Source: Acidobacteriaceae bacterium (GTDB taxonomy: Bacteria; Acidobacteriota; Terriglobia; Terriglobales; Acidobacteriaceae). Taken from it: a stretch of 57,858 nt of DNA. Each line of letters opens with the position of its first letter. Position 1 is the stretch's first letter. Below, piece by piece: positions 1-57,858 of this stretch. A program made the position numbers and the translations under genes. The stretch covers positions 46,201 to 104,058 of the forward strand of contig PKUV01000167.1 of assembly GCA_003131315.1 (NCBI GenBank). Direction: 5' to 3'. The notes beneath the pieces are model-generated. The model saw only the letters and a list, made by a program, of their open reading frames with translations. It was not told the origin of the DNA and did no database searches.

Positions 1-92
1 CGGCTGGAGCGATAGCGTGTTCCACTTTCTTGCTGCGCTCGGAGTTGTGACACAGACTCGCCCGTCCCTCCATTGTTTAACTTTTCGTGATG

Positions 93-311
93 CTAGATAG
101 TTTTCTTCAACTCTCCCTCGAACGAGTGCTCGGGGCTGTGGCCGGGCTCGGGGAAATCGCTATCGGCGCCGTCCTGCATGGGGTCGGGGTTGCGGTGCGA
201 GAGCTGGTCTTTCATGGAGTTGTTGCCGGTTTGGGTACGTTCGTCGGGCTCGAGGGAACCCTTCCCGCGGTCGGCATCATTGTGAAGATGATCGCTGACA
301 CTTTTCGGCAT
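93..311 (-). CDS. small hydrophilic hypothetical protein
   Basis: The product is a 72-residue, strongly hydrophilic protein rich in Asp, Glu, Pro, Ser and His, with no hydrophobic stretch, Cys pair or signal peptide. It reads like a small, probably disordered, soluble protein. An AAAGG ribosome binding site lies 7 bases before the ATG, which supports this strand over the open frame running the other way across the same DNA. No family is recognised and no function is proposed. It stands alone, with a miniature inverted-repeat element just upstream of its start. Confidence 0.5.
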   Translation of the reverse strand: MPKSVSDHLHNDADRGKGSLEPDERTQTGNNSMKDQLSHRNPDPMQDGADSDFPEPGHSPEHSFEGELKKTI

Positions 312-391
312 GGCAGACCTTTCGAGATGCGTGCGTCGATAAGAATGATTACAGGATTAGGCTACGCCGAAAGCTCACAGCGGGCAATGTC

Positions 392-512
392 GGTGGTGGG
401 CTAATTCTGTGTGGCCGAGTAAATAAGCTACGAGCTACGAGCTGCGGGCCGGGTTTGCTTGAAGCTCGCGGCTCGAAGCTCGTGGCTCAGCACACGGAAT
501 TAGCCCACTACC
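392..512. mobile_element. 121-bp MITE-like element with TIRs and target duplication
   Basis: The ends form an imperfect inverted repeat of about 22 bp: the left end reads GGTGGTGGGCTAATTCTGTG and the right end is the complement of GGTAGTGGGCTAATTCCGTG. The element is bracketed by a 7-base direct repeat CAATGTC (385-391 and 514-520), or 8 bases with one mismatch. The interior holds AGCT-rich inverted words and no gene. The end sequence GGTAGTGGGCT is shared with the larger element at 29349-29752, so both probably belong to one family mobilised in trans. Confidence 0.7.
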
Positions 513-592
513 ACAATGTCCGTCAGCACCTGCAAGTTGTTGTAATGGTTGCGATAGGTAAATTTAATAGTCGATTCACCTGATCTTGAATC

Positions 593-598
593 TAAAAT
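593..598 (+). promoter_or_regulatory. candidate -10 box of a leaderless promoter
   Basis: TAAAAT lies so that transcription would begin at or next to the ATG at 604. No Shine-Dalgarno precedes that ATG, which fits a leaderless message. No convincing -35 was found. Confidence 0.35.
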
Positions 599-603
599 AG
601 AGC

Positions 604-1443
604 ATGGTTAGCAAATTTCGGAAACACTATCTGTTTGCCAGCGACTTCGATCAGACGTTGACCTTCAACGATACGGGCTACGTGCTGAGCGAGTTGCTCG
701 GTATTTCTGTCAAGGAATTCGAGCGCAAAGCCAAGGGCATGGCGAAGCTGAACCTGGTTCAGCAAGGCGCCGAACTTTCTTATCTACTTTTGCACGATCC
801 CGAATTCCATTCGCGCGTCCGGCGCGACCACCTGTTCGAGGTGGGCAAGCGGATTCGCCTCAAGGAAAACATCAAGCAGATTTACGAGATACTCGACCGG
901 CGGATCGACGGATTCCACTTTGATTTTTACGTGCTCTCGGCGGCGCCAGTAGAGGTGATCCAGTCGGCGCTGGAGGGGATCGTGCCCGAGGACCACATCT
1001 TCGGCACCGAGTTCAAGTACAAGGCCTCGGGCGAGATTGAAAGCCTGGTGCGAGCCACAGCCGGTTATGGAAAAGTCACGCGCCTGGATCAACTCGAAGA
1101 AGAGCTGGGCATTCCGGCGGACCATGTGGTCTACGTTGGCGACGGCAGTTCCGACATTCACGTCATGCTGCACGTGAACCGGCGCGACGGCTTCACCATT
1201 GCGGTGTCGGAATCGAAGCTGGTAGCGCAGATCGCGAAGCGGACGGTGCTAGGCGACAACGCCCTGGCAACGCTGGTGCCGATCCTGGAAGAGATTGCCG
1301 GTTGGCAGCGGCCGCAGATCCGTCAGCTATTCGAATCGTACGGCTTCCTGATTCAGGGATGGGATCGCGTGCAGACCGATTGGGTCACGCTGCGGCCAAG
1401 CGGCGTGGTGGCAGAGAAGGCGACTGTGGCGGACGCGAAGTAA
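604..1443 (+). CDS. HAD-superfamily phosphatase (MtnX/SerB-like)
   Basis: This 279-residue cytoplasmic protein belongs to the haloacid dehalogenase superfamily. Motif I is DFDQT (residues 14-18), with Asp14 as expected nucleophile and Asp16 as acid/base. Motif II is the Ser of YVLSAAP near residue 120, and motif IV is [11 protein letters not shown] near residue 180, whose Asp residues bind Mg. The order and the helical cap between motifs I and II resemble the phosphoserine phosphatase / MtnX type of phosphomonoesterase. The substrate cannot be read from sequence. It is monocistronic and converges on the tol-pal operon, with a terminator-like hairpin between them. No Shine-Dalgarno is seen. 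Confidence 0.8.
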
Positions 1444-1455
1444 ACCTCAAACCAA

Positions 1456-1533
1456 TTCACCGCAGAGACGCCGGGGGCGCAGAGGAATTCCGGATCATTT
1501 CCCTTTGCGCTCCCGGCGCGCTCCGCGGGTGAA
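1456..1533. repeat. imperfect inverted repeat, intergenic
   Basis: The left arm begins TTCACCGCAGAGACGCCGGG and the right arm ends with the near-complement CTCCGCGGGTGAA, giving a long imperfect hairpin between convergent genes. It looks like a dispersed palindromic repeat rather than a gene. Confidence 0.55.
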
Positions 1534-1550
1534 TGTTTTGGCGGCGAAGT

Positions 1551-1595
1551 CCCACTCATCGCAGAAAACGCGATGAGTGGGGCACCCAGTTTTAT
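1551..1595. terminator. hairpin terminator between convergent genes
   Basis: CCCACTCATCGC (1551-1562) pairs perfectly with GCGATGAGTGGG (1570-1581) across a 7-base loop. A TTTTATT tract begins 8 bases after the stem on the plus strand. It sits between the HAD gene and the end of cpoB and could stop transcription from the plus side. The stem may also be a dispersed repeat. Confidence 0.5.
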
Positions 1596-1610
1596 TACAC
1601 CCAGTTTCTT

Positions 1611-2450
1611 TTATTGGTGGGCTTTTGGAGTGGCTGGGCCTAGTTTCCGCAGCTTCTCTCTGGCCTGCGTGGCTTCGGTTGTTTTCGGATAGCGCTGGAT
1701 GACGTGCTTCAATTCTTTTGTGCCCTCGTCTTCTTTTCCGAGTTCGAGGAGCGCGAATCCCTTCTTGAGTTGCGCGGCGGCAGCCTTGTTTCCGCTGGGG
1801 AAATTCTGCAGGACCAGATCGTAGTTCACGACTGCTTTCTGGTACTCGCCGGCCTTGAACTGAATTTCGGCTAGATAGAAATACGCGTTCCCGGACAGGT
1901 CGGTGTTCGGGTAGAACTTGATGTAGTCGTTGAATCCCTGGATTGCCAAGTCGTTTTTCCCGCCGTTGTAGTCGCGCAGGGCGTTGTTGTAGAGCACGTC
2001 GGGCGGAGGGGCCTGAGCGATCGCCTGGGCCTGCTGCTGCGCTTGTGACTGCTGCGCGGCCATGGACTGCTGCGCCGCCTGCATGTCCTCGAATTGCTTG
2101 CTCAGCTTGGCGAGGCGGACCTTGAGCTCATCCATGGTGTCGTTCAGCGCCTGAATCTGCCCGGAGATCTGGTCGACCTGCCCTGAGCGATCCTGCTGCT
2201 GTTTGTTGATGGAAGTTTGCAGCTCGCCGACCGCGGTGCTCACCTTGTTGGCGGCGTCGGTGTTCTGCTCGAGTAGATTCTTCATGATGCCCATGCGCTC
2301 GTCAAAGGATCGCATCATCGCGGTCATCTGCTGCTGCAGTTGGACGACCTGCGTTTGCAGTTCGATGATTTCCTTGCTGGCGCCGTAGGCGGGAGTGATC
2401 CAGATGGTGAGGAACAACGCCAGAGCGAGTGGAATTCGATTGGTTTTCAT
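1611..2450 (-). CDS. cpoB: CpoB/YbgF, Tol-Pal associated periplasmic TPR protein
   Basis: CpoB coordinates peptidoglycan synthesis with outer-membrane constriction in the Tol-Pal system. The 279-residue product has a signal peptide (hydrophobic residues 7-22, ending in YGA), a coiled-coil segment rich in Gln, Leu and Ile (about residues 25-140), a Gln/Ala linker, and three C-terminal TPR-type repeats with the YNNALRDY and AYFYLAEI signatures. The ATG at 2450 was chosen because AGG lies 6 bases upstream and the signal peptide begins there; a TTG 21 bases further upstream is less likely. It is the last gene of the minus-strand tol-pal operon, as in proteobacteria. Confidence 0.88.
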   Translation of the reverse strand: MKTNRIPLALALFLTIWITPAYGASKEIIELQTQVVQLQQQMTAMMRSFDERMGIMKNLLEQNTDAANKVSTAVGELQTSINKQQQDRSGQVDQISGQIQALNDTMDELKVRLAKLSKQFEDMQAAQQSMAAQQSQAQQQAQAIAQAPPPDVLYNNALRDYNGGKNDLAIQGFNDYIKFYPNTDLSGNAYFYLAEIQFKAGEYQKAVVNYDLVLQNFPSGNKAAAAQLKKGFALLELGKEDEGTKELKHVIQRYPKTTEATQAREKLRKLGPATPKAHQ

Positions 2451-2537
2451 AGTTAACCTATTGGATGTCAAAAACCCGCTGAGTGTCCAGCGGACGGAAC
2501 CTGAGAAATCAAGGGCGGCCGCAGCCGCCCTCAGTGG

Positions 2538-3293
2538 TTATTTTTCGTACACGAAGTGCCCGCGGCGGTTTTGCTGCCAGCAACTCTCGTTCGACTCGGT
2601 GCAGAACGGTTTCTCTTTGCCGTAACTGATGGTTTTGATGCGATCGCCGCCAATTCCAGCCTGGATGAGCGCGTTCTTCACCGCGTCCGCGCGGCTGGTG
2701 CCCAGGGCCAGGTTATATTCGGTCGAGCCGCGCTCGTCGGAGTGTCCCTCGACCGTGATGTGGATGTTGGCATGCTGTTGCAGGAACTGCGCATCGCCCC
2801 GCAACGAGCCCTGCTGGTCCGCGCGCACATCGTACTTGTCGTAATCGAAGTAGATGTCCTTCACGTTTTGCGAGAACAGTTCCTCTTCCGTAGCGTTAGA
2901 AGCCGTTGACGGCGGCGGTTCGGCGGCGGAGTTGACGGTGACGCGAGCGGTGGCGTCCTGGGTTCCGCCGGCGCCTTTTGCGATGAGATGGTAGGTGGTC
3001 GAGTTGCTCGGAGTAACCTGACGCGAGCCGCTCGCTTCCACCACGCCGATTCCGTCGATGCTGATGTCGGTCGCGTTCGTGGTCTGCCAAGTCAGCGTTG
3101 TCGATTGGCCCTGGTCGAGAGTATTCGGGTTCGCCGACAGCGAGGCCGTGGGAGCCGTCAGTGCGGGTGGCGGTGTGGGCGGCGGCGGAGCGACCTTCTT
3201 GTGGCATGCGCCCAGGAACACGATCGTGCCGAGTGCGAATACCAGGGTCGCCCATCTCGTCGTCGTTATTGTCATTCTTATTGCGTGCTTCAC
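2538..3293 (-). CDS. pal: peptidoglycan-associated lipoprotein Pal
   Basis: Pal anchors the outer membrane to peptidoglycan and binds TolB. The 251-residue precursor has a lipoprotein signal ending in the lipobox LGAC (Cys about residue 30). A Pro-rich linker follows, then an Ig-like segment of about 80 residues (NPNTLDQGQSTTLTW onward), then the OmpA-type peptidoglycan-binding domain with YFDYDKYDVR and the binding loop TVEGHSDERGSTEYN. The Ig-like insertion is absent from the proteobacterial protein. The GTG at 3293 is preferred because GGAGG sits 6 bases upstream; an internal ATG at 3275 is the alternative. It lies between tolB and cpoB. Confidence 0.92.
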   Translation of the reverse strand: MKHAIRMTITTTRWATLVFALGTIVFLGACHKKVAPPPPTPPPALTAPTASLSANPNTLDQGQSTTLTWQTTNATDISIDGIGVVEASGSRQVTPSNSTTYHLIAKGAGGTQDATARVTVNSAAEPPPSTASNATEEELFSQNVKDIYFDYDKYDVRADQQGSLRGDAQFLQQHANIHITVEGHSDERGSTEYNLALGTSRADAVKNALIQAGIGGDRIKTISYGKEKPFCTESNESCWQQNRRGHFVYEK

Positions 3294-3471
3294 CTGATTC
3301 CTCCAATTCTTTGTGCGCCCGCGTTGTGGCGTGCAATTTGCAGATTCACGGCAGGGCGCACTCTGGGCCAGCCGCAAAACCGTTCTTCTTTTCATTTTCT
3401 TAACAACCCGTAGTGAAACTCCAATCTCCAGCCTCAGCGCCTGAAGGCGCTTTCATAACGCAGCAGTTGCA

Positions 3472-3612
3472 GCACGGCTGAACAGGCTGCGGAAAAAGTC
3501 GACTTTCGATGCCCAGCCCCTAAAGGGGCATCTGATTTCGAAGAACTTACGGTATCGCTAAAGCGATACCCTGATACGAACCGGCGTTTTTCCGCAGCCT
3601 GTGAAGCCGTGC
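3472..3612. repeat. composite palindromic repeat between pal and tolB
   Basis: The 362-base gap between tolB and pal contains no gene. Its main feature is a nested palindrome: outer arms GCACGGCT / AGCCGTGC and inner perfect 16-bp arms ACAGGCTGCGGAAAAA (3482-3497) and its complement (3587-3602). The centre (3511-3580) holds two small hairpins built on CAGCCCCTAAAGGGGC and TATCGCTAAAGCGATA. The same central unit recurs in the opposite orientation at 39309-39376. The end sequence looks like a transposon or MITE terminus, but no direct target duplication is present. Confidence 0.65.
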
Positions 3613-3655
3613 CCTGATACGAAACGCGCTTTCACCACAGGCTGTCAAAACCAAT

Positions 3656-5002
3656 CTACTTCCAACTCCAGTTGGGCTGCGTGTTGGCGCCCTTGAAAGT
3701 CAACTGTTTCACGTTTGTGCCGTCCGCCAGCATGGTCCATATCTGGTCGCTGCCCGAGCGGTGGGACTGAAACACAATGTGCCGTCCATCCGGAGACCAG
3801 CAGGGAAAATCGTTGCGCCCCGCGTCGTGCGTGAGTTGCACCCACTGCTTGCTGGCGACATCCATCAAATAAAGGTCGTTCGAACCCGGCTCTCCCGGCC
3901 CGTACTTGCGCATCCAGGAGAGAGTCAGAAACTGTCCGTTCGGCGACCAGTTGGGAGACACCGCATAGCCTTGATCGGTGAGACGCTGCACGTTGGTACC
4001 GTCCGCTTCCATGGTATAGATCTGCGGCAGGCCGGTGCGTCCGCTGACGAAAGCGATCTGAGAGCCGGTCTTGCGATTCCATGTCGGAGAAACGTCCGGC
4101 CCCTGATCGTTGGTCAGGCGCCGCGAGTTTCCTCCGGATGCGTCCACGGCGAAAATGTTGGGGTAGCCGTTTCGCGAGGACGAGAACGCGATCTTGCCGT
4201 CGGGCGACCAGGAAGGCGAAAGATTCATCCCTCCAAAGCGCGGGAAGCTGACCATGCGGTTGAGATCGAATGAGTACATCATGATTTCCCAACCACTCTT
4301 CGTAACCGAGCTGAACGCCAGCCGCGAGCCATCGGGCGAGATGCGTGGCGACAGGGAAATGCTTCCCAGGTGCGTGATCGCCTGCTGGTTGGCGCCATCG
4401 TAGTCCATCATCCAGATTTCTTTGTGGCCGGTGCGCTCGCTGACGAAGTAGATCTTGGTTTCGGCGATCCCGGCTACGCCTCCGCCGAGGCGGAAGATGA
4501 TTTCGTCGGCAAACTTGTGCGCGATCACGCGCACCGCGTCGCTCGTTGCGTTATCCACGTACTGCTTGCCGAGTACCTGCGGGGACTTCTCATTCTTGAC
4601 GTCGTAGAGCCATCCCTGCACCGTGACTTTGCCGGCGGCTGCGCCCAGGTTGCCGAAAGCGAGCATGGAGGTGTTGGGCGGCGGGGAATTCCACGCCGGG
4701 AAGTTGACCTCGGACGGTTGCCCCGGCTCCTGCAACGGATAAAAACTCTTCGAAACAAGATCGAAGATTCCGGCGTTGTCGAGGTCGTTCCACAGCACGT
4801 CGTTGAAGGTCTTCAGCAGGTCGGCGTTCTTGGCGTCGGTGGTCGATGGCTTGAAGTCGGATGCGGCCAGGCGCACTTTCTCGACCCCGAGCCCAGTGCC
4901 GGTGCGAATCCAGTCCTGCGCGGAGCTCGCGACCGCCAACAGAAACAGCAAGGCAAGGGTGATCAAAGCATGACGACGGATGGGGCGAGCCGAGTTACTC
5001 AA
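3656..5002 (-). CDS. tolB: Tol-Pal system beta-propeller protein TolB
   Basis: TolB is the periplasmic propeller that shuttles between TolA and Pal. The 448-residue precursor has a Sec signal (about residues 9-28, cut after ASSA), an N-terminal alpha/beta domain (to about 170), and a series of WD40-like PD40 repeats recognisable as SPDGSRLAFSS, SPSWSPDGKIAFSS, SPTWNRKTGSQIAF, SPNWSPNGQFLTLS and FPCWSPDGRHIVFQ. Length and domain order match the family. It is followed by pal after a repeat-filled gap, so pal and cpoB may also have their own promoter. Confidence 0.93.
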   Translation of the reverse strand: MSNSARPIRRHALITLALLFLLAVASSAQDWIRTGTGLGVEKVRLAASDFKPSTTDAKNADLLKTFNDVLWNDLDNAGIFDLVSKSFYPLQEPGQPSEVNFPAWNSPPPNTSMLAFGNLGAAAGKVTVQGWLYDVKNEKSPQVLGKQYVDNATSDAVRVIAHKFADEIIFRLGGGVAGIAETKIYFVSERTGHKEIWMMDYDGANQQAITHLGSISLSPRISPDGSRLAFSSVTKSGWEIMMYSFDLNRMVSFPRFGGMNLSPSWSPDGKIAFSSSRNGYPNIFAVDASGGNSRRLTNDQGPDVSPTWNRKTGSQIAFVSGRTGLPQIYTMEADGTNVQRLTDQGYAVSPNWSPNGQFLTLSWMRKYGPGEPGSNDLYLMDVASKQWVQLTHDAGRNDFPCWSPDGRHIVFQSHRSGSDQIWTMLADGTNVKQLTFKGANTQPNWSWK

Positions 5003-5020
5003 TGTATGCTCCCTTTGCTG

Positions 5021-5076
5021 GTGGAGTGCCGGGCGTCCCCGCCCGGCTGGACGGGCGAGACGCCCGTCCCTCCACT
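5021..5076 (-). repeat. dispersed GC-rich palindromic repeat, family A
   Basis: This 56-bp unit holds two hairpins (GCCGGGCGTCCCCGCCCGGC and GACGGGCGAGACGCCCGTC on the plus strand). It is about 90 percent identical, in reverse orientation, to 18322-18375. Partial copies lie at 51057-51085 and 57834-57858. It separates the TonB-like gene from tolB. Confidence 0.75.
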
Positions 5077-5081
5077 TGCTT

Positions 5082-5888
5082 CTACCGCTTGTAATCGAAC
5101 CAGAACTCTACCGACACTTTGCTTCCCGAATAATCCGGCGGCAGCGGGCCAAAAGTATCAATGCCCTGGATCGCCCGCCTGGCCGAGATGTCGAGCGACG
5201 GTACACCGCTCGACTGCTCGATCTCAACATTCGACGGGTGTCCGTCGCGTGCGACATCAAAAGTCAGATAGACCCGTTTCGCCTCCGTAATCCGAGGATC
5301 GATTTCATACTTCAGCCAGTTTTCGGAGACTTTCCGCTGCACGGCTTGGACGTACCACGAAAACCGGCTGCCGAAATCGCCACCGCTTCCAGTAAATCCA
5401 AATCCGCCCTTGGCGCCGCCCGCGCTCATGCTGTACGGCCCGCTGACCGGACCACCCTCGCCATACGGAATCTGATTCGACTCGGGTGGTTCTGGTGCCG
5501 CCTTTCTTTGGGTGGCGCTGGTCACAGGTTTGGGTTTGACCTTCGTGTTCTTGTCTGGAATCGGAATCGCTTCCGGTTCCTTTTCCTGAACCATGGGCTG
5601 CGATTTCGCGAGCCCCTTCGATTCGGTTGCCAGCACGTTCGTTGTCTGCGCGGCATTAGCGGGCAATGGAACCGCGCTTACCAGCGTCGCTCCCATGGCA
5701 TCCCCGCCGCCGCCGCTGCCCCAGCCTTCACCGCGGAAGCCGTGAATAAACGTTGCATAGAGCACGACGAATGCCGTGAAGGCCACGTGCAGTCCGAGCG
5801 ACCAGGCCAGAGGCCGGCGCAGTTGGCCGTGTTCGGAGTAAATGTCGATGTCAATATCATGCATGTCAATATCAGTGATGGCCGCCAT
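5082..5888 (-). CDS. TonB/TolA-family energy-transducing protein
   Basis: The 268-residue protein has a short cytoplasmic N-terminus, one transmembrane helix (about residues 28-48, LGLHVAFTAFVVLYATFI), a Pro/Lys-rich periplasmic linker with KVKPKPV, and a C-terminal TonB-type domain (about 180-268: SRFSWYVQAVQRKVSENW through VEFWFDYKR). By position between tolR and tolB it fills the TolA role, transmitting proton-motive force from TolQR to the outer membrane. The C-terminal domain looks more like TonB than like E. coli TolA. The start overlaps the end of tolR by 17 bases. Confidence 0.85.
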   Translation of the reverse strand: MAAITDIDMHDIDIDIYSEHGQLRRPLAWSLGLHVAFTAFVVLYATFIHGFRGEGWGSGGGGDAMGATLVSAVPLPANAAQTTNVLATESKGLAKSQPMVQEKEPEAIPIPDKNTKVKPKPVTSATQRKAAPEPPESNQIPYGEGGPVSGPYSMSAGGAKGGFGFTGSGGDFGSRFSWYVQAVQRKVSENWLKYEIDPRITEAKRVYLTFDVARDGHPSNVEIEQSSGVPSLDISARRAIQGIDTFGPLPPDYSGSKVSVEFWFDYKR

Positions 5889-6300
5889 GGGTATCCATCG
5901 GCTGCGTAACGATGCTCACGTTGCTGATGCCCGCCTGTTTGATTGCGTCCATCACGGTGGCGAAGGCGCCAAACGGGACATCTTCGTCGGAGCGCAAATA
6001 GATCGACTGGTGTTGCGGATCGCGAATTTTCTGCTTCAGGCGCGCTCCGATCTGGTTGATGTTAATAGGATCGTTGCCGAGAAAAACTTTCTGCGATTTG
6101 TCGATGCTGATCACCAGCCGCTCTTCGTTGATCTCTTTGACCGTGCGGGTGTGAGGCACGTTGACTTCGATCCCGGACTGCAGCACCGGCGCGGTGACCA
6201 TGAAAATGATGAGCAGCACCAGGACGACATCCACCAGGGGCGTGATGTTGATGTCGGCGAGCGCGGTCTGAGTGCGTCCGTTGGCGGAGGTGAAGGCCAT
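5872..6300 (-). CDS. tolR: TolR/ExbD-family biopolymer transport protein
   Basis: This is the stator subunit of the TolQR proton channel. The 142-residue protein has a single transmembrane helix with the conserved proton-accepting Asp24 in INITPLVDVVLVLLIIFMV, followed by a periplasmic ExbD domain (about 50-135). Its ATG overlaps the tolQ stop by one base (TGATG), so the two are translationally coupled. Length and topology match the family; the choice of TolR over ExbD rests on the tolB-pal context. Confidence 0.92.
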   Translation of the reverse strand: MAFTSANGRTQTALADINITPLVDVVLVLLIIFMVTAPVLQSGIEVNVPHTRTVKEINEERLVISIDKSQKVFLGNDPININQIGARLKQKIRDPQHQSIYLRSDEDVPFGAFATVMDAIKQAGISNVSIVTQPMDTHGGHH

Positions 6301-7022
6301 CAGCGCCGCGCCTCGGTGACCGGTGGCGCCTGTTGGCGCTCCACCGTCTGGCGCTCAACCAGGTTGAGCATCTCCAGGGTGAAGTCGTCGTTGCGCGAGG
6401 CCATTTCACGAATGGAGCCAATGATGAGGTTGTAGGCGATCACCGCCGGGATGGCTGCAGCCAGGCCGGCGGCGGTGGTAACGAGAGCTTCGGAAATTCC
6501 AGGAGCGACCGCGCGCAAAGTCGCCGCACCAGCCGTGCCCAGTCCGTGGAACGCGTCGATGATTCCCCAGACGGTCCCGAACAGGCCAATAAAGGGCGTG
6601 ACCGCGCCCGTAATCGCCAGCCATGGGACATTGCGTTCGAGGCGCGTAATCTCCTCGGAAGACGCGACCTGCATGGCGCGCTGAATGGCCACCAGGTTGT
6701 GGATGCCGCCCGTCATTCCCATCTGGCGTCTGAACTCCTCGACTGCGCCTTCAAACACTCCAACCAGCGGGCTGGGACGGAACTGTTCGGCAACCGAGGC
6801 AACGTCCTGCATGCGCTGCGCCTTGCGGAAGGCGCGGACGAAGCGTCCGCTTTGGCCGCGCGCGCGGCGGATCAGCCGCCACTTGGAAAGAATCACGGCC
6901 CAGGAGAGCACGCTGAACGCGATCAGCAGGAGAAGCACGGTCTTGGCGACCGGACCGGTCTGAAGGACGAGATCAACGATTTCGCCGCCGACAAACAAGA
7001 GGAGGACGGAAGAAAAATGCAT
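6300..7022 (-). CDS. tolQ: TolQ/ExbB-family proton channel protein
   Basis: TolQ forms the pentameric proton channel that powers TolA. The 240-residue protein has three transmembrane regions: about 20-42 (TVLLLLIAFSVLSWAVIL), about 135-160 (WLAITGAVTPFIGLFGTVWGI) and about 175-200 (ALVTTAAGLAAAIPAVIAYN). These include the family signature GLFGTVWGI with its channel-lining Thr. The ATG at 7022 fits the family N-terminus and leaves a leader of about 20 bases after a perfect TATAAT at 7053-7048. It is first in the operon. Confidence 0.92.
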   Translation of the reverse strand: MHFSSVLLLFVGGEIVDLVLQTGPVAKTVLLLLIAFSVLSWAVILSKWRLIRRARGQSGRFVRAFRKAQRMQDVASVAEQFRPSPLVGVFEGAVEEFRRQMGMTGGIHNLVAIQRAMQVASSEEITRLERNVPWLAITGAVTPFIGLFGTVWGIIDAFHGLGTAGAATLRAVAPGISEALVTTAAGLAAAIPAVIAYNLIIGSIREMASRNDDFTLEMLNLVERQTVERQQAPPVTEARR

Positions 7023-7047
7023 CGGTTTAGGGAGAACCCTGTTTAAG

Positions 7048-7053
7048 ATTATA
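7048..7053 (-). promoter_or_regulatory. -10 element of the tol-pal operon
   Basis: A perfect TATAAT on the minus strand places the transcript start near 7041, about 19 bases before the tolQ ATG. No good -35 match was seen at 16-18 bases. Confidence 0.55.
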
Positions 7054-7225
7054 GACCAGTGCGGCGGCGTGCTCCGCCAGGGTACCGCGTCGGTCAATGC
7101 GGTGTTGGGTTGCGCGCATGTGGGCTGCCCGCCGCGCGGGCTGCGGAATTGGCTGTCTCTGTCATCTTTTTCACCGGCTCGTTTTCCACAAACGGCCGGC
7201 AGCGAGGGGACGGGCTTCTTCGACG

Positions 7226-8164
7226 CTACGGGTTCGGAATCACTGCCTGCACTACATTTGAATAGGCGCTTTCCTGACCTTGGGCGTTTACCTCAGTTGC
7301 CACGTAATAGTAGGTTGCCCCGGAGACAACCGTAAAGTCTGTGTAGTTAGTCGAGGCATCCAGCGCGGTATTGATCTCCTGGTAGGGGCCTCCGTGGGCA
7401 GTGCCGCGGTACACGTTGTAACCCACCGCGTTCCCGTCTCCCGGATTCCAGGAAAGATCGGCGTTATGGGAACCCGGAGCCACGCCCGTACCGGTCAACT
7501 GTTCGACCGTTGGTGAGTTCGCTGCATCGCTGACGAATCCCGCTTTGCCGGAGGCTGTGCCGGATGCGTTCGGCGTGAACTTGACCGTGACGTGGACGCT
7601 CTGCCCAGCCGAAATCGTTACCGGCAGATTCAGCCCGAGAATGGCAAACTCCGAACTCGTCGACTGGTCCGACGAGATGGTTACGGCAGCGTTCGAGGCC
7701 GTGAGCGTAGCCTGCAGGCTGGCACTCAATCCCACCGTGACGTTACCGAAATTGAGGGTCGCAGGGCTGACTCCCAGTTGCGGGCTGGCGTTGGCGACGC
7801 CGGTCCCCGCGACATGCATGTAAAGAGGCGAATTCAGGGCGTTACTGGCGACTGTGAGGATGCCGTGGGTATACCCCTTGGCAGTTGGCGTGAAAATAAC
7901 GGGCAACTGGATGCTTGCCCCGGGTTGGACCTTTACGGGTAAAGGGAATTTGCCGAATGAGAAAGCGCTTCCCTGTTTCGACTTGGAAGCGATACGCAGC
8001 GTTTTGTTCCCCGTGTTCGAGAGTTGGATGGAGTAGGAAACGGAATTGCCGATCTGTACCTTACCGAAGGCATGACTGCAAGGATTGCATTGAAGTTGCT
8101 GCGCCGACGCAGGCGCTAGACAAAAGAGCAGCCATGCGGCTACGACTAGGGGGAAGGATCGCAT
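7226..8164 (-). CDS. secreted choice-of-anchor-D / fibronectin III protein
   Basis: The 312-residue precursor has a signal peptide (FPLVVAAWLLFCLAPASA) and then CNPCSHAFGKVQIGNSVSYSI, the start of an ASPM-SPD-2-Hydin (choice-of-anchor D) Ig-like repeat. A second copy starts at LGVSPATLNFGNVTVG (about residue 115). The C-terminal 85 residues form a fibronectin type III domain (NADLSWNPGDGNAVGYNVYRG). It lacks a visible catalytic domain or membrane anchor, so it is probably an exported structural or binding protein. The ATG at 8164 was chosen because the signal peptide begins there. Neighbours give no clue to its partner. Confidence 0.8.
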   Translation of the reverse strand: MRSFPLVVAAWLLFCLAPASAQQLQCNPCSHAFGKVQIGNSVSYSIQLSNTGNKTLRIASKSKQGSAFSFGKFPLPVKVQPGASIQLPVIFTPTAKGYTHGILTVASNALNSPLYMHVAGTGVANASPQLGVSPATLNFGNVTVGLSASLQATLTASNAAVTISSDQSTSSEFAILGLNLPVTISAGQSVHVTVKFTPNASGTASGKAGFVSDAANSPTVEQLTGTGVAPGSHNADLSWNPGDGNAVGYNVYRGTAHGGPYQEINTALDASTNYTDFTVVSGATYYYVATEVNAQGQESAYSNVVQAVIPNP

Positions 8165-8314
8165 GGATACTATCTTCACGAAGCGCTCGGTTGCGAGGCA
8201 AAATCGGAAGTGCATTCGTCACAATCTTTGGTACCGATTTGGGAACGGGGCAGCCGGTTTCGCGCAGCCCGCTGGGGTGGTCTGTGCTATCCTGCGCGTA
8301 AATTACAGGTCGCA

Positions 8315-8435
8315 AATTAAAGATCGCCCTGAATTAAAGATCGTCCTGGATTAGAAAATCTTTATGAACTAAAGATTGTCCTGAATTCAAAGATCGCTAT
8401 GAACTAAAGATCGCTATGAACTAAAGATCGCAGGA
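8315..8435. repeat. 17/18-bp degenerate tandem repeat upstream of recN
   Basis: The 276-base gap between the Ig-like gene and recN contains about seven tandem units: 8315-8331, 8332-8348, 8349-8366, 8367-8383, 8384-8401, 8402-8418 and 8419-8435. The consensus is AACTAAAGATCGCTATG or AATTAAAGATCGTCCTG. A partial unit precedes at 8301. The array ends inside the recN ribosome binding site (AGGA at 8432-8435), so it makes up the whole recN leader or promoter region. Confidence 0.8.
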
Positions 8436-8440
8436 CCCTT

Positions 8441-10150
8441 GTGTTGGCTGAACTTCGACTCGAAAATTACGCGGTGATCGACAATGTCGTGATCGAATTC
8501 GCGTCCGGTCTGAATCTTCTGACCGGCGAGACCGGGGCGGGGAAGTCGATCCTGATTGACGCGCTGGGACTGCTGCTGGGAGAGAAAGCGTCTTCGGAGG
8601 TGATCCGCACGGGTGCGGAGCGGGCGGTGGTCGCTGCCGTGTTTGAGAGCGACGGAGCCGCTGCGCGTTCCATCGAAGGGATCCTCGAGACGAACGGTCT
8701 GGACGCGGAGAATGGCTCGCTGATTCTGCGGCGCGAGATTGCTCCCGGCGGCAAGGGGCGGGTATTCGTCAATAATCAGCCGGCAACCGTCGCGGTGCTG
8801 AAACAGATTGCGCCGCATCTGGCGGCGATCCATGCGCAGAATGAATCCATCGTAAACTTCGACGCCGCGGCGCGGCAGGAACTGCTCGACGCTTATGCCG
8901 GAGTCGAGTTAAAGGAAGTATCCGGCGCTTTCGCCCACTGGAAGCAGATTCGCGGACGCATCGCCGACCTCGAACAGGACGAGCAGGATCGTATGCGGCT
9001 TCTCGACCTGTGGAACTTCCAATGCCGCGAGATCGAAGAGGCGCGTCTGCGGGCGGGCGAAGATGAGCAACTGGAAGCCGAGAAGCGCGTTCTAGCCAAT
9101 GCCGAGAAAATTTACGGCGCGGCCATCAATGCCTTCGACCTGTTGTATGAGGGCAACGCCTCCACCTCGTCAAGCCTGCGCGCCGCGCAGAAGCATCTGG
9201 ATGAACTGGCTCGTTATGAGCCGAAGTTTCAGGAAGCGCTGGCGGCGCTGGAGACGGCTCGGATCAGCGTCGAAGATGTGGGAGCGACGCTGCGCGATTA
9301 TGCCGGCGGAATCCAGGCTTCGCCCGAGCGCCTCGCCGAAATCGAAGAGCGGCTGGCGTTGCTGGATCGTCTGAAACGCAAGTACGGGCCGACGCTCGAG
9401 CAGACCGTCGCCTTCGGTGAGGACATCCGGCGCAAACTCTCAGAGATGGAGAACAAGGATCAAGTATTACTTGAACTAAGGGCGATGCTGGCCGTGGCTG
9501 CCGAGGAGTATCGCAAAGCCGCTCGCAGCGTGTCGCGCAAACGCTCGGAGGCGGGACGGAAATTAGAGAAGCTGGTCGAGGCCGAGATCAACGACCTCGC
9601 CATGCGCGCCAGTTTTCGAATTGCGGTTGGAGAGAACGAAGCTGAGGAGCATTGGACCTCTTCGGGCATCAACCAGGTCGTCTATCGCATCTCGACCAAC
9701 ACGGGCGAGGCGATGCGTCCGCTGGAGCAGATTGCCTCGGGCGGCGAACTTTCGCGCGTCATGCTGGCGTTGAAGGCGAGCGTCGAAGCGGGCAAGGGAA
9801 GTGTGGCGCGGGCGCCCTCGCCCGCGTCGAGGGCGGCGCAGCGCACGTTGGTCTTCGACGAGATTGATACCGGTATCGGAGGCCGCGCCGCCGAGGCCGT
9901 GGGGAAGAAATTGAAGGCGCTCTCCAAAGGCAATCAGGTGCTCTGCGTCACCCACCTGCCGCAGATCGCAACCTTTGCCGATCACCACTACCTGATCGAG
10001 AAACGCGAATCCGGAGGCCGCGCCAAGACTACCGTCCGCCAGATCACCGGCGAAGAGCGCACCGAGGAGGTGGCGCGGATGCTGTCGGGGGCGAAGCTGA
10101 CCGAGACTTCGCGGAAACATGCGGAGCAGATGATTCGGGCAAACGGGTGA
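8441..10150 (+). CDS. recN: DNA repair protein RecN
   Basis: RecN is an SMC-like ATPase acting early in double-strand-break repair. The 569-residue protein has Walker A GETGAGKS (29-36), long coiled-coil arms (about 160-360), the ABC signature ASGGELSRVMLALK, Walker B LVFDEIDTGIGG and the switch His in CVTHLPQIA. Length is normal for the family. The GTG start at 8441 follows AGGA with suitable spacing. A short Ala/Ser/Arg-rich insertion (about 445-463) between the signature and Walker B is unusual. The gene is monocistronic and preceded by a tandem-repeat array. Confidence 0.96.
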   Translation: MLAELRLENYAVIDNVVIEFASGLNLLTGETGAGKSILIDALGLLLGEKASSEVIRTGAERAVVAAVFESDGAAARSIEGILETNGLDAENGSLILRREIAPGGKGRVFVNNQPATVAVLKQIAPHLAAIHAQNESIVNFDAAARQELLDAYAGVELKEVSGAFAHWKQIRGRIADLEQDEQDRMRLLDLWNFQCREIEEARLRAGEDEQLEAEKRVLANAEKIYGAAINAFDLLYEGNASTSSSLRAAQKHLDELARYEPKFQEALAALETARISVEDVGATLRDYAGGIQASPERLAEIEERLALLDRLKRKYGPTLEQTVAFGEDIRRKLSEMENKDQVLLELRAMLAVAAEEYRKAARSVSRKRSEAGRKLEKLVEAEINDLAMRASFRIAVGENEAEEHWTSSGINQVVYRISTNTGEAMRPLEQIASGGELSRVMLALKASVEAGKGSVARAPSPASRAAQRTLVFDEIDTGIGGRAAEAVGKKLKALSKGNQVLCVTHLPQIATFADHHYLIEKRESGGRAKTTVRQITGEERTEEVARMLSGAKLTETSRKHAEQMIRANG

Positions 10151-10202
10151 GTTTGTCGGTCAGAATCGGCTACAACGGGGCTGACTTGTCGATTTGGGAG
10201 AC

Positions 10203-10937
10203 CTATCTGATGTTGCCCCAGTCAACTTTGGATTGCCGAATTACAAACACATCGTACAACTGAAGTGCATTCTTGAGTTTGTCTTTTCTGAAGCCAGTTT
10301 CGATTAGTTCGGCATGATCAAACAAACTCACCCACAGTTCCCGTGAAAGGAGATTGACGTAGTGGTCGGAAATGTCGTGTAGGACTTCCCTGAGTCGAGT
10401 CTCACCATGTGGGCTCATTCCGCGGGTTGCTGTCACCACTAATTCCGACGAATATGCCGCTTCGTTTGTTGGATGTGCCGCGTTGCTGAGGATATCGTAT
10501 TCCCAATTGAAGTCAGACGGGCTGCCACCCAAGTGCTCGATGGCTTTTCTGACAGTGTTGCGAGTGCGGCGTCGTTCCCACAGTTTTGACTTAGGATGAA
10601 ACCAATCTTTGAAATCCAGATTCTGCGCCGTTCTCCTCCGCAGACGAAAGTCGCATTGCAGGTACCAACATTCTAAGAACGCTCGGTGCAGAGCTGCATG
10701 GCTATCGAGGAATTGCGGTTCCAACAGCCGGAGCATCCCGCGGAGCAACGAAAGACATCGGATACCGCAGAGCAAGAATGCGGAAAGCTGCGTTTGTTGA
10801 CGGAGGTGACCACACTTTTCTGAACCAATGCGCAAATACTCCTGTTCGAGCTCGTCGAGGGTAGGTCGAGCCAACGATATCAACCATGGAAGTTTGGGGT
10901 TCTTGGTGCCGGGTATCTTCAGTTCCAATTTCTGCAT
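10203..10937 (-). CDS. hypothetical protein, possibly DUF5677-like
   Basis: The 244-residue product has no signal peptide or transmembrane segment. It contains a helical region with LLRGMLRLLEPQFLDSHAALHRAFLECWYLQCDFRLRR, a basic stretch with adjacent Arg residues (WERRRTRNTVRKAIEHL) and an NAAHPTNEAAYSS motif. This helical R..E / H pattern loosely recalls DUF5677-type proteins, but that is a weak resemblance. The start at 10937 was chosen because AGGA lies upstream and the protein gains a compact N-terminus; a longer frame reaches 11045. Base composition is less GC-rich than its neighbours, suggesting recent acquisition. Function unknown. Confidence 0.55.
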   Translation of the reverse strand: MQKLELKIPGTKNPKLPWLISLARPTLDELEQEYLRIGSEKCGHLRQQTQLSAFLLCGIRCLSLLRGMLRLLEPQFLDSHAALHRAFLECWYLQCDFRLRRRTAQNLDFKDWFHPKSKLWERRRTRNTVRKAIEHLGGSPSDFNWEYDILSNAAHPTNEAAYSSELVVTATRGMSPHGETRLREVLHDISDHYVNLLSRELWVSLFDHAELIETGFRKDKLKNALQLYDVFVIRQSKVDWGNIR

Positions 10938-11242
10938 AGTTTGGAGTCCTGCATTCCGCAGTGGCACCTCGGATTTTGCCACGAGCAGTACCCTGCCAAT
11001 CGCGTTTCCCACCTTGCCCGCACAAATCGTACTGCAACTGCACATTCATTCTCTCTGATATCGGAAGGAGAATGGTGGGCGATGGCAGAGACGACGGGGT
11101 TCTAGATTGTCGGCGAGAGCTATTTCAACGCATGTGGTAGCTGCTTCTGCAGAAGTCGGTGTGAGCGGGGAGGAGCCCCTCCGCCGTTCGCGCCCCGGTT
11201 TTCCCCGCCCGCTGCTAATCCTCACAGCCTCAAAGGCTTACA

Positions 11243-11272
11243 TTGACCGGACGGTGCATCTTTCGATACCCT
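11243..11272 (+). promoter_or_regulatory. candidate promoter of the hopanoid cluster
   Basis: The 353-base gap 10938-11290 holds no gene. TTGACC (11243-11248) is followed after 18 bases by TACCCT (11267-11272), a modest -10, placing the transcript start just before the ispH ATG at 11291. Confidence 0.4.
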
Positions 11273-11290
11273 TACAGCATCTTTAATCTA

Positions 11291-12301
11291 ATGAGAAAGT
11301 GTACCCTGGTGGGTGAAGGATGCAACTTGTCTGAGAGCAAGAGCTTGCTGCTGTTGAAGCCGCGCGGATTCTGCGCTGGGGTGGTGCGGGCGATCGACAT
11401 TGTCCGGATTGCGCTGGAGGCGTTTGGGCCGCCGATTTATGTGCGCAAGGAGATTGTCCACAACCGCTTTGTGGTTGAGGAACTGCAGCAGAAGGGCGCA
11501 ATCTTTGTCGATGGCGTGGACGAAGTGCCCGAGGGCGAACGCGTCATCTACAGCGCCCACGGCGTTTCGCCGGAAGTACGCGAGCACAGCAAGCGTCGGA
11601 ATCTGCGTGTAATCGATGCCACGTGTCCGCTGGTCACCAAGGTGCACGTTGAGGCGGTGAAGTTCGCCAAGGAAGGCTATTCGCTGATTCTGATCGGCCA
11701 TCGCGATCATGACGAGGTGATTGGCACGCTCGGCGAGGCGCCCACGGTGACTCAGGTAGTAGGGTCGCCTGCCGAAGTGGCGTCGGTGACGTTGCCCGAC
11801 CCCAACCGAGTGGCGTACTTGACGCAGACGACGCTCAGTCTGGATGAGACGCGCGACATTATCGCCGCGCTGCGAAAGCGGTTCCCGAACATAAAGGGAC
11901 CGGCGGCTCAGGACATCTGCTATGCCACGGAAAACCGGCAGGTTGCCGTGAAGCACGTGGCCTCCGATGCCGATTTGCTGCTGGTGGTTGGCTCCGACAA
12001 TAGTTCAAACTCCAAGCGATTGGTGGAAGTTGCCCGCAGTTTGGGCACCGAGGCGCATCTAATCGATGACTGTCGCAACATTCGGCCGCAGTGGTTGAAT
12101 GGCGTGAAGACGGTGGCCCTGACCGCGGGAGCATCGGCTCCCGAACATCTGGTGCAGGAAGTGGTGCAGTACCTGGCGGGACAGGGCTTTGGCGACGTGC
12201 AGGAATTGGAAATCATGCCGGAAAATGTGCGCTTTGGATTGCCGCCGGAGATCGTGGAAACGATTGCCGCGGCGCCGGCCATAGCTGCTGTGGGGTCCTA
12301 G
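11291..12301 (+). CDS. ispH: 4-hydroxy-3-methylbut-2-enyl diphosphate reductase IspH
   Basis: IspH makes IPP and DMAPP in the last step of the MEP pathway, supplying isoprene units to the downstream hopanoid genes. The 336-residue protein keeps all three iron-sulfur cysteines: Cys28 (RGFCAGV), Cys112 (DATCPLV) and Cys210 (DICYATENRQ). It also has the substrate-binding His residues in SAHGVSPEVR and GHRDHDEVIGT, the TQTTLS motif, and the SDNSSNSKRL loop. An in-frame TTG at 11327 after AAGGA is an alternative start. The shc ATG follows the stop directly, so the genes are co-transcribed. Confidence 0.95.
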   Translation: MRKCTLVGEGCNLSESKSLLLLKPRGFCAGVVRAIDIVRIALEAFGPPIYVRKEIVHNRFVVEELQQKGAIFVDGVDEVPEGERVIYSAHGVSPEVREHSKRRNLRVIDATCPLVTKVHVEAVKFAKEGYSLILIGHRDHDEVIGTLGEAPTVTQVVGSPAEVASVTLPDPNRVAYLTQTTLSLDETRDIIAALRKRFPNIKGPAAQDICYATENRQVAVKHVASDADLLLVVGSDNSSNSKRLVEVARSLGTEAHLIDDCRNIRPQWLNGVKTVALTAGASAPEHLVQEVVQYLAGQGFGDVQELEIMPENVRFGLPPEIVETIAAAPAIAAVGS

Positions 12302-14269
12302 ATGGAAGAATCCTCCCCTTTCAGTTCGGCCTCTGCGCCGCAGATGCGATTTGGAAAGATTGACGACCTGGGGAGCCGGGTCGCGGTAGCCGTCGATGCG
12401 GCTCGCAAGTATCTTTTCTCGCAGCAGCACAAAGAGGGTTACTGGTGCGGAGAGCTGGAAGCCGATACCACCCTCGAATCCGATTACATCCTGCTCCATG
12501 TGCTGCTCGGCACGGGCAGCCATGAACGGTTTGACAAGGCAGCTCGCTACATCCTGAATCACCAAAATGAGGACGGGGGCTGGAACATCTACGCCAGCGG
12601 CCCTTCAAACATCAGCGCTTCGGTGAAGGCCTACTTCGGGCTGAAACTGGCTGGATTCACGGCGGATCATCCCGCGCTGGCACGCGCCCGCAAGAAGATT
12701 CTCGAAATGGGTGGCGTGACCGAAGTCAATACATTTACAAAGATCTATCTCTGTTTCTTTGGGCAATACGATTACGATGCGGTTCCAGCGGTTCCGCCGG
12801 AGATCGTGCTGTTTCCCAACTGGTTCTGGTTCAATATCTACGAGATTTCTTCGTGGTCGAGGGCCATCCTGGTGCCGCTTTCGATCTGCTACGCCAAGAA
12901 GCCATTCAAGAAGATTCCTGACGAAATGGGCGTGGAAGAGCTCTTTGTCGGCGGGCGCGACAAGTCGCGCATGCATCTGCACTGGGCCAAGAAGCGGATT
13001 TCGTGGCGCAATTTCTTCTTGGTTCTGGATCGGATTGCCCACTGGGCAGAACGTGTGCACATCCGTCCGCTGCGTTCGATTGCTCTGAAGCGGGCTGAGA
13101 AGTGGATGCTGGAGCGCTTCGAGATGAGCGACGGCCTGGGAGCGATCTATCCCTCGATGATGAACGCCATCATCGCGCTGCGCTGCCTGGGGTATTCGGT
13201 GGACGATCCGCAATTTATCCGCGCTATGGACGAGTTTGAGAAGCTGGGGATCGAAGAGGGCGACACTTTCCGCATGCAGCCCTGCATGTCTCCGGTCTGG
13301 GATACCGCATACGCGCTCTTTGCCTTGGGCGAGGCGGGGGTTCCTGCGACCGATCCGCGGCTGGTGAAGTGCGCCGACTGGATACTGCAGAAGCAGGTAC
13401 GCAAGCCCGGAGACTGGAAGATCAAGAATCCGAAAGGCGAACCCGGTGGCTGGTACTTCGAGTTCAACAATGAGTTCTATCCCGATGTGGACGACAGTGC
13501 CATGGTCTGCCTGGCGCTGAGCCGGGTCGAGCATCCGAACGGGCGCTATCAGAGCGAGTCCGTGCAACGGGCGATTGATTGGATCTTGTCGATGCAGTGC
13601 AAGGATGGTGGCTGGGCTTCGTTCGACAAAGACAACGACCGCATGGTGTTCCAGTACGTGCCCTTTGCCGATCACAACGCCATGCTCGATCCCGCAACCG
13701 TCGACATCACGGGCCGGATTCTGGAGTGCCTTGCAACCTATGGATACGGCCAGAGCCATCCGGCGGTGAAGCGGGCGCTCAAGTTTATTCGGAAAGAGCA
13801 GGAGCCGGACGGAAGCTGGTTCGGACGCTGGGGCGTGAACTACATCTACGGCACGATGCAGGTGTTGCGCGGTCTGGAAGCGATGGCTGTGGACCGTAAT
13901 GACCCCATGATTCAGCAGGCGGCGGAGTGGCTGCGATCAGTGCAGAATGCCGATGGTGGCTGGGGCGAGACGGTGGGATCCTATGACGATCCCAACCTTC
14001 GAGGACAGGGCGACAGCACGGCTTCGCAGACCGCGTGGGCAATTATGGGACTGCTGGCCGTCGGCGACACGCGCAGCGAATGCGTGGCCCGCGGCATGGC
14101 GTATCTGCTGCGCACGCAAAACAAAGACGGTTCCTGGGACGAGCTTTTCTACACCGGAACCGGTTTCCCGCGAGTGTTCTATCTGATGTACCACCTGTAC
14201 CGCGAGTATTTCCCGCTGATCGCGCTCACGACGTATTCGAAGGTGATGGCGGAGAAAAGCGGCCATTAG
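12302..14269 (+). CDS. shc: squalene-hopene cyclase
   Basis: The enzyme cyclises squalene to hopene/hopanol at the membrane. The 655-residue protein has the DVDDSA protonation motif (Asp395-Asp398) and several QW repeats, for example DGGWNIY near residue 81, DGGWASFD near 435, DGSWFGRWGVNYIYG near 500 and DGGWGE near 550. Length and motif order match the family. The ATG abuts the ispH stop with no gap. A long AGCT-rich hairpin separates it from hpnA, which could attenuate transcription or only be a repeat insertion. Confidence 0.97.
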   Translation: MEESSPFSSASAPQMRFGKIDDLGSRVAVAVDAARKYLFSQQHKEGYWCGELEADTTLESDYILLHVLLGTGSHERFDKAARYILNHQNEDGGWNIYASGPSNISASVKAYFGLKLAGFTADHPALARARKKILEMGGVTEVNTFTKIYLCFFGQYDYDAVPAVPPEIVLFPNWFWFNIYEISSWSRAILVPLSICYAKKPFKKIPDEMGVEELFVGGRDKSRMHLHWAKKRISWRNFFLVLDRIAHWAERVHIRPLRSIALKRAEKWMLERFEMSDGLGAIYPSMMNAIIALRCLGYSVDDPQFIRAMDEFEKLGIEEGDTFRMQPCMSPVWDTAYALFALGEAGVPATDPRLVKCADWILQKQVRKPGDWKIKNPKGEPGGWYFEFNNEFYPDVDDSAMVCLALSRVEHPNGRYQSESVQRAIDWILSMQCKDGGWASFDKDNDRMVFQYVPFADHNAMLDPATVDITGRILECLATYGYGQSHPAVKRALKFIRKEQEPDGSWFGRWGVNYIYGTMQVLRGLEAMAVDRNDPMIQQAAEWLRSVQNADGGWGETVGSYDDPNLRGQGDSTASQTAWAIMGLLAVGDTRSECVARGMAYLLRTQNKDGSWDELFYTGTGFPRVFYLMYHLYREYFPLIALTTYSKVMAEKSGH

Positions 14270-14373
14270 CTCTTGGCTCTTAGCTTTTGGCCAGAGCGGA
14301 TTCGTGAATAGCTTTAGCGGATTCCAATAAGGTATTTGATCGGCTAAAGGCCAAGAGCTAAGAGCTAAGAGCT
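14268..14373. repeat. long AGCT-rich inverted repeat between shc and hpnA
   Basis: The left arm (14268-14292) and right arm (about 14349-14373) form a 25-bp inverted repeat with about three mismatches, built from the word AGCTAAGAGCT. It fills nearly the whole gap between shc and hpnA. The interior of the 121-bp element at 392-512 uses similar words. Confidence 0.7.
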
Positions 14374-14375
14374 GA

Positions 14376-15377
14376 ATGCTAGCTTTCGTCACTGGCGCCA
14401 CGGGATTTCTGGGCAGTCATGTTGCGCGCGTCCTGGCGGAACAGGGAGCGCAGTTGCGGCTGCTGGTGCGGCCGACCAGCGATCTGCGCAACATTGACGG
14501 CCTGAACGCCGATCGGGTCGAGGGCGACCTGCGCGACCCGGCTTCGATTGAAAAGGCGCTCGCCGGCTGCGACGTTGTATTTCACGTCGCGGCGGACTAC
14601 CGGCTATGGGTGCGCGATCCCGACGAGATGTATCGCTCGAATGTCGAGGGCACGCGCTCCTTGCTCGAAGCTGCGCGGAAACAAGGTGTACGGCGCGTTG
14701 TGTACACGTCGAGTGTAGCGACCATGGGCTTTACTTCGGGCTTCAGTTCGAACCACGGAAACGTAGCGGATGAACAGAGTCCGGTCGGCATCGAAGACAT
14801 GATCGGGCACTACAAGCGTTCGAAGTTCATGGCGGAGCAAGTAGCAATCGAGGCCGCGCGATCTGGAGTCGATGTGGTGATAGTGAATCCTACGACGCCG
14901 ATCGGCGAGCGCGATATCAAACCGACTCCGACCGGGCGAATCGTCGTGGATTTCCTGAAGCGAAAATTCCCGGCGTACGTGGAAACGGGCTTGAACCTGG
15001 TGGATGCGACCGAGTGCGCCCGCGGTCATGTCCAGGCCCTGGAAAAGGGAAGATCGGGCGAGCGCTATATCCTCGGCGGAGAGAATCTTACGCTGAAGCA
15101 GATTCTGGACCGGCTGGCCGCGATCACGGACTTGCCGTCGCCAACCGTGAAGCTGCCTTACATTTTTGCGCTGGCGGCTGGAGTCGTCGACGAGATGGTG
15201 ACGGGCCGGCTTCTGGGCCGCGAGCCGCGCGCGACGATTGACGCCGTGCGCATGGGACGCAAGATGATGTTTGTGAGTTCAGCGAAAGCGGAACGGGAAC
15301 TGGGCTGGCGGACGGTTCCAGTCGATGGGGCATTGCGCCGGTCGGTGGAGTGGTTCCGTGACAACGGATATGCCTAG
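14376..15377 (+). CDS. hpnA: hopanoid-associated NAD-dependent sugar epimerase HpnA
   Basis: This 333-residue short-chain dehydrogenase of the extended type has the Rossmann motif TGATGFLGSHVA at the N-terminus (residues 6-17), the catalytic Ser/Thr in VYTSSVATMG and YxxxK as YKRSK. It is closely like the HpnA family found in hopanoid loci, whose biochemical role is unsettled. It lies between shc and hpnG and overlaps hpnG by 8 bases (ATGCCTAG), so it belongs to the same transcript. Confidence 0.9.
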   Translation: MLAFVTGATGFLGSHVARVLAEQGAQLRLLVRPTSDLRNIDGLNADRVEGDLRDPASIEKALAGCDVVFHVAADYRLWVRDPDEMYRSNVEGTRSLLEAARKQGVRRVVYTSSVATMGFTSGFSSNHGNVADEQSPVGIEDMIGHYKRSKFMAEQVAIEAARSGVDVVIVNPTTPIGERDIKPTPTGRIVVDFLKRKFPAYVETGLNLVDATECARGHVQALEKGRSGERYILGGENLTLKQILDRLAAITDLPSPTVKLPYIFALAAGVVDEMVTGRLLGREPRATIDAVRMGRKMMFVSSAKAERELGWRTVPVDGALRRSVEWFRDNGYA

Positions 15378-16098
15378 GATTGCCATCATCGCCGCCATGG
15401 AGCGAGAGGTGCGACCGCTGATCCGAAGCTGGAAGGTCAGGACGATCGAACACGGCGGACGAAGATATCGTCTTTTTGAGAATGGAGACGCAGCGCTGGT
15501 ATGCGGCGGAATTGGAGCCGAAGCCGCGCGCCGCGCTACCGAGGCGGTGATTCGGGAAGTTAACGCCGTGCGGGTGATCTCAGTTGGTTTTGCCGGAGCG
15601 CTGAATGGTTCGCTGCAGGTCGGACATGTTTTTGAGCCGCGCATGGTGATCAATGCCGCCGACGGCGTCCGAACCGAAGTCGGCTCGGGTGAGGGGATAC
15701 TGGTAACTTCCGCGACTGTGGCCGGCAAGGAGCAGAAAATTCGATTAGGCAAAGCTTATGGCGCGAGTGCGGTGGACATGGAAGCCGCAGCCGTGGCGCA
15801 AGGAGCGCTGGCGCGGGGAGTCGAGTTCGGAGCTTTGAAGGCCATCTCCGACGTCGCCGATTTCAGCCTGCCGGCGATGGATCGCTTTGTGGCGGACGAC
15901 GGGAGCTTTCATTCCGTCAGGTTTGCGTGTCATGTGGCGCTGCGTCCGTGGCTGTGGGGGACTACCATTGCGCTGGCGCGGAACAGTTCCAAGGCAAGCC
16001 ACGCTCTTTGCGGCGCGCTTGTGAGTTACCTCGGTCGCGAGACGCTCAGTCGTCAGACTTTGCCGGGTGAGTCTTTGGTGGCGGAATCGAAGCAATAG
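15370..16098 (+). CDS. hpnG: hopanoid-associated nucleosidase/phosphorylase HpnG
   Basis: HpnG releases adenine from adenosylhopane, giving ribosylhopane (or its phosphate), in bacteriohopanepolyol synthesis. The 242-residue protein has the nucleoside phosphorylase fold with AIIAAMEREV at the N-terminus, GGIGAEAARRATEAV, a VISVGFAGALN strand and the VDMEAAAVAQ ribose-binding motif (about residue 135). The ATG at 15370 overlaps the hpnA stop; a longer frame from 15325 lies within hpnA and is not used. HpnH, which makes the adenosylhopane substrate, is not in this window. Confidence 0.88.
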   Translation: MPRIAIIAAMEREVRPLIRSWKVRTIEHGGRRYRLFENGDAALVCGGIGAEAARRATEAVIREVNAVRVISVGFAGALNGSLQVGHVFEPRMVINAADGVRTEVGSGEGILVTSATVAGKEQKIRLGKAYGASAVDMEAAAVAQGALARGVEFGALKAISDVADFSLPAMDRFVADDGSFHSVRFACHVALRPWLWGTTIALARNSSKASHALCGALVSYLGRETLSRQTLPGESLVAESKQ

Positions 16099-16118
16099 GG
16101 GAAACAATAAGGTCTGCT

Positions 16119-17249
16119 ATGGCAATTGCTCGGACATTGACATTGGCCGTTGAAAGCGAAAGGCACGAGATTCCTTCCACAATGAGGGCCGCCGTGTATC
16201 GCGGCGTGAACGATGTGCGCCTGGAAGAAGTGCCTGTGCCTGAAGTTGGGCCCCGCGAGATTCTGGTTCGCGTCCATACCTGCGGGATCTGCGGCACCGA
16301 TCTTAAAAAGATCGCGACCGGTTCCCACTCCGCGCCACGAATTTTTGGTCACGAAACTTCAGGTGTCGTCGCGAAGGTGGGGGAAGGCGTTCGAAAGTTC
16401 AGCGTCGGCGAACGCGTGGTGGTGTTTCATCATATCCCGTGTGGGGAATGTTATTACTGCCGCCACAAGACCTTCGCGCAGTGCGCCACCTACAAGAAAG
16501 TTGGTTGCACGGCTGGGTTCGAGCCGTCGGGTGGAGGATTTGCGGAATACGTCCGGGTGATGGACTGGATTGTCGAGAAGGGAACGGTGCGTATCCCGGA
16601 CGGCATCAGTTTTGAGCAGGCAAGTTTTGTCGAGCCGGTGAATACATGCATCAAAGGTATTGAGACGCTTCGTCTGCAAGCGGGCGAGACCGTGCTGGTG
16701 ATTGGGCAGGGTCCAATTGGTCTGATCCTTGCGACTGTGGCGAAGCGGGCGGGGGTTCGGGTGATTACTTCCGATTTGCATCCGGCGAGGCTTACAATAG
16801 CAAATAGCTTCGGCTTGAAACTGACAATTGACGCTTCCAAGGCTGATGCCGGACAAACGGTGCGGGGAATGACTGAAGGGCGCGGGGCTGACGCCGTGAT
16901 TCTGGCAGTCGGCGGGAGCGGCCTGATCCGGCCTGCCATCGATGCCACCCGTCCGGGAGGACGTGTGTTGCTCTTTGCGCAGACTGTGCGGGGCGAAGTC
17001 ACGATTGATCCGGCGGCGGTGTGCGTGGACGAAAAGGCTTTGCTGGGATCCTACAGTGCATCGGTTGAATTGCAGGAGGAATCAGTGCGGTTTGTCATGA
17101 ACCGTGAAATGGATCTGGAACGGCTTATCAGCCACCGTTTCCCGCTGCAAAGCGGTGTGGAAGCGCTGAATCTGGCTGCCCATCCTCAACCGGACTCGAT
17201 GAAGATTGTCATCCAGCCGGGCAGCGCGTGGGAAGGACATCAACTGTGA
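16119..17249 (+). CDS. zinc-dependent medium-chain dehydrogenase (1st of pair)
   Basis: The 376-residue protein is a class with catalytic and structural zinc: catalytic ligands in CGICGTDLK and GHETSGVV, structural Cys in PCGECYYCRHKTFAQC. The nucleotide-binding motif is VIGQGPIGLI. It resembles threonine/sorbitol dehydrogenase-type enzymes that interconvert secondary alcohols or sugar alcohols with NAD(P). The start at 16119 has AAGG six bases upstream; an ATG at 16182 matches the usual family start. It begins 20 bases after hpnG and overlaps the second dehydrogenase by 4 bases (GTGA), placing it inside the hopanoid transcript. Confidence 0.85.
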   Translation: MAIARTLTLAVESERHEIPSTMRAAVYRGVNDVRLEEVPVPEVGPREILVRVHTCGICGTDLKKIATGSHSAPRIFGHETSGVVAKVGEGVRKFSVGERVVVFHHIPCGECYYCRHKTFAQCATYKKVGCTAGFEPSGGGFAEYVRVMDWIVEKGTVRIPDGISFEQASFVEPVNTCIKGIETLRLQAGETVLVIGQGPIGLILATVAKRAGVRVITSDLHPARLTIANSFGLKLTIDASKADAGQTVRGMTEGRGADAVILAVGGSGLIRPAIDATRPGGRVLLFAQTVRGEVTIDPAAVCVDEKALLGSYSASVELQEESVRFVMNREMDLERLISHRFPLQSGVEALNLAAHPQPDSMKIVIQPGSAWEGHQL

Positions 17250-18295
17250 ATGGCAAGATGACAGCCGCCGTCCTCTACGGCAAAGAAGACATCAAGATTG
17301 AAAGGGTGCCGATCCCGCGTGTGGGTGACGGCGAAGTTCTGGTCAAGGTCCACGTGGCGCTTACTTGCGGCACGGATTTGAAGGTGTATCAGCGGGGCTA
17401 TCACGCCCGCATGATTGTGCCGCCGGCGTTGTTCGGGCATGAACTGGCCGGCACGGTCGAGGAAGTCGGAGAGGGCGTGCGCGGCTTCAAGAAGGGCATG
17501 CGCGTGGTGGCGCTCAACTCGGCTCCCTGCGGCATGTGCTTCTATTGTTCCAAGCACCAGTTAAACCTCTGCGAAGATCTACTGTTCAACAACGGCGCTT
17601 ACGCCGAGTACATCCGGATTCCCCGGCGCATTGTGGAAGCCAATATGCTCGTCGTGCCTCCGAATGTGAGCTTCGAGGATGCTGCGATGACCGAGCCACT
17701 CGCTTGCGTTCTCCGTGGCCTGCATGAAACGGGAGTCGAGATCGGCGACACCGTGGCGGTTATTGGCGGCGGACCCATCGGTCTGATGTTTGTGCAGGTG
17801 GCCAAAGCAATCGGATGCAATGTGATCGCGGTCGTCAAGCGCGATTCGCAGGTTGCACTGGCGCGCAAAAAGGGTGCGTACGAGGTTGTGCAGATTACAA
17901 AAGTCAAAGATCCGGTGGAGGCGGTGCGCGAGTTAACTCCGGAGAGGCGTGGCGCCGATGTGGCGATCGAAGCCGTCGGCCGCCCGGAAGCCTGGGAGTG
18001 GGCCGTGCAGATGGTTCGCAAGGGCGGCACGGTGAATTTCTTCGGTGGGTGCGCTGCGGGAACCAAAGTGCAGTTAGACACCAACCGCTTGCACTACTCG
18101 GAAATCACTTTGAAGGCGACTTTCCATCACACCCCGGAGACGGTGCGCCGGGCCTTCGGTTTGATTGCCGAGAAGAAAGTTCTCGGCACCGACTACATTA
18201 CCGGCGAAGCTCCGCTTTCGCGTTTGCACGACGTGCTGCGCCACATGCTGAACCGCAACGGGGATATCAAGACTGCGATTATCCCGGGGCACTAG
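17246..18295 (+). CDS. zinc-dependent medium-chain dehydrogenase (2nd of pair)
   Basis: This 349-residue paralogue shares the catalytic zinc site (LTCGTDLKVY, GHELAG), a four-Cys structural site (CGMCFYCSKHQLNLC) and the dinucleotide motif VIGGGPIGLM. Start choice: a GTG at 17246 overlapping the previous stop as GTGA, with GGAAGG 9 bases upstream; an ATG at 17258 is possible. Tandem MDR genes with translational coupling suggest a heteromeric enzyme or two consecutive redox steps. By position between hpnG and hpnC they may act on the ribosylhopane side chain; this is inference. Confidence 0.85.
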   Translation: MNGKMTAAVLYGKEDIKIERVPIPRVGDGEVLVKVHVALTCGTDLKVYQRGYHARMIVPPALFGHELAGTVEEVGEGVRGFKKGMRVVALNSAPCGMCFYCSKHQLNLCEDLLFNNGAYAEYIRIPRRIVEANMLVVPPNVSFEDAAMTEPLACVLRGLHETGVEIGDTVAVIGGGPIGLMFVQVAKAIGCNVIAVVKRDSQVALARKKGAYEVVQITKVKDPVEAVRELTPERRGADVAIEAVGRPEAWEWAVQMVRKGGTVNFFGGCAAGTKVQLDTNRLHYSEITLKATFHHTPETVRRAFGLIAEKKVLGTDYITGEAPLSRLHDVLRHMLNRNGDIKTAIIPGH

Positions 18296-18321
18296 CGCGG
18301 TGACCGCGTGACGATTCATAC

Positions 18322-18375
18322 GGTGGAGCGACGGGCGTCTCGCCCGTCTTGCCGGGCGGGGACGCCCGGCTCTCC
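18322..18375 (+). repeat. dispersed GC-rich palindromic repeat, family A
   Basis: This unit carries hairpins GACGGGCGTCTCGCCCGTC and GCCGGGCGGGGACGCCCGGC in the gap between the dehydrogenase pair and hpnC. It matches 5021-5076 in reverse. The preceding 45 bases from 18300 match the window end (57814-57858) at about 40 of 45 positions. Confidence 0.75.
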
Positions 18376-18410
18376 ATAAGCACTGTGTCCTCTGCGGTTA
18401 AGAATTTCCG

Positions 18411-19349
18411 ATGACAACTGCTGCCAGCCATCCCCCGACTGCGCCGCTCTCCTCCGCCTGGAGTGCGCTGCCGCCGGAGTACGCCATCCCCGACCACGCG
18501 CCTTCGGAAGCCGAAGCGCGCGAATATTGCCGCCGCCTGGCGCGCTCGCATTACGAAAATTTTTCGGTCGCGTCCTGGTTTCTTCCAGAACGCCTACGCC
18601 AGCACTTCTTCAACGTTTATGCGTATTGCCGCATCTCGGACGATCTGGGTGACGAGGTGGGTGACACCGCCGCCTCTCTGCAGTTACTCGCTCAGTGGGA
18701 GACGGAGTTAAACGCGTGCTACGACGGTCATCCGCGGCATCCCGTATTTGTCGCGCTCGCCGAGACCGTACGCGAGTTCGAAATTCCGAAACATGAATTC
18801 GCGGATTTGCTGACCGCTTTCCGGCAGGACCAAAGTATCCGCCGCTACGAAACGTTCACCGATCTGCTGGGCTACTGCCGCTATTCGGCGAATCCGGTCG
18901 GCCACCTGGTGCTGTACCTCTGCGGACACCGCGATTCCGGTCGCCAGATGCTTTCCGATTACACCTGCACCGCCCTGCAACTTGCGAACTTCTGGCAAGA
19001 CGTAAGCGCGGACTTTGCCAAAGGACGAATTTATCTTCCACTCGAAGACCTGCGCCGGTTCGGTGTGAGCGAAGACGCGATACGGGACGGCAAAAACACC
19101 TCGGCGTTCTGCGAGATGATAAGTTTTGAAGTCCAACGTGCGCGGGAATGGTTCGCGCAAGGCATGCCACTGATCGCGAAAGTCGATCGTGCACTGGCCA
19201 CCGACATCGAACTCTTCAGCCGCGGCGGTCAGGAAATTCTGAACGCAATCGAGCGCCAACATTGCGCTGTTCTGGGCAGGCGTCCCGCAATTTCAAAAAC
19301 CCGAAAGCTGGCCCTGGTCGCTCGGGCCGCGCTGGGGAAGTTGCGATGA
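18411..19349 (+). CDS. hpnC: hydroxysqualene synthase HpnC
   Basis: HpnC converts presqualene diphosphate to hydroxysqualene. The 312-residue trans-prenyltransferase has the first Asp-rich motif as YCRISDDLGDE (about residues 69-79) and the second as NFWQDVSADFAKGR (about 195-208). The arrangement and the hpnC-hpnD-hpnE order are diagnostic. The stop overlaps the hpnD start as ATGA. The Pro/Ala-rich first 25 residues may not be conserved, but no better start was found. A family-A repeat lies just upstream, so expression may partly depend on read-through. Confidence 0.93.
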   Translation: MTTAASHPPTAPLSSAWSALPPEYAIPDHAPSEAEAREYCRRLARSHYENFSVASWFLPERLRQHFFNVYAYCRISDDLGDEVGDTAASLQLLAQWETELNACYDGHPRHPVFVALAETVREFEIPKHEFADLLTAFRQDQSIRRYETFTDLLGYCRYSANPVGHLVLYLCGHRDSGRQMLSDYTCTALQLANFWQDVSADFAKGRIYLPLEDLRRFGVSEDAIRDGKNTSAFCEMISFEVQRAREWFAQGMPLIAKVDRALATDIELFSRGGQEILNAIERQHCAVLGRRPAISKTRKLALVARAALGKLR

Positions 19350-20287
19350 GCAGCGCCGTGGGAAATGTACCCGTGCAGTTTGCGCCCACTGCTTCACAGC
19401 TCGAAATGGCGTACTCCGTCTGCCGGAGTATCGCCCGCTCCGCCGCCAAGAATTTCTACTACGGGTTTGTGGTGCTTCCACGGCGGAAACGGAATGCGTT
19501 GAGCGCAGTCTACGCCTTCATGCGGCGGTGCGACGACATCGCCGACGACAACACGCTAAGCCCCGATGATCGTCACAACAAGCTGGCGGAATGGCTGGAC
19601 AAAGTCCATCGCGCTTTGGCGGCACAGCCAACGGACGATCCGGTGCTGCTGGCGCTGACCGATGCGCAGCGCACTTACCAGATTCCAATTGGGCTTCTCG
19701 ACCAGCTAGCCTACGGCACGGCTGCGGATCTCGATCAAGGCCAACGAGAGCCCTCCGCCGGTGCGCCGCTGGTCGCGCGTTACCAGACTTTTGAAGAGTT
19801 GCGCCAGTATTGCTACGGTGTGGCATCGGTCGTCGGTCTGGTGTGCATCAGGATTTTCGGGTATCGCGATCCCGCCGCTGAGCCGCTGGCCGAGCGCTGC
19901 GGTCTGGCATTTCAGCTTACGAATATTATTCGCGACGTCAAAGAAGACGCCGCCGTGGGCCGGGTTTACTTTCCGCACGAGGACCTGGCGCAGTTCGGTC
20001 TCTCTGCCGCCGATCTGGCCGCGCCACATGTTGAGGTTGCCCGTATCCGTCCGCTGCTGGCGATGGAGGCCGACCGCGCTCGCGACTGCTACCGCTCCGG
20101 AGAAGAGCTCATCCCGCTGGTGAATGAAGACAGTCAGCCCGCCCTGTGGGTTCTCATTACCATCTACCGCCGCCTGCTCGAAAAGATTGCTTCGAAACAG
20201 TACGACGTCTTCAGTGAGCGCGTCCGATTAACGGTTCCCGAAAAGCTCACCGTCTTGGGAAAAGGAATCCTGAAGCGTCTGGTGTGA
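19346..20287 (+). CDS. hpnD: presqualene diphosphate synthase HpnD
   Basis: HpnD condenses two farnesyl diphosphates to presqualene diphosphate, the first step of squalene formation in the HpnCDE route. The 313-residue protein has FYYGFVVLPRRKRNALSAVYAF, the Asp-rich motifs RRCDDIADD (about residues 62-70) and NIIRDVKEDAAVGRVYFP (about 195-212). The ATG at 19346 overlaps the hpnC stop; a longer frame within hpnC is not used. Coupling with both neighbours suggests equimolar production. Confidence 0.94.
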   Translation: MSSAVGNVPVQFAPTASQLEMAYSVCRSIARSAAKNFYYGFVVLPRRKRNALSAVYAFMRRCDDIADDNTLSPDDRHNKLAEWLDKVHRALAAQPTDDPVLLALTDAQRTYQIPIGLLDQLAYGTAADLDQGQREPSAGAPLVARYQTFEELRQYCYGVASVVGLVCIRIFGYRDPAAEPLAERCGLAFQLTNIIRDVKEDAAVGRVYFPHEDLAQFGLSAADLAAPHVEVARIRPLLAMEADRARDCYRSGEELIPLVNEDSQPALWVLITIYRRLLEKIASKQYDVFSERVRLTVPEKLTVLGKGILKRLV

Positions 20288-21717
20288 TGCCGCCCTCGAC
20301 ACATCCCCCTACAGTCGCTGTGGCCGGAGGCGGGTTGGCCGGCCTCGCCGCTGGATGCGCTCTGGCCGACGCCGGCTTTCGAGTAACCCTGTTTGAGCGC
20401 CGCCCTTATCTCGGCGGGCGCGCCTCTTCTTATCAGCATCCTGGCACCGGCGAAATTGTCGACAATTGCCAGCATGTGTTGCTCGGTTGCTGCACCAACC
20501 TGCTCGATTTCTATCGTCGCGCGGGAGTTCAGGACAAGATTCGCTGGTATGAGAAGCTGACCTTCCTCGAGCCCGGAGGACGCGCATCCGCGATCGCCCC
20601 ATCGGCCCTCCCCGCTCCGCTGCATACTGCTCTGGCATTTCTCCAGGCCGACTGTTTGAGTTTTCGTGACAAGATGGCCATCAGCCGCGCCATGGCGGCG
20701 CTCGCTCCTTCCATTCCGCCGGATCGCGGTGAGTCGTTCCTCGACTGGCTCAAACGCCACGGACAAACCGAGCAAGCTATCGAGCGTTTCTGGAAGACAA
20801 TCCTGGTCAGCGCCCTGAACGAAGATCTCGATCGGGTTTCCGTCCCCTATGCGGCCCAGGTGGTGCGCGAGTCGTTTCTTAAATCGGCCGCTGCCGGGCG
20901 CATGGGAATTCCAACCGTGCCGCTCACCGACCTGTACAGCACCGCTGGAGACTACATCCGCGCCCGTGGTGGAGAGATCCAGTTTCGTGCAGGCGTGGAG
21001 TCGTTTCGCGCAGAGACCTCCGAGGTAAGTGTGACGACGAACGGAGAGGAACAGAAATTCGACTACCTGATTCTGGCTGTTCCTTTTGATGTTCTGGGGC
21101 GCATGTTGCCCGATACTCCGTCGGCTGCGCCTTTGGCCGCAGCACTCGGACAGTTCTCGACGTCACCGATCACCGGCATCCATCTCTGGTTCGATCGTCA
21201 AATCAGCGACCTCGATCACGCCGTCCTGCTCGACCGCACCATCCAGTGGATGTTTCACAAGTCGCGGCTCATTGAATCTCGCAACAACGAAGCTCGCGAG
21301 AACGAAGCTCGGGATAGCGGCAGCGGCAGCTACGTTGAGCTGGTCGTAAGCTGCTCACGAAGCCTGGTTGAAAAATCTAAGGCAGAGATCGTGGACATGG
21401 CGGTGAAAGAATCGCAAGAGTTTTTCCCCGGTGCGCGCGAAGCGAAACTGCTGAAATCGACCGTGATCAAGGAAGTGCACGCGACGTATTCGCCGCGCCC
21501 GGGAATCGACCAGTACCGGCCCAAGCCAGAGACGGCATGGTCGCGAGTCTTTCTCGCCGGCGATTTTACCGCGACCGGATGGCCCGCCACTATGGAGGGC
21601 GCGGTGCGCAGCGGCTATCTTGCAGCGGAAGCACTGGCGCGGTTCGCAGGTGGCAAGAGCGCCAGCTTCCTCGTCCCCGATTTAGCTCCGACTGGCTTGA
21701 TGAGGCTGTTTGGATAA
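20287..21717 (+). CDS. hpnE: hydroxysqualene dehydroxylase HpnE
   Basis: HpnE is the FAD-dependent amine-oxidase-like enzyme that reduces hydroxysqualene to squalene. The 476-residue protein has the FAD dinucleotide motif AGGGLAGLAAGCALADAGF near residue 13, then ERRPYLGGRASSY. The C-terminal FAD motif is VFLAGDFTATGWPATMEGAVRSG. A charged near-repeat NNEAREN-EARD (about 336-345) is a local oddity. ATG 20287 overlaps the hpnD stop by one base (TGATG); a GTG three bases upstream is possible. It closes the squalene module that feeds Shc. Confidence 0.92.
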   Translation: MPPSTHPPTVAVAGGGLAGLAAGCALADAGFRVTLFERRPYLGGRASSYQHPGTGEIVDNCQHVLLGCCTNLLDFYRRAGVQDKIRWYEKLTFLEPGGRASAIAPSALPAPLHTALAFLQADCLSFRDKMAISRAMAALAPSIPPDRGESFLDWLKRHGQTEQAIERFWKTILVSALNEDLDRVSVPYAAQVVRESFLKSAAAGRMGIPTVPLTDLYSTAGDYIRARGGEIQFRAGVESFRAETSEVSVTTNGEEQKFDYLILAVPFDVLGRMLPDTPSAAPLAAALGQFSTSPITGIHLWFDRQISDLDHAVLLDRTIQWMFHKSRLIESRNNEARENEARDSGSGSYVELVVSCSRSLVEKSKAEIVDMAVKESQEFFPGAREAKLLKSTVIKEVHATYSPRPGIDQYRPKPETAWSRVFLAGDFTATGWPATMEGAVRSGYLAAEALARFAGGKSASFLVPDLAPTGLMRLFG

Positions 21718-21813
21718 GATTCATCTCGACAACTTCAATTACTTCGGTTTCCGATCCTGCGTTACCTTGATGCCATTCTCAAGAATACTCGACCGACATA
21801 CGATCTTATAAAC

Positions 21814-22380
21814 ATGCCTGAGCGCACCGACGCAGACGAGGATCGCCGCCGTAACACGCGATTCACCTGCGGCGGTGACGCGAAGATCAGTCGCCTCCCA
21901 TCAGACGGTATCTTTCTTCCGGGGAAGATCCTCGACCTGAGCCTCGGCGGATGCTGCGTCGATACCACGCTGCCGATTGATTGCGGGGTGCGAGCTGAAC
22001 TCGTCGTGCGCGTCAACGCTGCTTCGTTCCGGGCCGTGGGTGAGGTGAGGGCGATTCGAGGCCGTTCGGGAGCTTGCATTGAGTTCGTTCGCTTGAGTAC
22101 TGGAGGAAAAGAAATGCTCGCGGACCTGGTCGCGGAGTTGGCGAGGTTGCAGGCCGTCATGAACAAGCTCAAATCTGCCCGCCGCGAGATGGATACGGAG
22201 TCGTTCCGGAGGCAACTGGAGGACGGAAGACTTCAAGCGGCGATGTTGAGCGAGCGGTTTCCCTTTCTGGGGACAATTCTGTCCGCAGAGAGTTTGGAAC
22301 TGGACCAAGCCGCATCCGATGGCAAGGACCGGATCGTGGAAGTGCAGCCGCTTGTGATCACTGTCGATTTATTCGGTTAG
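21814..22380 (+). CDS. PilZ-domain protein
   Basis: The 188-residue protein has an N-terminal PilZ domain with the c-di-GMP signature RRRNTRF (about residues 11-17) and DLSLGGC (about 41-47), the DxSxxG motif. The C-terminal part (about 105-160) is helical and charged, probably coiled coil. It would sense cyclic di-GMP and act on an unknown partner. Not part of the hopanoid transcript by spacing (about 96 bases), though in the same direction. No Shine-Dalgarno is clear. Confidence 0.82.
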   Translation: MPERTDADEDRRRNTRFTCGGDAKISRLPSDGIFLPGKILDLSLGGCCVDTTLPIDCGVRAELVVRVNAASFRAVGEVRAIRGRSGACIEFVRLSTGGKEMLADLVAELARLQAVMNKLKSARREMDTESFRRQLEDGRLQAAMLSERFPFLGTILSAESLELDQAASDGKDRIVEVQPLVITVDLFG

Positions 22381-22386
22381 TGCAAT

Positions 22387-22767
22387 TCAGACCGCCATCA
22401 GCACCACGCCACCCGCTACCAGCAATGCCGCAATCCAACGCCGGCGCCCCACGCGTTCGTGCAGGAATATGCGTGCGGCTACCGCGTTGGCCACAAAGGT
22501 GAGCGAGGCCGAAGCGGGCACGACCAAACTGAGGTTTCCCCAGGAAAGGCCAAAGAGCAGGCTGTAGAACGCGATCCCCATCGCCATCACGCCGAGAGCA
22601 AACGTCGGCGTTCCAAGCACGCGCCCAATCACCGCCAGCGCCCCGCGCCGCTTCCAGAGTTCAGCGACGTCGCCTACGCGCTTCATGGAGTAAGAAAGCA
22701 GCACGTCTCCGGCGGTCGAAGCTAGAGTGATGAGCCCGATCGCGGCCCAGGCGTAGACGTCTTTCAC
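22387..22767 (-). CDS. half-size DMT-family transporter (EamA-like), 2nd of pair
   Basis: The 126-residue integral membrane protein has four predicted helices and one EamA-type half domain, ending in the RRRWIAALLVAGGVVLMAV signature. Half-size DMT proteins work as dimers. It overlaps the preceding gene by 4 bases, so the two probably form a heterodimer like ArnE/ArnF, which flips a lipid-linked sugar. Substrate unknown; proximity to hpnJ raises a link to glycosylated or modified hopanoids, which is speculative. Confidence 0.78.
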   Translation of the reverse strand: MKDVYAWAAIGLITLASTAGDVLLSYSMKRVGDVAELWKRRGALAVIGRVLGTPTFALGVMAMGIAFYSLLFGLSWGNLSLVVPASASLTFVANAVAARIFLHERVGRRRWIAALLVAGGVVLMAV

Positions 22768-23204
22768 GACTCCACCTCCGGGGAAACTGTATCGCGTGAA
22801 ACGTCCGGGGAATTCTCGCGGTGGCGACCGGGCGTCACCGATGGGCCAGCGGCCACAAAGCCCACGCCGGCGGCGATCAGCGCGATGCCAAGCCAGCGTG
22901 TCGGCGAGATTTGTTCATGAAAACCGAAGCGAGCGACTAAAGCGACCAGCACATATCCGAGCGACGTGGCGGGCAGCACATACGTGAGATCGGCCCACGA
23001 AAGCGCGGACATGTAACAGGCGAAAAAGGCCAGCAGTAACAGGATTCCCGCAGTTACCGACGGATTGAGGACGGCCACGACCAGGCGCGAAAGATTGTGC
23101 AGGGAAACACTGCCCAAATTCTTCATGCCGCGATCCAGCAGGGAATCGCCCGCTGCAGCGAACACGGTGATTCCCGCCAGGACGAGGTATTTTCGAAATG
23201 TCAC
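22764..23204 (-). CDS. half-size DMT-family transporter (EamA-like), 1st of pair
   Basis: The 146-residue membrane protein has four helices with GITVFAAAGDSLLDRGMKNLG, SALSWADLTYVLPATSLGYVLVALVARFGFHEQISPTRWLGI and a hydrophilic C-terminal tail of about 25 residues. It uses GTG as start. It shares the four-helix DMT half with the downstream partner (4-base overlap). It lies between hpnJ (upstream on the same strand, separated by a repeat) and the second half-transporter. No substrate can be assigned. Confidence 0.78.
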   Translation of the reverse strand: MTFRKYLVLAGITVFAAAGDSLLDRGMKNLGSVSLHNLSRLVVAVLNPSVTAGILLLLAFFACYMSALSWADLTYVLPATSLGYVLVALVARFGFHEQISPTRWLGIALIAAGVGFVAAGPSVTPGRHRENSPDVSRDTVSPEVES

Positions 23205-23220
23205 TTACGATCCAACTTCG

Positions 23221-23299
23221 GAGGCATTGAGGCATTGAGGCATTTTGAAAACCCAGGAGCCTTTGACCTTTAATGACTCAATGCCTCAATGATTCAATG
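23221..23299. repeat. inverted repeat built on ATTGAGGC words
   Basis: Three direct copies of GAGGCATT (from 23221) face an inverted set (AATGACTCAATGCCTCAATG at 23272 onward). The palindrome fills the gap between hpnJ and the DMT pair and may work as a transcript hairpin. Confidence 0.65.
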
Positions 23300-23304
23300 G
23301 TTCT

Positions 23305-24777
23305 CTAGGCCTTGGCCGGTTCCGGGGCAGGCGCTTCTTCCTTGCGGTTTTCCTTGACCCACTTGTGGCGCAACGCGCGCAGTTTAAGGAAGGTCCGCGC
23401 TTCTTTGTACAAGCGCTTGCGTTCGGAGTTGTCGAACACCGCTTTCCTCAAAATGCGGTACGCAGCCTTGGGACGGAAATAATAGGCATCGTAGAAGTGG
23501 TGGACCGCCTCAAGAATTTCCGTCGCGGGCAGGCCCGGATACTCGATCTGCACCATCTGGTGCCCGAGGTCGTCCACCATTTTTGTGTCGCTGGTCATGA
23601 AGCCATTCTTTATCGCGGATTCGTGCAGTTCAGTTCCAGGGAAAGCATGCGCCACTGAAACCTGAATCGTTTCCACGTCGAGTTCCTTGGCGAACTTGAT
23701 CGTGTTCTTGATGGTCTCGCGAGTTTCTCCAGGCAGGCCGAGGATAAAATCTCCGTGCACCACCAGTCCCAGCTTGTGGCAATCCTTGGTGAACTGGCGG
23801 GCGCGCTCGATGGTCGCGCCTTTCTTGATGTTCTTCAGAATCTGCTGATCGCCCGATTCGTAGCCCACAATCAGGAGCCGGCATCCCGCGTCTTTCATGG
23901 CCTTGAGCGTTTCGAAGTCGGTGGTGACTCGCGATGTACACGACCAGGTCAGGCCCAGCGGTTTCAGCTTGGCGCACAATTCGACGGTGCGAGCCTTCTG
24001 GAGGTTGAAGGTGTCGTCGTCGAAGAAAAATTCCTTCACGTACGGCCAGTAATCTTTCGCCTTGGCCATTTCACGCGCTACGTCGTCGGTGGAGCGCTTG
24101 CGCCATGGGTGTCCGCTGAGCGTCTGGGGCCAGAGGCAGAAGGTGCACTGCGCCGGACATCCGCGCGATGTATATAGGGACACAAAGGGGTGGAGCAGGA
24201 AAGGCACGTTATAGCGGCGGACATCCAGGTCGCGCCGGTAAACGTCGGTCACGTGCGGCAGGGCGTCCAGATTCTCGATCATCGGACGATCGGGATTATG
24301 CACGACCTTCCCATTCTTACGGTAGGAAACGCCAAGAATGTCTTCGATCGGCTTGCCCTGAGCGTATTCGACGATGGAGTAGTCGAATTCCTTGCGGCAG
24401 GCTACGTCAATCACTTTCGCTTCCATCAAAGACTTCTCGGGCAGCACGCTAACGTGTGGTCCCACGAAAGCGATCTTGATGTGAGGATTGCTGTCTTTGA
24501 TGGCCTCAGCGATGCGGACGTCGCCGGAGAACCCCGGAGTGCTGGTGAACAGCACGAGCAGTTCGTAGTCCTTGCAGGTGCGGATCGTCTCTTCTGCAGT
24601 GATGTGGTGAGGCGGGGCGTCCAGCAAGCGCGCGCCTTCGAGCATTCCCGTCGGATAGGCGAGCCAGACAGGGTACCAGTACGATTCGATTTCACGCGTA
24701 GCGGGCCAGCGCGAACCCGCGCCCCCATCGAAATTCTCAAACGAAGGCGGATTCAAAAACAGTGTTTTCAATGGCAT
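23305..24777 (-). CDS. hpnJ: hopanoid-associated B12-binding radical SAM protein HpnJ
   Basis: The 490-residue protein starts MPLKTLFLNPPSFENFDGGA, a typical HpnJ N-terminus. It has a cobalamin-binding-type Rossmann domain (about 50-150) and a radical SAM core with the 4Fe-4S motif CPAQCTFC (CxxxCxxC, about residue 205). HpnJ has been linked to forming the cyclitol ether head group of composite bacteriohopanepolyols. The C-terminal tail is charged and Pro/Ala-rich. It lies on the opposite strand from the hopanoid operon. No Shine-Dalgarno is clear. It implies that this organism makes head-group-modified hopanoids. Confidence 0.88.
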   Translation of the reverse strand: MPLKTLFLNPPSFENFDGGAGSRWPATREIESYWYPVWLAYPTGMLEGARLLDAPPHHITAEETIRTCKDYELLVLFTSTPGFSGDVRIAEAIKDSNPHIKIAFVGPHVSVLPEKSLMEAKVIDVACRKEFDYSIVEYAQGKPIEDILGVSYRKNGKVVHNPDRPMIENLDALPHVTDVYRRDLDVRRYNVPFLLHPFVSLYTSRGCPAQCTFCLWPQTLSGHPWRKRSTDDVAREMAKAKDYWPYVKEFFFDDDTFNLQKARTVELCAKLKPLGLTWSCTSRVTTDFETLKAMKDAGCRLLIVGYESGDQQILKNIKKGATIERARQFTKDCHKLGLVVHGDFILGLPGETRETIKNTIKFAKELDVETIQVSVAHAFPGTELHESAIKNGFMTSDTKMVDDLGHQMVQIEYPGLPATEILEAVHHFYDAYYFRPKAAYRILRKAVFDNSERKRLYKEARTFLKLRALRHKWVKENRKEEAPAPEPAKA

Positions 24778-24986
24778 ATTGGGAGTCTCTATTTTAGCAT
24801 TCTTACGCGCGCGCGCACCCAGCCGACGCTACCATTCAGGTACGTCCCCAACTGTGTCGAAAGCGTGGAAACCATTGTCTAAGTGTGCCTTAGCGGGGCT
24901 CAAACCGCAAAAGAACCTCGCCGAACGTCGTTTTTGCGCATTAAGACGCGAGAATCGGGTACCGGCTGGACGATCTGTTTTGTGCG

Positions 24987-26327
24987 TCATTTTGAAGCCG
25001 GGTTTGTTGAAGCGGCGACTGGCAGCGCCCATTTCTCCAGGTCTCCGGTGGCCCGCAGCAGGTTCATGCGGATCCGCTGGTACTCAAAATCGGCATCCTG
25101 GAAAAGCAGATAGCGTTCGGCTGCCTGCACCCGTGCATCGGCCAATTCGTGCAAGGTGCCAGTCTTTGCGTCGACCCGAGTTTGGGCCGCTTCAAGGCCC
25201 GACTGTGCCAGTTGATATTCCAACTGCGCCACTTCGCGGGCGGCTTCGAGTTGCTCGGCGGCGCGCTGCAGTCTTAGCGTTTCCTCCGCAACCTGATCGC
25301 GAGTTGCTTCCGCTTGCTTCTTCGCTTTGAGGGCTTCGGCCTCGGCCGCCTCGGCTCGGGCGCGCTGGCTGGCGTTGAATAGCGGGATCCGAAAGGCAAA
25401 ACCAATCGTGGCATTGTCGGGCTGAAAGTTTTTGTAGTACTGGTTGTAGTTGTTGATGGTGGAAAGCCGCGCATACTGGGCGGAGAAATCGATCGACGGC
25501 AATAAGGAGCGATGCTCGCCCGAAGCTCGCATCGATTCCGCCAGAGAATGCTGCTCGGCAACCTTGATGGCGGGGCTCGAGGCAATCGCTTTCTCCGAAA
25601 GATCTTCTTCGGAAGCGACGGGCGGCAAGGCCGGAATTGTTTCGGGCGCGAGTTCGATGGAGGAAACCGGCAAACCGGTCAGCGTCGAGAGATGCCGCCG
25701 AAGGACGTCGGCGGAGCCACGCGCCTCGGCTCGGTGAAGGCGGACGCGCGCTGCGGCCAGCTTGGCTTTGTTTAAGTCCACGGCGCTGTCCACGCCTTCC
25801 TGCAAGCGCTCGGACACCGCTTGTTCCATTTGCTGCGCTTGGGCCTCGTCCTGCTGCAAGCGCACCAGTCGCGCCTCCCACTTCGCCAGTTCAGCGTAGG
25901 TCAAGGCGACGTCCTGGATGACGGCATTGCGCTGGTTTTTATCTTGAAACTCAGAAGCATGCCAGTCCGTTTTCGCTGCATTCAGGAACTGCCGCTGCGC
26001 GGGATTGAAGACCGTGCTCTGCGCGACGACGTTCACCAGTGCCGGTGCCGCTCCTTCGATGGTGAGGGGGAATCCATAGGACCAGCCGAGTCCCGAACCG
26101 AGGACTAGCTGGGGCAAGTAGTTGTTGCGGAGTTCCCGGTAGGAGGCAAAGGTCCGCTGCACGTCGGCATTCGCAATCGCCGAACCCGTGCTGTGCGCAA
26201 GCGCGAGCCGAATGGCGCGCTCGAGAGGCAGCGGTTCAGCCTGGCCGCGCGCTGCGATCGTCAGTACGGCGGTAAATAAGGCGAGCAGATTTGTGGAGCG
26301 CAAGCACCGCGGCAATCGGAATTTCAT
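24987..26327 (-). CDS. TolC-family outer-membrane efflux protein
   Basis: The 446-residue precursor has a signal peptide (LLALFTAVLTIAARG, cut near residue 30) and two TolC-type repeats with long amphipathic helices rich in Ala, Glu, Gln and Arg (about 130-240 and 330-425). It begins with LPLERAIRLALAHS, a family hallmark. It would form the outer-membrane channel of a tripartite exporter. It is third in a minus-strand set after the membrane fusion protein and a TPR protein. No inner-membrane permease is present. Confidence 0.87.
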   Translation of the reverse strand: MKFRLPRCLRSTNLLALFTAVLTIAARGQAEPLPLERAIRLALAHSTGSAIANADVQRTFASYRELRNNYLPQLVLGSGLGWSYGFPLTIEGAAPALVNVVAQSTVFNPAQRQFLNAAKTDWHASEFQDKNQRNAVIQDVALTYAELAKWEARLVRLQQDEAQAQQMEQAVSERLQEGVDSAVDLNKAKLAAARVRLHRAEARGSADVLRRHLSTLTGLPVSSIELAPETIPALPPVASEEDLSEKAIASSPAIKVAEQHSLAESMRASGEHRSLLPSIDFSAQYARLSTINNYNQYYKNFQPDNATIGFAFRIPLFNASQRARAEAAEAEALKAKKQAEATRDQVAEETLRLQRAAEQLEAAREVAQLEYQLAQSGLEAAQTRVDAKTGTLHELADARVQAAERYLLFQDADFEYQRIRMNLLRATGDLEKWALPVAASTNPASK

Positions 26328-26487
26328 CTCGTCACCTTCATCTTGTCACCCCTGGGCCATGGTCGGCCATGGATCAGGCCGCGGCTGCGCCGCAACGCAC
26401 AAATTGTAGTGTGCCAGACGCGAGCCGCGCAGTAGCCTTGGAAAGTTATTTGGGACAGCGCGAGAAGCGGGAGGGATCTCGCCATCC

Positions 26488-27453
26488 TCAGTGGGCAAGT
26501 CGTTTGAGTGCTTGCTGGGCTATGTCGAAGTTCTGGGCCAATGACAAGGAAGTACGGTACTCGTTCGCAGCGCCTGCTTTGTCTCCTTGTTTTTCAAGCA
26601 ACATGCCCAGCAAATAGTGGGCCTTGAACGCCGGAGCTGCCTCCACCGGACCCGCGGCGAAATAGCGGCGCAGCAGTTCCGTGGCGAAAGGATAGCTTCG
26701 ACCGGCGCGATATAGGACCTCGGACGCTTCAAACAGATCATTGAGTTTGGGCACCGGCGACTGGCTGAGCTTAACGATGGCTTGCTCCATTTCGTCGAAG
26801 CGCTTCTGGCGACGGAGAAAAAGAGCAAGGTTGAACCACGCTTCCGCGTCACCCTTGCTGAGGTCGATGTACCGGTGATATTCCCGTTCGGCGGTGGCGG
26901 CGTCTTTTTTCTTTTCGGCGATGCGCGCATAAACCCAGTGTTCAGGGGCAGGATTCACAGATGCAATGGACTGCGCTTGCTCGCGGGCCTTCTGCTCGCC
27001 GCCGCCGACGATGCCGGGCGCTTCCAGATAGAACTCCGCCAGATCGAGCCGGGCATCCACGTCTTTCGGATTCAGTTGCACCGCGCGCTCGAATTCTCCT
27101 CGGACCTTTCCGGCCAGGCCCAGCGCGGCAAGAAAATTTGCCCGATCCGCCTTTTCGCCGTACACGCGCCCCAGCCAAAGATGGAACCGGCTGTTGTCCG
27201 GATCGAGGGAGACCGCTTTTCTGCAGGAGGATTCCGCACGATCCCATTCTTCGAGTGTGAAATAAGCACGGCAGAGAAGGTTGGACGATTCCGCGTCCGC
27301 CGGAGCGGAAGAGAGGCGGCCATTCAATGCGGCGATGGCTTCATCGACCCGGCCAGCCGCCAGCATGTCCTTTGCAGAGTCCGTCACGCTGGCGGTCAAC
27401 GAGGCAATCGGCAATAGTAAAACCAGCAAAACTTTGAAAGTGCGAGTGATCAT
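26488..27453 (-). CDS. exported TPR-repeat protein
   Basis: The 321-residue protein has a signal peptide (VLLVLLLPIASLTASV) and at least five tetratricopeptide-like repeats spread through the rest, for example NLLCRAYFTLEEWDRAESSCRKAVSLDPDN and AWFNLALFLRRQKRFDEMEQAI. It is probably a periplasmic scaffold. Its ATG directly follows the stop of the membrane-fusion gene (no gap), and it precedes the TolC gene by about 160 bases. It may adapt the exporter, but no known system has this exact set. Confidence 0.8.
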   Translation of the reverse strand: MITRTFKVLLVLLLPIASLTASVTDSAKDMLAAGRVDEAIAALNGRLSSAPADAESSNLLCRAYFTLEEWDRAESSCRKAVSLDPDNSRFHLWLGRVYGEKADRANFLAALGLAGKVRGEFERAVQLNPKDVDARLDLAEFYLEAPGIVGGGEQKAREQAQSIASVNPAPEHWVYARIAEKKKDAATAEREYHRYIDLSKGDAEAWFNLALFLRRQKRFDEMEQAIVKLSQSPVPKLNDLFEASEVLYRAGRSYPFATELLRRYFAAGPVEAAPAFKAHYLLGMLLEKQGDKAGAANEYRTSLSLAQNFDIAQQALKRLAH

Positions 27454-28698
27454 CTAAAACTTGACCTGGGTTCGGTCGCCAATCGGCTTGCCATTCCACG
27501 AATTGATCGCAACCACGTCCTTGGCGGAGAGGCCGCGTGTGATTTCAACCTGCGTGAGATTGGAAAGGGAAGTCTCCACATCCCGGCGCTTGAGTTCGTG
27601 GCCCGCAACCTGCAAAACATAAGGCTTGGCGTCGTCCATTCGGACAGCCTCTCGCGGCACCACCAGCACATTATCGTGCTCGGCGGCGACGATCGTCACT
27701 CCGACGTTTATATTCGGCAAGAGTTTCAAATCCTTGTTATCTACGATGCTGGTGGTCTCGCCGACGTTGCGTGAACCGCGCAACTTCACCGTCGATGGGA
27801 CGGCAGTCACGGCGGTCCGCCACACGCGTCCAGGGGCGGCGTCCCAAGTAATCTCAATCGGATTTCCGGGCGCCAGTCTGCCCACATCCGGTTCATCGAC
27901 GAAAGCGCGGACCAGCACTTTTCGCAGATCCGCCACTTGCAGCAGAAGATCTCCGGCCGCGACGAAGCCGCCCTGCTTGGCGGGCAGCGAGTACACGATG
28001 CCATCAAAAGGAGCGCGGACATTCGATTTCGCCAGGACGTCCTGCGCGGCATCGTAGGTGGCCTGCGCTTCCGCTCGCTGCGCTTCGACGCGCGCTAACT
28101 CCGCATTCGAATATCGTTTCGTCTGCTTTTGCCGGAGAAAGGTGAGTTGGGCATCGGCGCGGGCAAAAGCGTTTTCCGCTTCTCGCACTTCTCCCGCCGA
28201 GGCCGCGCCCTGCCGCTCAAGTTTTTTCAGCGCGTCTAAATTGCGCTGTGCTGAATCGCGGTCGGTGCCAGCTTTCACCAGTTGGGCTTCGAGGTTCAGC
28301 ACTTCTTCCCGGTTCCCGCCTCGTTCTGCGGCGCTCAGGTCGGCCTGCGCCGCTCTTAATTGGGTCTGGGCTCGAGCGGCTTGGGCGCGCGCGTCGGCGT
28401 CATCCAGAACGACCAGCAATTCGCCCTTCTTGACGGAGTCGCCTTCCTTGACGAAAACGCGTCGCACACTGGTCGAGGCCGGAGCGTGGGCCTCGAAGTT
28501 GTTGACCGGCTCAATTTTTCCGTTGGTGGAAACCAGGCTGCGGATCGCGCTTTGCTCGACGACGGCGGTTCGCACCGGCACCGAGTCATCGCGGTGGGAG
28601 ACGAAAGCAGCCAGTAAGATCACCGCCCCCAGGATGGCAATCGCCGTTACCCACCAACGCCGCGGCTGGCGTCCCGAACTGTTTCCATTCAATGGCAT
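27454..28698 (-). CDS. HlyD/RND-type membrane fusion protein
   Basis: The 414-residue protein has one N-terminal transmembrane helix (WVTAIAILGAVILLAAF), a lipoyl-type half (VEPVNNFEAHAPASTSVRRVFVKEGDSVKKGELLVVLDD), a long alpha-hairpin coiled coil (about 95-195), and the second lipoyl half NVRAPFDGIVYSLPAKQGGFV. Beta-barrel and membrane-proximal domains follow. It bridges an inner-membrane pump to TolC. The ATG at 28698 was chosen by the family N-terminus; in-frame ATG at 28731 and 28755 are alternatives with no better Shine-Dalgarno. First gene of the set. Confidence 0.87.
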   Translation of the reverse strand: MPLNGNSSGRQPRRWWVTAIAILGAVILLAAFVSHRDDSVPVRTAVVEQSAIRSLVSTNGKIEPVNNFEAHAPASTSVRRVFVKEGDSVKKGELLVVLDDADARAQAARAQTQLRAAQADLSAAERGGNREEVLNLEAQLVKAGTDRDSAQRNLDALKKLERQGAASAGEVREAENAFARADAQLTFLRQKQTKRYSNAELARVEAQRAEAQATYDAAQDVLAKSNVRAPFDGIVYSLPAKQGGFVAAGDLLLQVADLRKVLVRAFVDEPDVGRLAPGNPIEITWDAAPGRVWRTAVTAVPSTVKLRGSRNVGETTSIVDNKDLKLLPNINVGVTIVAAEHDNVLVVPREAVRMDDAKPYVLQVAGHELKRRDVETSLSNLTQVEITRGLSAKDVVAINSWNGKPIGDRTQVKF

Positions 28699-28862
28699 CC
28701 AGAGAAAAGCGGAACCTTCAATGTATATCATCCACGCGCTGCGGGGAGCTGGCAAATGTACGCTTGGGACTTAGCTGTTTAGATGCATCGCGCCGGCCGT
28801 TCGCGTCAGCTACAGCGCGGAATGTTCACGGCGGCGCGCGTGGCTGGGCACAGGCGGCTAGG

Positions 28863-28868
28863 TACAAT
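28863..28868 (+). promoter_or_regulatory. -10 box of a leaderless queF promoter
   Basis: TACAAT ends six bases before the queF ATG at 28875, so transcription would begin at or beside the start codon. No Shine-Dalgarno is present. Confidence 0.45.
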
Positions 28869-28874
28869 AGCTAG

Positions 28875-29300
28875 ATGCCGAAATCTCCCCGTTCCACATC
28901 TCCCCGCTACACTGCGGAGCACGCCAGCGCCGGGCTCGATCACGATTTCCCGGAAATTGAAACCTGGCCGAACCAGTTTCCAGGATACGAGATTGTTGTG
29001 GACGATCCCGAATTTACGTCCGTCTGCCCGAAGACTGGATTGCCGGACTTCGGCAACATCGTGATCCGCTACGTGCCCGATCGCCGCTGCCTGGAGTTGA
29101 AATCGTTAAAGGAATATCTTCAGGCGTATCGAAACCTCGGCATCTTCCAGGAGAACATTGTGAACCAAGTGCTGGAGGATGTTGTCCGGTGGGCCAAGCC
29201 GGTGTGGGCAGAGGTGAAAGGTGAGTTCCGTCCGCGCGGCGGAATTTCGACAGTCGTGATCGCGAGATGGCCGCGAGGGAGCCACGTAAAGAAGAAATAA
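28875..29300 (+). CDS. queF: NADPH-dependent 7-cyano-7-deazaguanine reductase QueF
   Basis: QueF reduces preQ0 to preQ1 in queuosine biosynthesis. The 141-residue unimodular enzyme has the catalytic Cys51 in TSVCPKTGLPD, Asp58, and the NADPH-binding QueF motif ELKSLKEY (74-81). The C-terminal FRPRGGISTVV motif is also typical. Length matches the short type I family. No queC, queD or queE is nearby, so it stands alone, downstream of a divergent transporter set. Confidence 0.94.
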   Translation: MPKSPRSTSPRYTAEHASAGLDHDFPEIETWPNQFPGYEIVVDDPEFTSVCPKTGLPDFGNIVIRYVPDRRCLELKSLKEYLQAYRNLGIFQENIVNQVLEDVVRWAKPVWAEVKGEFRPRGGISTVVIARWPRGSHVKKK

Positions 29301-29348
29301 GGGACCGCGTTTTTCTCCGAGGATCTGCGCAAATCCTTCTCGGCTTTG

Positions 29349-29752
29349 GGTAGTGGGCTGTTTTGAATGTTCTTGTTTACCCTGGGCCTCGCGGATCATA
29401 TTTGGTGTTTTGGAGGAATTTGGTGAGACTATTGAACCAGAGAACAGTAGGAGCGGCAGAGTGAAATACCGAATTTCTATGTGGGCGAGTGCGGGCTTAG
29501 TCGTTGTGGGCTGCTGGAGACTTTATGGCTTCGCAACGGCCCCAATTCCGATAACTGCAGCCGAACCGATTGTGTGGACTCTCGTCCGTTTAACTTGCCC
29601 AGTGGTGTTTGCTAGTTTTTATTTCCATTTCGGCATTGGTTTTTATTGGGTTCTTCTTGCGAATGCTGCTACGTATGCGTTGGTCGGTCTGATTGTGGAA
29701 ACCCTGCGGCAACAACTCAATCACGCAAAATAGTTAAAAACAGCCCACTACC
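29349..29752. mobile_element. 404-bp TIR element with 8-bp target duplication and cargo ORF
   Basis: Perfect 16-bp terminal inverted repeats GGTAGTGGGCTGTTTT (29349-29364) and AAAACAGCCCACTACC (29737-29752) are bracketed exactly by 8-bp direct repeats CGGCTTTG (29341-29348 and 29753-29760). The first 11 bases match the smaller element at 392-512. The only gene inside is a 90-residue membrane protein with its own ribosome binding site; there is no transposase. It is a non-autonomous cassette inserted between queF and the MFS gene. Confidence 0.82.
29461..29733 (+). CDS. small membrane protein carried by the TIR element
   Basis: The 90-residue product has two or three hydrophobic segments (MWASAGLVVVGCWRLYGF, VRLTCPVVFASFYFHFGI and YWVLLANAATYALVGLIV) and no catalytic motif. 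The GTG at 29461 is chosen because AGGAG lies 7 bases upstream. The frame ends 4 bases before the right terminal repeat. It could be a cargo gene, or a host gene captured between repeats. Function unknown. Confidence 0.65.
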   Translation: MKYRISMWASAGLVVVGCWRLYGFATAPIPITAAEPIVWTLVRLTCPVVFASFYFHFGIGFYWVLLANAATYALVGLIVETLRQQLNHAK

Positions 29753-29787
29753 CGGCTTTGCGGAGCGTCTCTTGTTTTGGTCCGCCG

Positions 29788-29796
29788 TGTTATATT
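29788..29796 (+). promoter_or_regulatory. extended -10 promoter of the MFS gene
   Basis: TGTTATATT is an extended -10 (TGn plus TATATT) located 28 bases after the target duplication of the mobile element. Transcription would begin only a few bases before the GTG at 29807, giving a nearly leaderless message. Confidence 0.45.
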
Positions 29797-29806
29797 CCCA
29801 CGCTAA

Positions 29807-31036
29807 GTGACTCCGACGAAACTCTATCCCCGAACCGCGCTGGCCCTGCTGACCACGCTGAACCTGCTGAATTACATTGACCGCTCGGTGTTGTTTGCCG
29901 TGCAGCCGCTGGTGCAGTCGGAGTTCCATCTCAGCAACACCCAGGTGGGATATCTCACCAGCGCCTTCCTCGGGTTCTATATGGTCGCGGCGCCATTTGT
30001 CGGTCCGCTGGCCGACCGCTACTCGCGCAAGCGGATCATCGTGCTCGGCGCGATCTTCTGGAGTGGGCTGACGCTGCTCACCGCCTTCACCCACACCTAC
30101 TGGGAGTTGCTGGTGCGGCACACTTTGGTCGGCGTGGGCGAGGCGACCTTCGTCACCATCGCGCCCACGTTCGTCGCCGACCTGTTTCCGGAGAATAAGC
30201 GGGGCCGCATCTTTGGCGTGTTCTACCTGGCCATCCCCGTGGGAACAGCGGCTGGATACCTGCTCGGCGGCAAGCTCGGCCCCGATTTCGGCTGGAGGTT
30301 CCCTTTCTATATCGCGGCCGCTCCGGGCTTCCTGTTGGCGCTGGCCGTTGCCTTTCTCCCCGAACCCTCACGCGGCCAATTCGACTCCCTGAAGGAAACT
30401 CCCGAGCGGGGAACGATTCTGGGGCTGGCGCGGAATCCCGCGTTCTGGACTGTCACCCTTGGCATGGCTGCGGGAACGTTCTCTCTCGGCGGAGTGCAGG
30501 TGTGGATGCCAACTTTCCTGTCCGTCGCGCGGGGATACAGTCTGAAAGAGGCCAACGAAATCTTCGGGATCATCGTTGTGGTTTGCGGCATCGTGGCTTC
30601 GTTAGCGGGCGGTTGGCTGGGGGATCGCTTGCTGCCCCACATGAAGGGTTCCTATTATTTTGTCTCGGCGATCAGCATGGCTTTGGGGGTGCCGGTCATG
30701 ATTGTCGCTCTTTTTGCGAAGGGACCCATCATGTTGCCCGCAATCGCGCTGGCAGCGTTTTTTCTGCTGGTGAATACCTCGCCGTTGAATACAGCGCTGG
30801 TCAACGCGGTTGGCGCACACATACGCGCTACGGCGATCGCAGTGAACATATTTCTTTTTCACCTGTTCGGAGATGTCCCCTCGCCAACCTTGATGGGATA
30901 CGTGGCCGACCGCCACTCGCTCCAGGCTGCCTTTATTCTGCCTGTGATCGCCATGGCTGTTTCTTCTGCCATACTGTTTTACGGCATGCGATTTGCGCCA
31001 CCACTGCGGATCGGCAGGGAATCGGAGGCATCGTAA
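29807..31036 (+). CDS. MFS transporter, Spinster-like
   Basis: The 409-residue protein has twelve predicted transmembrane helices. It has the N-terminal LNLLNYIDRSVLFAVQPLVQSEF motif typical of Spinster-like and related MFS carriers, plus the loop 2-3 signature GPLADRYSRKRIIVLG. Members transport varied organic anions or lipids; the substrate is not evident. GTG is used as start with no Shine-Dalgarno; an extended -10 is close by. The gene lies downstream of the inserted mobile element. Confidence 0.87.
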   Translation: MTPTKLYPRTALALLTTLNLLNYIDRSVLFAVQPLVQSEFHLSNTQVGYLTSAFLGFYMVAAPFVGPLADRYSRKRIIVLGAIFWSGLTLLTAFTHTYWELLVRHTLVGVGEATFVTIAPTFVADLFPENKRGRIFGVFYLAIPVGTAAGYLLGGKLGPDFGWRFPFYIAAAPGFLLALAVAFLPEPSRGQFDSLKETPERGTILGLARNPAFWTVTLGMAAGTFSLGGVQVWMPTFLSVARGYSLKEANEIFGIIVVVCGIVASLAGGWLGDRLLPHMKGSYYFVSAISMALGVPVMIVALFAKGPIMLPAIALAAFFLLVNTSPLNTALVNAVGAHIRATAIAVNIFLFHLFGDVPSPTLMGYVADRHSLQAAFILPVIAMAVSSAILFYGMRFAPPLRIGRESEAS

Positions 31037-31152
31037 ATCCTCTCAGGGGCATCTTCCTCGGGCGCGGTCTCCTGCTCTGAACCCGTTGTATACTTCGCGA
31101 GGAGGTTCAAATCAGCATTCTCGACAACCTCGCTCAGATCAACAATCCGCCA

Positions 31153-31695
31153 ATGACGCATGGAGATACCATCGCTATTTGGGCTTTGGCTCTAGCAATT
31201 GTTGCGCTGGTCTTTCACGTCCCGCTCTCGATGCTTGCACATCATTATCAGCCGAAGGTCGAGGATTATATCGCCTCGTACTCTAGAGAACGGCTGATTA
31301 AGAGAATAGCCAAATTGCAGCACAGACTTGACCGACTGAATGATCCAAAATACTTTGAGGACATAGAGTGGAACTTCCGTGAGCACTTGTTTGTCGTAAT
31401 GTATTTGTTTGGAACCGGTTTTCTCGCGCAAGCAGCGAGCCTTTTTCTTGCGACGGGTGCCGTCCCAAAGAATTGGTTCTGGAAACCAGCGAGCTGGGTC
31501 TGGAACCCGCTCCCGTTCGTGGGCAATCATTTGCCTGAGATTGCAGTTGCTTTCTTTTTTCTCGGTATATTGCTTGCGGGGCTGAACATGAATAAGTCAG
31601 CTCCCCTTCGACCGTCAAAGCGTCCTAAGCTCAGGTTGGAGATTCAGACGCAGATTGACGCGCTCAAAGCCAAGCTCGATGAATTTGACTCCTGA
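31153..31695 (+). CDS. hypothetical membrane protein with coiled-coil segments
   Basis: The 180-residue protein has an N-terminal transmembrane helix (TIAIWALALAIVALVFHVPL), a charged helical stretch (ERLIKRIAKLQHRLDRLND), a second hydrophobic region (HLFVVMYLFGTGFLAQAASLFLA), a third (LPEIAVAFFFLGILLAGL) and a charged C-terminal helix. The ATG at 31153 has no ribosome binding site. A GGAGG at 31101-31105 stands before in-frame ATC (31111) or ATT (31117), which would add 12-14 residues. A TATACT -10 at 31089-31094 fits that short leader. Base composition is less GC-rich than its neighbours. Function unknown. Confidence 0.6.
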   Translation: MTHGDTIAIWALALAIVALVFHVPLSMLAHHYQPKVEDYIASYSRERLIKRIAKLQHRLDRLNDPKYFEDIEWNFREHLFVVMYLFGTGFLAQAASLFLATGAVPKNWFWKPASWVWNPLPFVGNHLPEIAVAFFFLGILLAGLNMNKSAPLRPSKRPKLRLEIQTQIDALKAKLDEFDS

Positions 31696-31751
31696 GCCCA
31701 GCCCCTGGGTGCAGCGCTCGCAGAAATCGCTGTTTTCAGTACCTTGGAGGT

Positions 31752-33008
31752 ATGCAGGTAGTTGGCAGAATGCATTGGCAAACATTTCACTGGATAGCAG
31801 GCGGCATCCTCGCACTGGCCTGGTTTTCACGCATCGTGGAAGCGGCATTCGGTATGCCGCATGTCGCCGATATCGCGCGGCCCGAATGGGACCGCGAGCC
31901 GGCGACTCCAAATGGCGAGCCTAGAGTCAGCATTGTCGTTCCGGCGCGCAACGAGGAAGAAGATATTCGCGAGACGCTCGTGCAGTTGCTCGCCCTCGAC
32001 TACTCCAACTACGAAATCATTGCCGTCAATGACCGCTCGACGGACCGCACCGGCCAGATCATGGATGAGGTTGCCGGCGGCGCTGAGAATCACTTGCCCG
32101 CACACGCGAACTCGCTGGCGCATGCAGAGGCGGACAAGAGTGTCCGCCCCACACGGCTGAAAGTGATCCACATTTCAGAACTGCCTTCGGGGTGGTTGGG
32201 CAAAACGCACGCCATGGGGACGGCCGGACAGCAGGCGAGTGGAGACTGGTTGCTCTTCACCGATGCCGATGTACTCTTCAAGCCCGATTCTCTGCGGCGA
32301 GCCGTTGCATATGCGGAAGCTGAGCGAGCCGACCACGTAGTCCTTTTCCCGCGCATGATCATGAAGCGTCCGGGCGAGAGAATGATGATCGCTTTCTTCC
32401 AGGCGCTTTTCGTTTTCGTACACCGCCCGTGGAAAGTTGCCGATCCCAAAGCGCGGGACCACATGGGTGTGGGCGCTTTCAACATGGTCCGGCGCTCGGT
32501 CTATGATGCGGTCGGCACGTATCGCGCCTTGCGCATGGAAGTGCTCGACGACATGAAACTGGGCAAGGTCATCAAGAACGCGGGATTCGCCCAGCGCAAC
32601 GTTTTTGGCGAGGACCTGATTTCCCTTCACTGGGCAAAGGGCGCTTTCGGCATCGTCGACAATCTCACCAAGAACTTTTTTGCCGTGCTTTCTTTCCAGT
32701 GGCCGCGAACGGTAGTCTCCATCGTGGGCCTGGGTTTCTTGAATCTCGGGCCCTTTCTTGGCGTCTGGCTGGCACATGGATGGGCGCGAGTTCCTTATGC
32801 CATCGCGCTAGGTTCGCTGTTTGCGATTTATTATGGAATGTCGGCCAGGTCGGCAGTCCCGGCCTATTATTTTTTTCTGCATCCGGTCAGCACCAGCTTG
32901 TTCATGTACACACTGATACGTTCCATGTTCCACACCCTCTGGAACGACGGCATCGTGTGGCGAGGGACGAAGTATTCGCTGGAAGAGTTGCGTAAGGGGA
33001 TGGTGTGA
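31752..33008 (+). CDS. membrane-associated GT2 glycosyltransferase
   Basis: The 418-residue protein has an N-terminal hydrophobic segment and a GT-A domain with VSIVVPARNEEEDIRETL (near residue 60), the nucleotide-binding AVNDRSTDRT and the DxD motif LFTDADVLF (about residue 170). An acceptor motif of the ED/QxxRW type is not clear. Three or four transmembrane helices follow from about residue 320. It resembles polyprenyl or lipid glycosyltransferases; layout recalls HpnB-type enzymes of hopanoid loci, but identity is not shown. GGAGG lies only one base before ATG 31752, so ATG 31770 is an alternative. Confidence 0.8.
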   Translation: MQVVGRMHWQTFHWIAGGILALAWFSRIVEAAFGMPHVADIARPEWDREPATPNGEPRVSIVVPARNEEEDIRETLVQLLALDYSNYEIIAVNDRSTDRTGQIMDEVAGGAENHLPAHANSLAHAEADKSVRPTRLKVIHISELPSGWLGKTHAMGTAGQQASGDWLLFTDADVLFKPDSLRRAVAYAEAERADHVVLFPRMIMKRPGERMMIAFFQALFVFVHRPWKVADPKARDHMGVGAFNMVRRSVYDAVGTYRALRMEVLDDMKLGKVIKNAGFAQRNVFGEDLISLHWAKGAFGIVDNLTKNFFAVLSFQWPRTVVSIVGLGFLNLGPFLGVWLAHGWARVPYAIALGSLFAIYYGMSARSAVPAYYFFLHPVSTSLFMYTLIRSMFHTLWNDGIVWRGTKYSLEELRKGMV

Positions 33009-33038
33009 AATCCGCGGATTGTGAAGAGTGGCGGCCCG

Positions 33039-33563
33039 CTACTGCGGCTCTTCTGGATCTTCGATCGAAACCGGCGGACCCTGCTTTGTGTGCGTCTTCT
33101 TGGCGGCTTTGGGACGTTTGAACTTGCCGGCACTGTAGTGGCCCGGACGCTCGACGTCGTAGTCCGTAGGCACCGGAGGAAACAACCGGAAAGCGCTTTC
33201 GCCCAGTTGTTGCGTGTGGCGTAAGACGATCTCGGCGCGTCCGTCGTAGTCCTGGACGGTTCCCTTGATTTCAACCTGTCGGCCTTCGAGCTGGCGAATG
33301 TCGCCCATCTTTTTGAGATCGGCCGGGAACACGACCACGGTGAAGGGACACGTCTTGGAATCTTTGCAGAAGTTGAGGAACTTGACGCCGTTGCTGCCGT
33401 CATCCACGTGCAGCACGGTTCCGCTGATGCACCCGGTCGTGCCCACATGCTTGCTCGCTTCGGCGAATGAGACGCAGTCAGGCTTGGAAGTATTGCGCGC
33501 GGAGCACACCCCGCTCATCGCAAGAACGGCCCCGAGCAAGAAAGTCAGAGTAAGAAAACGCAT
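33039..33563 (-). CDS. exported OB-fold protein
   Basis: The 174-residue precursor has a signal peptide (FLTLTFLLGAVLAMSGVCSA). The mature part has VSFAEASKHVGTTGCISGTVLHVDDGSNGVKFLNF, then PFTVVVFPADLKKMGDIRQLEGRQVEIKGTVQDYDGRAEIVL, a pattern of small OB-fold domains of the nucleic-acid-binding or BOF type. Four Cys in the mature part may form disulfides. The C-terminal tail is Lys/Pro-rich. The start at 33563 was chosen by the signal peptide. Function unknown; converges with the glycosyltransferase. Confidence 0.72.
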   Translation of the reverse strand: MRFLTLTFLLGAVLAMSGVCSARNTSKPDCVSFAEASKHVGTTGCISGTVLHVDDGSNGVKFLNFCKDSKTCPFTVVVFPADLKKMGDIRQLEGRQVEIKGTVQDYDGRAEIVLRHTQQLGESAFRLFPPVPTDYDVERPGHYSAGKFKRPKAAKKTHTKQGPPVSIEDPEEPQ

Positions 33564-33784
33564 GACGGCTGAGGCGCAGAGAAGTACATTCTCAATTTTA
33601 TTGTAGGCGTGGAGGCGAGATCCTACGCTCAGCAGGACGAAAATTTCCGCAGCGACTTCCCAAAAAAGGAACTTGCAGCGCCGGGGTCCCCAGCACGCCC
33701 GGTTTTGGCGTGATGGGGTGGAGCGCCGGGGGGCCGGGCCCCGGCCTGCCACAGTTCTCGCGGTTACAAGCACCGCGCGCCCCG

Positions 33785-34132
33785 CTACTTGCTGAAAGAC
33801 TTTACCGCCGCTGCTTCATCGTCCTTGACATCGAAGACGGTGTAGAGCTTCGTGATCTGCAGCAGGTCGTGTACTTTCTTGGTGAGGTTGAGCAGCTTGA
33901 GATCGCCGCCTTGGTTTTTGGAAGTGGTGAAGGCGCTGACCAGCTCGCCGATACCTGAGCTGTCGATATAGTTCACGTCGCCGAGGTTCAGCAGGATCTT
34001 TTTCTGCCCCTTGGAAAGCAGGTCGCGCACCGTTTCGCGCAGAACTACGCTGCCTTCGCCGAGGGTGATCCGGCCGCTGAGGTCGACAATGGTGACGCCA
34101 TCCACCTGACGAGTACTGGACTTCATGGTCAC
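33785..34132 (-). CDS. STAS-domain anti-sigma-factor antagonist
   Basis: The 115-residue protein is a single STAS domain of the SpoIIAA/RsbV type, with the phosphorylatable Ser in [12 protein letters not shown] (about residue 58). When dephosphorylated it would sequester the partner anti-sigma kinase. Its start overlaps the stop of that kinase gene by 4 bases (34129-34132), so the pair is translationally coupled. No sigma factor gene lies next to it, so the target sigma factor is elsewhere. Confidence 0.9.
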
Positions 34133-34575
34133 TGGGGAGCCTCCTTGGAGTCCGCGGGGTTGCCGTGGACGTGCTTGATCATTCTAAGTTCGGTGCCCGT
34201 TTGGGAGGGGTGAATCTCCACCACATCCATGAACGAGCGTATCAGGAAAATGCCTCGCCCCGATGTCTTCATCAGGTTGTCCGGCGCCAACGGATCCGGA
34301 ATCTTGCTGGCGTCGAGCCCTTTGCCTTGATCGCGGATGACGATGACCAGGTCGTGAGCCGTACGCTCAAACGCGAGTGTAACTTTCTTGCTCGGGTCGT
34401 AGGCATTGCCATGCAAAACTGCGTTAACGGCGGCTTCTCGCACCGCCATGGAGATCTTCATGATCTCCTCGTCGTCAAAGCCGGCTTCGGCGGCCATGCG
34501 GCTGGCCGTCTCTTCGGCGTTGTTCACCGTCTCCAGCGTCGAATCGAGCGTGTAGGAGACTCGGTCTGCAGACAT
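34129..34575 (-). CDS. RsbW/SpoIIAB-like anti-sigma kinase
   Basis: The 148-residue protein is a GHKL ATPase: N box [12 protein letters not shown]1 box [10 protein letters not shown], and G2 box [14 protein letters not shown]. It would phosphorylate the STAS protein encoded next and bind a sigma factor or another regulator. The ATG at 34575 matches the usual N-terminus; the frame is open further upstream to 34692 with Pro/Glu-rich residues that are probably not translated. Together they form a partner-switch module. Confidence 0.88.
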
Positions 34576-34820
34576 AGAGCGAACGGTTCCTGAGTCGGCC
34601 TTCGCCTCGCTTGCGACGGTGACGCCGGGCTCATCGTGCTGGCCCGAATGCGGTGGACGGGCGAATTGAGAGTTTGCCTGTAGGGCTCGCAAAAGTCAAC
34701 GCGATACCCTACGTCTGTCATACCACATTAGACAATGTTTCCGCATTGTGCACAATTCCATGTCGCGGCGGAGGCCGCAGCCGTACCAATGGAGCAAGCG
34801 CAGCGCCTTGCGGTCACATC

Positions 34821-35495
34821 TCACTCTGCACCCGCATCGCGCACCGCTGAGAAGAACCGCTTTAGCTTGGTCGCATCCAGCTTGCCATCGGTTCGCACGC
34901 CGGAACACACATCGAGCCCGAACGGGCCCACCTCTTCAATTGCCTGGCCTACGTTCTCCGGCGTGAGCCCTCCAGCCAGAAACAGCGGGATGCCGATGCG
35001 TTCCCGGATCGCACGACTGAGGGTCCAATCGTGAGTTCTGCCCGTACCGCCTAACTCCTTGACCGCGAGTTTCTGGTTGCCGGAATCGAGCAGGATTGCA
35101 TCCACATGCGGCGCCACCCGCGCGGCCTCCTCGACGGACTCGGGACCGGTCACGTGGACGACCTGCACAACCGAAATCCCAGGCAAAGCATTCTTCAGAT
35201 CGCGATGCGTGCCGACAGTGAGATGATCGCAGATCTGGATTGTGTTCGTCCGGCAAAAGCGTTGTTGCTCGACAATGTCGGCAACCCTTTGCCGCGAAGT
35301 CAGCAGGAATGTCCCGATCGCAGGTGGAACGGTCGCGGCAATCTCCGCGATCCGCTCATCGCTGATGACGCCCGGCCCGCTGGGCATGTTTGAAACCAGG
35401 CCCAGCGCAGATGCTCCACACTCGATGGCCAGAGCCGCTTCGTCAACACTGCCGATGCAGCAGATTTTTACTCGTGGCGTGCGCGTAGGTTTCAT
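34821..35495 (-). CDS. trpF: phosphoribosylanthranilate isomerase-like protein TrpF
   Basis: The 224-residue protein has a TIM-barrel pattern with the N-terminal VKICCIGSVDEAALAIECGASALGLV, the QICDH strand, ILLDSG and the phosphate-binding FLAGGLTPENVGQAI motif. The Cys after KIC matches the family catalytic Cys; the usual KICG is KICC. A catalytic Asp sits in LLDSG. It is apart from other tryptophan genes. The start at 35495 was chosen because the longer frame runs through a perfect palindromic repeat. A 28-bp hairpin is in its leader. A paralogue with a different role is possible. Confidence 0.78.
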   Translation of the reverse strand: MKPTRTPRVKICCIGSVDEAALAIECGASALGLVSNMPSGPGVISDERIAEIAATVPPAIGTFLLTSRQRVADIVEQQRFCRTNTIQICDHLTVGTHRDLKNALPGISVVQVVHVTGPESVEEAARVAPHVDAILLDSGNQKLAVKELGGTGRTHDWTLSRAIRERIGIPLFLAGGLTPENVGQAIEEVGPFGLDVCSGVRTDGKLDATKLKRFFSAVRDAGAE

Positions 35496-35503
35496 GGGAT
35501 TTC

Positions 35504-35572
35504 CCCTGTGTACCTCTGTGTACCCTGTGGTAAAGGCCTTTCTAACCACAGGGTACACAGAGGTACACAGGG
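35504..35572. repeat. perfect 28-bp inverted repeat
   Basis: Arms 35504-35531 and 35545-35572 are exact complements with a 13-base loop; the arm contains CCTCTGTGTACCCTGTGG. It fills the gap between the aldehyde dehydrogenase stop and the trpF start on the minus strand. Such exact arms suggest recent insertion or active correction. Confidence 0.8.
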
Positions 35573-35594
35573 TAGAGCAACGACTTGTCAGAGT

Positions 35595-38033
35595 CTATTC
35601 GCCGTAAGGAACCCAGATGTTCTTCACCTGAGTCGCGTGCTCAAGAAACCAGCGGCCCTCGGCCAGTTTCCGGTTGAACCAGTCGATGGCGCGGCCTTCG
35701 TTCGTAAAAACCTGCTTCAGATTGCCCACCGACATCGCCTTCGCGGCGGCGGCGCTGGCTTCATCGCCAAAACACCAGATGGCATCGACATCGTCGTGCT
35801 CGGCGAGCGTCTTCAGAAGCTGCGCCGTGTACCCGGTCACAATATTCAACGCACCACCGGGCAGATCGCTGGTGTCGAAAAGCTGATAGAGATCGCCGGT
35901 GATCAGAGGATAGGCTTCCGAAGGAACGGCGATCACCGTGTTTCCCACCGCGAGAGCGGGCATCACGAGAGAAAGAAACCCGAGTAGCGGCGCTTCCCGG
36001 GGACAGATGACGCCAATCGTCCCAATTGCCTCGTTCATCGCGATCGCGATATTCCGGAACGGAGGATTGTGCACCGCGCCGTCAAACTTATCGGCCCGCG
36101 CCGCGTACGAGAAGATGCGCTCGATGCTGAGATCCACTTCCGCGGCAGCCTGCCTTTCGCCCACCACGGCGGCCAGGCGATGCGCAATTTCGTCGCGTCG
36201 TTGTGAAAGATTCTCCGCGCTGTAGTAAAGAACCTGGGCACGATTGTGCGCGGTCGCTTTTGCCCACGATGCGGCCTTTCGCGCCGCTTCAACTGCGTTG
36301 CGAATGTCTTTGCGATTGCCAAGCGGAGCTTCGCCCAGCAATCGTCCGTCGGCCGCCCGCACTTCCATGCTGTAGCCGGAGTCCGGACGCGCCTGCTTGC
36401 CACCGATGTAGAGCTTGACGGTTCGATCGATGCCATGAGGATCAATGCCATGAGGATCAATGCCAGGAGTGCTGGCAGGAGCGATGTCAGGAGTGCTGGA
36501 GTGTTCTTCCAGTTCCGCCTCGGGTGGCGCGGGCGTCTTCTCTGCCGGAAGTGTCGGGGCGCTCTTGAACCATGCTGGCTCCATATATTCCAGCAGACCC
36601 TCGCGTCCGCCTTCGCGCCCATAACCGCTCTCGCGGTAGCCGCCAAAGCCGCAGGAAGCGTCGAACAGGTTGGTGCAGTTTACCCAGACCACGCCCGCTT
36701 TAAGTTGCGCGGCAACATGCAAGGCAACGTTGATGCTCTCGCTCCACACGCACGCTGCCAAACCATAAACCGTATTGTTCGCCAACTCCACCGCTTCAGC
36801 AGGCGTGCGGAACGTCATCGCCGCCAGCACCGGCCCGAAAATTTCCTGCTGCGCAACAATCGACGTCGGATGCACATTGCTCAGAAGCGTTGGCGGGTAG
36901 TAGAACCCGCGCGCAGGCAGCGTAACCGGCGGCTGCCAGCACGTCGCGCCGTCCGCCACACCCTGGTCCACCAGCTTGCGGATGCGGTCGAGTTGCACCT
37001 TCGCAATGATCGCGCCAATGTCGATCGTTTTGTCGAGCGGCGCGCCGACGCGCAGCGTGCTCATTCGAGCCTGCACTTTGGCGATCAGAGCTTCGGCAAT
37101 GCTCTCCTGCATCAGCAGCCGCGAGCCCGCGCAACATACCTGGCCTTGATTGAACCAGATTCCGTCGACGAGGCCTTCGACTGTGCTATCGAGGTCGGCG
37201 TCTTCGAAGACGATGAATGGCGACTTACCTCCGAGCTCAAGCGAAAGGCGTTTGTGGCTCGTCGCCGTGGCTGCGCGAATCGCGCGCCCAACTTCGGTCG
37301 ATCCGGTGAACGCGATCTTGTCCACGCCCGGATGCTTGACCAGCGCCTCGCCGGTTGCGCCGTCTCCGGTGACGATGTTGACGACACCGGCAGGCAAGCC
37401 GGCTTCCTGGCAAATTCCTGCGAAGGCCAGCGCAGTGAGGGGCGTGAATTCGGCTGGCTTCAAAACCACGGTGTTTCCTGTCGCCAGAGCCGGCGCAATC
37501 TTCCACGCCAGCATCAGCAGCGGGAAATTCCAGGGGATGATCTGGCCAACGACTCCGCAGGCCACGTACTCGGGGAACTCCTGCTCCAGAAGTTGTGCCC
37601 AACCCGCATGGTGATAGAAATGTCGCGCGACCAGCGGAATATCAATGTCCCGACTCTCGCGGATGGGCTTCCCGTTGTCCATCGTCTCGAGAACCGACAG
37701 CAGCCGGGAATGCTTTTGCACCAGCCGCGCGATGGCATAAAGGTAGCGCGCGCGGGAATGCGGAGTGAGCGCCCGCCATCCAGAAGACGCCGCCCGCGCG
37801 GCTTTGACCGCGGCGTCAACGTCCGCCGCCGACCCTTGCGCCACCGACGCGAGTTTCTCTTCGGTCGAAGGATCGAGAGTGTCGAAATACTCTCCCGCCG
37901 CGGGCGCTTGCCATCCGCCGCCGATGAAATGTTGGAAGCGATAGCCATGGTGCTCCAGCCAGGCTGTTGCTTCCTTCGAATCTTCTGGGGCCGGGCCGTA
38001 TTCCATGCTCACGAACTTTTCGGCAATGCTCAT
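35595..38033 (-). CDS. two-domain aldehyde dehydrogenase, ALDH16-like
   Basis: The 812-residue protein has two ALDH domains. Domain 1 (about 30-495) is complete: GQIIPWNFPLLMLAWK, FTGSTEVGRAI, the general base Glu in LELGGKSPF and catalytic Cys300 in NQGQVCCAGSR. Domain 2 (about 545-805) has RDEIAHRLAAVVGE and VICPREAPLLGFLSLVMPALAVGN but lacks GQxC. This layout matches bacterial ALDH16. The linker has a near-repeat DPHGIDPHGID. Next to deoC it may oxidise acetaldehyde or a related aldehyde; that is inference. A long open frame on the opposite strand is a shadow. Confidence 0.88.
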   Translation of the reverse strand: MSIAEKFVSMEYGPAPEDSKEATAWLEHHGYRFQHFIGGGWQAPAAGEYFDTLDPSTEEKLASVAQGSAADVDAAVKAARAASSGWRALTPHSRARYLYAIARLVQKHSRLLSVLETMDNGKPIRESRDIDIPLVARHFYHHAGWAQLLEQEFPEYVACGVVGQIIPWNFPLLMLAWKIAPALATGNTVVLKPAEFTPLTALAFAGICQEAGLPAGVVNIVTGDGATGEALVKHPGVDKIAFTGSTEVGRAIRAATATSHKRLSLELGGKSPFIVFEDADLDSTVEGLVDGIWFNQGQVCCAGSRLLMQESIAEALIAKVQARMSTLRVGAPLDKTIDIGAIIAKVQLDRIRKLVDQGVADGATCWQPPVTLPARGFYYPPTLLSNVHPTSIVAQQEIFGPVLAAMTFRTPAEAVELANNTVYGLAACVWSESINVALHVAAQLKAGVVWVNCTNLFDASCGFGGYRESGYGREGGREGLLEYMEPAWFKSAPTLPAEKTPAPPEAELEEHSSTPDIAPASTPGIDPHGIDPHGIDRTVKLYIGGKQARPDSGYSMEVRAADGRLLGEAPLGNRKDIRNAVEAARKAASWAKATAHNRAQVLYYSAENLSQRRDEIAHRLAAVVGERQAAAEVDLSIERIFSYAARADKFDGAVHNPPFRNIAIAMNEAIGTIGVICPREAPLLGFLSLVMPALAVGNTVIAVPSEAYPLITGDLYQLFDTSDLPGGALNIVTGYTAQLLKTLAEHDDVDAIWCFGDEASAAAAKAMSVGNLKQVFTNEGRAIDWFNRKLAEGRWFLEHATQVKNIWVPYGE

Positions 38034-38079
38034 TGGCGTTTGCTCGATTCCTTGCTAATCGCAGTTCCAGTTTATTCAA

Positions 38080-38161
38080 TTGTCATCCTGAGCGAAGCGA
38101 AGGACCTGCTTTCTTGGCAGTGCACGAAACAGCAGGTCCTTCGCTTCGCTCAGGATGACAA
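38080..38161. repeat. perfect 31-bp inverted repeat (dispersed family)
   Basis: Arms 38080-38110 and 38131-38161 are exact complements with a 20-base loop; the arm contains TCATCCTGAGCGAAGCGAAG. This word is common as a dispersed repeat in this group of organisms (from general knowledge). It lies between deoC and the dehydrogenase. Confidence 0.8.
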
Positions 38162-38212
38162 GTCATGAGGTTCTTCAGAAGCTTGTTTTGACTCGTAACC
38201 GTTTGTTCAATC

Positions 38213-39286
38213 TCACGCCATCGGATGCCGATACTGCGCCGAATACCGTCCGGTTGCATAGTGCTCCAGTTGCCGCTCGATGTCGCTTAACAAGCCGCTG
38301 ACTCCGAAGCGGAACATTTCCGCCCGCAGCCAGGACGGGCCAAGTTCCTCTTTGATCATCGCCAGCCAGTCGATGGACTGCTTCGCCGTGCGGATGCCGC
38401 CCGCTGGCTTGAAACCCACCGCCATTCCGGTTTGCTGCGCGTATTCGCGGATGGCGCGAGTCATCACCAGGCCGACCGGCAAGGTCGCGTTCGTCGGCTC
38501 TTTGCCCGTCGAAGTCTTGATAAAATCTGCGCCCGCCATCATGGCCACCACACTCGCGCGCCCCACGTTGCGCAGCGTCAGCAGGTCTCCGGTTCCAAGG
38601 ATCACCTTCATGTGCGCCGATCCACAAGCTTGCTTGAAAGCTGCCACCTCGTCGTAGAGCGCCTGCCAGCGTCCGCCGAAAACATGCGCGCGCGTGATGA
38701 CGACGTCGATCTCGTGAGCGCCAGCCTCCACCGATCGGCGAATCTCCGCCACCCGCTCCGCCAGCGGCGATAGGCCTGCCGGAAAACCGGTGGACACGGC
38801 GGCCACATGTACTCCGCTGCCTTCGAGTGCGTGCAGCGCCGTTTCCACAAACGTGTGGTACACGCACACGGCGGCGACCTTAATTTGCAAAGCCTCGATC
38901 CCAAGCTTCTGTTCCAATTCCTGCTGGACGGGGTGCCGGGCCTTCGCGCACAAACGCCGGACGCGCTCGTCGGTGTCATCGCCGGAAAGCGTCGTCAGAT
39001 CCATGCACGTAATCGCCCGCAGAAGCCACGCCGCCTGCCATTCTTTTTTCACCGTTCGCCGCGCGACATGGGATTGAGCGCGGCGCTCGACCGCGCTGGT
39101 GTTAACGCGCACTTCCCGGACCCAATCTAGGTTGAGAGGAATGCCGGCATTTGGCAGCAGAGGCCGCCCGGAGAGAATCGCAATCGCACTGCCGCTCTGC
39201 GACTCGTGACGCGAGTCATCTCGACCGCTTGGGTCGCTTGAAACGCGGCGTGCGACGCTCCGAGACTCGTTGCGTTCCACCGCCAT
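38213..39286 (-). CDS. deoC: deoxyribose-phosphate aldolase DeoC
   Basis: DeoC cleaves 2-deoxyribose-5-phosphate to glyceraldehyde-3-phosphate and acetaldehyde. The 357-residue protein has the TIM barrel with CMDLTTLSGDDT at the start, CVYHTFVETALHAL, GAHEIDVVI, the Schiff-base Lys in GADFIKTSTGK and the second Lys in GFKPAGGIRT. It is about 100 residues longer than E. coli DeoC, with a poorly conserved N-terminal extension. The ATG at 39286 is preferred because GGAG lies 6 bases upstream. The dehydrogenase gene follows by about 180 bases on the same strand. Confidence 0.92.
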   Translation of the reverse strand: MAVERNESRSVARRVSSDPSGRDDSRHESQSGSAIAILSGRPLLPNAGIPLNLDWVREVRVNTSAVERRAQSHVARRTVKKEWQAAWLLRAITCMDLTTLSGDDTDERVRRLCAKARHPVQQELEQKLGIEALQIKVAAVCVYHTFVETALHALEGSGVHVAAVSTGFPAGLSPLAERVAEIRRSVEAGAHEIDVVITRAHVFGGRWQALYDEVAAFKQACGSAHMKVILGTGDLLTLRNVGRASVVAMMAGADFIKTSTGKEPTNATLPVGLVMTRAIREYAQQTGMAVGFKPAGGIRTAKQSIDWLAMIKEELGPSWLRAEMFRFGVSGLLSDIERQLEHYATGRYSAQYRHPMA

Positions 39287-39308
39287 CAGTCGCTCCATGC
39301 GAAGGTGT

Positions 39309-39376
39309 CTCGTATCAGGGTATCGCTTCAGCGATACCATATGATCCCGGATTGGAAGCCCCTTTAGGGGCTGGGC
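39309..39376 (-). repeat. palindromic repeat, same family as 3511-3580
   Basis: The two hairpins TATCGCTTCAGCGATA and GCCCCTTTAGGGGC are ordered as in the reverse complement of 3511-3580, and the flanking TCGTATCAGGG also matches. It lies between the divergent deoC and nucleoside hydrolase genes. Confidence 0.7.
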
Positions 39377-39500
39377 GTCGGAACCCAATTCTTCCGCGTC
39401 CCGTCCTTTGCCGTTCGATTGTACGGCAGATACGGCGAAAGATGAATTCCTGAATCGCCGCTGTTTCTCGCCGGCGTTGGGCGACCATGTGTATTTCGTC

Positions 39501-39530
39501 TTGACACTAGCGACCTTGCACGGCTACGCT
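39501..39530 (+). promoter_or_regulatory. promoter of nucleoside hydrolase A
   Basis: A perfect -35 TTGACA (39501-39506) is followed after 18 bases by TACGCT (39525-39530). The start would be near 39537, upstream of GGAGG at 39565. Confidence 0.5.
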
Positions 39531-39575
39531 CGGCGCAATTGCAACATTCTGCAATTTGCAATCTGGAGGTCACTC

Positions 39576-40652
39576 CTGATCAACCCGGTCAGTCGTTTCC
39601 AAGTTCACCAAGAGTTTTTCATTACCGCAATTCTCTCCGCATTCTTCGTAATGACGCTGGCAATCCCCGCGTTCAGCGCCACCAAGAAAATCATCTTCGA
39701 TACGGATCCCGGCACGGACGATGCCATGGCGCTGATGCTGGCGCTGAACTCTCCCGAACTGGACGTTCGCGCCGTCACCGTGGTGCCGGGCAACGTAACC
39801 GCCAGGCAGGGACTGGAGAACGCGCTGCGCATGATCTCGCTGGCCAATCGTTGCGATATTCCCGTCGCCGCCGGCGCCCAGCATCCGCTCTTCCAGAAAT
39901 TGATCACCGCGGAGTTCTGGCACGGCAAGAACGGGCTGGCCAATATCGAATTGCCGCCCAGTAAATGCAAAGTGGATTCGCGGTATGGCCCGGACCTGAT
40001 CATCGAGATGGTGCACGCCGCTCCGCACGAAATCACGCTCGTCCCGATCGGCCCGCTCACCAACATCGCGCTCGCCGTGGAGAAGGACCCGTCCATCGTC
40101 CCGCTGGTAAAGGAAGTCATCCTCATGGGCGGCTCGATCACCGGCGGCAACGTGAACGCTGCCGCCGAAGCAAACATTTACAACGACCCCGAAGCCGCGC
40201 AGATCGTTTTCCAGGCCGGATGGCCGCTGACCATGGTCGGCCTCGATGTCGGCGACAAAACATTGCTCTCGGCGAAATACCTCGCACAACTCGGACAGAC
40301 CCACGGGCCCATGAATGATTTCATCTACCAGGTGGCGCACTACCTGGTTGATCTGTCGGCGCAATTCGGTTCCGACGGTACGCCGATGTATGATCCGCTC
40401 GCGGTCGGGGTGGCCATCGACGCAACGCTCGTGAAAGCGCCGCCGATGCACGTGGACGTCGAAACCCGAGGCGAGTTCACTCGAGGTGAGACGGTCGCCA
40501 ATCGCCACGGCGCAGTAGAGCGCAACGTGCTTCACGGTGACCGCTACATCATTGAAGGTCTCGACAAAGTCGAGCCAAACGCGAAGGTTTGCGTCGACGT
40601 CGACGCCAACCGGTTTCTGCAGCTGTTTGTGTCCAGACTTCGCGGCAAGTAG
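39576..40652 (+). CDS. exported nucleoside hydrolase A (canonical IUNH motif)
   Basis: The enzyme would cleave nucleosides to ribose and base outside the cytoplasm. The 358-residue precursor has a signal peptide (FFITAILSAFFVMTLAIPAFSA), then FDTDPGTDDAMAL, the Ca-binding DxDxxxDD motif, VVPGNV (substrate Asn), IGPLTNIALAV, and NDPEAA. At the base-binding end the usual HD is YD (MYDPLAV), and EFN is EAN. A CTG at 39576 with GGAGG six bases upstream is the best start and gives a normal signal peptide; no ATG or GTG does. A permease gene follows by 47 bases. Confidence 0.85.
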   Translation: MINPVSRFQVHQEFFITAILSAFFVMTLAIPAFSATKKIIFDTDPGTDDAMALMLALNSPELDVRAVTVVPGNVTARQGLENALRMISLANRCDIPVAAGAQHPLFQKLITAEFWHGKNGLANIELPPSKCKVDSRYGPDLIIEMVHAAPHEITLVPIGPLTNIALAVEKDPSIVPLVKEVILMGGSITGGNVNAAAEANIYNDPEAAQIVFQAGWPLTMVGLDVGDKTLLSAKYLAQLGQTHGPMNDFIYQVAHYLVDLSAQFGSDGTPMYDPLAVGVAIDATLVKAPPMHVDVETRGEFTRGETVANRHGAVERNVLHGDRYIIEGLDKVEPNAKVCVDVDANRFLQLFVSRLRGK

Positions 40653-40699
40653 ACTCGCGTCGAGTAGACTCACGGAGAAGCCCGTTCTAAGGAGAAGCG

Positions 40700-41677
40700 A
40701 TGTTCACACCCCATACTCTGGGTATTGCACTGTTCATGATGATCACGAGCGCCATTTGCTGGGGCTCCTGGGCCAACACCTACAAGGGCGTCAAGAATTA
40801 TCGCTTCGAGTTGTTTTACTGGGACTACGCCGTCGGTATTTTTCTGGTGTCGCTGATCCTCGCGTTCACCATGGGCAGCACGGGCAATGACGCTTCCAGT
40901 TTCTTGAACAATGTTCGTTCCGCCGACACCAACAACATCGTCTCCGTCATGATCGGCGGCGCCATCTTCAATCTCGCGAACCTGCTGTTGGTGGCCGCGA
41001 TTGATATGGCCGGACTCGCTATCGCCTTTCCGGTTGCTATCGGAATCGCGCTCGTGGTTGGTGTGATTTCGAGCTATGCTCTCCAGCCGAAAGGGAATGC
41101 CGTACTCCTGGCCGCGGGCGTCGTTTGCGCTCTCGTCGCCGTCGTCCTGGACGGAAAAGCCTATGGCAGTCTGGCGATCGCCGGCCGCTCGGTTTCGAAA
41201 AAGAGCATCATTGTCTGCGTGGTCTCCGGTGTTTTGATGGGGCTCTGGGCTCCCTTCGTGGCGCGAGCGATGACCAGCGGCAACACACTTGGTCCCTACA
41301 GCATTGCCGTCTTCCTCACGCTGGGCGCGCTGCTCTCGTGTCTGATCTGGAACATTTATTTCATGAGGAAACCGCTGGTCGGCGAGCCCGTGAGTTTCGC
41401 GGGCTTTTTTAGCGGACCCATTTCCGGCCACGCGCTCGGACTGCTCGGCGGATTCATCTGGGGCATCGGCATGGTTTTCAATCTCGTCGCTGCCAGCTTT
41501 ACCGGCGTAGCCATTTCGTACGCCATCGGACAATCCGCGCCGATGGTCGCCGCTCTCTGGGGCGTCCTTGCCTGGAAGGAATTTGAAGGCGCACCCGGCA
41601 AAGCCAAGATGTACCTGGTCCTGATGTTCGTCTTCTACTGTTTGGGGATCTTGCTGGTGGCAAGGGCAAATGGCTGA
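40700..41677 (+). CDS. GRP-family sugar/nucleobase permease
   Basis: The 325-residue integral membrane protein has about ten helices. It begins TPHTLGIALFMMITSAICWGSWANTYKG and has the GRP (glucose/ribose porter, DMT clan) features IDMAGLAIAFPVAIGIALVVG and YAIGQSAPMVAALWGVLAWKEF. RbsU-like members import ribose; plant ureide permeases are distant relatives. Following nucleoside hydrolase A by 47 bases, with AAGGAG before ATG, it likely takes up ribose or base released outside. That pairing is inference. Confidence 0.82.
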   Translation: MFTPHTLGIALFMMITSAICWGSWANTYKGVKNYRFELFYWDYAVGIFLVSLILAFTMGSTGNDASSFLNNVRSADTNNIVSVMIGGAIFNLANLLLVAAIDMAGLAIAFPVAIGIALVVGVISSYALQPKGNAVLLAAGVVCALVAVVLDGKAYGSLAIAGRSVSKKSIIVCVVSGVLMGLWAPFVARAMTSGNTLGPYSIAVFLTLGALLSCLIWNIYFMRKPLVGEPVSFAGFFSGPISGHALGLLGGFIWGIGMVFNLVAASFTGVAISYAIGQSAPMVAALWGVLAWKEFEGAPGKAKMYLVLMFVFYCLGILLVARANG

Positions 41678-41746
41678 AATCGCTCCCAGAGCCGGCTGCG
41701 GGTTGTAAGATTCTTCCTAAGAAGATTCTCCCTGGGACACGGACTC

Positions 41747-43468
41747 ATGAATTGCAGGCTCGCTGCGGTTGTTGTCGCACTGTGGGTACTCACACTCACC
41801 CTCGCAGCCGCGCAACCGCATGCCGCGCCCGCCGCGCCACCACTCACTCCGCCAAAAGTTAACTTCGTCGACATCGCAGAACGCGCCGGCCTGACTGCCA
41901 AAACTGAAGATGGAGGCGACAAGACCAAGCGCTACATTATCGAAACCACCGGCAGCGGCGCCGCTTTCTTTGACTTCGACAACGACGGCTGGCCCGACAT
42001 TTTCGTAGTCAACGGCAGCCGCCTGGAAGGGTTTCCCAAGGGTCAGGAGCCGACCAGCCACCTCTACCGCAACCGCCACGATGGCACGTTCGCAGACGTC
42101 ACCCAAAAAGCCGGCGTCGGGCTCAGCGGCTGGGGCCAGGGAGTCTGCGCCGGCGACTACGATAACGACGGATTCGTGGACTTGTTCGTCACCTTCTGGG
42201 GCCACGACGTTCTCCTGCACAACAATGGCGATGGCACCTTCACCGACGTCACGCGCAAGGCAGGCCTCTGGCACGACGATGTGCGCTGGTCCACCGGCTG
42301 CGCTTTTCTGGATTACGATCGCGACGGACGCCTCGACCTCTTCATCGCCCACTACGTCGACCTCGATCTGCCGCACACGCCCGAGCCCGGCAGCGGCGCT
42401 GCCTGCCTGTGGAAAGGGATGCCGGTGATGTGCGGTCCGCGCGGACTGAAAGGCACGCACAGCGAGCTCTACCACAACAACGGCGATGGCACTTTCACCG
42501 ATGTCAGCCAGGCATCCGGGATCGCCAAGACCGACGCTTACTACTGCTTCACCGCCCTTACCGGCGACTTCGACAACGACGGCTGGCCCGACATCTATGT
42601 CACCTGCGACTCCACTCCCAGCCTGCTCTTTCACAACAACCACAACGGCACTTTCACCGAAACTGCCGTCGAGGCCGGCGTCGCCTTCAACGACGGAGGC
42701 CGCGAGCAAGCCGGCATGGGAGCCGATGCGGTCGACTACGATGGCGACGGGTGGCTCGACATCGTCAAGACCAACTTCTCCGACGATACTGCCACGCTCT
42801 ATCACAACAATCGCGACGGAACTTTCTCCGACGTCACCCCATCCGCCGGGCTAGGCAAGAATTCTCAATTCCTCGGATGGGGCACGCTCTTCCTCGACAT
42901 CGACGACGACGGCTGGCCCGACCTGTTCATGGCAAACGGTCACGTCTATCCCGAACTCGACAACAAAGGTCTCAACAACACATTCCGCGAACGTAAGATT
43001 CTTTACTGGAACGAGCACAACGGAAAATTTCGCGACATCTCACTCGATTCCGGCGCGGGCATCGCCACTCCGTTCAACAGCCACGGTGTAGCCGCCGCCG
43101 ATTTCGACAATGACGGAGCCGTCGAGATTCTTGTGAACAATAGTCATGATCGTCCCAGCCTGCTAAAAAATCTCGGCGAGCGCGGAAACTGGATTCTACT
43201 GAAATTGGAAGGAACGAAGTCCAATCGCGATGCCATCGGCGCCAAGGTCACTGTCCGCGTGGGCGATCACCAGCAGACGCAGGAGGTTCGCAGCGGCGGC
43301 GGATACATCTCGCAAAGTGACTTCCGCCTGCATTTTGGGCTGGGCAAAGCTACCAAGGCCGATGCCATCGAGATTCGCTGGCCGAGCGGTCTGGTGCAGC
43401 GCCTGGAAAACGTCGCCGGCAACCAGATCGTAAAAATCCGCGAAAGCATAGGCATTATGGAAAAGTGA
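41747..43468 (+). CDS. CRTAC1-type protein (FG-GAP/VCBS repeats and ASPIC/UnbV)
   Basis: The 573-residue exported protein has a signal peptide (LAAVVVALWVLTLTLAAA), then repeated calcium-binding blades, for example FDFDNDGWPDIFVVN, GDYDNDGFVDLFVT, DYDRDGRLDLFIAH, GDFDNDGWPDIYVT and DIDDDGWPDLFMAN. The C-terminal ASPIC/UnbV domain (about 480-570) ends in WPSGLVQRLENVAGNQIVKI. Members often sit near Oar-type receptors in Acidobacteriota and are thought to be surface or periplasmic binding proteins. It precedes the TonB-dependent receptor; role inferred from context. Confidence 0.9.
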   Translation: MNCRLAAVVVALWVLTLTLAAAQPHAAPAAPPLTPPKVNFVDIAERAGLTAKTEDGGDKTKRYIIETTGSGAAFFDFDNDGWPDIFVVNGSRLEGFPKGQEPTSHLYRNRHDGTFADVTQKAGVGLSGWGQGVCAGDYDNDGFVDLFVTFWGHDVLLHNNGDGTFTDVTRKAGLWHDDVRWSTGCAFLDYDRDGRLDLFIAHYVDLDLPHTPEPGSGAACLWKGMPVMCGPRGLKGTHSELYHNNGDGTFTDVSQASGIAKTDAYYCFTALTGDFDNDGWPDIYVTCDSTPSLLFHNNHNGTFTETAVEAGVAFNDGGREQAGMGADAVDYDGDGWLDIVKTNFSDDTATLYHNNRDGTFSDVTPSAGLGKNSQFLGWGTLFLDIDDDGWPDLFMANGHVYPELDNKGLNNTFRERKILYWNEHNGKFRDISLDSGAGIATPFNSHGVAAADFDNDGAVEILVNNSHDRPSLLKNLGERGNWILLKLEGTKSNRDAIGAKVTVRVGDHQQTQEVRSGGGYISQSDFRLHFGLGKATKADAIEIRWPSGLVQRLENVAGNQIVKIRESIGIMEK

Positions 43469-43515
43469 ATTTCCCGCCTCATCGGGAGACATTCCTGGAG
43501 TCCCTACAAAAACTC

Positions 43516-43545
43516 TTGACTTTGCTTTTCTAATCTATTTATATG
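43516..43545 (+). promoter_or_regulatory. promoter of the TonB-dependent receptor
   Basis: TTGACT (43516-43521) is followed after 18 bases by TATATG (43540-43545), or after 17 by TTATAT. A leader of about 100 bases runs to the ATG at 43652. Confidence 0.55.
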
Positions 43546-43651
43546 ACCCATCGTTAAAAATAAGGCTCGCTCCACGTTCCAGCCGCGACGGAGTCGAGCC
43601 GGATCACCGCTCCTTGTACGAAAAGAGAGTGGTCACTAAGGGTGAAAACGA

Positions 43652-46600
43652 ATGTTGAAAAGATATGCGCTGCTTGTAGCGGTCGTCTGTTGCGTGTTGT
43701 CCCTCTCGTCACTCGTGTATAGCCAGGCGAACGGCAATCTCTCCGGCACGGTTGCCGATAAAACCGGCTCCGTGATTTCCGGAGCGGCGGTGAAAATTGT
43801 CTCGCAGACAACCGGCACCACCCGCGAAGTGAAGACCGATGGGTCCGGCCACTATCAGGCGCCGTTCCTCGCCGTCTCGGTTTACACCATTCGAGTGGAG
43901 TCGTCGGGCTTCCAGACCACCGAGCAAAAAGACGTCCGACTGCAAGTCGACGAACAGCGTGAAATCAATTTCACGCTCAACCCCGCCTCGGTCAGCCAGA
44001 CGGTAGAGGTGAGTGCTGAAGAGGTTGCGGTGGAAACGACGAATCCGAGCCTTGGCCAGGTCATCACAGCCGAGCAGGTCGCGGATCTCCCCTTGAACGG
44101 GCGCGACTTTGTGCAACTGGCAACCCTTACGCCGGGCACAACGCAGGAAACCAGCCCCAACAGCTTCTTCAACGGCGGCCCGAGCAGCGAAGTTTCGACC
44201 CGCGGAACGTTCTCGCTCTCCGTTGGCGGATCGCGCGCCCAGAGCACGGATTGGCTGTTCGACGGCAACGACAACAACGAACTCACCGCTGGCGGCATTG
44301 CAGTTGTGCCTTCCATCGATGCCATCCAGGAATTCAAGGTTCTGACCTACAACTACTCGGCCGAATATGGGACGCGCGCGGGTCCGACGGTTCTCGTCAC
44401 CTCGAAGTCGGGAACAAATAAGATGCACGGGTCGGTGTTCGAGTACTTCCGCAACACCAAGCTTGACGCCAAGAGCTATTTTGCGTCTTCCAAAGAGCAA
44501 TTCAATCTCAACCAGTTTGGCGGTTCGCTCGGCGGAGCGATTCAAAAGGACAAAACGTTCTTCTTCGTGGACTATGAAGGAAAGCGGCAGCGCCACGGAA
44601 TTCCGTTCATCGGATTAGTTCCGACGCAGGCAATGCTGGGTGGAGACTATAGCGCGGATCCGCTCGGATTGGCGCGTCCCATGGCTTTTGACGGTGTTAC
44701 TAAGAATGCGAACGGTTTCGGAGACATCAACAGTCCTTACACGTTCGCGCCCTTCCAGTGCGACGGCTCGGGGAACCCGCTTCCGGCGGGTGCTGGCGGT
44801 GTCCAGGCCTCGGGTGTGAACTGCAATAAAATCCCGACCAATATGTTCGATCCGACCGTAAACCCATCCGTCGATCCGACCGGCTTGGCGATGATGAAGC
44901 TCTATCCATCTCCAACTCCGAACGGGAACAATACTAGCGCGGTGACCAACTACGCCAGCGTGCCGGTGAGAAGCTTAAACGAAGGCAAGTTCGACATTCG
45001 TTTGGATCACACATTCTCCGGCAAGGACTCCGTCTTCGCGCGTTTTAGCTACGATCAAGCCAATTCGTACGTCCCGGGTGGCACGCCGGGATTTGCCGAA
45101 CAAAGTGCTTTTGCCAGCAACCAGAACATTGCCAACCACGGCCGCAACGCAGCCCTCTCGGAAACACATATTTTCAATTCCAACAACATCAACCAGCTCA
45201 CCGCGGGCTTTAGCCGCATCTTCAACCACATCCTGTCGCAGGGCAACGGCTCATGTGAAGCGGCAAACATCGGTATTCTCGGTGGGGATCTGAACACAAA
45301 ATGCGCGAACTCTCCCGCAGGTTTTGTCAACCAGTCGACCAAGGACTGTATAAGCTGCGGCATGAGTTCAACGTTAATGAACAATTACTTTGCGCTCGGG
45401 GACCGCGGTTTTGCCCCGTTCCAGGGCGGCACCAACGTGTTCACCGTCAACGATACGTTCGACATGATTCGCGGCAAGCATGACATTCGGGTTGGCATGG
45501 GCTTCCGCGCCAACCAGATGAACGTTGAGACCAACGGTTTCCAGGACGGTTTCTTCATTAACTTTGGATTGACCGGCGATGCAACGGCCGATCTTCTTCT
45601 TGGCCAGTTAGGCGGCGGCATTCACGACCAGACCTTCCTCGGTGCAACGACCGGGCGGCGCTGGAAGCTGTTCCGTCCCTTTGTGCAAGACGATTGGCGT
45701 GTCACGCCGAATCTGACCCTGAATATCGGAGTAGCGTGGGCTGTCGTAACTCCAATTTCGGAAGCGAAAGGCCGCCAGGCTAACTTCGACTTCTTTGGCG
45801 GCAAGTTTTACGTCGATGGGCCCCTCGCAGCGGCGGGCTGTACGATATGCGTTCACTCGAGTGGAACCGCCGGAATCCAGATGGACAAGACTGCGTTCGA
45901 GCCACGCATTGGACTGGCTTGGAAACCGTTCGGCTCGCAGAAGACTGCTGTACGCGCCGGTTACGCTGTATTCCACGATTCCTCCTGGAACCAAGGTTCT
46001 CAGGGACTATGGCAGAATCCGCCGTATTATGCTGAGTCCGACAACTTCTACGGGCCGTGTCCATTCAACAACGCAGGTCTCGGCAATGCTGCCGCGAACT
46101 GCGGCAACCAGCGATTGTTCACTCCTGTAATCACCACGCCTCAAGGCCCCACGTCATTCTCCGGGACTCTGCAGGCGCAGAATCTGAGCTTCAAGCAAGG
46201 GAAAGTCCAGCAGTTCAATCTCAACATTGAGCACCAGTTGCCTGGGAATATCGTCCTGACGGCTGGCTACGCAGGTTCCCGCAGTTCCCGGATTCTGACG
46301 GATGGTCTGAACATGAACGTATCGTCGCCGACGGCGTGCGCTGGTGGGCCGAACGAAACACCGGGATACACACTTGGGTGCGGGCCGGGAGGGGCGTACG
46401 TGGCGCAGAAATGGAATCCCTTGACCGGGTTCCCCTTTACGCCGGTGATTTCAAACAACAGCGATTACGGCCGCGCTCACTATGATTCCATCGAGATCAA
46501 GGCTGAGACGAAGAGCATGCGAAACGGTATTTATGCTCTTATTGGATATACCTACTCTCGTACCTTCGACAATGGCATGCCGGACGGCGTGGGAACCTTC

Positions 46601-47236
46601 CCGGGGGCAACCTACTTCCCGCTGCCTGGCACCAAGGCTGCTGATTGGGGCCTCTCGCAACTTAACCTGAACAACAGTTTCACCGCCAGCGTTCTATACG
46701 ACTTGCCCTTCGGAAAAGGAAAGAGATGGGGCAATGACTGGAACGGCGCTGTGAACGGCGTCCTTGGAAACTGGGAAGTTGACGTGATTGAGCGTGCTCA
46801 ATCCGGCTTCCCACTCTTCGTCGTCAACAGCGCTAATAGTTCCGGCGTTAACTTCCAGTGGAACGGAAACAGCCTGAATCGTCCCAACCAGGTTTGCAAC
46901 CCAAATTCCGGCCCGCACTCGGTGGGAGAGTGGTTTAACACGAGCTGCTTTGTCGCAGCGCCTGTAGGAGAGCTTGGAAACGCAAGCCGGACGCCTGTTT
47001 ATGGTCCGCGCTTTGTGAACACGGACCTGTCATTCATCAAGCACCTTCCGCTGCCTTACGAAGGCATGCGATTGGATTTCCGCGCTGAATTTTTCAATGC
47101 GTGGAACCACGCGCAGTTCTTCCTTGGTGGAGGCGCAAGCGGGATGCAGGACATGGCTTCGTCGAGCTTCGGGAAGGTAACTAACACCGTAGGCAATCCA
47201 CGCGTAATGCAGTTTGCGCTTAGGCTGAACTTCTAG
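43652..47236 (+). CDS. Oar-type TonB-dependent outer-membrane receptor
   Basis: The 1,194-residue precursor has a signal peptide (cut near SLVYS), a carboxypeptidase-regulatory Ig-like domain (about 27-110: GTVADKTGSVISGAAVKIV), a plug domain (about 135-230, QVADLPLNGRDFVQLATLTPG) and a 22-strand-type barrel ending in the outer-membrane signature FALRLNF with terminal Phe. It imports large solutes using TonB energy. Between a CRTAC1 protein and several nucleoside hydrolases, it could import nucleic-acid-derived or glycosylated substrates; that is inference. No SusD gene is present. Confidence 0.93.
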   Translation: MLKRYALLVAVVCCVLSLSSLVYSQANGNLSGTVADKTGSVISGAAVKIVSQTTGTTREVKTDGSGHYQAPFLAVSVYTIRVESSGFQTTEQKDVRLQVDEQREINFTLNPASVSQTVEVSAEEVAVETTNPSLGQVITAEQVADLPLNGRDFVQLATLTPGTTQETSPNSFFNGGPSSEVSTRGTFSLSVGGSRAQSTDWLFDGNDNNELTAGGIAVVPSIDAIQEFKVLTYNYSAEYGTRAGPTVLVTSKSGTNKMHGSVFEYFRNTKLDAKSYFASSKEQFNLNQFGGSLGGAIQKDKTFFFVDYEGKRQRHGIPFIGLVPTQAMLGGDYSADPLGLARPMAFDGVTKNANGFGDINSPYTFAPFQCDGSGNPLPAGAGGVQASGVNCNKIPTNMFDPTVNPSVDPTGLAMMKLYPSPTPNGNNTSAVTNYASVPVRSLNEGKFDIRLDHTFSGKDSVFARFSYDQANSYVPGGTPGFAEQSAFASNQNIANHGRNAALSETHIFNSNNINQLTAGFSRIFNHILSQGNGSCEAANIGILGGDLNTKCANSPAGFVNQSTKDCISCGMSSTLMNNYFALGDRGFAPFQGGTNVFTVNDTFDMIRGKHDIRVGMGFRANQMNVETNGFQDGFFINFGLTGDATADLLLGQLGGGIHDQTFLGATTGRRWKLFRPFVQDDWRVTPNLTLNIGVAWAVVTPISEAKGRQANFDFFGGKFYVDGPLAAAGCTICVHSSGTAGIQMDKTAFEPRIGLAWKPFGSQKTAVRAGYAVFHDSSWNQGSQGLWQNPPYYAESDNFYGPCPFNNAGLGNAAANCGNQRLFTPVITTPQGPTSFSGTLQAQNLSFKQGKVQQFNLNIEHQLPGNIVLTAGYAGSRSSRILTDGLNMNVSSPTACAGGPNETPGYTLGCGPGGAYVAQKWNPLTGFPFTPVISNNSDYGRAHYDSIEIKAETKSMRNGIYALIGYTYSRTFDNGMPDGVGTFPGATYFPLPGTKAADWGLSQLNLNNSFTASVLYDLPFGKGKRWGNDWNGAVNGVLGNWEVDVIERAQSGFPLFVVNSANSSGVNFQWNGNSLNRPNQVCNPNSGPHSVGEWFNTSCFVAAPVGELGNASRTPVYGPRFVNTDLSFIKHLPLPYEGMRLDFRAEFFNAWNHAQFFLGGGASGMQDMASSSFGKVTNTVGNPRVMQFALRLNF

Positions 47237-47268
47237 GGTCCGAGCCAAGCGAACTGTATGGAACCTTC

Positions 47269-47310
47269 AAGCTGGGGCCGACGCTGGCGCGTTGGCCTCA
47301 GCTTTCCTTT
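47269..47310 (+). terminator. rho-independent-like terminator after the receptor
   Basis: AAGCTGGGGCC (47269-47279) pairs with GGCCTCAGCTT (47294-47304) with one mismatch, followed by TCCTTT. It begins 33 bases after the receptor stop. Confidence 0.55.
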
Positions 47311-47525
47311 ATTACACCGGCCAATATTACACCGGCCAACTGAGGAATTTTGAGTGTGTCTGGGACGTTCCGAGTCAACACTCGCAACTCCTTATTCCTC
47401 AAAGACCTGGAGCGATCGCCCGAAAAACCGCACGATTTCAATACGTATGTTGTTGATTTATAAATACTTTACAGGTACGTCCTTATTCTTCAAAGACTTG
47501 GCGGGAATCACCTCCTAAGTCTTTG
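47310..47525. repeat. direct repeats and hairpin in a 347-bp gap
   Basis: The gap 47237-47583 holds no gene. It contains two exact tandem copies of TATTACACCGGCCAA (47310-47324, 47325-47339). Two copies of a 22-bp word, TCCTTATTCYTCAAAGACYTGG, lie at 47389-47410 and 47480-47501. A 9-bp stem CAAAGACTT / AAGTCTTTG (47491-47525) overlaps the second copy. The pair of words could be binding sites for a regulator of the next gene. Confidence 0.6.
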
Positions 47526-47583
47526 ACTCTAAAAGACCGCTCCCAGGGGGAGATCGGCTGAGTTATCATCGTAAATCGACCCA

Positions 47584-49797
47584 ATGCATTCATTCGTGAA
47601 TCGAATCTCCAATTTCCACTGGCTTGCGGCATCGCTCACTGTGTTGCTCGTCTCAATCCCCGTTTCCGCCGACGAGTGGAAACCTCGCCATGATCTCGTA
47701 TCGCATACAGGCGTCATGAATCTGACCGAGCCTCCTCCGCCGAGCGAGGTCTTTTTCGCTGGTCCCGCTGCTTCTTCCGATCAGTCCACATGGCTTCATG
47801 GATTAAAGACCTGGCGAAGCGATCGTCTGCGGCTGTTGCGCTATTCAGGTGCGCAGTATGAGCGTCCTGAGTTGCTGTGGACGCAACGCATCTTCTCGCA
47901 GACACAGCTGCTGATCTGGGATCGGAGTTTGTACGATCCGGACAAGGGCGAGTACACGGTCGACCGCTTCCTTGCGGAGACCGAGGCGCGAATCGGGCCA
48001 ATCGACGCGGTGTTGATCTGGCATGTCTATCCCAATCTCGGAGTCGACGACCGGAATCAGTTCGATATGCTGCGCGATCTTCCGGGTGGAACCGCTGGCG
48101 TCAGGAAGATGGTCGAGCAGTTTCACAGCCGGGGCGTGAAGGTATTCTTCCCGCTGCTGATGTGGGACACGGGAACGCGGAACGAAGGCGCGGCGTTCTC
48201 GGCGACGATGGCGCAGTTGCTGAAGGATGTCGACGCCGATGGCATCAACTTCGATACGCTGGAGAGCGTACCGCCGGGCTTTCGCGAGGCCTCGGACGCG
48301 ATTGGCCATGCCCTCGCGCTTGAGCCTCAGTTTCAGCCGCGCGACGCTTCAATTGCATGGACGAACATCAGTTGGAACGACTGGGTCACATGGGAAGGGA
48401 AGCAGTATCCATTTATTCCGATGGTCAGCAAGGACAAGTGGATGGAGTCGCGCCACACCGCGAATGTTACGGACCGCTTCACTCGCGACAAAACCGACAG
48501 TTTGCAGCATGCCTTTTTCAACGGCCAGGGGTATGCGACGCTCGAAAATCTCTGGGGCTTCTGGTACGAGAATAATCCGCACGATGCGGAAGCCCTGCTA
48601 CGCTTCACCCGCATCGAGCGCGCCATGGCCGATTATCTGGTAAGTCCCGGTTGGGAACCGCACACTCCGGTCTTGCAAGCAGGCGTATTCGCAAGCCGCT
48701 TCCCCGCGGCGAAGGGGACGTTGTGGACGATCGTCAACCGTAATGAGTACGACGTCTCCGGTTCTCAGATCGAGATCGCAAGCCCTCCTGGAGCGCATTA
48801 TTACGATCTGTGGCACGGGGCGGAATTGACGCCCGTCGTAGCTAACGGCAAAGCCACTTTGAGCTTTGATCTTGAAGGTCTTGGGTACGGCGCACTTCTG
48901 GCGACGGAAGAGCAGCCGGACGATAGTGTCCAGAAATTTCTTTCCTACATGGCGGAGCGCTCCAAACGCCCTCTTGCCAGTTATTTGCGGGAATGGAAAG
49001 CTGCGCCCCAGACTCTGGTTGAAATACCGGCCACCGCCACGTCGCAGTCGGCGCCGGAGGGAATGGTGCGCATTCCCGACGGTGATTACGACTTTCAGGT
49101 GAGCGGCATTGAAATCGAGGGCGGCAATGATCCTGGGGCAGACGTGCAGTATCCGTGGGAAGATACGGCGCGTCGTTTCCATCGGCATCGAATGCACGTG
49201 CATAGTTTTTATATCGATCGGACGCCAGTCACGAATGCTGAGTTCAAAAGATTCTTGAACTCGACGCACTATCGCCCGAAGGACGATCACAACTTCCTGC
49301 GCGCCTGGAAGAATGGCAGTTATCCGGAAGGTTGGGACAACAAGCCCGTCACATGGGTTTCGATCGAGGATGCGCGCGCCTACGCCGCATGGAACCAGAA
49401 ACGTCTTCCCCATGAGTGGGAGTGGCAATACGCGGCCCAATCCACCAGCGGTCGTGCGTATCCTTGGGGGAACGACTGGGACCCTCACGCTCTTCCCCCA
49501 GTGGATTCGGGACCTGCTATGCGTCCACCCGCCGACGTGACAGCGTTCCCGAAGGGTGCAAGTGCGTTTGGCGTTCTCGATCTGGTTGGCAACGTGTCTC
49601 AGTGGACCGACGAATATCGCGACCCGCATACCCGCGCGGCGATCATTCGTGGTGGCGCATCTTATCAACCAAGCGGTTCGATTTGGTACTTCCCGCAAAC
49701 TTATCGGTTGGATGAACACCAAAAGTATCTCTTGATGTCTCCTGGACACGACCGATCGGGAACGGTTGGCTTTCGATGTATTGTCGATGCGCCGTGA
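47584..49797 (+). CDS. exported TIM-barrel-like / SUMF1-domain fusion protein
   Basis: The 737-residue precursor has a signal peptide (LAASLTVLLVSIPVSA). Residues about 40-420 look like a glycoside-hydrolase-type barrel (DAVLIWHVYPNLG, GVKVFFPLLMWDTGT, DADGINFDTLESVP). Residues about 490-735 form a formylglycine-generating-enzyme (SUMF1) domain: MVRIPDGDY, YIDRTPVTNAEFKRF, RLPHEWEWQYAA, YPWGNDWD and terminal GTVGFRC. The position that carries catalytic Cys in true FGEs is replaced (RGGASYQ), so formylglycine formation is unlikely. It may be a carbohydrate or glycoside enzyme with a binding domain. Nucleoside hydrolase B follows it. Confidence 0.78.
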   Translation: MHSFVNRISNFHWLAASLTVLLVSIPVSADEWKPRHDLVSHTGVMNLTEPPPPSEVFFAGPAASSDQSTWLHGLKTWRSDRLRLLRYSGAQYERPELLWTQRIFSQTQLLIWDRSLYDPDKGEYTVDRFLAETEARIGPIDAVLIWHVYPNLGVDDRNQFDMLRDLPGGTAGVRKMVEQFHSRGVKVFFPLLMWDTGTRNEGAAFSATMAQLLKDVDADGINFDTLESVPPGFREASDAIGHALALEPQFQPRDASIAWTNISWNDWVTWEGKQYPFIPMVSKDKWMESRHTANVTDRFTRDKTDSLQHAFFNGQGYATLENLWGFWYENNPHDAEALLRFTRIERAMADYLVSPGWEPHTPVLQAGVFASRFPAAKGTLWTIVNRNEYDVSGSQIEIASPPGAHYYDLWHGAELTPVVANGKATLSFDLEGLGYGALLATEEQPDDSVQKFLSYMAERSKRPLASYLREWKAAPQTLVEIPATATSQSAPEGMVRIPDGDYDFQVSGIEIEGGNDPGADVQYPWEDTARRFHRHRMHVHSFYIDRTPVTNAEFKRFLNSTHYRPKDDHNFLRAWKNGSYPEGWDNKPVTWVSIEDARAYAAWNQKRLPHEWEWQYAAQSTSGRAYPWGNDWDPHALPPVDSGPAMRPPADVTAFPKGASAFGVLDLVGNVSQWTDEYRDPHTRAAIIRGGASYQPSGSIWYFPQTYRLDEHQKYLLMSPGHDRSGTVGFRCIVDAP

Positions 49798-49952
49798 CGG
49801 AACGGACCCATCGGAGCGGTCGGCTATGGAAGGATCAGACAGTGAGAAACATTGTTGTCAATGGTGAAATCGATGGAAGGCAAGGGACAACCCAGACCAC
49901 GCTCGGTCTGCCCTTAACTTTCCAATCCAATACTCTGCCGGGGAATGATGAC

Positions 49953-51056
49953 ATGGTGATTCGCTGCACGCGGAAACTCGCGCTGATGTCTTTGCTCGCT
50001 CTTTTGCTCGCAACCGCTGCCTCGGCCCAGAAAATCAAAGTCATCGTCGATCAGGACGCTCGCGGGCCCGGCACCAGCGACCAACAAGCGCTGCTGGTTT
50101 TCCTTCAGTCGGAGAAGTTTGACGTTCTGGGCATCACTACCGTCAGCGGCGATCAATGGGTGAAGGAAGAGACGCAGCACACCCTCCGCATGTTGGAGAT
50201 TGCCGGGCGCACCGACGTCCCTGTCATCCAGGGCGCCGAGTTCCCGCTGCTCAACAGCAAAGAAGAGACCGAGCGATGGGAAGCTCTCTACGGTAAGTTC
50301 GAATACAAGGGATGCTGGACCGAACACTTCGCCGCGAAGCGCTCCACCGTTTACGACGAGCCCTACCATGCGCCCGACGTTGTGCCTCCCATGAAGGAAG
50401 GCGAGCCCCACATTCACGCGCAGCCCGGCACCGCCGCGGAATTCATTGTGCAGATGGTGCACAAGTATCCCGGAGAGGTTGTGCTGTGGGCGGGTGGCCC
50501 GCTGACGAATTATGCGCTGGCGCTGAAGCTCGACCCGTCGGTCGCGACGCTCGCGAAAGAGTTCGTCATGATGGGTGGAGGACTCTACGCCGACAAGGGC
50601 GCGATCGATCCCGGCGCCATCGATGCCCGCCGCGAATTTAACTGGTGGTTTGATCCGGAAGCGGCTCGCATCGTCTTGCGCGCGCCTTGGAAGAACGTGA
50701 CCATCACTCCCATCGATATCTCGGTCAAAACGCGCTACACGAGCGAGATGAAAGCCACCATTACCAAGGCGGGCACTCCGGTGACAGAGTATCTGGAGAA
50801 GTATTCGTTGCCCGGCTATATGTGGGACGAAATCGCCGGCGCCGCGCTTATCGATCCCTCCATCATCACCAGCCAGAAGCAGCTCTACATGGATATCGAC
50901 GTCGATCACGGCGCCAGCTACGGCAAGACAATCTTCTGGAACTCCACCGCCAAGGTTCCACCCTACCTGCGGCTGGCTAATGTCCAGTTCGACATTGATG
51001 CGGAGAAGTTCTACAAAATCTACATCGACCTGATGACGCGCCCTGCCCGGAAATAG
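49953..51056 (+). CDS. exported nucleoside-hydrolase-fold protein B (divergent)
   Basis: The 367-residue precursor has a signal peptide cut after ASA (residue 25). The Ca/ribose motif reads VDQDARGPGTSDQQ (32-45), so Asp8, Asp10 and Asp14 equivalents remain, Asp15 is Gln44, and four residues are inserted. The substrate Asn loop reads VSGDQW in place of VxGN. GGPLTNYALAL and REFNWWFDPEAA are kept; the usual catalytic HD is WD (MWDEIAG, about 290). These changes make a typical nucleoside hydrolase activity uncertain. ATG 49953 follows GGGGA. It is closest to protein D. Confidence 0.82.
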   Translation: MVIRCTRKLALMSLLALLLATAASAQKIKVIVDQDARGPGTSDQQALLVFLQSEKFDVLGITTVSGDQWVKEETQHTLRMLEIAGRTDVPVIQGAEFPLLNSKEETERWEALYGKFEYKGCWTEHFAAKRSTVYDEPYHAPDVVPPMKEGEPHIHAQPGTAAEFIVQMVHKYPGEVVLWAGGPLTNYALALKLDPSVATLAKEFVMMGGGLYADKGAIDPGAIDARREFNWWFDPEAARIVLRAPWKNVTITPIDISVKTRYTSEMKATITKAGTPVTEYLEKYSLPGYMWDEIAGAALIDPSIITSQKQLYMDIDVDHGASYGKTIFWNSTAKVPPYLRLANVQFDIDAEKFYKIYIDLMTRPARK

Positions 51057-51193
51057 TGGAGCGACGGGCGTCCCCGCCCGTCCGTGGCGTAACTGAAATG
51101 CTCGCGAATCCAGCCCCGGAGGGGCGAACCAGCTTAGCCCAGCGCTTTAGCGCTGGGAAAGGGGAACAAATGATTCAAGTCCCGGAGGGACGA
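51057..51193. repeat. family-A fragment plus CAGC-type palindromic repeats
   Basis: A partial family-A unit (51057-51085, GTGGAGCGACGGGCGTCCCC) is followed by small hairpins CCAGCCCCGGAGGGGCG (51110-51126) and CCCAGCGCTTTAGCGCTGGG (51138-51157), and by TCAAGTCCCGGAGGGACG (51175-51192). The last of these lies within the coding start of nucleoside hydrolase C. Confidence 0.65.
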
Positions 51194-52273
51194 CCCAGTT
51201 CTCGCGCACACTCTCTAGGTCTGCTCCTTTTGCTCCTATTAGCGACCTGCTTCGCCTCAGCCCAGCCGCGCCGCAAGGTCATCATCAATCAGGATTGCTC
51301 GGGTCCTGGTGGCAGCAACCTGCAGACCCTCCTGGTGATGATCCAGTCCCCGCAGGTCGAGGTACTTGGGATCACGGTGGTCAGCGGAGACCAGTGGCGC
51401 GACGAAGAAGTCACGCACACGCTTCGCCTGCTCGAAATCATTGGACGCACCGACATTCCCGTAGTGCCCGGCGCGGCGTTCCCGCTGGTCCGGCGCCGCG
51501 AGGAAGCGCAGCAGTGGCAGGAGCGCTACGGAAAAGTTGGCTACGCCGGCGCCTGGGACGATCGCTGGTGGCACGAGCCCTTCGTCGTACCCACACTCCC
51601 GGAAGGGCAGCCTACCACCAAGCCCGCCGATGAAGATGCCGCCCATTTTCTGATTCGAATGGTGCACAAGTATCCCCACGAGGTCACGATCTACGAAGGC
51701 GGCCCCATGACCAACCTCGCGCTGGCCATTTCACTCGATCCGCAATTCCCCGAACTGGCAGAGGAGTTGGTCTTCATGGGCGGAAGCATTGGGCCCCAAA
51801 CCGACAACGCCGAGTTCATCAATAACCCGCGCCACGAATTCAATTTCTGGTTTGATCCCGAGGCCGCGCACGTCGTGTTGCGCGCGCCGTGGAAGAAGAT
51901 CGTCTGCACGCCCACTGACATCTCGGTCAAGACGCGCCTGACGCCTGCCATGATCCAGCAGATCGACAAGGCCGGAACTCCTCTGGCGCACTACGTTGCC
52001 CGCTTTTACCAGTCGTTTCCGGGCGCCGATATTATGTGGGACGAGCTCGCAGCGGCCGCTTGGATCGATCCGTCGATCATCACGAAACGAGAGACGCGCT
52101 ACATGAGTGTGGATCTTGATCGGGGAGCCGGATACGGCAACACGCTGACCTGGTCGGAGAAGGATAAACCAGCACGGACGGTGCAGCCGGTAGAGATCCA
52201 GGTTGACTTGGACAAAGAAAAGTTTTATCGGATGTTCGTGAGCCTGATGAGCGGCGCCACGCCCGCCCGCTGA
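51170..52273 (+). CDS. exported nucleoside-hydrolase-fold protein C (divergent)
   Basis: The 367-residue precursor has a signal peptide (LGLLLLLLLATCFASA). It is the most changed copy: the motif INQDCSGPGGSNLQ has Asn, Asp, Asn and Leu in place of the four family Asp residues. It shares VSGDQW, GGPMTNLALAI, HEFNFWFDPEAA and MWDELAAAAWIDPS with the other divergent copies. Loss of these Asp residues argues against calcium-dependent nucleoside hydrolysis. The first residues (MIQVPEGRPSS) are encoded by a dispersed repeat. GGGGA lies before ATG 51170. Its closest match is protein E. Confidence 0.8.
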   Translation: MIQVPEGRPSSRAHSLGLLLLLLLATCFASAQPRRKVIINQDCSGPGGSNLQTLLVMIQSPQVEVLGITVVSGDQWRDEEVTHTLRLLEIIGRTDIPVVPGAAFPLVRRREEAQQWQERYGKVGYAGAWDDRWWHEPFVVPTLPEGQPTTKPADEDAAHFLIRMVHKYPHEVTIYEGGPMTNLALAISLDPQFPELAEELVFMGGSIGPQTDNAEFINNPRHEFNFWFDPEAAHVVLRAPWKKIVCTPTDISVKTRLTPAMIQQIDKAGTPLAHYVARFYQSFPGADIMWDELAAAAWIDPSIITKRETRYMSVDLDRGAGYGNTLTWSEKDKPARTVQPVEIQVDLDKEKFYRMFVSLMSGATPAR

Positions 52274-52278
52274 TCGCT

Positions 52279-53910
52279 TCAAGGCTGCGGCGGCGAGGCA
52301 GAATTCTTGTTTCGTAGCGCAATCACAAACTGCTGAATCTCGCGCCGCTCGCGTTCGGTATCTTCCTTTGTTGTCTTAGCTAATCGATCATGGAGTTGAA
52401 GTTGTTCTTGAGCCCTCGCTTTATTGCCGGTTCGCAGGTAAGCCTGAGCTAGTCGATAGTGCGCCTCTTCAATCGTCTGATCGAGTTCGGGACTGACTTC
52501 GATCGCCTTTTGATATGCGGAAATTGCCCGCGAAAAATCCTCGCGCTGCGAATAGAGAATCCCCAGTTGCAGATACGCGGCACCGAGTTTGGGATCGAGA
52601 TGCACCGCTTTCTGCAGCAGCGACTCCACGCGTACTGAACGCTCAATGTCACCGTCCACCGAACCCGCCGATTGTTTCCACAGACTGACGGCGTAATAGT
52701 AGTTCGCGAGCGCATTGTCCGGTTGCAGCTGTGCGAGTCGCCCCAATCTGTCCACCGATTTTTCTGATGGAGTGGTCTCCGCACCTTGCATTTTCCCCAG
52801 AAAAAGGTACGGAGTCGGATTGTCGGGAGCGAGATCGGACGCGTTCACGAGACACTGCGCCGCTTGATCGTAGGAACCGCGAGCGTACCAGGCTACGCCG
52901 AGCGCAACCAGCATCCGCACGGACTTTGAAAACAGGCGATTGCCTTTTGTGAAAACCTCGGTGGCCGGTTCCAACGCGCGATGAGTTAGAAGTTCGGTTC
53001 CCCAATCGAACAGGTCCGCTTCGCTGGGGTCAAGTTCCGCCGCGCGCTGGTACTCCCGAACCGCCCCCAGTGGATCGCCTAGCTTCTCCTCGACGTCGCC
53101 CAGCAGGTGATGAGGTTCGGGATCACTGGGTTTGATCCGGGAAGCACGTTCCAGGTAGGGAACTGCTTCCGTAGCCTTTCCGTTGTCGACGAGTAACTTT
53201 CCCAGCTGCCAATTCGCCTCAAAGTTCTCGGGGGCCCGGACCACTGCGTCTCGCAAAGAACTCTCTGGCGCAGCGGATGTTGCCGACTTAGACCCAGCGC
53301 TCGATTCCTTGCTTAATGAAACCGTTGCCTTGGCGAGCGCTTCGGTGGTTCGCAGTACGGTATCGGAACCGTGTCCACCGGAATTGGTCGCTTGTGTCAC
53401 ACCCGCTACGGTGAACTGAGGTTCGTCGAAGAACTCGGGTGCTTCCGCACTCGGTTTTCCTGTCGCCGGTGTTCCAGGAGGAGGGTTTTGCGGTTGAGAT
53501 GCTCTGGGAGAAACGAGAGCCAGGTCGATATTCTTGGTCACTTTCTGCGCGAGGCTGACGGGACCGACGATTGCCTCACCATATCCCTTTATTTCTGCGC
53601 GCAGAGTGTATGCGCCCTCTCGAAGCGCCACAAAGCGATACGCTCCTTCCGAATCCGTGTGCGTGATCTGGGTCTGTGTCGCGGGGGTCTCCGTTCCAGT
53701 CGCGAGTTGCAAGAGGACGGTCGCGTTCGCCACCGGCCTGCCATTGGAATCGCGCACGTACCCCTGCAGCGTCCCGTGCGCCGTTCCTTGCACCGCGGCG
53801 ATACCCGCCGGTTCTGGAGACTGTGCTCGAACTGGAGCGAGAGCCGCCATTGCCGCCAGAACCCAGACGGCAACATGAATTCCAGTTTGTCTGAAGTGGC
53901 CGGCGGTCAC
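52279..53910 (-). CDS. exported CarboxypepD_reg / TPR protein
   Basis: The 543-residue precursor has a signal peptide (HVAVWVLAAMAALAPVRA), a carboxypeptidase-regulatory-like domain (about 40-125: GTLQGYVRDSNGRPVANATV, AYRFVALREGAYTLRAEIKGY), a Ser/Pro/Ala linker, then about seven or more TPR repeats (about 230-520), for example NFEANWQLGKLLVDNGKATEAVPYL and AAYLQLGILYSQREDFSRAISAYQKAIEV. It is common near Oar-type receptors in this group. GTG 53910 is chosen because AGGAG lies 9 bases upstream. It converges with protein C (5-base gap) and diverges from protein D. Confidence 0.85.
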   Translation of the reverse strand: MTAGHFRQTGIHVAVWVLAAMAALAPVRAQSPEPAGIAAVQGTAHGTLQGYVRDSNGRPVANATVLLQLATGTETPATQTQITHTDSEGAYRFVALREGAYTLRAEIKGYGEAIVGPVSLAQKVTKNIDLALVSPRASQPQNPPPGTPATGKPSAEAPEFFDEPQFTVAGVTQATNSGGHGSDTVLRTTEALAKATVSLSKESSAGSKSATSAAPESSLRDAVVRAPENFEANWQLGKLLVDNGKATEAVPYLERASRIKPSDPEPHHLLGDVEEKLGDPLGAVREYQRAAELDPSEADLFDWGTELLTHRALEPATEVFTKGNRLFSKSVRMLVALGVAWYARGSYDQAAQCLVNASDLAPDNPTPYLFLGKMQGAETTPSEKSVDRLGRLAQLQPDNALANYYYAVSLWKQSAGSVDGDIERSVRVESLLQKAVHLDPKLGAAYLQLGILYSQREDFSRAISAYQKAIEVSPELDQTIEEAHYRLAQAYLRTGNKARAQEQLQLHDRLAKTTKEDTERERREIQQFVIALRNKNSASPPQP

Positions 53911-53987
53911 GCGGTTCGACTCCTGGGAGAAAGGGAGAAAGCGGCAGCTCCAAAACAAAATGGAATCAGCCTTGGTCGTCGCTCGTC

Positions 53988-54016
53988 ATTCTATTCGCGC
54001 TTAACCTCATCTGCAA
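53988..54016 (-). promoter_or_regulatory. promoter of the TPR gene (divergent)
   Basis: On the minus strand, TTGCAG (54016-54011) is followed after 17 bases by TAGAAT (53993-53988). The start would lie near 53981, giving a leader of about 70 bases. Confidence 0.5.
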
Positions 54017-54038
54017 TTCATGCATTCCCATCGAAAAA

Positions 54039-54068
54039 TTGGCAGAGCGCGTGAATAGGATTTACAAT
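54039..54068 (+). promoter_or_regulatory. promoter of nucleoside hydrolase D (divergent)
   Basis: TTGGCA (54039-54044) is followed after 18 bases by TACAAT (54063-54068). The start would lie near 54075, 80 bases before the ATG at 54155. It is back to back with the minus-strand promoter of the TPR gene within about 80 bases. Confidence 0.55.
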
Positions 54069-54154
54069 GGCACGCCTTCCATGCGGGATTGTCGGGGGCC
54101 CGAATCGTTTCTATCAATCACGGGGGCACATCAATTGTCGAGGGGGTCCGAGCC

Positions 54155-55267
54155 ATGAAGGGAAGAGGCATCGTCCGGCTGCCGATTGCTTTGCTGTTCG
54201 TTGTTCTTACGTTCGCGAATCATCTGCTGGCGCAAAAAATCAAGGTCATTGTCGATCAGGACGCGCGCGGCCCGGCCACAACCGACATGCAGTCCATCCT
54301 GATTTTCCTCCAGTCGGACAAGTTCGACGTCCTGGGCATCACCACCGTAAGCGGCGATCAGTGGGTGAAGGAAGAAACGCAGCGCACATTGCGGTTGCTT
54401 GAGATCGCGGGCCGCACCGATGTTCCGGTCGCGGAAGGCGCAGAGTTCCCGCTGCTGAATTCCAAAGAAGAGTCCGAGCGCTGGGAAGCTCTCTACGGGA
54501 AGTTCCGCTACAAGGGCTGCTGGAGCGATTTTTCCAAGCGCCCGGACGGCACTCCGCCGGCCTTCCGCGAGGGGTATCACGATCCGGACGTGATTCCTCC
54601 GCTGGTGGAGGGCGCACCTCATACCAAGCCGCTCGACGAAACCGCCGCCCATTTCATCGTCCGCATGGTGCGCCAGTATCCGGGCGAAGTCGTGGTATGG
54701 GCCGGTGGTCCGCTGACCAATATCGCTCTCGCCCTGCGGCTTGATCCGGAAGTGGCAGCCCTCGCGAAAGAGTTGGTCCTGATGGGCAGCGGAATGTACG
54801 CCAACAACGGTGGAATCAGCGGCATTGATGGACGCCGGGAATTCAACTGGTGGTTCGATCCGGAAGCCGTACGCATGGTCATGCGCGCGCCCTGGAAAAA
54901 GATTACGATCACGCCCATCGACATTTCCGTCAAAACCCTGGTGAACCCAGCCGTCAAAGCGGCCATCGCCAAGGTGGATACGCCGGTCGCGCGCTACCTC
55001 ACCCAATACTCCGTCGAAAGCTTTATGTGGGATGAACTCTCCGCGGCGGCCATGGTGGATCCTTCCATCATCACGGGACAGAAACAGCTCTACGTGGACA
55101 TCGACATTGATCACGGGCCGAGCTACGGCGAAACGCTCTTCTGGGAGCCGGGGACGGAACTTCCGCCCTACGAGAGACTCGCGACGGTTCAGTTCGATGT
55201 GGACGCACAAAAGCTGTACGATCTCTACGTCAAGCTGATGACGCAACCGCCAAAGCCCGCACGTTAG
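54155..55267 (+). CDS. exported nucleoside-hydrolase-fold protein D (divergent)
   Basis: The 370-residue precursor has a signal peptide (LPIALLFVVLTFANHLLA). The motif VDQDARGPATTDMQ keeps three Asp residues with Met at the fourth. It shares VSGDQW, GGPLTNIALAL, REFNWWFDPEA, ITPIDISVKT and MWDELSAAAMVDPS with B. Compared with B the N-terminal half is nearly identical in pattern (DVLGITTVSGDQWVKEET), pointing to recent duplication. The start at 54155 is preferred because GGGGG and the signal peptide fit. It faces the TPR gene across a divergent promoter region. Confidence 0.82.
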   Translation: MKGRGIVRLPIALLFVVLTFANHLLAQKIKVIVDQDARGPATTDMQSILIFLQSDKFDVLGITTVSGDQWVKEETQRTLRLLEIAGRTDVPVAEGAEFPLLNSKEESERWEALYGKFRYKGCWSDFSKRPDGTPPAFREGYHDPDVIPPLVEGAPHTKPLDETAAHFIVRMVRQYPGEVVVWAGGPLTNIALALRLDPEVAALAKELVLMGSGMYANNGGISGIDGRREFNWWFDPEAVRMVMRAPWKKITITPIDISVKTLVNPAVKAAIAKVDTPVARYLTQYSVESFMWDELSAAAMVDPSIITGQKQLYVDIDIDHGPSYGETLFWEPGTELPPYERLATVQFDVDAQKLYDLYVKLMTQPPKPAR

Positions 55268-55324
55268 GGGTTGTTTGATTAAGTCTTTGTTGGCAAGAAT
55301 GGATGCTATGAAGGGGAGATCCTC

Positions 55325-55384
55325 AGCGGCTAAAGCCGCTTGTGTTGCGGCTTCTAACGGCATGGCTGAAGCCATGCCCCTTCA
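55325..55384. repeat. palindromic repeat between D and F
   Basis: Two perfect hairpins, AGCGGCTAAAGCCGCT (55326-55341) and GGCATGGCTGAAGCCATGCC (55360-55379), lie in the gap after protein D. They are of the same general kind as the units at 3511 and 39309 but of different sequence. Confidence 0.65.
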
Positions 55385-55452
55385 AAGCTGACCGGGAACC
55401 AACTCAATCAGAGTTTCTTGGCGAGCACGACAGCATTCAAGGAGCAGCGCAC

Positions 55453-56652
55453 GTGGATTCAACAAAAGAAATCTTCGGCATCACCCGGCGCCAATTTGTA
55501 ACGTCGTCAGCCGCCGTCTTGGCCACCAGCGGTTTCGCCCACGAGGCCAACGCCGTCACCGCACTGGCCAGACAGCCGTCAGAGCAGGGAAAGTCCGGCC
55601 CGGGAGCTGGTCGCGGTCCCTTTCGCGTCATTATTGACACCGACCCCGGAGTAGACGACGCACTGGCGCTCTTGCTGGCCATGCGCTCGCCGGAATTGAA
55701 GATTGAAGCCATCACTCCGGTCGCCGGAAACGTGCCGCTCGATCTGACGCTGCCGAACGCTTTGCGCATGGTGGAAATCGCCGGCCGCACCGATATTCCC
55801 GTTGCCGCGGGCGCGCGGGCCCCGCTGGTGCGCCGCCTGGTGACAGCAACTTACGCGCACGGCGAGAACGGATTGGGAGGCGCCGTCTTTCCTGAGCCGA
55901 CGACCAAACCGGTCGCAACGCCTGCCGCCGATCTCATTCGCCAGATCGTTCGCAAGTATCCCGGCGAAGTGACACTGATTACCATTGGCCCGCTCACGAA
56001 CATTGCTAGTGCTCTCAATTCCGATCCAGAACTCGCGAGCATGGTTCGAGGGCTGGTCATGATGGGCGGCTCGCTTTCGGGAGGAAATATCACGCCCGCC
56101 GCCGAGTTCAATGTTTACGTGGATCCGGAAGCTGCGCGCATTGTCTTTCAATCCGGAATACCCGTGACCATGGTTGGTCTCGACGTCACGCGCCGGACCT
56201 CTCTTACCGACGACCATGTGCGCGCGCTCGAAGCCGCCCAGAACCCCGTCAGCCAGGCTGCGGCCAAGATCGGACGCAATGCGATCAACCACAACCGCGA
56301 GGGCGGATATTTGGTCGGACCGAACATGCACGACTCGCTCGCAGTTGCCGGATTTCTCGATCCGGCGATTCTGAAATTGCAGGACTATTACATTGATGTC
56401 GAGACCACAGGCGAACTCACCGCCGGCGAAACTCTGGGCTACAGTCCCGTTGCCGGCGATTTGCGGCGCCGCCCCGGAATGGAGAAAGATGCAACGAACA
56501 TGCCGATTCGCGGATCGGCTCCGACTCTGGCCAGCACAAAAACGTCTCCCGTGCTGCGTGATAAATTTGTACCCAACACGAAGGTCGCGGTGGAAGTTGA
56601 TTCCGCGAGGTTTTTCGACCTGCTCATTGGGCGGTTATCGGGAAGCAAGTAA
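55453..56652 (+). CDS. Tat-exported nucleoside hydrolase F (canonical motif)
   Basis: The 399-residue precursor has a twin-arginine signal (ITRRQFVTSSAAVLATSGF). The domain has the full motif DTDPGVDDALAL, VAGNV, IGPLTNIASAL, AAEFNVYVDPEAA, GLDVTRR and the catalytic HD in NMHDSLAVAG, so it should be an active nucleoside hydrolase. Tat export implies folding before transport. The GTG start at 55453 has AAGGAG at 55439-55444 upstream. It is placed between the divergent copies D and E in the same direction. Confidence 0.88.
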   Translation: MDSTKEIFGITRRQFVTSSAAVLATSGFAHEANAVTALARQPSEQGKSGPGAGRGPFRVIIDTDPGVDDALALLLAMRSPELKIEAITPVAGNVPLDLTLPNALRMVEIAGRTDIPVAAGARAPLVRRLVTATYAHGENGLGGAVFPEPTTKPVATPAADLIRQIVRKYPGEVTLITIGPLTNIASALNSDPELASMVRGLVMMGGSLSGGNITPAAEFNVYVDPEAARIVFQSGIPVTMVGLDVTRRTSLTDDHVRALEAAQNPVSQAAAKIGRNAINHNREGGYLVGPNMHDSLAVAGFLDPAILKLQDYYIDVETTGELTAGETLGYSPVAGDLRRRPGMEKDATNMPIRGSAPTLASTKTSPVLRDKFVPNTKVAVEVDSARFFDLLIGRLSGSK

Positions 56653-56692
56653 AGAGTTTCTGCGAGAAGTTCGACAATTCCGAGGTGCACGA

Positions 56693-57796
56693 ATGAAGCT
56701 GGGCCAATTCCGGGGTTTTACCGCGGTGGCAACTGTAATTCTAATGACATGCCTTGTGTCCCAAAGCCAAGACAAACGCAAGATCATCATCGATCAGGAC
56801 GCGGCCGGACCTGCCGGCACTGACCAGCAAGCGATACTGTTGCTCATCCAGTCTCGGCAGACGGAAGTCTTAGGCATCACGGTGGTGACGGGCGATGCAT
56901 GGCTCACCGAAGAAGTCGCGCACACGCTGCGCATGCTCGAGCTCATCGGACGAACCGACATTCCCGTCGTACGCGGAGCTGAGTATCCGCTGGTCAGAAC
57001 CAAAGAAGAGACGGAGCAGTGGGAGCAACGCTATGGCTCCGTGGCCTGGCTGGGGGCTTGGACTCCGCGCGTGTATCACGCGCCCCGCGAACTGGGAGCG
57101 ATGCCGGAAGGGAAGCCGACCACCAAGGCCGCCGACGAAGACGCTGCCCACTTTCTGGTACGCATGGTCCGTAAGTATCCGCACGAAGTCACTATCTATG
57201 AGGGCGGGCCCATGACAAACCTGGCGCTCGCGATCTCCATCGACACGGAATTTGCCAGCTTGGCCAAAGAGTTGGTGTTCATGGGCGCCAGCCTGAATCC
57301 GCAGACCGCCGATCCCGAGTTCGCAAACACGCCCCGCCGCGAATTCAACCTCTGGTTCGATCCGGAAGCGGCTCACATTGTGCTGCGGGCGCCGTGGAAA
57401 AAGATTGTCTGCACCCCGGTGGATATTTCCGTGAAGACAAGAATGACAAACGAACTGATCGACAAGATCAAGGCCGGCCATTCGCCATCAGCGCAATACA
57501 TCGGCAAGTATTCGCGCCTGCGTGGCTCCTATAACTATCTGTGGGACGAACTCGCGTCGGCGGCCTGGCTTGACCCAACCCTGATTACGAAGAAAGAAAA
57601 CCGCTTCATGGACGTGAACCTGGATCGCGGCCCCGGCTACGGAGACACCCTCACCTGGTCAGATCGGGATAAGCCCAAGCGCGATGTCCAGTCCGTGGAA
57701 GTGCAGTTCGACTTGGATACCGATAAGTTCTATAAGTTGTTTGTGGACCTGTTGACGGCACCGACGCCGAAGCGTAGCAGGCCGGCAACGCCTTAG
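56693..57796 (+). CDS. exported nucleoside-hydrolase-fold protein E (divergent)
   Basis: The 367-residue precursor has a short signal peptide (TAVATVILMTCLVSQSQ). The motif IDQDAAGPAGTDQQ keeps three Asp residues with Gln at the fourth. VTGDAW replaces the VxGN loop. GGPMTNLALAI, REFNLWFDPEAA, CTPVDISVKT and WDELASAAWLDPT are shared with copy C, its nearest relative. Start at ATG 56693 has GAGG 7 bases upstream, 40 bases after the stop of F. The gene ends 62 bases before the window edge, so a further copy may follow outside. Confidence 0.82.
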   Translation: MKLGQFRGFTAVATVILMTCLVSQSQDKRKIIIDQDAAGPAGTDQQAILLLIQSRQTEVLGITVVTGDAWLTEEVAHTLRMLELIGRTDIPVVRGAEYPLVRTKEETEQWEQRYGSVAWLGAWTPRVYHAPRELGAMPEGKPTTKAADEDAAHFLVRMVRKYPHEVTIYEGGPMTNLALAISIDTEFASLAKELVFMGASLNPQTADPEFANTPRREFNLWFDPEAAHIVLRAPWKKIVCTPVDISVKTRMTNELIDKIKAGHSPSAQYIGKYSRLRGSYNYLWDELASAAWLDPTLITKKENRFMDVNLDRGPGYGDTLTWSDRDKPKRDVQSVEVQFDLDTDKFYKLFVDLLTAPTPKRSRPATP

Positions 57797-57813
57797 TAAC
57801 TGCCTCTAGTACC

Positions 57814-57858
57814 GTGACCGCGTGATGAGTCATACAGTGGAGGAACGGGCGTCTCGCC
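57814..57858 (+). repeat. dispersed repeat running off the window end
   Basis: These 45 bases match 18300-18344 at about 40 positions, including GTGACCGCGTGA and ACGGGCGTCTCGCC, and end in the family-A repeat. The unit is cut by the window boundary. Confidence 0.7.

Follow-up and report, generated by a model that had tools for sequence, protein, structure and literature searches.

Asp14 and Asn39 of nucleoside hydrolases (NHs) act at the 2′-OH. The rus locus of Bacteroides brings together an outer-membrane receptor, a nucleoside hydrolase, a ribokinase and a permease. A Trp ahead of the last Asp is a described feature of the group II NHs (PMC8910321), and docking has assigned both Asp14 and Asp40 to the pocket of the T. 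b. brucei IAG-NH (PMC4660014). It has been reported that a near relative of AgNH clusters with deoC and ribokinase genes (PMC6278475).

The window analysed here is a stretch of 57,858 nucleotides from an Acidobacteriaceae bacterium (contig PKUV01000167.1). It contains four genes, B to E, encoding divergent NH-fold proteins. Their residues and surroundings make it probable that B, D and E are exported N-ribosidases of the NH fold within a nucleoside-scavenging locus; for C this is less sure.

Genes B to E and their neighbours

All four genes have intact reading frames on the + strand, each with an ATG start and one stop, and Sec-type signal peptides were read by eye on all four products. The PF01156 (IU_nuc_hydro) profile scores B–E at 182–207 bits against a cut-off of 34.2, with the NH fold present across the whole domain. 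The AlphaFold2 model of B has a pLDDT of 88.4. The RihA, RihB, RihC and UriH equivalogs (NCBIfam) give B–E 70.7–117.4 bits, below their cut-offs of 382–459. Upstream of the four genes, the window contains deoC, a permease and a second canonical-type NH; a pyrimidine-nucleoside phosphorylase, NupC and a queuosine-salvage-like gene lie downstream. The tie of the FGE-sulfatase-domain protein to the NH genes is weak. A role in a defence system was rejected for B–E, as PADLOC gave no match for them or for the FGE-like protein.

Table. Features of the window; cluster counts refer to the 76 related loci
Feature	Position	Strand	Basis or remark
Aldehyde dehydrogenase-family protein	35595..38033	-	behind deoC, shared strand
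deoC, deoxyribose-phosphate aldolase	38213..39388	-	TIGR00126 164.2 bits, cut-off 117.3; cluster 13, 5/76
Second canonical-type NH (DTDPGTDDA; Tyr before last Asp)	39408..40652	+	ORF coordinates
PF07168 ureide/sugar permease	40700..41677	+	cluster 5, 13/76
FG-GAP/ASPIC-UnbV protein	41747..43468	+	cluster 3, 36/76
Oar-like outer-membrane beta-barrel protein	43652..47236	+	PF25183 + CarboxypepD_reg; cluster 1, 42/76
C-terminal FGE-sulfatase (SUMF1-like) domain protein	47584..49797	+	cluster 14, 4/76
B, divergent NH-fold protein	49953..51056	+	ORF, PF01156 match, signal peptide by eye
B, signature DQDARGPGTSDQ	50049-50084	+	
B, Asp of VSGD	50151-50153	+	
B, WDE	50823-50831	+	
C, divergent NH-fold protein, Asn at Asp8 and Asp15 positions	51170..52273	+	ORF, PF01156
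C, signature NQDCSGPGGSNL	51287-51322	+	
TPR protein with carboxypeptidase-regulatory-like domain	52279..53958	-	cluster 2, 36/76
D, divergent NH-fold protein	54155..55267	+	ORF, PF01156
D, signature DQDARGPATTDM	54254-54289	+	
Canonical NH between D and E (DTDPGVDDA, HD)	55342..56652	+	ORF, start uncertain; TAT-like leader by eye
E, divergent NH-fold protein	56693..57796	+	ORF, PF01156
E, signature DQDAAGPAGTDQ	56792-56827	+	

The altered active site and its clade

The sequence-only reading had described four paralogues with a changed catalytic motif, an Asp replacing the Asn of VxGN and WD replacing HD. The signatures in the table bear this out, with VSGD or VTGD in 4/4 proteins and a Trp preceding the last Asp in 4/4. 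Its fold marker GGPLTN reads GGPMTN in C and E. The family fingerprint DxDxxxDD with fixed spacing is not matched by B–E, as the spacing is three residues longer and Asp14 is replaced. The 3-residue insertion sits ahead of the Asp14 column in the family alignment. B, D and E accordingly retain Asp8, Asp10 and Asp15 but have Ser/Thr where Asp14 would be, and C contains Asn at positions 8 and 15. The positions of Asp10, Asp242, Glu166 and Asn168 are retained in all four. The predicted Ca ligands Asp10, Asp15 and Asp242 are all found in B, D and E, with Asn15 in C. These retained residues give no support to the view that the changes jointly abolish the normal site. The Ser/Thr in place of Asp14, the loss of Asn160 and the invariant WDE are unusual features.

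Similar changes are found far beyond this locus. A total of 206 NH-like ORFs was reduced to 174 by dropping short, over-long, multi-hit and duplicate entries, and the tree of 171 rows was built from these plus one typed reference, less 4 fragments; the 770-aa ORFs of loci L058 and L060 were among the rows left out. The changed signature marks one clade of 128/171 rows. Asp10, Asn168 and Asp242 are each present in 128/128 divergent rows, position 14 is Ser/Thr in 127/128, position 241 is Trp in 126/128 and position 39 is Asp in 113/128. This near-uniformity indicates that the residue pattern is not due to chance. Asn15 occurs in 45/128 divergent rows; all 15 rows with Asn39 carry Asn15, and all 83 with Asp15 carry Asp39. 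The Asn15–Asn39 pairing is never reversed on the tree, but a link is not asserted because there are only five independent pairs (median p 0.25).

The divergent proteins are supported by their sequences as a distinct, deep clade, present in 123/300 genomes sampled from the family of the window. Several clade paralogues often adjoin one another in one locus. More remote members were found in alphaproteobacteria. For the annotated plasmid relatives, at 36–38% identity, the annotation reads just ‘nucleoside hydrolase’. Inspection of the Rhizobium and Devosia plasmid surroundings found no clear functional neighbour, and the Novosphingobium and Paraburkholderia records, unannotated there, were read as raw ORFs. 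Genes B–E are under purifying selection, with dN/dS of 0.049–0.154 against orthologues in 14 comparisons. A limited search of open-licence papers found no description of the clade.

The changed active site within a deep clade makes an altered specificity or leaving-group chemistry of B–E likely. To this extent the earlier proposal of a subfamily with altered substrate or chemistry stands. Given the group II Trp and the Asp40 of the IAG-NH pocket, however, WD and VxGD do not in themselves call for the non-nucleoside substrate that it suggested.

Genomic context and rival explanations

The neighbouring genes suggest a role in nucleoside catabolism. Of the 76 loci, 48 contain one or more of ten clusters related to nucleosides, ribose or nucleobases, and 26 contain a ribokinase-type kinase, which in 8 lies directly behind a divergent gene. 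Aldolases of the deoC type occur in 9/76 loci, as cluster 17 in 4 (three members above the TIGR00126 cut-off) and cluster 13 in 5, the latter matching the deoC of the window at up to 89%. The nearby ribokinase-type kinase, deoC, nucleoside phosphorylase, NupC and NCS1 favour nucleosides or ribosides over other glycosides. The permease was found in 13/15 genomes with a divergent NH vs 18/282 without, in a hand count that takes in matches under the Pfam cut-off and leaves out 4/19 matched genomes as other NH types. Inside the family the figures are 12/13 vs 8/18 (Fisher p 0.008). Neither comparison is corrected for kinship, and the co-occurrence was set aside.

The substrate and the exported enzyme would meet in the periplasm by way of the outer-membrane protein. 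The Asp10, Asp15 and Asp242 positions would bind calcium, and Asp10 and Asn168 would place a water to attack the anomeric carbon, if the chemistry of RihA applies to the residues seen here. The leaving base may stack on Trp291 and perhaps on Trp122 or Trp69 of B. Group II enzymes carry a second Trp in the beta3-alpha3 loop, for which Trp109 and Trp122 of B, both within the crossover region, are candidates. Such stacking could take the place of the His241/Asp14 proton relay, as in group II enzymes. The carboxylate lost at position 14 and gained at 39 may retune the 2′-OH side of the pocket. Going by the genes present, the PF07168 permease, or some other carrier, would take up the pentose, and DeoC or the ribokinase-type kinase would process it; the nucleobase genes beside some homologues would deal with the base.

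Another reading, which we consider unlikely, is that B–E are hydrolases specialised for 2′-modified (2′-deoxy or 2′-O-methyl) nucleosides. The 2′-OH side of the pocket would be rebuilt, with Asp14 lost and the gained Asp39 perhaps serving as a stand-in ligand for Ca, and the changes at positions 14 and 39 agree with this. A 2′-O-methyluridine hydrolase from a soil metagenome, RK9NH, adjoins a deoC-like aldolase (PMC6278475). In the window deoC adjoins a canonical NH, and among the 9 loci with a deoC-type aldolase, L041 has the order divergent NH, ribokinase, deoC. However, the nearest NH to deoC is the canonical one in both the window and the five cluster-13 loci, and the ribokinase-type kinase, which suits ribose, outnumbers deoC. 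In addition, the Asp40-bearing IAG-NH cleaves ribonucleosides, what Asp14 and Asn39 do at the 2′-OH is general background, and RK9NH is likened to the clade by neighbouring genes alone. Quite unlikely is the stricter form, in which the clade would consist of dedicated exported 2′-modified nucleoside hydrolases, acting foremost on 2′-deoxyribonucleosides, with Asp14 given up, the position-39 carboxylate replacing the absent 2′-OH on calcium and Trp stacking taking over from the His/Asp14 relay. If 2′-modified nucleosides were the substrates, soil Acidobacteriota could eat DNA-derived nucleosides by periplasmic hydrolysis, with DeoC completing the sugar.

There is a slim prospect that B–E, above all C, catalyse nothing and instead bind ribosides or sugars, or act as regulatory partners to the canonical NH, the gene for which sits between D and E. 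XopQ and Sde_0182 have the NH fold without nucleosidase activity (PMC8910321), and C, with Asn8 and Asn15, may itself be non-catalytic; Asn15 recurs in the clade. Against this, Asp10, Asn168 and Asp242 are retained in every divergent row, and 7 loci, several of them short contigs, have a divergent gene ahead of a ribokinase-type kinase with no other NH type. Salvage of queuosine, other 7-deazaguanosine-type or modified tRNA nucleosides is very improbable, even though a Q_salvage (PF10343) gene lies ~5.4 kb past E on the same contig (L113:5492-6541) and Q_salvage occurs in 7/76 loci. A genome of another family (G214) has Q_salvage, divergent NHs and the PF07168 permease within ~18 kb. A qng1-adjoining Acidobacteriota PF07168 permease transported preQ0/preQ1 in E. 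coli but not Q itself (PMC11130926). Q_salvage matches were found in just 10/297 phylum genomes (8 above the cut-off), and, among the 13 genomes sampled in the family that carry divergent NHs, only in that of the window. The tgt and queC-type genes in this genome mean that queuosine salvage is not forced, and it was downgraded as the main role. Glycosidases acting on non-nucleoside substrates are scarcely credible: the altered pocket and the loss of Asn160 are all that favours them, against the 48 loci with nucleoside-related clusters, and no cluster of another glycoside class recurs among the annotated, commoner clusters.

Comparison with known systems

The clade is large and conserved and is without a residue of the family fingerprint, yet it lies in nucleoside-catabolic loci of soil bacteria. 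It serves as a natural experiment on whether an NH with Trp stacking can do without Asp14 and the His relay, and supplies candidate enzymes for nucleosides poorly handled by known hydrolases.

In contrast to group I (CfNH, RihA, RihB/YeiK, plant NRH), which is defined by a His before the last Asp, B–E have Trp there, are without the His acid, Asp14 and Asn160, and have Asp for Asn39. The WD and VxGD resemble those of group II, whose members are dimeric and purine-specific. Similar to the trypanosomal IAG-NH (PDB 1hoz/4i71), B–E have a Trp before the last Ca-binding Asp and extra beta3-beta4 crossover length. Asp40 of IAG-NH corresponds to the VxGN position when equated by numbering, not alignment. 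Group II keeps Asp14, whereas B–E have Ser/Thr. The 2′-O-methyl hydrolases RK9NH and LbNH/AgNH are likened to the clade loci through their deoC/ribokinase neighbours, not by sequence. XopQ and Sde_0182 also combine the NH fold with an altered site, but B–E retain the nucleophile-water residues and occupy nucleoside-catabolic loci. Compared with the Bacteroides rus locus, the loci of this clade have more than one NH paralogue, these belong to another clade, and an Oar-like protein replaces SusCD.

Four probably exported paralogues and their active site

The four divergent nucleoside hydrolases (NHs) B, C, D and E of the sequence-only reading are confirmed, each encoded by an intact gene, with PF01156 scores of 182-207 bits. 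There are eight PF01156 places in the whole genome. Identity is 66-67% between B and D, 62-63% between C and E and 45-49% between these two pairs, falling to 28-33% against the two canonical copies in the window. A further canonical-type NH, L003, lies on another contig and is followed by an NCS1 permease and a dihydropyrimidinase.

Features of the window and related loci, each in its own coordinates
Feature	Stretch	Position	Strand	Remarks
B	window	49953-51056	+	PF01156 domain; signal peptide by eye
C	window	51170-52273	+	PF01156 domain; signal peptide by eye
D	window	54155-55267	+	PF01156 domain; signal peptide by eye
E	window	56693-57796	+	PF01156 domain; signal peptide by eye
Canonical NH ORF	window	55342-56652		between D and E
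Second canonical NH ORF	window	39408-40652		
737-aa protein	window	47584-49797		C-terminal FGE-sulfatase domain; N-terminal half without Pfam match
TPR/carboxypeptidase-regulatory protein	window	52279-53958		
ASPIC/TPR protein	L113 (own contig)	235-4152		
Q_salvage protein	L113 (own contig)	5492-6541		PF10343, queuosine salvage; beyond E, in nucleoside locus
Ribokinase-type kinase and second PF07168 permease	L137 (own genome, C113)	15-1818		neighbouring genes at a contig end
DTDFxxxPxDD-type NH	L054	15627-16685		
DTDFxxxPxDD-type NH	L058	8970-10049		
DTDFxxxPxDD-type NH	L060	10029-11108		
770-aa ORF	L058	6657-8966		several NH-domain matches
770-aa ORF	L060	7716-10025		several NH-domain matches

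Residues in the 175-row alignment are numbered after a Crithidia sequence. The divergent motif has three residues inserted ahead of the Asp14 column. Asp10, Asn168 and Asp242 are invariant in 128/128 divergent rows, with a Glu directly after Asp242 in every one; Glu166 is kept in 126/128. Position 14 is Ser/Thr in 127/128 and position 241 Trp in 126/128. Position 15 is Asp (83 rows) or Asn (45), and position 39 is Asp (113) or Asn (15). The other tree rows (n=43) all contain Asp14 and Asp15, with Asn39 and Asn160 in 42 each and Trp241 in one.

The calcium ligands described for RihA are Asp10, Asp15, Asp241 and the Thr124 carbonyl; the O5′ ligands are Asn158 and Glu164 and the water residues Asp10 and Asn166 (PMC2898832). 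B, D and E thus retain the calcium and water residues but have lost Asp14, the His acid and one of the two O5′ ligands.

Phylogeny and distribution

The proposal of a distinct subfamily is borne out by a FastTree phylogeny, which places 128 divergent rows on one side of a single branch (support 95). A mixture-model tree of 58 rows likewise separates 37 divergent rows (support 98), including members from Rhizobium, Devosia and Novosphingobium. The three alphaproteobacterial members of the clade are without Glu166. The rows of Paraburkholderia and locus L024, which are long and unsure, keep Asp14 and Asn39 but carry Trp241. They adjoin the clade, so Trp would have come first, though the branches behind this order are long. 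Each of B, C, D and E groups apart from the other three and has a motif of its own, so the four are old duplicates.

The clade was found in 123/300 sampled family genomes (E up to 1e-60). In a phylum sample, 19/297 genomes matched (E up to 1e-30), the own genome included, and 15 were counted as divergent clade. In another NH subgroup, with a DTDFxxxPxDD-type motif, the last Asp follows a Tyr and the B122 column is occupied by Trp. This subgroup also occurs at L025, L026, L027 and L036, and adjoins a PF07168 permease in genomes G041, G253 and G214. The 770-aa ORFs perhaps encode a pair of divergent NH domains within a single reading frame.

Gene neighbourhood

Related loci (n=76) were drawn from one genome scan as the best 80 of 544 confirmed stretches, and for that reason close relatives are over-represented. 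There is overlap between L064 and L068, and L058 and L060 have much sequence in common. Within this best-80 set, four loci repeat the window's arrangement of B, C and D followed by a canonical NH and E (L037, L039, L044, where the locus stops within E, and L056, with D split across two ORFs), and three more do so without D (L038, L045, L046). L043 runs from B through C and D to the canonical gene, where its contig ends.

Neighbours in the same best 80 of 544 stretches include an Oar-like protein (42/76 loci), TPR and ASPIC/TPR proteins (36/76 each), a ribokinase-type kinase (26/76, directly behind a divergent gene in eight), PF07168 permease (13/76), deoC-type aldolase (9/76, clusters 13 and 17), Q_salvage (7/76), NupC and TRZ/ATZ amidohydrolase (6/76 each), NCS1 (5/76) and pyrimidine-nucleoside phosphorylase (3/76). 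The TPR/carboxypeptidase-regulatory and ASPIC/TPR genes are mostly on the opposite strand to the NH genes. An Acidobacteriota PF07168 permease transports preQ0/preQ1 (PMC11130926).

Of the kinases scored against the ribokinase model TIGR02152 (cut-off 299.65), those of L055, L041, L107 and L135 passed. The kinases of L040, L095 and L100, whose genes are cut by the contig end, scored 223-262. That of L084 scored 151.0 and may act on another sugar. L135 (G103), which has no exact 200-mer in common with the 76 loci, carries on one strand an Oar-like protein, canonical NH, divergent NH and ribokinase. The NHs of L134 (G084) adjoin a kinase, NCS1, C-N hydrolase, amidohydrolase and NupC; L134 and L136 are the same sequence as L102 and L099, respectively, along part of their length.

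On the window's contig, deoC and aldehyde dehydrogenase lie upstream, and Q_salvage, PyNP, NupC and two amidohydrolases downstream of E. The Q_salvage homologue of L056 has a TAT-type leader, odd for a tRNA-nucleoside enzyme. The L137 kinase/permease pair may form a unit that partners the locus in the window.

Candidate activity and group II precedent

The neighbourhood looks like nucleoside catabolism. We lean towards B, D and E, and with less confidence C, being exported N-ribosidases that arrived independently at a group II-like leaving-group strategy. Specialisation for 2′-modified nucleosides, the boldest of the readings, is unlikely; the deoC neighbours and changed positions 14 and 39 speak for it, and 2′-O-methyluridine hydrolase loci provide precedent (PMC6278475). 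Its stricter form is slightly less likely. A binding role is kept as an alternative for C.

In group II hydrolases, Trp residues take the place of both active-site His, one of them immediately preceding the last calcium Asp, and the base is activated by stacking; simulations connect the His with the third fingerprint Asp in a relay (PMC8910321). In a docking study, the pocket of T. b. brucei IAG-NH (4I71) includes Asp14, Asp40 and Trp260 (PMC4660014); Asp40 would by numbering, rather than by alignment, be the VxGN position. The group II Trp and IAG-NH Asp40 having been described, there is precedent for the WD, and probably also for the VxGD, of B-E. The literature examined yielded none for the loss of Asp14, the GP loop, the loss of Asn160 or WDE. 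IAG-NH differs in having Asp14 in its pocket, whereas B-E are without it, and joint loss of Asp14 and His would be expected of enzymes that have given up the relay.
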